Shown: positions 1 through 17,243 of the stretch, in pieces
How the letters are laid out: every line of letters begins with the position of its first letter
Numbering within the stretch: position 1 is the first letter of the stretch
Origin: Candidatus Auribacterota bacterium
Lineage (GTDB): Bacteria; Auribacterota; JAFGBW01
DNA: 17,243 nt
Reading direction: 5' to 3'
Assembly: GCA_016932965.1 (NCBI GenBank)
Contig: JAFGBW010000197.1
Location: 1 to 17,243, forward strand
The notes under the pieces: generated by a model
Database searches by the model: none
What the model saw: the letters and a program-made list of their open reading frames with translations, nothing else
What the model was told of the DNA's origin: nothing
Made by a program: the position numbers and the translations under genes

Positions 1-1076
1 CAGACATGGCGTTGTACTTCCTCAATGGAAATTCGTTTTGTTTTTTCGGTTCTGATTAAATCCTTTAAAACTTCTCTTGCCAGATCGATGGTCAGCTCCC
101 TTTTTACTAATTTTGCATAGGTGTAAACCTTATTTAAAGCGCCTTCTATCTGACGCACGTTATCCATGATATTTTCAGAAAGAAAAACGATGACTTCATG
201 AGGGACTTTTAAATTGGATAATTCACACTTCTTAGTCAAAATAGAAATACGGGTTTCAAGAGGTGGCGGTTGAATATCGGTTACCAAACCCCATTCAAAA
301 CGCGACACCAACCGTTGCTGAAGATGGGTCATGTCTTTGGGTTGACAATCACTGGTCAAGATAATCTGTTTTCTGTCATGATAGAGCGCATTAAAGGTAT
401 TAAAAAATTCCTCCTGAGTTTGTTCTTTCTTTGCCAGAAACTGAACATCGTCCACCATTAAAATATCCACTTTCCTGAAACGAGTGCGAAAAGAAGCTGT
501 AGTGCCTTTTTGAATGGATTCAATCATTTGATTAGTAAATTCTTCGCAAGGAATGTACACCACTTTTTTCTTTTTATCATTCTTCTTAACTTCATGGCCA
601 ATAGCCTGCATTAAATGAGTTTTTCCGAGTCCTGTGGCTCCATAAATAAATAAAGGATTATAAGTGGTTCCAGGATTACTGGCTACGGCCTTTGCAGCCG
701 CGCAAGCCAGCTGATTATTCTTACCGACTACAAATGTGCTGAAATTAAATTTGGGGCATAATTTCAAATCAGAATTAGGTTCTATCTCAAAATAAGAATT
801 GGTATGTTTGACTGTTTTAATGGAGTCTTCCATATCAGCAGATGATTCAATTGAATAGGTGATCTCTATTTTTTTTCGGGTTAGTTCTTCCATGAGTGTT
901 TTTATGATAGAACCGTATCGTTCTTTTATTAAATTGGCTGAAAAATCACTGGAACACATCACGGTTATCTGATGATCCGTAAAATGATAATGAAGCGGTT
1001 TTATCCACATTTCATAAGACTGCGGTTCAATAAGGTCTTTGAGCTTCTCTTTTAATTTTTCTATTGAACTTTTCAT
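1..1076 (-). CDS. dnaA: Chromosomal replication initiator protein DnaA (3' end outside the window)
   Basis: DnaA is the AAA+ ATPase that binds DnaA boxes, opens oriC and loads the replicative helicase. I translated this gene by hand from the complement of the ATG at 1076-1074; the frame stays open to the window edge (about 358 codons). Visible in order: an N-terminal domain I with the MWIKPL block near residue 24; a short linker; Walker A GATGLGKTH at about 145-153; Walker B ILMVDDVQF at about 205-213; SRFEWG in the middle; and the sensor-2 helix with NVRQIEGALNKV. Translation reaches KRISIEEVQRHV, the start of DNA-binding domain IV, so only that domain is cut off. No good Shine-Dalgarno precedes the start; a TATAAA -10-like hexamer lies at 1112-1107 on the minus strand. 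The gene reads away from the origin region. Family identity is certain. Confidence 0.97.
   Translation of the reverse strand, partial: MKSSIEKLKEKLKDLIEPQSYEMWIKPLHYHFTDHQITVMCSSDFSANLIKERYGSIIKTLMEELTRKKIEITYSIESSADMEDSIKTVKHTNSYFEIEPNSDLKLCPKFNFSTFVVGKNNQLACAAAKAVASNPGTTYNPLFIYGATGLGKTHLMQAIGHEVKKNDKKKKVVYIPCEEFTNQMIESIQKGTTASFRTRFRKVDILMVDDVQFLAKKEQTQEEFFNTFNALYHDRKQIILTSDCQPKDMTHLQQRLVSRFEWGLVTDIQPPPLETRISILTKKCELSNLKVPHEVIVFLSENIMDNVRQIEGALNKVYTYAKLVKRELTIDLAREVLKDLIRTEKTKRISIEEVQRHV
1001..1009 (+). promoter_or_regulatory. DnaA box (TTATCCACA) inside the dnaA coding region
   Basis: This is a perfect high-affinity consensus DnaA box, TTATCCACA on the plus strand. On the minus strand it codes for part of the MWIK block of DnaA domain I. 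Because the protein motif itself favours this DNA word (ATG TGG ATA AAA), the match may be coincidental. It could also take part in autoregulation, as it lies about 70 bp inside the gene. Confidence 0.4.
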
Positions 1077-1378
1077 TCTATTTTATGGATAAATAGTTGC
1101 CTTCTATTTATAAACGGCTTGTATTAACTCAAATAAATTTTTATTCTCAAGGAAAAAAATAAATAAAAAAAAAATTATTGTAACCAATTGTAATTAAATA
1201 AATTATAAATTTTATAAATAGCGTTTATTTTGTTACATTATCCATGAAACCAGGAACTCTTTTACTTTCTTTTTTTTTTGTTGATTGAGATATTCACATT
1301 TTTACATTCCATGAAAACCCTTCATTTTTCTAAGAAAAAATTTTTTTAAAAAAAATATTTTCACATTTCATTCACAAG

Positions 1379-1387
1379 TTATCCACA
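1379..1387 (+). promoter_or_regulatory. DnaA box (TTATCCACA)
   Basis: This is a perfect match to the strong DnaA box. It is preceded immediately by TCATTCACA (1368-1376, one mismatch), with a further near-match at 1290-1298, so the three form a same-strand group on the dnaA side of the intergenic region. Confidence 0.8.
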
Positions 1388-1480
1388 GCTTTGTTTTCTC
1401 TCCAATCCTTTAAATTCCTTTATTTTGTAGTGTTCTAAAAGAATCCCAATATTTTGTCTGGTTTTATTCACTTTTTTATT

Positions 1481-1597
1481 TGATGATCCTGATTCTGTTG
1501 AACCATAAAAGATTTAAAAGGAATATTTGAAATAATTGAAGATGTTGATAATTTGTTAATAATATGATGATCTTTTTTTATCATACCACTGATGATC
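1481..1597 (+). repeat. TGATGATC octamer repeated three times in the origin region
   Basis: Exact copies occur at 1481-1488, 1565-1572 and 1590-1597, and a fourth at 970-977 just inside dnaA. Each contains GATC. They lie between the two groups of DnaA boxes and do not match the DnaA consensus. They may be sites for another origin-binding factor or Dam/SeqA-like methylation sites. This is inference from recurrence alone. Confidence 0.45.
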
Positions 1598-1632
1598 ATA
1601 GATCCTGTTATGATTCATGAATAAATCCTATT

Positions 1633-1641
1633 TTATTCACA
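1633..1641 (+). promoter_or_regulatory. DnaA box (TTATTCACA)
   Basis: This is a perfect match to TTATNCACA with T at the degenerate position. It lies 14 bp before a second perfect box in the same orientation, so the two form a direct pair about two helical turns apart (23 bp start to start). Confidence 0.78.
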
Positions 1642-1655
1642 TAACATAATTCAAC

Positions 1656-1664
1656 TTATCCACA
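1656..1664 (+). promoter_or_regulatory. DnaA box (TTATCCACA)
   Basis: This is a perfect strong DnaA box, second of the direct pair with 1633-1641. It is followed within about 90 bp by the TA-rich tract near 1754-1770. A pair of boxes pointing at an AT-rich tract is the usual arrangement for DnaA filament growth into an unwinding element. Confidence 0.8.
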
Positions 1665-1820
1665 GTTTATTTTCATATTTATTTTTATAACTTGTTTATT
1701 TTCAATATATTATAAAGTTATTAACATTTTTTTCTCAATTTACTTATAAAATGATTATATATATATATTAAAAAAGTAATATGTATTGAAAAAATAAAAT
1801 TTTTTATTTAAAGTTAAAAC

Positions 1821-2369
1821 ATGAGAACTACTAAAGCTTTCACTTTAATTGAAATGTCTGCAGTCATTGTTATTTTATTGATTTTAATTGGAATTTCTTT
1901 ACCTCTTGTCAATAAAAGCGGATCCGCTCATGAAGCAAAATTGTCAGCCAATGCCATATACAGCATATTATCCTTGTGTGATTCTATGTCCAGAGCATCC
2001 GGAAAAGTTTATATGGTTGATTTGAATGTTAATTTCAGCTCGACAATAATCGATCCGGTTAAAAGTCCTGCGTCTGTCTATAGACCTAGATTCAATCTCA
2101 TCCAAATTTATTGTTCCACTTGGGATTCAAATTTAAATAAAGTAAACAATCAACAGGTAGGAGAATCATACGAAATTCCTTATACCTTAGCAGCGTTATA
2201 TAATATAAACAGCGGAGAAAATGATAAAATCTATTTCAAACCAGATGGTGAACCCTATTATGAGCCAGGCGGGGACCCGGAGAGGAGAATAGTCGTTTAT
2301 CCTGAAAAAAAACCCCAATTATACTATAAAATTGATTTAAGTACCATGAAGATAATAAGTTATAAATAA
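1821..2369 (+). CDS. Type IV pilin-like / minor pseudopilin protein (GspH/FimT-like)
   Basis: This 182-residue protein has a class III prepilin leader: a short basic stretch (MRTTKA), then FTLIE with the conserved Glu at position +5 and a hydrophobic helix of about 20 residues (about 12-31). The residue before the cleavage point is Ala rather than the usual Gly. The region after the helix, with small residues and an alpha-helix ending near residue 60 and then beta-rich sequence, fits the GspH/FimT minor pseudopilin class. It would be processed by a PilD-type peptidase and assembled in the inner membrane into a type II secretion or type IV pilus-like fibre. No other machinery genes are in the window. 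The next gene starts 6 bp after its stop, so they are probably cotranscribed. A weak TTGAAA/TAAAGT promoter-like pair (1786-1814) would give an almost leaderless mRNA. The exact subtype is uncertain. Confidence 0.8.
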   Translation: MRTTKAFTLIEMSAVIVILLILIGISLPLVNKSGSAHEAKLSANAIYSILSLCDSMSRASGKVYMVDLNVNFSSTIIDPVKSPASVYRPRFNLIQIYCSTWDSNLNKVNNQQVGESYEIPYTLAALYNINSGENDKIYFKPDGEPYYEPGGDPERRIVVYPEKKPQLYYKIDLSTMKIISYK

Positions 2370-2375
2370 TAACAA

Positions 2376-2954
2376 ATGAAATCTCATCATCAAATCAGAG
2401 CCTTTACATTAATAGAAATAGTTATTAGTTTAGGAATTTTAGCCCTAGGAATTTTAGCTTTATTTTCATTAATTCCAACAGGAATAGAACAAAATAAAAG
2501 AGGGCAGGAACAGGCAAAAGCAGTGCTTTTAGCACAATCAAAAATGGAAGAAATAGTATCTTATGCTGCCAGGGATTGGACTAATTTTTACGATAATATG
2601 ACAAATGGTTATACTCATGAGCCTCCTTTATCTGCTACGAATGTACCTCCTTTTTATATAGGTCCTAATACAGATTATGAAAAAGGGATTTGGGGATGGG
2701 TACAAGATGGAAAGGGAGGATGGATAGAAAATTTAGGTTATGAGTGGGAATGGCATTTTAATGATCCCACTTTTCCGGAATCCAAGTTGGCTCTTATTAC
2801 CTTAACTGTATCCTGGCCGCAAAAATTAAGTCAATTTACAGGATCAGTTCAAAATTACATTGATCAATTTAATAAAGATAATATATGCGTATATGTAACA
2901 CAGAGAAACATCCAATTTATTCGTTTAATAAGCTATGTTTCCAGTGGTCTCTAA
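2376..2954 (+). CDS. Type IV pilin-like protein (PilV/GspI-like minor pilin)
   Basis: This is a second prepilin-like protein of 192 residues. The leader MKSHHQIRA is followed by FTLIE and a long hydrophobic helix (about residues 10-32) rich in Leu, Gly and Ala. After it comes a helix with QAKAVLLAQSKMEEI (about 46-60), which matches the PilV/GspI style of minor pilin, where LA...ME is a recurrent pattern. The C-terminal part is rich in Trp and Gly and contains TLTVSWPQ, typical of the beta-sheet end of such proteins. As in its neighbour, the -1 residue is Ala. It is likely a minor component that works with the product of the preceding gene; both lack obvious Shine-Dalgarno sites. What the fibre does cannot be read from the sequence. 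Confidence 0.78.
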   Translation: MKSHHQIRAFTLIEIVISLGILALGILALFSLIPTGIEQNKRGQEQAKAVLLAQSKMEEIVSYAARDWTNFYDNMTNGYTHEPPLSATNVPPFYIGPNTDYEKGIWGWVQDGKGGWIENLGYEWEWHFNDPTFPESKLALITLTVSWPQKLSQFTGSVQNYIDQFNKDNICVYVTQRNIQFIRLISYVSSGL

Positions 2955-3157
2955 TTAGGAACTGTTGGAAAAAGAATAAATGTTAAGTTATTATATAGAA
3001 ATAAGTTACGAATAATTTATAAAAGAGAATATTATTCAATAGGCCTTATTTTAACTTATCTTTATTAAAGAGCTAATTGATAATATATAAAATAGAGATT
3101 TGATCAGACAATGGTCTATACAAGTAATTATCTGTTCATACATTAAATTCAAGAGTC

Positions 3158-3226
3158 GAATTTAGAATCCAGACATACTCAATTCGAAAAAAGGTTAAAG
3201 AACCGGTTTCTTCTGGATTTTAATTC
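3158..3226. repeat. Imperfect inverted repeat (hairpin) just upstream of parS
   Basis: The left arm 3158-3173 and right arm 3212-3226 pair over 15 positions, with one bulged base (3163) and one G-T pair (3165 with 3220). The 38-nt loop holds the palindrome AACCGGTT (3201-3208). Flanking bases (AAATTCAAG near 3145-3153 and CTGAATTTG near 3228-3236) extend the symmetry imperfectly. There is no T-run after the right arm, so it is not a normal intrinsic terminator. Function is unknown. Confidence 0.55.
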
Positions 3227-3248
3227 CTGAATTTGACAATCCATTACT

Positions 3249-3264
3249 TGTTTCACGTGAAACA
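3249..3264. promoter_or_regulatory. parS centromere site (ParB-binding palindrome)
   Basis: TGTTTCACGTGAAACA is the perfect 16-bp palindrome known as chromosomal parS in many bacteria. ParB loads here as a CTP-dependent sliding clamp and marks the origin for segregation by ParA. The site lies 62 bp upstream of the parA start and about 1.6 kb from the last DnaA box. No second perfect copy was noticed in the window. Confidence 0.96.
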
Positions 3265-3274
3265 ATCTTCTTTA

Positions 3275-3303
3275 TTGACGATTCAAATTAAAGAAAATAG
3301 GAT
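3275..3303 (+). promoter_or_regulatory. Putative sigma-70-type promoter of parAB
   Basis: The -35 element TTGACG (3275-3280, five of six consensus bases) is separated by exactly 17 bp from the -10 element TAGGAT (3298-3303, four of six). Transcription would begin near 3310, giving a leader of about 17 nt before the parA ATG. The -35 hexamer begins 10 bp after parS ends, so ParB bound or spreading from parS could repress it. Confidence 0.55.
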
Positions 3304-3326
3304 TTATTTCATTATTTTGAAAGAAT

Positions 3327-4094
3327 ATGGGTAAAATTATTTCCATAACAAATCAAAAAGGGGGAGTTGGTAAAACAACTTCAGCCATAAACATATCAGC
3401 TTGTCTGGCTAAATCAGGAGAAAAAATCCTGCTTGTCGATATGGATCCTCAAGCCAATACAACCAGCGGGATTGGTATGAATAAGTCTACGATCAAACTG
3501 TCTTCCTATGACGGATTGATTTTAGGAGTGGATTGCAATAAGTTAATTCATCAAACAGATTATTCAAATTTATTTCTGGTTCCATCTAATGTGAATTTAA
3601 CCGGAGCAGAAATTGAACTGACTCAAATTGATGCCAGAGAATACAAATTAAAAAAAATGGTCAGTCCAGTTCGGAATGATTTTGATTATATCATCATAGA
3701 TTGTCCGCCTTCATTAGGGTTATTGACATTAAATTCCCTTACGGCTTCTGATTCGGTATTGATACCGATTCAGGCGGAATATTTTGCTTTAGAAGGAGTA
3801 GGGCAGCTTGTTCAAACATTGGATTTAGTCAGAAAAAATTTAAATCCAAACTTGGCAATAGAAGGGATCTTATTAACCATGTGCGATTTCAGAACCAATT
3901 TATCTAAACAAGTAGCAGAGGAAGTGAGAAGATATTTTGGGGATAAGGTATATAAAACATCCATACCTAGAAATATTAAAATTGCCGAATCTCCAGGTTT
4001 TGGTAAGCCTATTGTTTATTATGAGATGAGATCCATTGGTGCTGAGAAGTATTTGGAAGTGACGGCAGAATTTCTCAAGTTAAACAGAAATTAA
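3327..4094 (+). CDS. parA: Chromosome-partitioning ATPase ParA (Soj)
   Basis: ParA is a deviant-Walker ATPase that binds DNA non-specifically as an ATP dimer and moves ParB-parS complexes, so that sister origins separate. This 255-residue protein has the deviant Walker A KGGVGKTT at 11-18 (signature Lys at 11), the A' motif VDMDPQAN at 37-44 and the Walker B-type IDCPPS at 124-129. The length is usual for the short chromosomal (Soj) type, which lacks an N-terminal DNA-binding domain. It starts at ATG 3327, 24 bp after a -10 element. A weak GAAAGA precedes it. parB follows after a single base, so the two are cotranscribed and probably translationally coupled. Its position next to parS and oriC fixes the assignment as the chromosomal copy. 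Confidence 0.97.
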   Translation: MGKIISITNQKGGVGKTTSAINISACLAKSGEKILLVDMDPQANTTSGIGMNKSTIKLSSYDGLILGVDCNKLIHQTDYSNLFLVPSNVNLTGAEIELTQIDAREYKLKKMVSPVRNDFDYIIIDCPPSLGLLTLNSLTASDSVLIPIQAEYFALEGVGQLVQTLDLVRKNLNPNLAIEGILLTMCDFRTNLSKQVAEEVRRYFGDKVYKTSIPRNIKIAESPGFGKPIVYYEMRSIGAEKYLEVTAEFLKLNRN

Positions 4095-4095
4095 T

Positions 4096-5004
4096 ATGGA
4101 CAAGAAAAATAAAAGAAATGTGCTGGGCAGAGGATTGGATGCTTTGATTCCTCATAAGACGTCGTCACATTTATCAGCAAAAAATAAAGGAGAATTAAAA
4201 ACAGGGGTGATTGAATTGGAATTAAATCAAATCAGGCCCAGTTCACATCAACCCCGCATGAAGTTTGAACAGGAAAAGCTGGATGAGTTAACGCAGTCTA
4301 TTAAGGCAAGAGGGATTATTCAGCCTATTTTGGTTCGCCAAGATGGAAATGGATATATTATTGTGGCTGGAGAAAGGCGTTACAGGGCAATGAAAAGCCT
4401 TGGCGAAAAAACCATTCCGGCCATTATCATGGAAGCATCCCATGAACAATCCCTGATCATGGCTTTGATTGAAAATCTTCAGAGAGAAGATTTAAATCCT
4501 GTGGAAGAAGGCGAAGCTTATCATCGTCTTATCAAGGAGCATTCTTATACTCAGGAAAAAATTGCGGAAGAAGTAGGAAAAAGCAGATCCGCTATTGCCA
4601 ATGCGATCCGATTAATAAAACTTCCTTCAGAAATAAAACGTTATCTGATTGAACAAAAACTAAGTATGGGGCATGTCAGATGTCTGCTTGCCGTAGAAGA
4701 CCCGGATAAACAGCTCACTCTTGCTATGGAAGCAGTAGAAAATAATTTATCCGTAAGAGAGCTGGAGAATCAGGTTTATAGTAAGAAGAAAAAAGAAAAT
4801 GAAGATAAGAAATCTTCTAAATTCAAACCGGAAAAAGGGGAGTTGATGACTGATCCTGACATGAAAGTTTATCATGAAAGATTGCAGCATAAATACAGCT
4901 GCAAAGTGCATTTTAACGGAACTTTCATAAAAGGTTCCATTTATTTTGACTATAATTCAAAAGAAGAATTACATAGAATATTGGAATTATTTGGAGCTTA
5001 TTAA
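4096..5004 (+). CDS. parB: Chromosome-partitioning protein ParB (Spo0J)
   Basis: ParB is the parS-specific DNA-binding CTPase that forms the centromere complex. In this 302-residue protein the short N-terminal tail contains the ParA-interacting block RGLDALIP (about 12-19). The CTP-binding domain has GERRYRA at 92-98 and ENLQREDLNP at 126-135. A helix-turn-helix follows at about 150-172 (YTQEKIAEEVGKSRSAIAN). A charged, Lys-rich linker (about 233-250) leads to a C-terminal dimerisation segment ending in LHRILELFGAY. All expected parts are present. It begins one base after the parA stop. ftsH begins 57 bp after its stop on the same strand, with no terminator visible between them, so ftsH may be partly read from the par promoter. 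Confidence 0.97.
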   Translation: MDKKNKRNVLGRGLDALIPHKTSSHLSAKNKGELKTGVIELELNQIRPSSHQPRMKFEQEKLDELTQSIKARGIIQPILVRQDGNGYIIVAGERRYRAMKSLGEKTIPAIIMEASHEQSLIMALIENLQREDLNPVEEGEAYHRLIKEHSYTQEKIAEEVGKSRSAIANAIRLIKLPSEIKRYLIEQKLSMGHVRCLLAVEDPDKQLTLAMEAVENNLSVRELENQVYSKKKKENEDKKSSKFKPEKGELMTDPDMKVYHERLQHKYSCKVHFNGTFIKGSIYFDYNSKEELHRILELFGAY

Positions 5005-5061
5005 ACAATAGACGATAATAAGGCAGTGATTCAATTCATACTGATAAGGATAAATGAAGAT

Positions 5062-6993
5062 ATGTCACAAGATTTAAATAAAAAACCTAATCAAGATAAA
5101 TCATCTGAAAATAATCAAAAAAAGAGGCCTGAATCGCCGTTTAATCCGTTTGGCAGCAAACAAACTGGAAACGGGGGGGGATTATCTCCTGTAGCTATCT
5201 GGGCCTTGATTGTGGCAGTGGCCATCGCTTTATTGTCCATGGGATCACCAAGAAAATCCGTTCAGGAACTCAGTTATTCCGCTTTCAAGGATGAGGTTAG
5301 AAAAGGAAATGTTGTTACCATTATTTTAAGTGATAACACAGTAGCCGCATCAGGGAAAATGAACAGTGCCTATGGACAGATTGAGTATCGTGTGAATGTG
5401 ATAAAAGAAGATACTGAATTGATGAAATTACTTGATGAAAACAGGGTGAATGTTTCCATACGGAATTCCAATTCCTGGATCATGAATCTTTTCTTCACTT
5501 TTTTATCCCCTTTGATTTTTGTTCTTTTTTTGTATCTTTTTATTTACAGGGGAATGAAAGGATTTGGCAAAGGAGCCATGACTTTTGGAAAGAGCAAGGC
5601 AAAATTAGCTGCAGATGAAAAAAAGACAACTTTTGATGATGTTGCAGGAATTGATGAAGCAAAGGAAGAAGTTCAGGAAATCATCGATTTCTTAAAGAAT
5701 CCTAAAAAATATAAGGAATTAGGCGCACGATTACCTAAAGGGGTGCTATTGGTTGGAAATCCGGGGACAGGGAAAACTTTGCTGGCACGAGCCATTGCCG
5801 GAGAAGCCGGAGTTCCGTTTTTTTCTCTTTGCGGTTCTGATTTTGTGGAAATGTTTGTGGGAGTCGGAGCTTCCAGGGTCAGGGATTTATTTGATCAGGG
5901 CAGGAAAAATGCTCCTTGCATCATGTTTCTTGATGAAATTGATGCCGTAGGCCGTCATCGCGGAGCAGGCATTGGAGGAGGACATGACGAACGTGAACAG
6001 ACATTAAATGCTTTATTGGTCGAATTGGATGGTTTTGAAAATGATTCCGGCGTGATCATGATAGCTGCTACAAACAGACCGGACGTATTGGATCCTGCCT
6101 TACTCCGGCCCGGCCGTTTTGACCGCCAGGTTGTAGTGGATTTACCGGATGTAAAAGCAAGAGAGGCTATTTTACGAGTTCATGCAAAAAAAATCATCAT
6201 GGATGAAAATGTGGATCTTTCTGTTATCGCCAAAGCAACCGTGTTTTTTGCGGGTGCGGATCTGGCTAATCTGGTGAATGAAGCCGCTCTTTTAGCAACC
6301 CGTAAGGGATTAAAACATGTGACCCTGGTTGATTTCGAAGAAGCCAGAGACAAAGTCCAATTTGGCCGGGAAAGAAAATCCAAGGTCATTACAGACGAAG
6401 ATAAAAAAAATACCGCCTGGCATGAAGCGGGTCACGCTTTAGTATCATTGATATGCAAGCATCATGATCCGCTTCATAAAGTGACTATCATTCCCCGCGG
6501 ACAGGCTGCTGGAATGGCCATGTATTTTCCTGATCAGGATAGGCAGGGACTTTCCAAATTACAGCTGCTGGATAAAATATGTGTTGCTTTTGGCGGGAGA
6601 GCTGCAGAAATGCTGGTGTTTAAGGTGGAGACTACCGGTGCTTCGGCAGATTTGAAGGCAGTCACGGAATTAACCAGAAGAATGGTTTGTGAATGGGGAA
6701 TGAGTGAATTAGGGTATCAGACTTTTGGAAACAGGGAAGAGCATGTTTTTTTAGGGAGGGAAATTGCCCGATCCATTGATTATTCAGAACTCACTTCTCA
6801 AAGAATTGACCAGGAAATTCAGGCTATTTTGAAACAGCAGTATTTAAGGGCGGAACAAATCATAAAAGAACATTTAAATGATCTGACTACCATTGCTGAA
6901 GCGTTATTAGAATATGAGACTCTCACAGCAGAAGAAATCAGCCATCTTCTTCGTGGAGAAAAGTTGAACCGTCCGGCATCAAAACATCAATAA
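5062..6993 (+). CDS. ftsH: ATP-dependent zinc metalloprotease FtsH
   Basis: FtsH is the hexameric inner-membrane AAA+ protease that degrades misfolded membrane proteins and short-lived regulators. I chose the ATG at 5062 (643 residues, close to E. coli FtsH) over an in-frame GTG at 5026, which would add 12 residues; AAGGA at 5046-5050 fits the ATG better. Using the 643-residue numbering, a hydrophilic Asn/Lys/Pro-rich N-terminus is followed by a membrane helix (about 43-61), a periplasmic domain and a second helix (about 140-163). Then come Walker A GNPGTGKT (232-239), Walker B IMFLDEID (287-294), the second region of homology with RPGRFDRQ (349-356), zinc-binding HEAGH (454-458) and a third ligand Asp near 530. 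Walker A has Asn where Pro is usual (GPPGTGKT). Its stop lies inside the end of the convergent permease gene. Confidence 0.97.
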
Positions 6994-7922
6994 GAATCCT
7001 GTTTTTGGAATTTTACCTGGGGATTCAGGTAAAAATATAAAAGATCAATCAAGAGATTGACGGCCATAAAAATGAGAGCTCCAAAAAGTACCGAGCCGAT
7101 GATAACAGGATAATCCCGTCTGAAAATACCATTGATGGCATATCGTCCGATACCATCCCAATTAAATATGGTTTCTGTTAAGACAGAACCATTTAAATAG
7201 CTTCCAAAATCCAGGCCGATAAAAGTGGCTATCGGTATCATGGCATTTTTCATGGCATGGTAGATGATCAAAAGCGGTCCAGCTCCTTTTGCCCTTGCAG
7301 TGAGTATATATTCGGAATTCAAAATGTCCAATAGGCATGTACGGGTCAGCCGTACCAGATATCCCATAGATCTGGAACCTAATGTGAGGGCTGGTAATAC
7401 GATGCATAAATATCCTTCCATTCCTCCAGTGGGGAATAGTCTTATTTTTACAGCAAATAGAAAAACAAAAACCATTCCAAGCCAGAAAACAGGCATGGAA
7501 ATCATGAACGTACTGAAAAACAGGAAAAGTCTGTCCAACCAGCGATCCTGAAACATCACGCAGACAGTCCCGATTAAAAGACCGGAAAAGACGGCAAAGA
7601 TCATGGCACAAACAGCGAGAATAAAAGTATGAGGAAATTTTCTGATTAATTCATTGCCTACATTTTTTCCTGTATAATAGGAATGTCCAAGATCTCCGGA
7701 AATAATGGTTTTAAGATAAAACCAATATCGTTCAGGAAGAGTTTTATCTAAACCTAATTTGGATCTATATTGTTGAATAAGAAAAGGATCCGCTCTTTCT
7801 CCTACTAAAGCATATACCGGATCTCCTGGAACGGCATTGGCTATAAAAAAAGTCACTATGCTGACTCCGATTAGACCGGGAATAAACATGAGAAAACGAT
7901 GGAACAGCCAATGTTTAATCAT
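6987..7922 (-). CDS. Peptide/nickel-type ABC transporter permease (OppB/DppB family)
   Basis: This is an inner-membrane permease of 311 residues, the normal size for OppB/DppB. The N-terminal helix (about 11-30) runs into NAVPGDP (29-35), a hallmark of the family. Five further hydrophobic segments lie at about 98-122, 131-157, 170-190, 228-248 and 273-297. The cytoplasmic EAA loop, which docks the ATPase, is at about 205-225 (YILTARAKGAG onward), followed by the conserved NWDGIGRYA and RRDYPV blocks. It begins 5 bp after the stop of the solute-binding protein gene and is surely cotranscribed with it. A complete importer needs a second permease (OppC) and two ATPases (OppD/F); none is in the window. 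The 3' end overlaps the convergent ftsH stop by 7 bp, leaving no room for a separate terminator. Confidence 0.93.
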   Translation of the reverse strand: MIKHWLFHRFLMFIPGLIGVSIVTFFIANAVPGDPVYALVGERADPFLIQQYRSKLGLDKTLPERYWFYLKTIISGDLGHSYYTGKNVGNELIRKFPHTFILAVCAMIFAVFSGLLIGTVCVMFQDRWLDRLFLFFSTFMISMPVFWLGMVFVFLFAVKIRLFPTGGMEGYLCIVLPALTLGSRSMGYLVRLTRTCLLDILNSEYILTARAKGAGPLLIIYHAMKNAMIPIATFIGLDFGSYLNGSVLTETIFNWDGIGRYAINGIFRRDYPVIIGSVLFGALIFMAVNLLIDLLYFYLNPQVKFQKQDSY

Positions 7923-7927
7923 GGATT

Positions 7928-9514
7928 TTACCTTGAATCAGAACGGGTATCGTTGACATATATATTCAGCCCTTTATCCATAGAATATAACGGGAAAGGC
8001 GTGAAACCTTTAATACGTGAAGATATAGCATAAGTGGAAACTCTGTGCCAAAGAGGAATCCAGGGTAGATCATGATGAATTTGATTTAAGATCATTGATA
8101 AAATTTGTCTTCTATTAACAGGATTTGTTTGAGTTTGAAGCTCCAGAAGCGCTTCATCCATTTTTGTATTTTTATAATAGACTCTGTTGCCGGCTGGGCC
8201 TTTATTTGCTGAATAAAAAGTGGGGAAAAGAAAATTTTCCGGATCAGCATAATCCGCCCACCAGGATAAGACGAATATATCTCCTTCTCCTTTAGATAAG
8301 GCTTCTTTAAAAGATGACCAGTCCAGGACTTTTAATTCTACATCCAGACCTAACCTTTTTAATTGATCTAAAATGATGGTTGATATGGAAACCGTTTCTT
8401 TGACTGATGGAGCAAGAAATATTAATTTTTTTTCTTTTGCCTGACTTTGTATTAAAAATTCACGGGCATTATTATTAGAGTAACTTATTGCAGGTGAAGG
8501 AGTTATATTTTTTATTAATACGGAAGGAACAGGCGTTGAAGCCGGAACTGCCTGACCTCCCATGATGGACTCAATGAGTTCTTGAATGTTGACGGCAGAC
8601 GCAACAGCTTTTCTGAAAGGAAGATCAATCCAGGGCTTTCTCATATCAAATCCGATATAATAAGTATTTAATTCTTCAACAGAAGCAAAACAAAGTGAAG
8701 AAAATTTCTTTTTCCAAATCTCAGTCTGTTGTCGCGGCAATTTCATGATATCCAATTCACCTGTAGAAAGCATGGCTAAGGCAGAGGCTTCTTCAGGGAT
8801 CACTTTATAGACCAGGCAAGGACGTTTAGTCTGCAAAAAATAAAAAGGATTAGGTTTCAATATGATTCGGATATCCGGGTCCCATTTTTCAAAACAGTAC
8901 GGGCCAGATCCGAGTGGTTTATGCGCCATATCGTGGTTATTCATGTGATAATAGGTTCGAGAAACCACTGAGGCAGCAGGCATGGTGATGAGACTTAAAA
9001 AAGGAGCAAAAGGTTTTTCCAGTTCTACAATGACGGTATGTTCGTCAGGAGAGATCAGGCCGGGGAGTTCTTCTGTTTCGCCTTTCATGAAAGCAGATGC
9101 TCCTTTTATCATGGCAAACACCCAGTTTCTGGGCGATAATGTTTTTGGGTGTAAGACGCGTTTCCAGGAAAAAATCACATCTGATGCCGTGATCGGGGTT
9201 CCGTCAGCGAATTGAAGATGATCTCTTAAGACAAAGAGATAACGTCTTCCTTCATCTTGAATTTCATACTCTCTGGCAAGATCCGGCACGATTTCGAGGT
9301 TTTCATCATATCTGACCAATCCGGAAAAAATTTTGGCGCATAATTCGCCTCCTGTGACGTCCACAACCTGGCAAGGATCTAAAGTCACCGGATTTTCTGT
9401 CAAACGAAAGAAGATGGCTGCTTCGGTTTTCTTTTCAGAAGAGGCATGCTTTCCACAACCAGATGGAATAAGAAAAAATAGGGAAATGCAAATGATTTTG
9501 ATGAATTTTTTCAC
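7928..9514 (-). CDS. Peptide ABC transporter solute-binding lipoprotein (OppA/DppA, SBP_bac_5 family)
   Basis: This 528-residue protein probably captures peptides (or nickel/another small ligand) in the periplasm and hands them to the adjacent permease. It has a lipoprotein signal peptide: MKKFIK, then a hydrophobic core, and Cys20 in PSGC; Pro at -3 makes this a weak lipobox. The SBP_bac_5 fold follows: NPVTLDPC near 42-49, an IFSGLVRYDENLEIVPDLA-type block near 68-86, and FADGTPITASDVIFSWKR near 107-124. The pair-forming C-terminal block with WWADYADPENF and the final IPLWHRV are also present. The start is GTG (complement of 9514-9512), preceded at some distance by AAGGG. The gene is divergent from tilS, with 154 bp between them. 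It is first in a two-gene operon. Ligand cannot be told from the sequence. Confidence 0.93.
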   Translation of the reverse strand: MKKFIKIICISLFFLIPSGCGKHASSEKKTEAAIFFRLTENPVTLDPCQVVDVTGGELCAKIFSGLVRYDENLEIVPDLAREYEIQDEGRRYLFVLRDHLQFADGTPITASDVIFSWKRVLHPKTLSPRNWVFAMIKGASAFMKGETEELPGLISPDEHTVIVELEKPFAPFLSLITMPAASVVSRTYYHMNNHDMAHKPLGSGPYCFEKWDPDIRIILKPNPFYFLQTKRPCLVYKVIPEEASALAMLSTGELDIMKLPRQQTEIWKKKFSSLCFASVEELNTYYIGFDMRKPWIDLPFRKAVASAVNIQELIESIMGGQAVPASTPVPSVLIKNITPSPAISYSNNNAREFLIQSQAKEKKLIFLAPSVKETVSISTIILDQLKRLGLDVELKVLDWSSFKEALSKGEGDIFVLSWWADYADPENFLFPTFYSANKGPAGNRVYYKNTKMDEALLELQTQTNPVNRRQILSMILNQIHHDLPWIPLWHRVSTYAISSRIKGFTPFPLYSMDKGLNIYVNDTRSDSR

Positions 9515-9585
9515 ACCAGCAGCTTTATCCCTTTTTAATATAGGAGAAAATGACGAGAAAAGTATTTTAATTCAGCATGCACTAA

Positions 9586-9615
9586 TATATAACTAACTTG
9601 ATTCATACTTGTCCA
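9586..9615 (-). promoter_or_regulatory. Putative promoter of the oppA-oppB pair
   Basis: Read on the minus strand, TGGACA (9615-9610, five of six -35 bases) is followed after 18 bp by TATATA (9591-9586, four of six -10 bases). The transcript would have a leader of about 65 nt. A weaker plus-strand pair for tilS (TTGATT 9598-9603, 18 bp, TAAAAA 9622-9627) overlaps it, so the two genes may share a divergent control region. Confidence 0.35.
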
Positions 9616-9668
9616 AACTAATAAAAATAAGCTGATCTCCATCTTCATTATTAATTGATGAGTAATAT

Positions 9669-11051
9669 ATGGCTTCTGTTTCGATGAATCATGATTCATT
9701 ACTTGATTCTTTTCTTTCAACAATTCCGATAAAGAATGAGAACGTTCTTGTCGGATATTCCGGAGGAGTGGATTCAACGGTGCTTTTATATTGCTTAAAT
9801 GAGGAAAAGAAAAAATTTAATTTCAATCTTTATGCGATCCATATCAATCATGGTTTAAGAGGAAAAGAAAGTGACGCAGACGAGATTCATTGCGGGAAAA
9901 TATGTAAAAAATGGGGTATCCCGTTTAAAAGCATTCAGGTAGATATAAAAGCACGTTCAGAACAGGATGGGATATCACTGGAAAATGCAGGAAGAAACTG
10001 CCGCAGGGAATTATTCAAAGAAATAGCATTCAAGAAAAAATGCAGCTATGTTTTTCTGGCGCATACCTTGGATGATCAGATAGAAACGATTCTTTTCCGT
10101 CTGTTCAGAGGAACTGGTCCGTATGGTTTGAATGGCATGGAACCCATGAGGAAAGAAGGGGCTTTAGTCTGGTGCAGGCCCTTTTTAGAAAAGCAAAAAT
10201 CCGAACTCATTCATTGGGCGCAAGCAAGACATCTTATCTGGCGTGAAGACTCATCCAATTTGCATATGTATTTCTCAAGAAACCGGATACGTCATGAATT
10301 GATCCCCCTTATTAAATCGATTTTTAAAGACCAATTTCCCTCTTCTCTTCTTCGTTTGAGGAACATATCGCGTGATTCATTAAAAACCATGCTTTCCCTT
10401 GTTCCTGATAAATGGAAAGAATGTTTTTTTGTTAATTCAGGCACCCTGTTCATTGATCTCAAGAAAATGGATCATATGAAACCGGTTCTGTTCACTGAAT
10501 TATTAAGAAAACCCTGGTTTGAATTGTTCCCTGATGCAGGAATCTCTGATCATGAAAAAATTCATAATTTATATACATTATGCCATCAAAAAGCGCAAAA
10601 ACAGATCGTCCTTCCTGGTCAAATCCGGGCATGGAAGGACAGACATTTCATGGTCATTTCAAAAATGAATACATCCTTGTTCAAGAGATCCTGTGCCGTT
10701 CGTTTTACTCGCACCCGGGATGCTACATCTCTTCCGTATAAAGAAGCCCATCATGATTTTTACCGGGCTTTATTGAAAGGAGAAAAACTCCATTTGTCTT
10801 ACGCTCATGATTCTTCATTATTAAAAAAGGGGTTTTCCTGCAGATATCTCAGATCCGGAGAAAATCTCAATACCCTTTTTTTGGATAAAAAAAGTCTTAA
10901 AAATCTGTTTTCAGAAAAAAAGGTCCCTTTTTGTCTGATAAAGAGCCTGCCGCTCATTTATTATAAAAAAGATTTGGTTCTGATCCCGGGCGTGGCAGGA
11001 AGAAATGATTTTGTTAAAAACCAAGGAGCTCTTATTGAGATCGAATATTAA
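9669..11051 (+). CDS. tilS: tRNA(Ile)-lysidine synthase TilS
   Basis: TilS ligates lysine to C34 of the CAU-anticodon tRNA-Ile using ATP, so that it reads AUA codons. It is an essential cytosolic enzyme. The N-type PP-loop motif SGGVDS is at 31-36. It is followed by IHINHGLRG near 56-64, AHTLDDQIETILFR with the RLFRGTG block near 130-150, and the RNRIRHELIPLI segment typical of TilS after WREDSSN. The C-terminal part, with FSCRYLRSGENL, LKNLFSEKKVP and a final LVLIPGVAGRND, matches the TilS C-terminal domain, so this 460-residue protein is the full-length form. I kept the ATG at 9669; the next ATG (9684) would also leave the PP-loop intact. The end overlaps folP. An AUA-rich, AT-rich genome makes this modification especially important. 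Confidence 0.95.
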   Translation: MASVSMNHDSLLDSFLSTIPIKNENVLVGYSGGVDSTVLLYCLNEEKKKFNFNLYAIHINHGLRGKESDADEIHCGKICKKWGIPFKSIQVDIKARSEQDGISLENAGRNCRRELFKEIAFKKKCSYVFLAHTLDDQIETILFRLFRGTGPYGLNGMEPMRKEGALVWCRPFLEKQKSELIHWAQARHLIWREDSSNLHMYFSRNRIRHELIPLIKSIFKDQFPSSLLRLRNISRDSLKTMLSLVPDKWKECFFVNSGTLFIDLKKMDHMKPVLFTELLRKPWFELFPDAGISDHEKIHNLYTLCHQKAQKQIVLPGQIRAWKDRHFMVISKMNTSLFKRSCAVRFTRTRDATSLPYKEAHHDFYRALLKGEKLHLSYAHDSSLLKKGFSCRYLRSGENLNTLFLDKKSLKNLFSEKKVPFCLIKSLPLIYYKKDLVLIPGVAGRNDFVKNQGALIEIEY

Positions 11052-11892
11052 AAACACAGGGGAGGCAACCTTTCAAGCAGATCATTCTGATTGTCAACGT
11101 GTTCCTCAATTGATGGGAATCATCAATATCACTGAAGATTCCTTTTTTGACGGAGGCCGATATTTGAATCCTGATTCGTGTTTGAAACAGGCCGAGAAAT
11201 TGATTCAGGACGGGGCAGATATTCTTGACATCGGAGCTGAATCCTCCCGGCCTGGAGCCAAACCGGTCGAGGAAGAAAAGGAATTAGAACGCATCAAGAG
11301 TTTTCTGCATGCGTTTACAAACAGATCAGGGATTCAGATTTCTATCGACACTTCCAGAAGTTCAGTGGCCAAAATGGCCCTGGAATCAGGTGCGCACATC
11401 ATCAATGATATTTATGCCTTAAGAAGAGACCCGGCTCTCGTGCATGTGATCAAAGAAACAGGATGCAAAGTGGTCTTGATGCACATGCAGGGAACGCCGG
11501 ATACCATGCAGATTAATCCCCATTATAACGAAGTGATAGGAGAGATTGGTGATTTTTTCAAAGAAAGAATTGATTTTGCCGTTAAGAACGGTATCAATGA
11601 AGACAAGATCATTTTAGATCCGGGAATCGGATTCGGAAAAGGCTTGAATCATAATCTGACAATCATAAAAAGGATCAAAGAATTTAAAACGCTAGGCTTT
11701 CCATTGCTGATAGGCGCATCACGCAAGTCATTTATAGGCAATATTTTAAATAAATCCCCGCAGGACCGGCTTTATGGAACTGCTGCTGTAGTAGCTTATT
11801 TGGCCCAAAATGATGTGGAGTATATCCGGGTTCATGACGTGGCAGAAATGAAAGATGTGATTTTAGTTGCTCAGGCCATCAAAAATGGATGA
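11005..11892 (+). CDS. folP: Dihydropteroate synthase FolP
   Basis: FolP condenses p-aminobenzoate with a pterin pyrophosphate to give dihydropteroate in folate synthesis, and is the sulfonamide target. Motifs in ATG numbering: MGIINITEDSFFDGG (37-51), DIGAESSRPGA (75-85), SIDTSRS (113-119), IINDI (132-136), LMHMQGTPDTMQ (158-169), LDPGIGFGKG (204-213), IGASRKSFIG (236-245) and IRVHDV (274-279). All active-site blocks are present. Deviations from the usual NVTPDSFSDGG and DIGGESTRPGA are Glu for Pro, Phe for Ser, Ala for Gly and Ser for Thr. The ATG overlaps tilS by 47 bp. A TTG at 11035, six bases after a perfect AAGGAG (11023-11028), is a strong alternative start that shortens the protein by ten residues and the overlap to 17 bp. 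It is cotranscribed with tilS. Confidence 0.94.
   Translation: MILLKTKELLLRSNIKNTGEATFQADHSDCQRVPQLMGIINITEDSFFDGGRYLNPDSCLKQAEKLIQDGADILDIGAESSRPGAKPVEEEKELERIKSFLHAFTNRSGIQISIDTSRSSVAKMALESGAHIINDIYALRRDPALVHVIKETGCKVVLMHMQGTPDTMQINPHYNEVIGEIGDFFKERIDFAVKNGINEDKIILDPGIGFGKGLNHNLTIIKRIKEFKTLGFPLLIGASRKSFIGNILNKSPQDRLYGTAAVVAYLAQNDVEYIRVHDVAEMKDVILVAQAIKNG
11023..11037 (+). promoter_or_regulatory. Perfect Shine-Dalgarno with TTG start candidate for folP
   Basis: AAGGAG at 11023-11028 is followed by six bases and an in-frame TTG at 11035-11037, inside the last codons of tilS. Most other genes here have weak or no Shine-Dalgarno, so this match stands out and favours translational coupling with a TTG start over the upstream ATG at 11005, whose AGGAA is only three bases away. 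Confidence 0.45.
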
Positions 11893-11911
11893 TCATAAGG
11901 AGACAGATTAC

Positions 11912-11940
11912 TTTCTTCATAGAAGAAATAGGGTTTGTTT
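11912..11940 (+). terminator. Possible terminator between convergent folP and the kinase-like gene
   Basis: TTTCTTC (11912-11918), a three-base loop and GAAGAAA (11922-11928) form a 7-bp hairpin, followed by GGGTTTGTTT. The stem is AT-rich and the T-run is broken, so it is weak. It lies 20 bp after the folP stop and 25 bp from the stop of the opposing gene, where a shared terminator would be expected. Confidence 0.35.
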
Positions 11941-11952
11941 AAGTTGATTATA

Positions 11953-14361
11953 TCAAGCTGCGCCGGATTCAGGATGTTCAGATAATTGATCTCTCATTGT
12001 ATGACTGAGCTGCCGCATCAATAAAGTTTGTTTATGTGATCTGATCAATTCCATAACAGATGAATATTTTCTTGAAGAATTCAACTCAGGCGGAAAGGCA
12101 GCTAAAATTCTTTCTATGGATTTGAGTTCGGATAAATCATGGATAGCGATCAGTCTTTCAGGGAGATGATTCAAAAATTTTGAAGAAAAATTCTGATTGG
12201 TCTTGAAAAATTTGGATAATAAGTATTTATTCCCGCGAAAAACAGTATCCAGCGCAATAGCCGCTTCCGTGTATCCAACACCTTTCAATTCAGGATACAG
12301 TTCTTCAATTCCTTTATAATCCTGACCTGTAGGACCGACCAGATCCAGTAATACCTTTTCAAAATCCTGATCCATTCTATCCAGAATAGCTATGGGATCA
12401 ATTTCACCAACATCAAATAAGCTGCATCCCATACGCTTGGTATGTCCATCCATGGATTCAAACATCATAAAATTGGAAGGTTTTGGGTCATCAAGCCATT
12501 CTCCCTGCATAAAAGCCATGGTAAACAGGCGGGTGAAAACAGCGCATGCGGCCTTATGCCATCTGTCTTTTCTGATTTCCAGTTCTTCAGGTGTTTGACG
12601 GACAGGTTTTAAAAATTCGTCCAGTCTGGCAATTGTTTTAGTTGGAATTCCCCTCAGGTAATCATCAACTCTAACATCGGGAAAATACTCCTCACTCCAT
12701 ACAGGAAGATCATATAAGACTTCGATACCAAAAATACTGGTATTAGGATGACCGGACATATATTGATGCCGGTACATTTCCTGAACGAATCCCCCTTTAA
12801 CTGAGACAAGTTTGCTTCTTTTAAACTGGACTTCAACTGGTTTAAAGCCTTTGAAAATGATATGGGAAACATCACCATCATGGGCAATAATTTCAGCGAC
12901 TAAAGTGATTTTTGCTCCGCCTTCCCCTACAAAACGTAAGCGAATATGACGGATTTTTGAGACATCAAGGACTTTTCCTCCTTCCAACATCCATACACTT
13001 TTTCTTACAATATCTGTTTCCTGATCCAGTAATGTTTTGACGATTTGTTCGTATACGGTTCTAAAACCTGTTCTATATGATTCAAAAGAAACATGATCCT
13101 TGAATTCATATTTCTGATAAAATCTTTCAATGTCCTCATCTTTCCAGTCGTGACTGATTTTGCTTTGAAGCGATCGGGTATCGGATAAACCATGATACCG
13201 GCTGAGCCTTTCACCAAGTATCGTTTCCATTTTTTCTCCAAGAGATTCCGCAATATTTTTGATGTCTTTCAATCCATTTGGATGATAAGCCCAGCGGGAA
13301 ATCATGGAACGGATCCGGATATATTCCAAACTGGAGCCATATTGAACCTGTGAACAAAGAATTTGAAGAAACATTTTTATGATGCGTATTTCAGAGGGGC
13401 GGATCAAATCCACACTGAGATTTTCATGATTGTTTAAATACCGGCTGATATAATCAAGAACACTTATCGGCAGTTCAATATCAGAAGTCAGTAAAATCAA
13501 TTGTTCTATATGCTGTTCCGTAATTTGATCCTGATTTTCAGGATCAAGGAAAACGTTTAACACAGCCTGCATGACAGCAGGGGGGGTGAGACCTTTTGAA
13601 GTGGAAAAGGCTTTTTTCAGTGTGGAACGGACTTCATGCATGCTTCTGGGCTGATATTGTTTTTCATCTCTGCCAAGTCCTGCAAGCAGCCAGTCTTTGA
13701 AAGAAAGACTGGCTGGCTGAGAGTCAGATGTGAAGACAGCTACAGAGGAAATAAATCTTGAAGCAGCGGTTTCAGCATAAAAAGCCAGACGAGTTGCTTT
13801 TCGTGAAAAATATTTTTCCAGGGAAAGGTCTTCTGTTTCCAAAAAAATTTCAGGATAGATCTCCCGGATGATTTCAGATATTTCATTTTCCTTTCCATAA
13901 GGTTTCATCGCCGTGAATAAAAAGCATGCTCTGATGAAATCAAGGGATTGGAAATGATATAATTCCCTGGCCATTCCAATACAATGATCAGGAAGCAGCA
14001 TATCGGAAGGACTGGATTTTTGATTAAACCCATACAATTGATTAAATCCTGAAGATTTTAATGTGACCGCATCAACAACATACACATCTGCTTTGTCCAG
14101 GTCTTCAAAAGCCTGGCGAAGTTTCTCCGAATATGAGGCTTTGGAATATTTTTTAAGTATTTTTGCTTTAAACTGGCGATAACCCGGTATGACTTTTTGA
14201 ATTGAAGCAGGTGAATGATCTGCCATAAATCCGGCAGATGGTTTCTTTACAAATGAAATGGGGGCAAGCGAATTTTTTCCGGTCGAAAATTCACTTGGCT
14301 CAGCATGGATCATGAGAGACAAAAAGAGTGTCCAGATGAGATTTGAGACAATTGTTCTCAT
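11953..14361 (-). CDS. Exported protein of unknown function with a C-terminal kinase-like region
   Basis: I do not recognise this 802-residue protein as a whole. Residues 1-20 look like a type I signal peptide (MRT, hydrophobic core, IHA before EP), so it should leave the cytoplasm. Residues about 50-450 are helix-rich with no motif I know. From about 470 the kinase landmarks come in the right order: a glycine-rich turn VGEGGAK (478-484) between two strand-like segments; a lysine strand HIIFKGF (Lys504) where kinases have VAIK; VQEMYRH (Glu528) in a likely alpha-C helix; DPKPSNFMM (625-633), which fits the catalytic loop DxKPxN with Asp625 and Asn630; and LFDVGEI (Asp650) in place of DFG. His and Arg of HRD are replaced by Leu and Asp. 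The gene stands alone: folP converges on it and an ABC exporter lies upstream on the same strand. UbiB/ABC1-like or HipA-like folds are alternatives. Confidence 0.75.
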   Translation of the reverse strand: MRTIVSNLIWTLFLSLMIHAEPSEFSTGKNSLAPISFVKKPSAGFMADHSPASIQKVIPGYRQFKAKILKKYSKASYSEKLRQAFEDLDKADVYVVDAVTLKSSGFNQLYGFNQKSSPSDMLLPDHCIGMARELYHFQSLDFIRACFLFTAMKPYGKENEISEIIREIYPEIFLETEDLSLEKYFSRKATRLAFYAETAASRFISSVAVFTSDSQPASLSFKDWLLAGLGRDEKQYQPRSMHEVRSTLKKAFSTSKGLTPPAVMQAVLNVFLDPENQDQITEQHIEQLILLTSDIELPISVLDYISRYLNNHENLSVDLIRPSEIRIIKMFLQILCSQVQYGSSLEYIRIRSMISRWAYHPNGLKDIKNIAESLGEKMETILGERLSRYHGLSDTRSLQSKISHDWKDEDIERFYQKYEFKDHVSFESYRTGFRTVYEQIVKTLLDQETDIVRKSVWMLEGGKVLDVSKIRHIRLRFVGEGGAKITLVAEIIAHDGDVSHIIFKGFKPVEVQFKRSKLVSVKGGFVQEMYRHQYMSGHPNTSIFGIEVLYDLPVWSEEYFPDVRVDDYLRGIPTKTIARLDEFLKPVRQTPEELEIRKDRWHKAACAVFTRLFTMAFMQGEWLDDPKPSNFMMFESMDGHTKRMGCSLFDVGEIDPIAILDRMDQDFEKVLLDLVGPTGQDYKGIEELYPELKGVGYTEAAIALDTVFRGNKYLLSKFFKTNQNFSSKFLNHLPERLIAIHDLSELKSIERILAAFPPELNSSRKYSSVMELIRSHKQTLLMRQLSHTMRDQLSEHPESGAA

Positions 14362-14442
14362 GACATAGTACTACCACATAATTGCTCATTTGCCAATACT
14401 GTCCAAAATTTTCTGTTATTTAAGAATGAATGGGAAGAGAAA

Positions 14443-14479
14443 ATACACCGGAAAACCCCTATGTTGATACAGGTGTATC
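14443..14479. repeat. Overlapping inverted repeats between the ABC and kinase-like genes
   Basis: ATACACC (14443-14449) pairs with GGTGTAT (14472-14478), and GATACA (14466-14471) also pairs with TGTATC (14474-14479) across a 2-bp centre. The shared right arm means two alternative pairings. It lies 82-118 bp upstream of the kinase-like gene start (minus strand) and could be an operator or part of the 5' leader or terminator. Function is unknown. Confidence 0.35.
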
Positions 14480-14484
14480 TGGAT

Positions 14485-14500
14485 AAAAAGGGATGATCCC
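14485..14500 (-). terminator. Possible terminator after the ABC-2 exporter genes
   Basis: On the minus strand GGGATCATCCC (14500-14490) is followed directly by TTTTT (14489-14485), 14 bp after the ATPase stop. The stem is only four base pairs with a three-base loop, so it is weak, but the position and T-run fit. Confidence 0.3.
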
Positions 14501-14513
14501 GCAGAGACTGAAT

Positions 14514-15455
14514 TTATTTCTGATTCTGAGTCAGTTGTTTTAAATATTTTTGATGCAGGGATACTTTGGGGGTCACTTCCAGAATGGGGATATGATTTTG
14601 AAGCAGCCAGGGCAGAATGGTCTTATTAATATCACTGGTGAGGGTGCAGCTGTTTTTACTGGTGACAGATAACACGTTCCCATCACGTTCAAAGTAAAAG
14701 TCCAGATCAGTAAATGTCGTTTTTAAATTTTCAAGCTGGATGGAATCGTTTCCAATTTTAAAATGAACGGTGTTTTCCGCCTGCAGCAGATGATCCATGG
14801 TGTCCATGCTGATGGATTTTCCTTTTTCAATGAAACAAACCATATCACACAGCGTTTCCAGTTCTGAAAGATTGTGGGAACTGATGACAAAGGTGGTGTC
14901 ATTTTTCAGCTCTTTGATCAGTTCATAAAATTGGGAACGGATAACCGGGTCCAGTCCGGCAGTGGGTTCATCCAGCAGAATGAGCGGAGGGCAGGCCAAA
15001 ATGGCCTGGGCGATTCCCAACCGCATTTTCATGCCTCTGGAGAGTTCATGGGGATTATTCCCGGCTTGATCCAGCAGGGAAACCCGGGAAAGGACGCGTC
15101 TGGTTTCATTTTCGGCCTCATTTTTAGACAAACCGGACAGCCGGGCCAGAAATACCAATTGAGAGAAGATGGTACGGTCATCAAAAAAAGAGACTTCCTG
15201 GGGCAGCAAACCAATCATTTTTCCGGATTTTCTGAATTCATGGAGGTTCTGTCCGCATAGGGATATGGAACCGGCATGGAAACGGAGAAAACCTGCTATC
15301 ACTGAAAAGGTGGTGGTTTTCCCTGCACCGTTTCTGCCGACAAAGGCGCAGATTGATCCTTTGGGAACCCTCATGTTGAATTCATCCAGGGCCTTTATTG
15401 TTCCATAGGAAAAAGAGAGCTGTTTGATCTCTAAAATCGGTTCGGTCGTTTTCAT
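14514..15455 (-). CDS. ABC-2 type transporter ATP-binding protein
   Basis: This is the ATPase subunit (313 residues) of an exporter, acting on the cytoplasmic face of the inner membrane. Walker A GRNGAGKT is at 40-47, the Q-loop LLPQE at 83-87, the signature LSRGM at 138-142 (LSGGQ in the consensus; the basic third residue is common in the DrrA/BcrA/NatA-like class), Walker B LILLDEP at 158-164 and the switch His in ISSHNLSE near 194. After the nucleotide-binding domain (to about 215) comes an extra C-terminal domain of about 95 residues, as in other ABC-2 exporter ATPases. The ATG overlaps the stop of the permease gene by four bases (ATGA), so they are translationally coupled. Substrate is unknown; drug, lipid, polysaccharide or ion export are all possible. 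Confidence 0.93.
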   Translation of the reverse strand: MKTTEPILEIKQLSFSYGTIKALDEFNMRVPKGSICAFVGRNGAGKTTTFSVIAGFLRFHAGSISLCGQNLHEFRKSGKMIGLLPQEVSFFDDRTIFSQLVFLARLSGLSKNEAENETRRVLSRVSLLDQAGNNPHELSRGMKMRLGIAQAILACPPLILLDEPTAGLDPVIRSQFYELIKELKNDTTFVISSHNLSELETLCDMVCFIEKGKSISMDTMDHLLQAENTVHFKIGNDSIQLENLKTTFTDLDFYFERDGNVLSVTSKNSCTLTSDINKTILPWLLQNHIPILEVTPKVSLHQKYLKQLTQNQK

Positions 15456-16294
15456 AATTTTTTATAATGAAATAAAAGGTATCCTGAACTTAAGAAAAAT
15501 ATACCCCACAGGGAAAATCCGCCAAGACTGATGAGGATGTTATAACAATCAGAATAAAAAAGGCCGCTCCAAAGAGAAGCATGAAAAAAACTGAACAAAG
15601 GCTGGATCATGAGAATGAGGAGCATCAGGACCAATCCCGCCTGATTGACAAGCCAGCTTTTGGCTGTACTGGAAAACTGGCTGGAAATGATCTGGGAATA
15701 ACCCAGAAAACAGATGATCAGCGGAATGAGCCTGAGAGTCAGGTCCATTCCCTGATAAAGGATGGAAAAAGAGAAGGCTTGTTTTGAATCATACAGAAAA
15801 AAAGCAATCATCAGACTGAGAATGAAGCACTGAATAAGAAGATAAAAAAGGAAGTGGGAGAAGGTCTTGGACCAATAGTATGCAGACCTGGAAACACGGA
15901 AAAGAAGGAAACGCTGAGTTCCCCGCGACAAATCCTCGCTGATCATGTTGCAGGAAATCATGCCGGTTAAAAAAGGGATGGTGAAGAGGGAAACAATGAA
16001 ATAGACCAGAAGTGCAAAAGGGTAATTTAAGATGGGGAATTGTTCTTTCATTTTGTCCGGAAACGAGAATCTGTCAAAGGCCTGTTTCATCACGGCTTTT
16101 TGATCAGGAGGGATCTGGAGATCAACCATGGAGGTTTGAAGAAAAGCATAGCTTTTAGAGAGGACCCAGAATGTGAAAAGAAGCGTGCCTATGTAGATAA
16201 ACAGGGTGAATAGGATCCGTTTTCGAAAAAATAACTGTTTGAGTTCGTCAGCGGATAAAAGGATACATTGTCTTAAGAAAAAATGCATAGTCAT
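15452..16294 (-). CDS. ABC-2 type transporter permease
   Basis: This 280-residue integral membrane protein is the first gene of the exporter operon. The N-terminus is short and cytoplasmic. About six hydrophobic segments follow: 28-48, an extracytoplasmic loop, then near 89-117, 142-168, 184-206, 214-236 and 252-275. Between the second and third helices is MISEDLSRGTQRFLLFRVSR (about 117-136), which fits the coupling region of NosY/ABC-2 membrane proteins (SE...G...LL..P.SR). Pairing with the downstream ATPase, four-base overlap and length support an exporter half-transporter that works as a dimer. A perfect TTGACA on the minus strand (16436-16431) could be the -35 element, but no -10 at good spacing stands out. 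An ATG at 16288 is an alternative start. Confidence 0.88.
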   Translation of the reverse strand: MTMHFFLRQCILLSADELKQLFFRKRILFTLFIYIGTLLFTFWVLSKSYAFLQTSMVDLQIPPDQKAVMKQAFDRFSFPDKMKEQFPILNYPFALLVYFIVSLFTIPFLTGMISCNMISEDLSRGTQRFLLFRVSRSAYYWSKTFSHFLFYLLIQCFILSLMIAFFLYDSKQAFSFSILYQGMDLTLRLIPLIICFLGYSQIISSQFSSTAKSWLVNQAGLVLMLLILMIQPLFSFFHASLWSGLFYSDCYNILISLGGFSLWGIFFLSSGYLLFHYKKL

Positions 16295-16444
16295 CAGCTT
16301 TATGCGGCAATTTGGTGAACTGCAAACAGCGTTAATAATAAAGATATTATTTTTTTATCATATCTAAGACATTATTCAAGTAGCATAATTAGTATCAATT
16401 TTAATATATAATTACGTTCATTTTTAAAAATGTCAAGACGACTG

Positions 16445-16458
16445 GATAAATATTTATC
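16445..16458. repeat. Perfect 14-bp palindrome upstream of cysE
   Basis: GATAAATATTTATC reads the same on both strands. It ends 12 bp before the putative -35 element of cysE and about 150 bp upstream of the ABC permease gene on the other strand. It may be a dimeric regulator's operator. No known regulator consensus is claimed. Confidence 0.4.
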
Positions 16459-16470
16459 ACGATTTCATTA

Positions 16471-16500
16471 GTGACAGTTAATACAGGCTTTGTGTATTCT
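16471..16500 (+). promoter_or_regulatory. Putative promoter of cysE
   Basis: GTGACA (16471-16476, five of six -35 bases), an 18-bp spacer and TATTCT (16495-16500, four of six -10 bases) would start transcription near 16507, about 20 nt before the ATG. A tiny overlapping reading frame at 16513 (five codons, ending in the TGA that overlaps the cysE ATG) lies in the leader and is probably chance. Confidence 0.4.
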
Positions 16501-16526
16501 ATTATGCGAAGAATGAGCAAAGCCGG

Positions 16527-17243
16527 ATGAAACTATCAGATAAAAGAAAAAAATGGTTCTCCAGTCTGGTCAATGAAATATGTTTGTCTTACGGGCATGA
16601 ATCTGTGGAGACGGACCCTTCCAGGACTCCATCCTGGGAAAAGGTCATTAAAATTCTTCATCAGACAAAGCAAGTGTTATTTCCGGGATATTTCGGTGAA
16701 GCAGGAATCAATTCATCCAATGTAGGTTATTACATCGGAGAAATATTGAATGAGATCCTTTATGCCTTATCCGAGGAAATCCACAAAGCTTTTCTGGCTA
16801 TAGAGCATAAAAATATTAACCAGAATAAATGCGAGACCATGGCAAGGAAAGTATTGGATACTTTTCCCCGTATCCGGCGGTCGTTAATAAAAGATATTCA
16901 GGCAGCTTATGACGGGGATCCGGCTGCCAAATCTATTCAGGAAGTCATCATCAGCTATCCCTGCATTGAGGTGATCATGATTTACCGGATAGCCCATGAA
17001 CTGTATTTTTTGAAAATCCCACTGGTTCCCAGAATGATGACGGAATATGCACACGCTAAATCCGGCATCGATATTCATCCAGGTGCGACCATTGGTGAAT
17101 CCTTTTTTATTGATCACGGAACTGGGGTTGTGATTGGAGAGACAACCATTATCGGAAATCATGTTAAATTATATCAGGGTGTGACATTAGGAGCCTTGAG
17201 TTTTCCCAAGGATAAAAAGGGGAAGATCATCAAGGGATTGAAG
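16527..17243 (+). CDS. cysE: Serine O-acetyltransferase CysE (3' end outside the window)
   Basis: CysE transfers acetyl from acetyl-CoA to L-serine, giving O-acetylserine, the acceptor of sulfide in cysteine synthesis. Hand translation from ATG 16527 is open for 239 codons to the window edge. A long helical N-terminal domain (about 1-165) is followed by the left-handed beta-helix of hexapeptide repeats, beginning near GIDIHPGATIGE (181-192). The catalytic pair is visible: Asp182 and His197 (DHGTG), 15 residues apart as in the E. coli enzyme (Asp143/His158). IGETTIIGNHVKLYQGVTLG follows. The catalytic His is about 40 residues later than in E. coli CysE, which suggests the longer SAT class with an extended N-terminus, found for example in Bacteroidetes and some other phyla. 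The cofactor-binding C-terminus lies beyond the window. No strong Shine-Dalgarno. Confidence 0.93.
   Translation, partial: MKLSDKRKKWFSSLVNEICLSYGHESVETDPSRTPSWEKVIKILHQTKQVLFPGYFGEAGINSSNVGYYIGEILNEILYALSEEIHKAFLAIEHKNINQNKCETMARKVLDTFPRIRRSLIKDIQAAYDGDPAAKSIQEVIISYPCIEVIMIYRIAHELYFLKIPLVPRMMTEYAHAKSGIDIHPGATIGESFFIDHGTGVVIGETTIIGNHVKLYQGVTLGALSFPKDKKGKIIKGLK

What the first reader, a model, noticed from the sequence alone, without database searches (positions are those of the whole stretch)
11953..14361. Exported protein carrying an apparent kinase-like core
The sequence shows, in order, a predicted signal peptide, about 430 residues of unrecognised helical sequence, then VGEGGAK, Lys504, Glu528, D625-PKPS-N630 and D650-V-G. 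The last two match the catalytic-loop and DFG patterns of protein kinases (established family knowledge). A kinase fold with a secretion signal is unusual because the periplasm has no ATP; it suggests a protein that acts outside the cell or in a host, or a pseudokinase-like scaffold. The missing HRD His/Arg points to a divergent or atypical enzyme. Function is inference.
Basis: partly seen in the sequence, partly recalled or inferred. Interest (0 to 1): 0.85.

Follow-up and report, generated by a model that had tools for sequence, protein, structure and literature searches.

The report
Exported kinase-like protein with LAP motif
This gene of an uncultured bacterium encodes a previously unrecognised protein-kinase-like enzyme that carries an export signal followed by a short 'LAPxS/T' motif, which in the sampled part of the genome marks a set of unrelated exported proteins, several of them enzymes of a type normally found inside cells, hinting at proteins sent into other cells.

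Summary
In detail: the minus-strand ORF at 11953-14361 (802 aa) has every motif at the stated residue. Pfam, NCBIfam and PDB sequence searches recognise nothing.

Same-phylum homologues, mostly inside giant ORFs (6,192 to 28,618 aa), share a helical 'RSExxWW' module followed by the kinase-like core. A seven-sequence profile of the core aligns in register with ordinary Pkinase domains (hhalign 95.5%, score 63; shuffles 13.8 +/- 2.3), as strongly as Pkinase aligns with APH. It is therefore a divergent protein-kinase-like (PKL) family, intact in some members and degenerate in others. The fold rests on profiles and motifs; both AlphaFold runs failed for lack of an alignment.

The new part is the N-terminus: a signal peptide, then SLAPISF. 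In 0.79 Mb of this genome, 25 of 29 LAPx[S/T] occurrences lie in the first 80 residues (p = 6e-14), nearly all behind a signal peptide, in mutually unrelated proteins. Recognisable ones include radical SAM, AAA-WD40, amidohydrolase, racemase and P-loop enzymes; ten signal-peptide proteins without the motif are mostly envelope proteins.

Best reading: an exported PKL phosphotransferase, one of perhaps 100 proteins marked for delivery outside the cell, possibly into another cell. The destination is inference.

The parts
11953..14361 (-). CDS of the exported PKL protein, 802 aa (P0001)
   Evidence: single copy in its genome
14302..14361 (-). signal-peptide-like N-terminus, residues 1-20 (MRTIVSNLIWTLFLSLMIHA)
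   Evidence: hydropathy; homologues with intact N-termini in G013, G006 and G014 also start with one
14254..14268 (-). LAPIS, residues 32-36: the LAPx[S/T] motif behind the signal peptide
   Evidence: enrichment; also in kinase homologues of G013 (LAPSSF) and G006 (LAPQSIF)
13344..14217 (-). N-terminal mostly helical region, residues about 49-340, shared only with the G005 giant protein
   Evidence: not related to the HExxH region of G013/G006
12997..13344 (-). helical module, residues about 340-455, with the RSxxxxW signature that precedes the kinase core in the phylum homologues
12292..12954 (-). protein-kinase-like core, residues about 470-690
   Evidence: hhalign against Pkinase and ABC1 with shuffle controls
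12910..12930 (-). glycine-rich loop equivalent VGEGGAK (478-484)
12850..12852 (-). K504, beta-3 lysine equivalent
12778..12780 (-). E528, candidate alpha-C glutamate
   Evidence: the least certain assignment
12472..12489 (-). catalytic-loop equivalent D625-PKPS-N630
12412..12414 (-). D650 of DVGE, DFG equivalent

Best explanation
The gene encodes a founding, nearly stand-alone member of an undescribed protein-kinase-like family (helical RSExxWW module plus PKL core). It is made with a cleavable signal peptide followed by a LAPx[S/T] element that marks a large exported protein class in this lineage. After export it most likely works as an ATP-dependent phosphotransferase: G-loop and K504/E528 hold the nucleotide, D650 the metal, D625/N630 act in transfer. 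Since ATP is scarce outside cells, its working place is most likely the interior of another cell (host, prey or partner) reached by Sec plus a second step. Shown here: gene, motifs, homology, PKL relationship, motif enrichment. Inferred: enzymatic activity, substrate, delivery route and target cell.
For: PKL: hhalign of the 7-sequence core against 22 Pkinase domains from related genomes gives Prob 95.5, score 63.2 over 142 columns, in register from G-loop to DFG; 100 column shuffles 13.8 +/- 2.3, max 20.3; reversed 11.5; Pkinase against APH, a known same-fold pair, 66.1. Against ABC1/UbiB: score 37.9, DPKPSN on DPHPGN. Homology: G005 27% identity, E 4e-41; phylum profile hits 4e-150 to 1e-17. 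Export class: 25 of 29 LAPx[S/T] in the first 80 aa against 20.5% expected, p 6e-14; LAP is the most enriched tripeptide behind N-terminal hydrophobic stretches in an unbiased scan; no two motif proteins are similar at E 1e-3; codons vary. Motif proteins carry Radical_SAM with intact CPQKCRYC, AAA+WD40, Amidohydro_2, Asp_Glu_race with both cysteines, and a Walker A GNSGSGKS; ten random SP proteins without it are mainly OEP, secretin, TonB receptor, HlyD and pilin. Motif proteins are cysteine-poor (0.77% against 1.52% in proteins without N-terminal hydrophobic stretch), like other exported proteins.
Against: No structural model of use; no Pfam, NCBIfam or PDB sequence match for P0001. As a single sequence P0001 does not reach Pkinase by hhalign (Prob 3.3); the case rests on the family. 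Some members have lost catalytic residues, so activity of this one is not assured. The start codon is the first possible one but its ribosome site is weak; a start at M17 would remove the signal. Nothing identifies a secretion machine, host or prey; ATP/ADP translocase was not found in the phylum (whose controls were silent too).
Confidence: 0.55

Rival explanations
1. An exported pseudokinase or scaffold: the fold is PKL but it binds partners outside the cell and needs no ATP, like the degenerate copies in the giant proteins.
For: Degenerate sister copies exist (G014 copy B, the acyl-CoA-ligase multidomain proteins G147 and G336); no HRD; no ATP is expected outside.
Against: P0001 keeps G-loop, K, E, D, N and D together; pseudokinases usually lose some of these.
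Confidence: 0.2
2. An extracellular or periplasmic kinase in the style of CotH or Fam20 that acts on envelope or matrix proteins with ATP available outside or retained during assembly.
For: Signal-like N-terminus and intact PKL motifs; low cysteine content.
Against: No Pfam match to any such family at E up to 1; the company it keeps (radical SAM, AAA, racemase with the same N-terminal signature) needs cytosolic cofactors.
Confidence: 0.12
3. The SP-LAP N-terminus does not export: it is a membrane anchor or an internal compartment signal, so the kinase works inside the cell that made it.
For: The class carries cytosol-type enzymes with intact cofactor motifs.
Against: N-termini look like ordinary signal sequences; cysteine content is that of exported proteins.
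Confidence: 0.13

Closest known systems
Eukaryotic-like Ser/Thr kinases (Pfam PF00069)
   Same: Order and spacing of G-loop, beta-3 Lys, alpha-C Glu, catalytic Asp/Asn, DxG; in-register profile alignment.
   Different: No HRD, DVGE instead of DFG, below Pfam detection, exported, preceded by the RSExxWW helical module.
UbiB/ABC1 atypical kinases (PF03109)
   Same: Catalytic loop DPKPSN resembles DPHPGN; hhalign score 37.9 against shuffles 14.9 +/- 2.2.
   Different: Only the hinge and C-lobe part aligns; glycine-rich rather than alanine-rich loop; no KxGQ; no Pfam match.
PKL effector kinases and pseudokinases of Legionella (13 new families, PMC9758233; SidJ, PMC6858067)
   Same: Divergent PKL families found by profile methods, mixing intact and degenerate members, proposed to act in other cells.
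   Different: Those are predicted or known effectors of a pathogen; here an SP-LAP N-terminus in an uncultured phylum. No sequence relation was tested.
Giant proteins of Omnitrophota and related phyla (PMC10066038, PMC12057145)
   Same: Most relatives of this protein sit inside giant ORFs of the kind described there.
   Different: The window protein is a short free-standing form; in the passages read, those papers mention neither this domain nor the LAP motif.
PEXEL/host-targeting motif of Plasmodium (PMC10653839, PMC3567231)
   Same: Works like: a short motif behind a hydrophobic signal on hundreds of exported proteins.
   Different: Different motif, a bacterium, no protease or translocon known; an analogy only.

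Membership tests
Protein-kinase-like (PKL) superfamily | G-loop, beta-3 Lys, alpha-C Glu, catalytic Asp/Asn, metal Asp in order | tested here: met
   E528 is the least certain
Protein-kinase-like (PKL) superfamily | Profile relationship to known PKL families above controls | tested here: met
   Pkinase, z about 21; ABC1, z about 10; APH weaker (score 27.8)
Protein-kinase-like (PKL) superfamily | Two-lobed kinase fold | tested here: inconclusive
   single-sequence AlphaFold models pLDDT 43 and 37.5; no fold search was run on them
Pkinase PF00069 | score above curated cut-off; HRD and DFG | tested here: not met
   sequence shows LDDPKPSN and FDVGE
UbiB/ABC1 PF03109 | Pfam match, KxGQ, A-rich loop | tested here: not met
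   no match; no KxGQ in P0001
Fam20, CotH, HipA kinases | match to their Pfam models | tested here: not met
   no Pfam family at E up to 1; no DRH motif
Sec-exported proteins | N-terminal signal peptide | tested here: inconclusive
   hydropathy only; SignalP not available
SP-LAPx[S/T] protein class (defined here) | LAPx[S/T] within 80 residues behind a hydrophobic N-terminus | tested here: met
Translocated effector | delivery into another cell | not testable with these tools
   needs an experiment; no secretion machine was linked to the protein

The most novel reading that the evidence does not exclude
The signal peptide plus LAPx[S/T] is a bipartite targeting signal, analogous to PEXEL, that sends on the order of 100 otherwise unrelated proteins (kinase, RlmN-like radical SAM, AAA-WD40, racemase and others) out of this bacterium and into the cytosol of another cell; the window protein is one such kinase.
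Probability: 0.35. Interest if true: 0.92.

Novelty: new variant of a known kind. Interest (0 to 1): 0.7.

Why it matters
It adds a kinase-like family that current databases miss, assigns a fold to a piece of the hardly annotated giant proteins of little-known bacteria, and exposes a short N-terminal motif that lets one list a candidate secretome of cytosol-type enzymes from sequence alone. That makes the question of what these uncultured lineages do to neighbouring cells testable.

Tried and rejected
Pfam, NCBIfam and PDB sequence searches of P0001 and the profile: nothing credible (the best PDB row, surfactant protein B at E 5e-4, covers residues 241-292 of the helical part only and was judged chance). 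The search for related loci in genome contigs (two scans) and viral contigs: no relatives, so the phylum could not be named. AlphaFold on full length and on residues 440-740 without alignment: unusable; fold searches were not run because a low-confidence model gives meaningless matches. Homologues from the genome search were not handed to structure prediction because its stated list of allowed sources does not include that tool. N-terminal region as a decayed HExxH peptidase like G013/G006: rejected (hhalign Prob 0.2). G319 hit: judged a spurious GC-rich frame. LAP motif as a paralogue family or a mobile DNA leader: rejected. Two LAP occurrences belong to ordinary domains (Peripla_BP_2, ATP-synt_C) and are not counted as class members in the argument on function, although they are in the position statistics. 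The motif was absent from the small samples of G001, G002, G005, G007 and G014, so it is not shown to be phylum-wide. Operon with the ABC transporter upstream: same strand, 152-base gap, not testable with one genome; the promoter-like site in the gap is not above chance.

Full report
WHAT IS THERE. I could not name the phylum, because the named collection gave no hits. The gene is the minus-strand ORF 14361-11953, 802 aa, single copy. By codon-position GC it looks like its neighbours. Upstream on the same strand are an ABC permease and ATPase; downstream, convergent, is folP (names by eye from the translations).

HOMOLOGUES. Direct search finds one strong relative in 44 genomes: residues 49-657 match, at 27% identity and E 4e-41, part of a 6,192-aa ORF in G005. 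Profile searches then find the same two-part module, a helical segment with RSExxWW and the kinase-like core, in G014 (9,720-aa ORF, up to four copies), G007 (28,618-aa ORF), G013 and G006 (1,390- and 1,410-aa ORFs, orthologous at 34%), and more weakly in G021 and G011. Outside the phylum there are weak hits: a 500-aa protein in G302 with SEGGFKRVYRI, LVKVVKK, FFDDPNNRN and VIDLDNID plus a weak ThiS-like tail (E 6.6e-5), and acyl-CoA-ligase multidomain proteins in G147 and G336 with a degenerate core. The G005 giant also carries methyltransferase and RelA/SpoT matches and, below cut-off, phosphoribosyltransferase, HD and cysteine dioxygenase; the G007 giant carries an ordinary Pkinase match and HEAT repeats.

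IS IT A KINASE FOLD? P0001 alone hits nothing. I built a profile of seven cores and compared it with 22 Pkinase, 11 APH and 19 ABC1 domains taken from related genomes. Against Pkinase: Prob 95.5, score 63.2, 142 columns, G-loop on G-loop, EE hinge on hinge, DPKPSN on DIKPxN, DVG on DFG. Column shuffles reach at most 20.3 in 100; reversed 11.5; Pkinase against APH gives 66.1 on the same scale. Dropping any one member leaves Prob above 90. ABC1 gives 37.9 against shuffles of 14.9 +/- 2.2; APH only 27.8. This makes PKL membership secure enough to state (about 0.9). What it is not: a Pfam member of Pkinase, ABC1, Fam20, CotH or HipA. AlphaFold without an alignment failed, so the fold itself has not been seen.

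CATALYTIC STATE. The beta-3 Lys, catalytic Asp, Asn and DxG Asp are all kept in P0001, G005, G014 copy C, G007 and G302. G013 and G006 lack the Lys but keep D/N/D; G014 copy B and G147 are degenerate. P0001 is on the intact side. Activity is therefore likely but unproved (about 0.65).

THE N-TERMINUS. P0001 starts with a signal-like stretch and then SLAPISF. The two shorter homologues with intact N-termini have the same arrangement (G013 LLAPSSF, G006 VLAPQSIF). Prompted by this I sampled the window's genome: 793,962 bases, 646 ORFs. LAPx[S/T] occurs 29 times, 25 of them in the first 80 residues (20.5% expected; p 6e-14), 21 of the 23 in the first sample behind a hydrophobic stretch. The last 20 contigs, taken after the pattern was defined, gave 2 early and 2 late: the right direction but too few alone. 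In a scan of all tripeptides behind N-terminal hydrophobic stretches LAP came first (25 early against 12 late, 13-fold). The carriers are not paralogues and use varied codons, so selection is on the peptide. Scaled to the genome this is about 100 proteins (25 in a quarter of it).

WHAT THE CARRIERS ARE. Of carriers with recognisable domains: Radical_SAM (RlmN-like by eye, cluster motif intact), AAA plus WD40, Amidohydro_2, Asp_Glu_race with both catalytic cysteines, a P-loop protein with intact Walker A, and a PrmA-like methyltransferase below cut-off; in G006 a 2,124-aa carrier has 13 HTH_3 copies. About half of the carriers scanned have no recognisable domain. Two others are ordinary domains that happen to contain LAP. 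Ten random signal-peptide proteins without the motif gave OEP, secretin, TonB receptor, HlyD, pilin, DUF218 and the like. Small samples, but the contrast is plain: the motif goes with cytosol-type enzymes. The carriers are cysteine-poor like exported proteins.

HOW IT MAY WORK. An exported enzyme that needs ATP, SAM or an iron-sulphur cluster makes sense if it ends up in another cytosol. I therefore favour: Sec export, a second step that recognises LAPx[S/T], delivery to another cell, phosphotransfer there. Shown: gene, homology, PKL profile match, motif class. Inferred: everything from export onwards. The genome has a secretin with a GspD-type N0 domain and the window has two pseudopilin-like ORFs, so a type II-like route exists in outline; nothing links it to this protein.

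RELATION TO THE LITERATURE. Giant ORFs are known from Omnitrophota and relatives, with few annotated domains (PMC10066038; PMC12057145). Divergent PKL effector families found by profile methods have a precedent in Legionella (PMC9758233) and SidJ (PMC6858067). My few literature searches gave no report of a LAPx[S/T] export motif, but the library holds no preprints and lacks most subscription journals, so this is weak evidence of novelty.

Noticed in passing
L111 (G000:C37) 979-15778: Six SP+LAPx[S/T] genes lie within 15 kb on one contig (217 to 781 aa, including an amidohydrolase and a methyltransferase-like protein), suggesting a cluster of exported proteins.
   Followed up: partly
L080:5206-6309 (-) and L080:2912-5182 (-): Adjacent SP+LAP genes: an RlmN-like radical SAM protein with intact CxxxCxxC and a P-loop protein with intact Walker A.
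   Followed up: partly
L153:262-6633 (+) (G006:C5): SP+LAP protein of 2,124 aa with about 13 HTH_3 DNA-binding domains and HEAT repeats: DNA-binding domains on an apparently exported protein.
   Followed up: no
L004, L006 (G005:C61), L011-L012 (G014:C318), L013 and L178 (G007:C19): Giant ORFs of 6,192, 9,720 and 28,618 aa packed with enzyme-like domains (methyltransferase, RelA/SpoT, GT2-like, Pkinase, HEAT); the G007 one appears to begin with a cobalamin-binding/radical SAM-like region.
   Followed up: partly
L005:5941-10110 (-) and L029:3837-8066 (-): Orthologous 1,390/1,410-aa exported proteins combine an HExxH segment (HEFNH) with the kinase-like module lacking the beta-3 lysine.
   Followed up: partly
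L026 (G147), L027 (G336): Acyl-CoA-ligase-like multidomain proteins (with GNAT in G147) carry the RAELxxW helical module followed by a degenerate PKL-like region, in genomes outside the phylum.
   Followed up: partly
window 1821-2954 (+): Two pseudopilin-like ORFs with FTLIE N-termini, pointing to a type II or type IV pilus-like system.
   Followed up: no
G000, many contigs: 24 matches to ordinary Pkinase domains in this 3.1 Mb genome, a large eukaryotic-like kinase set.
   Followed up: no
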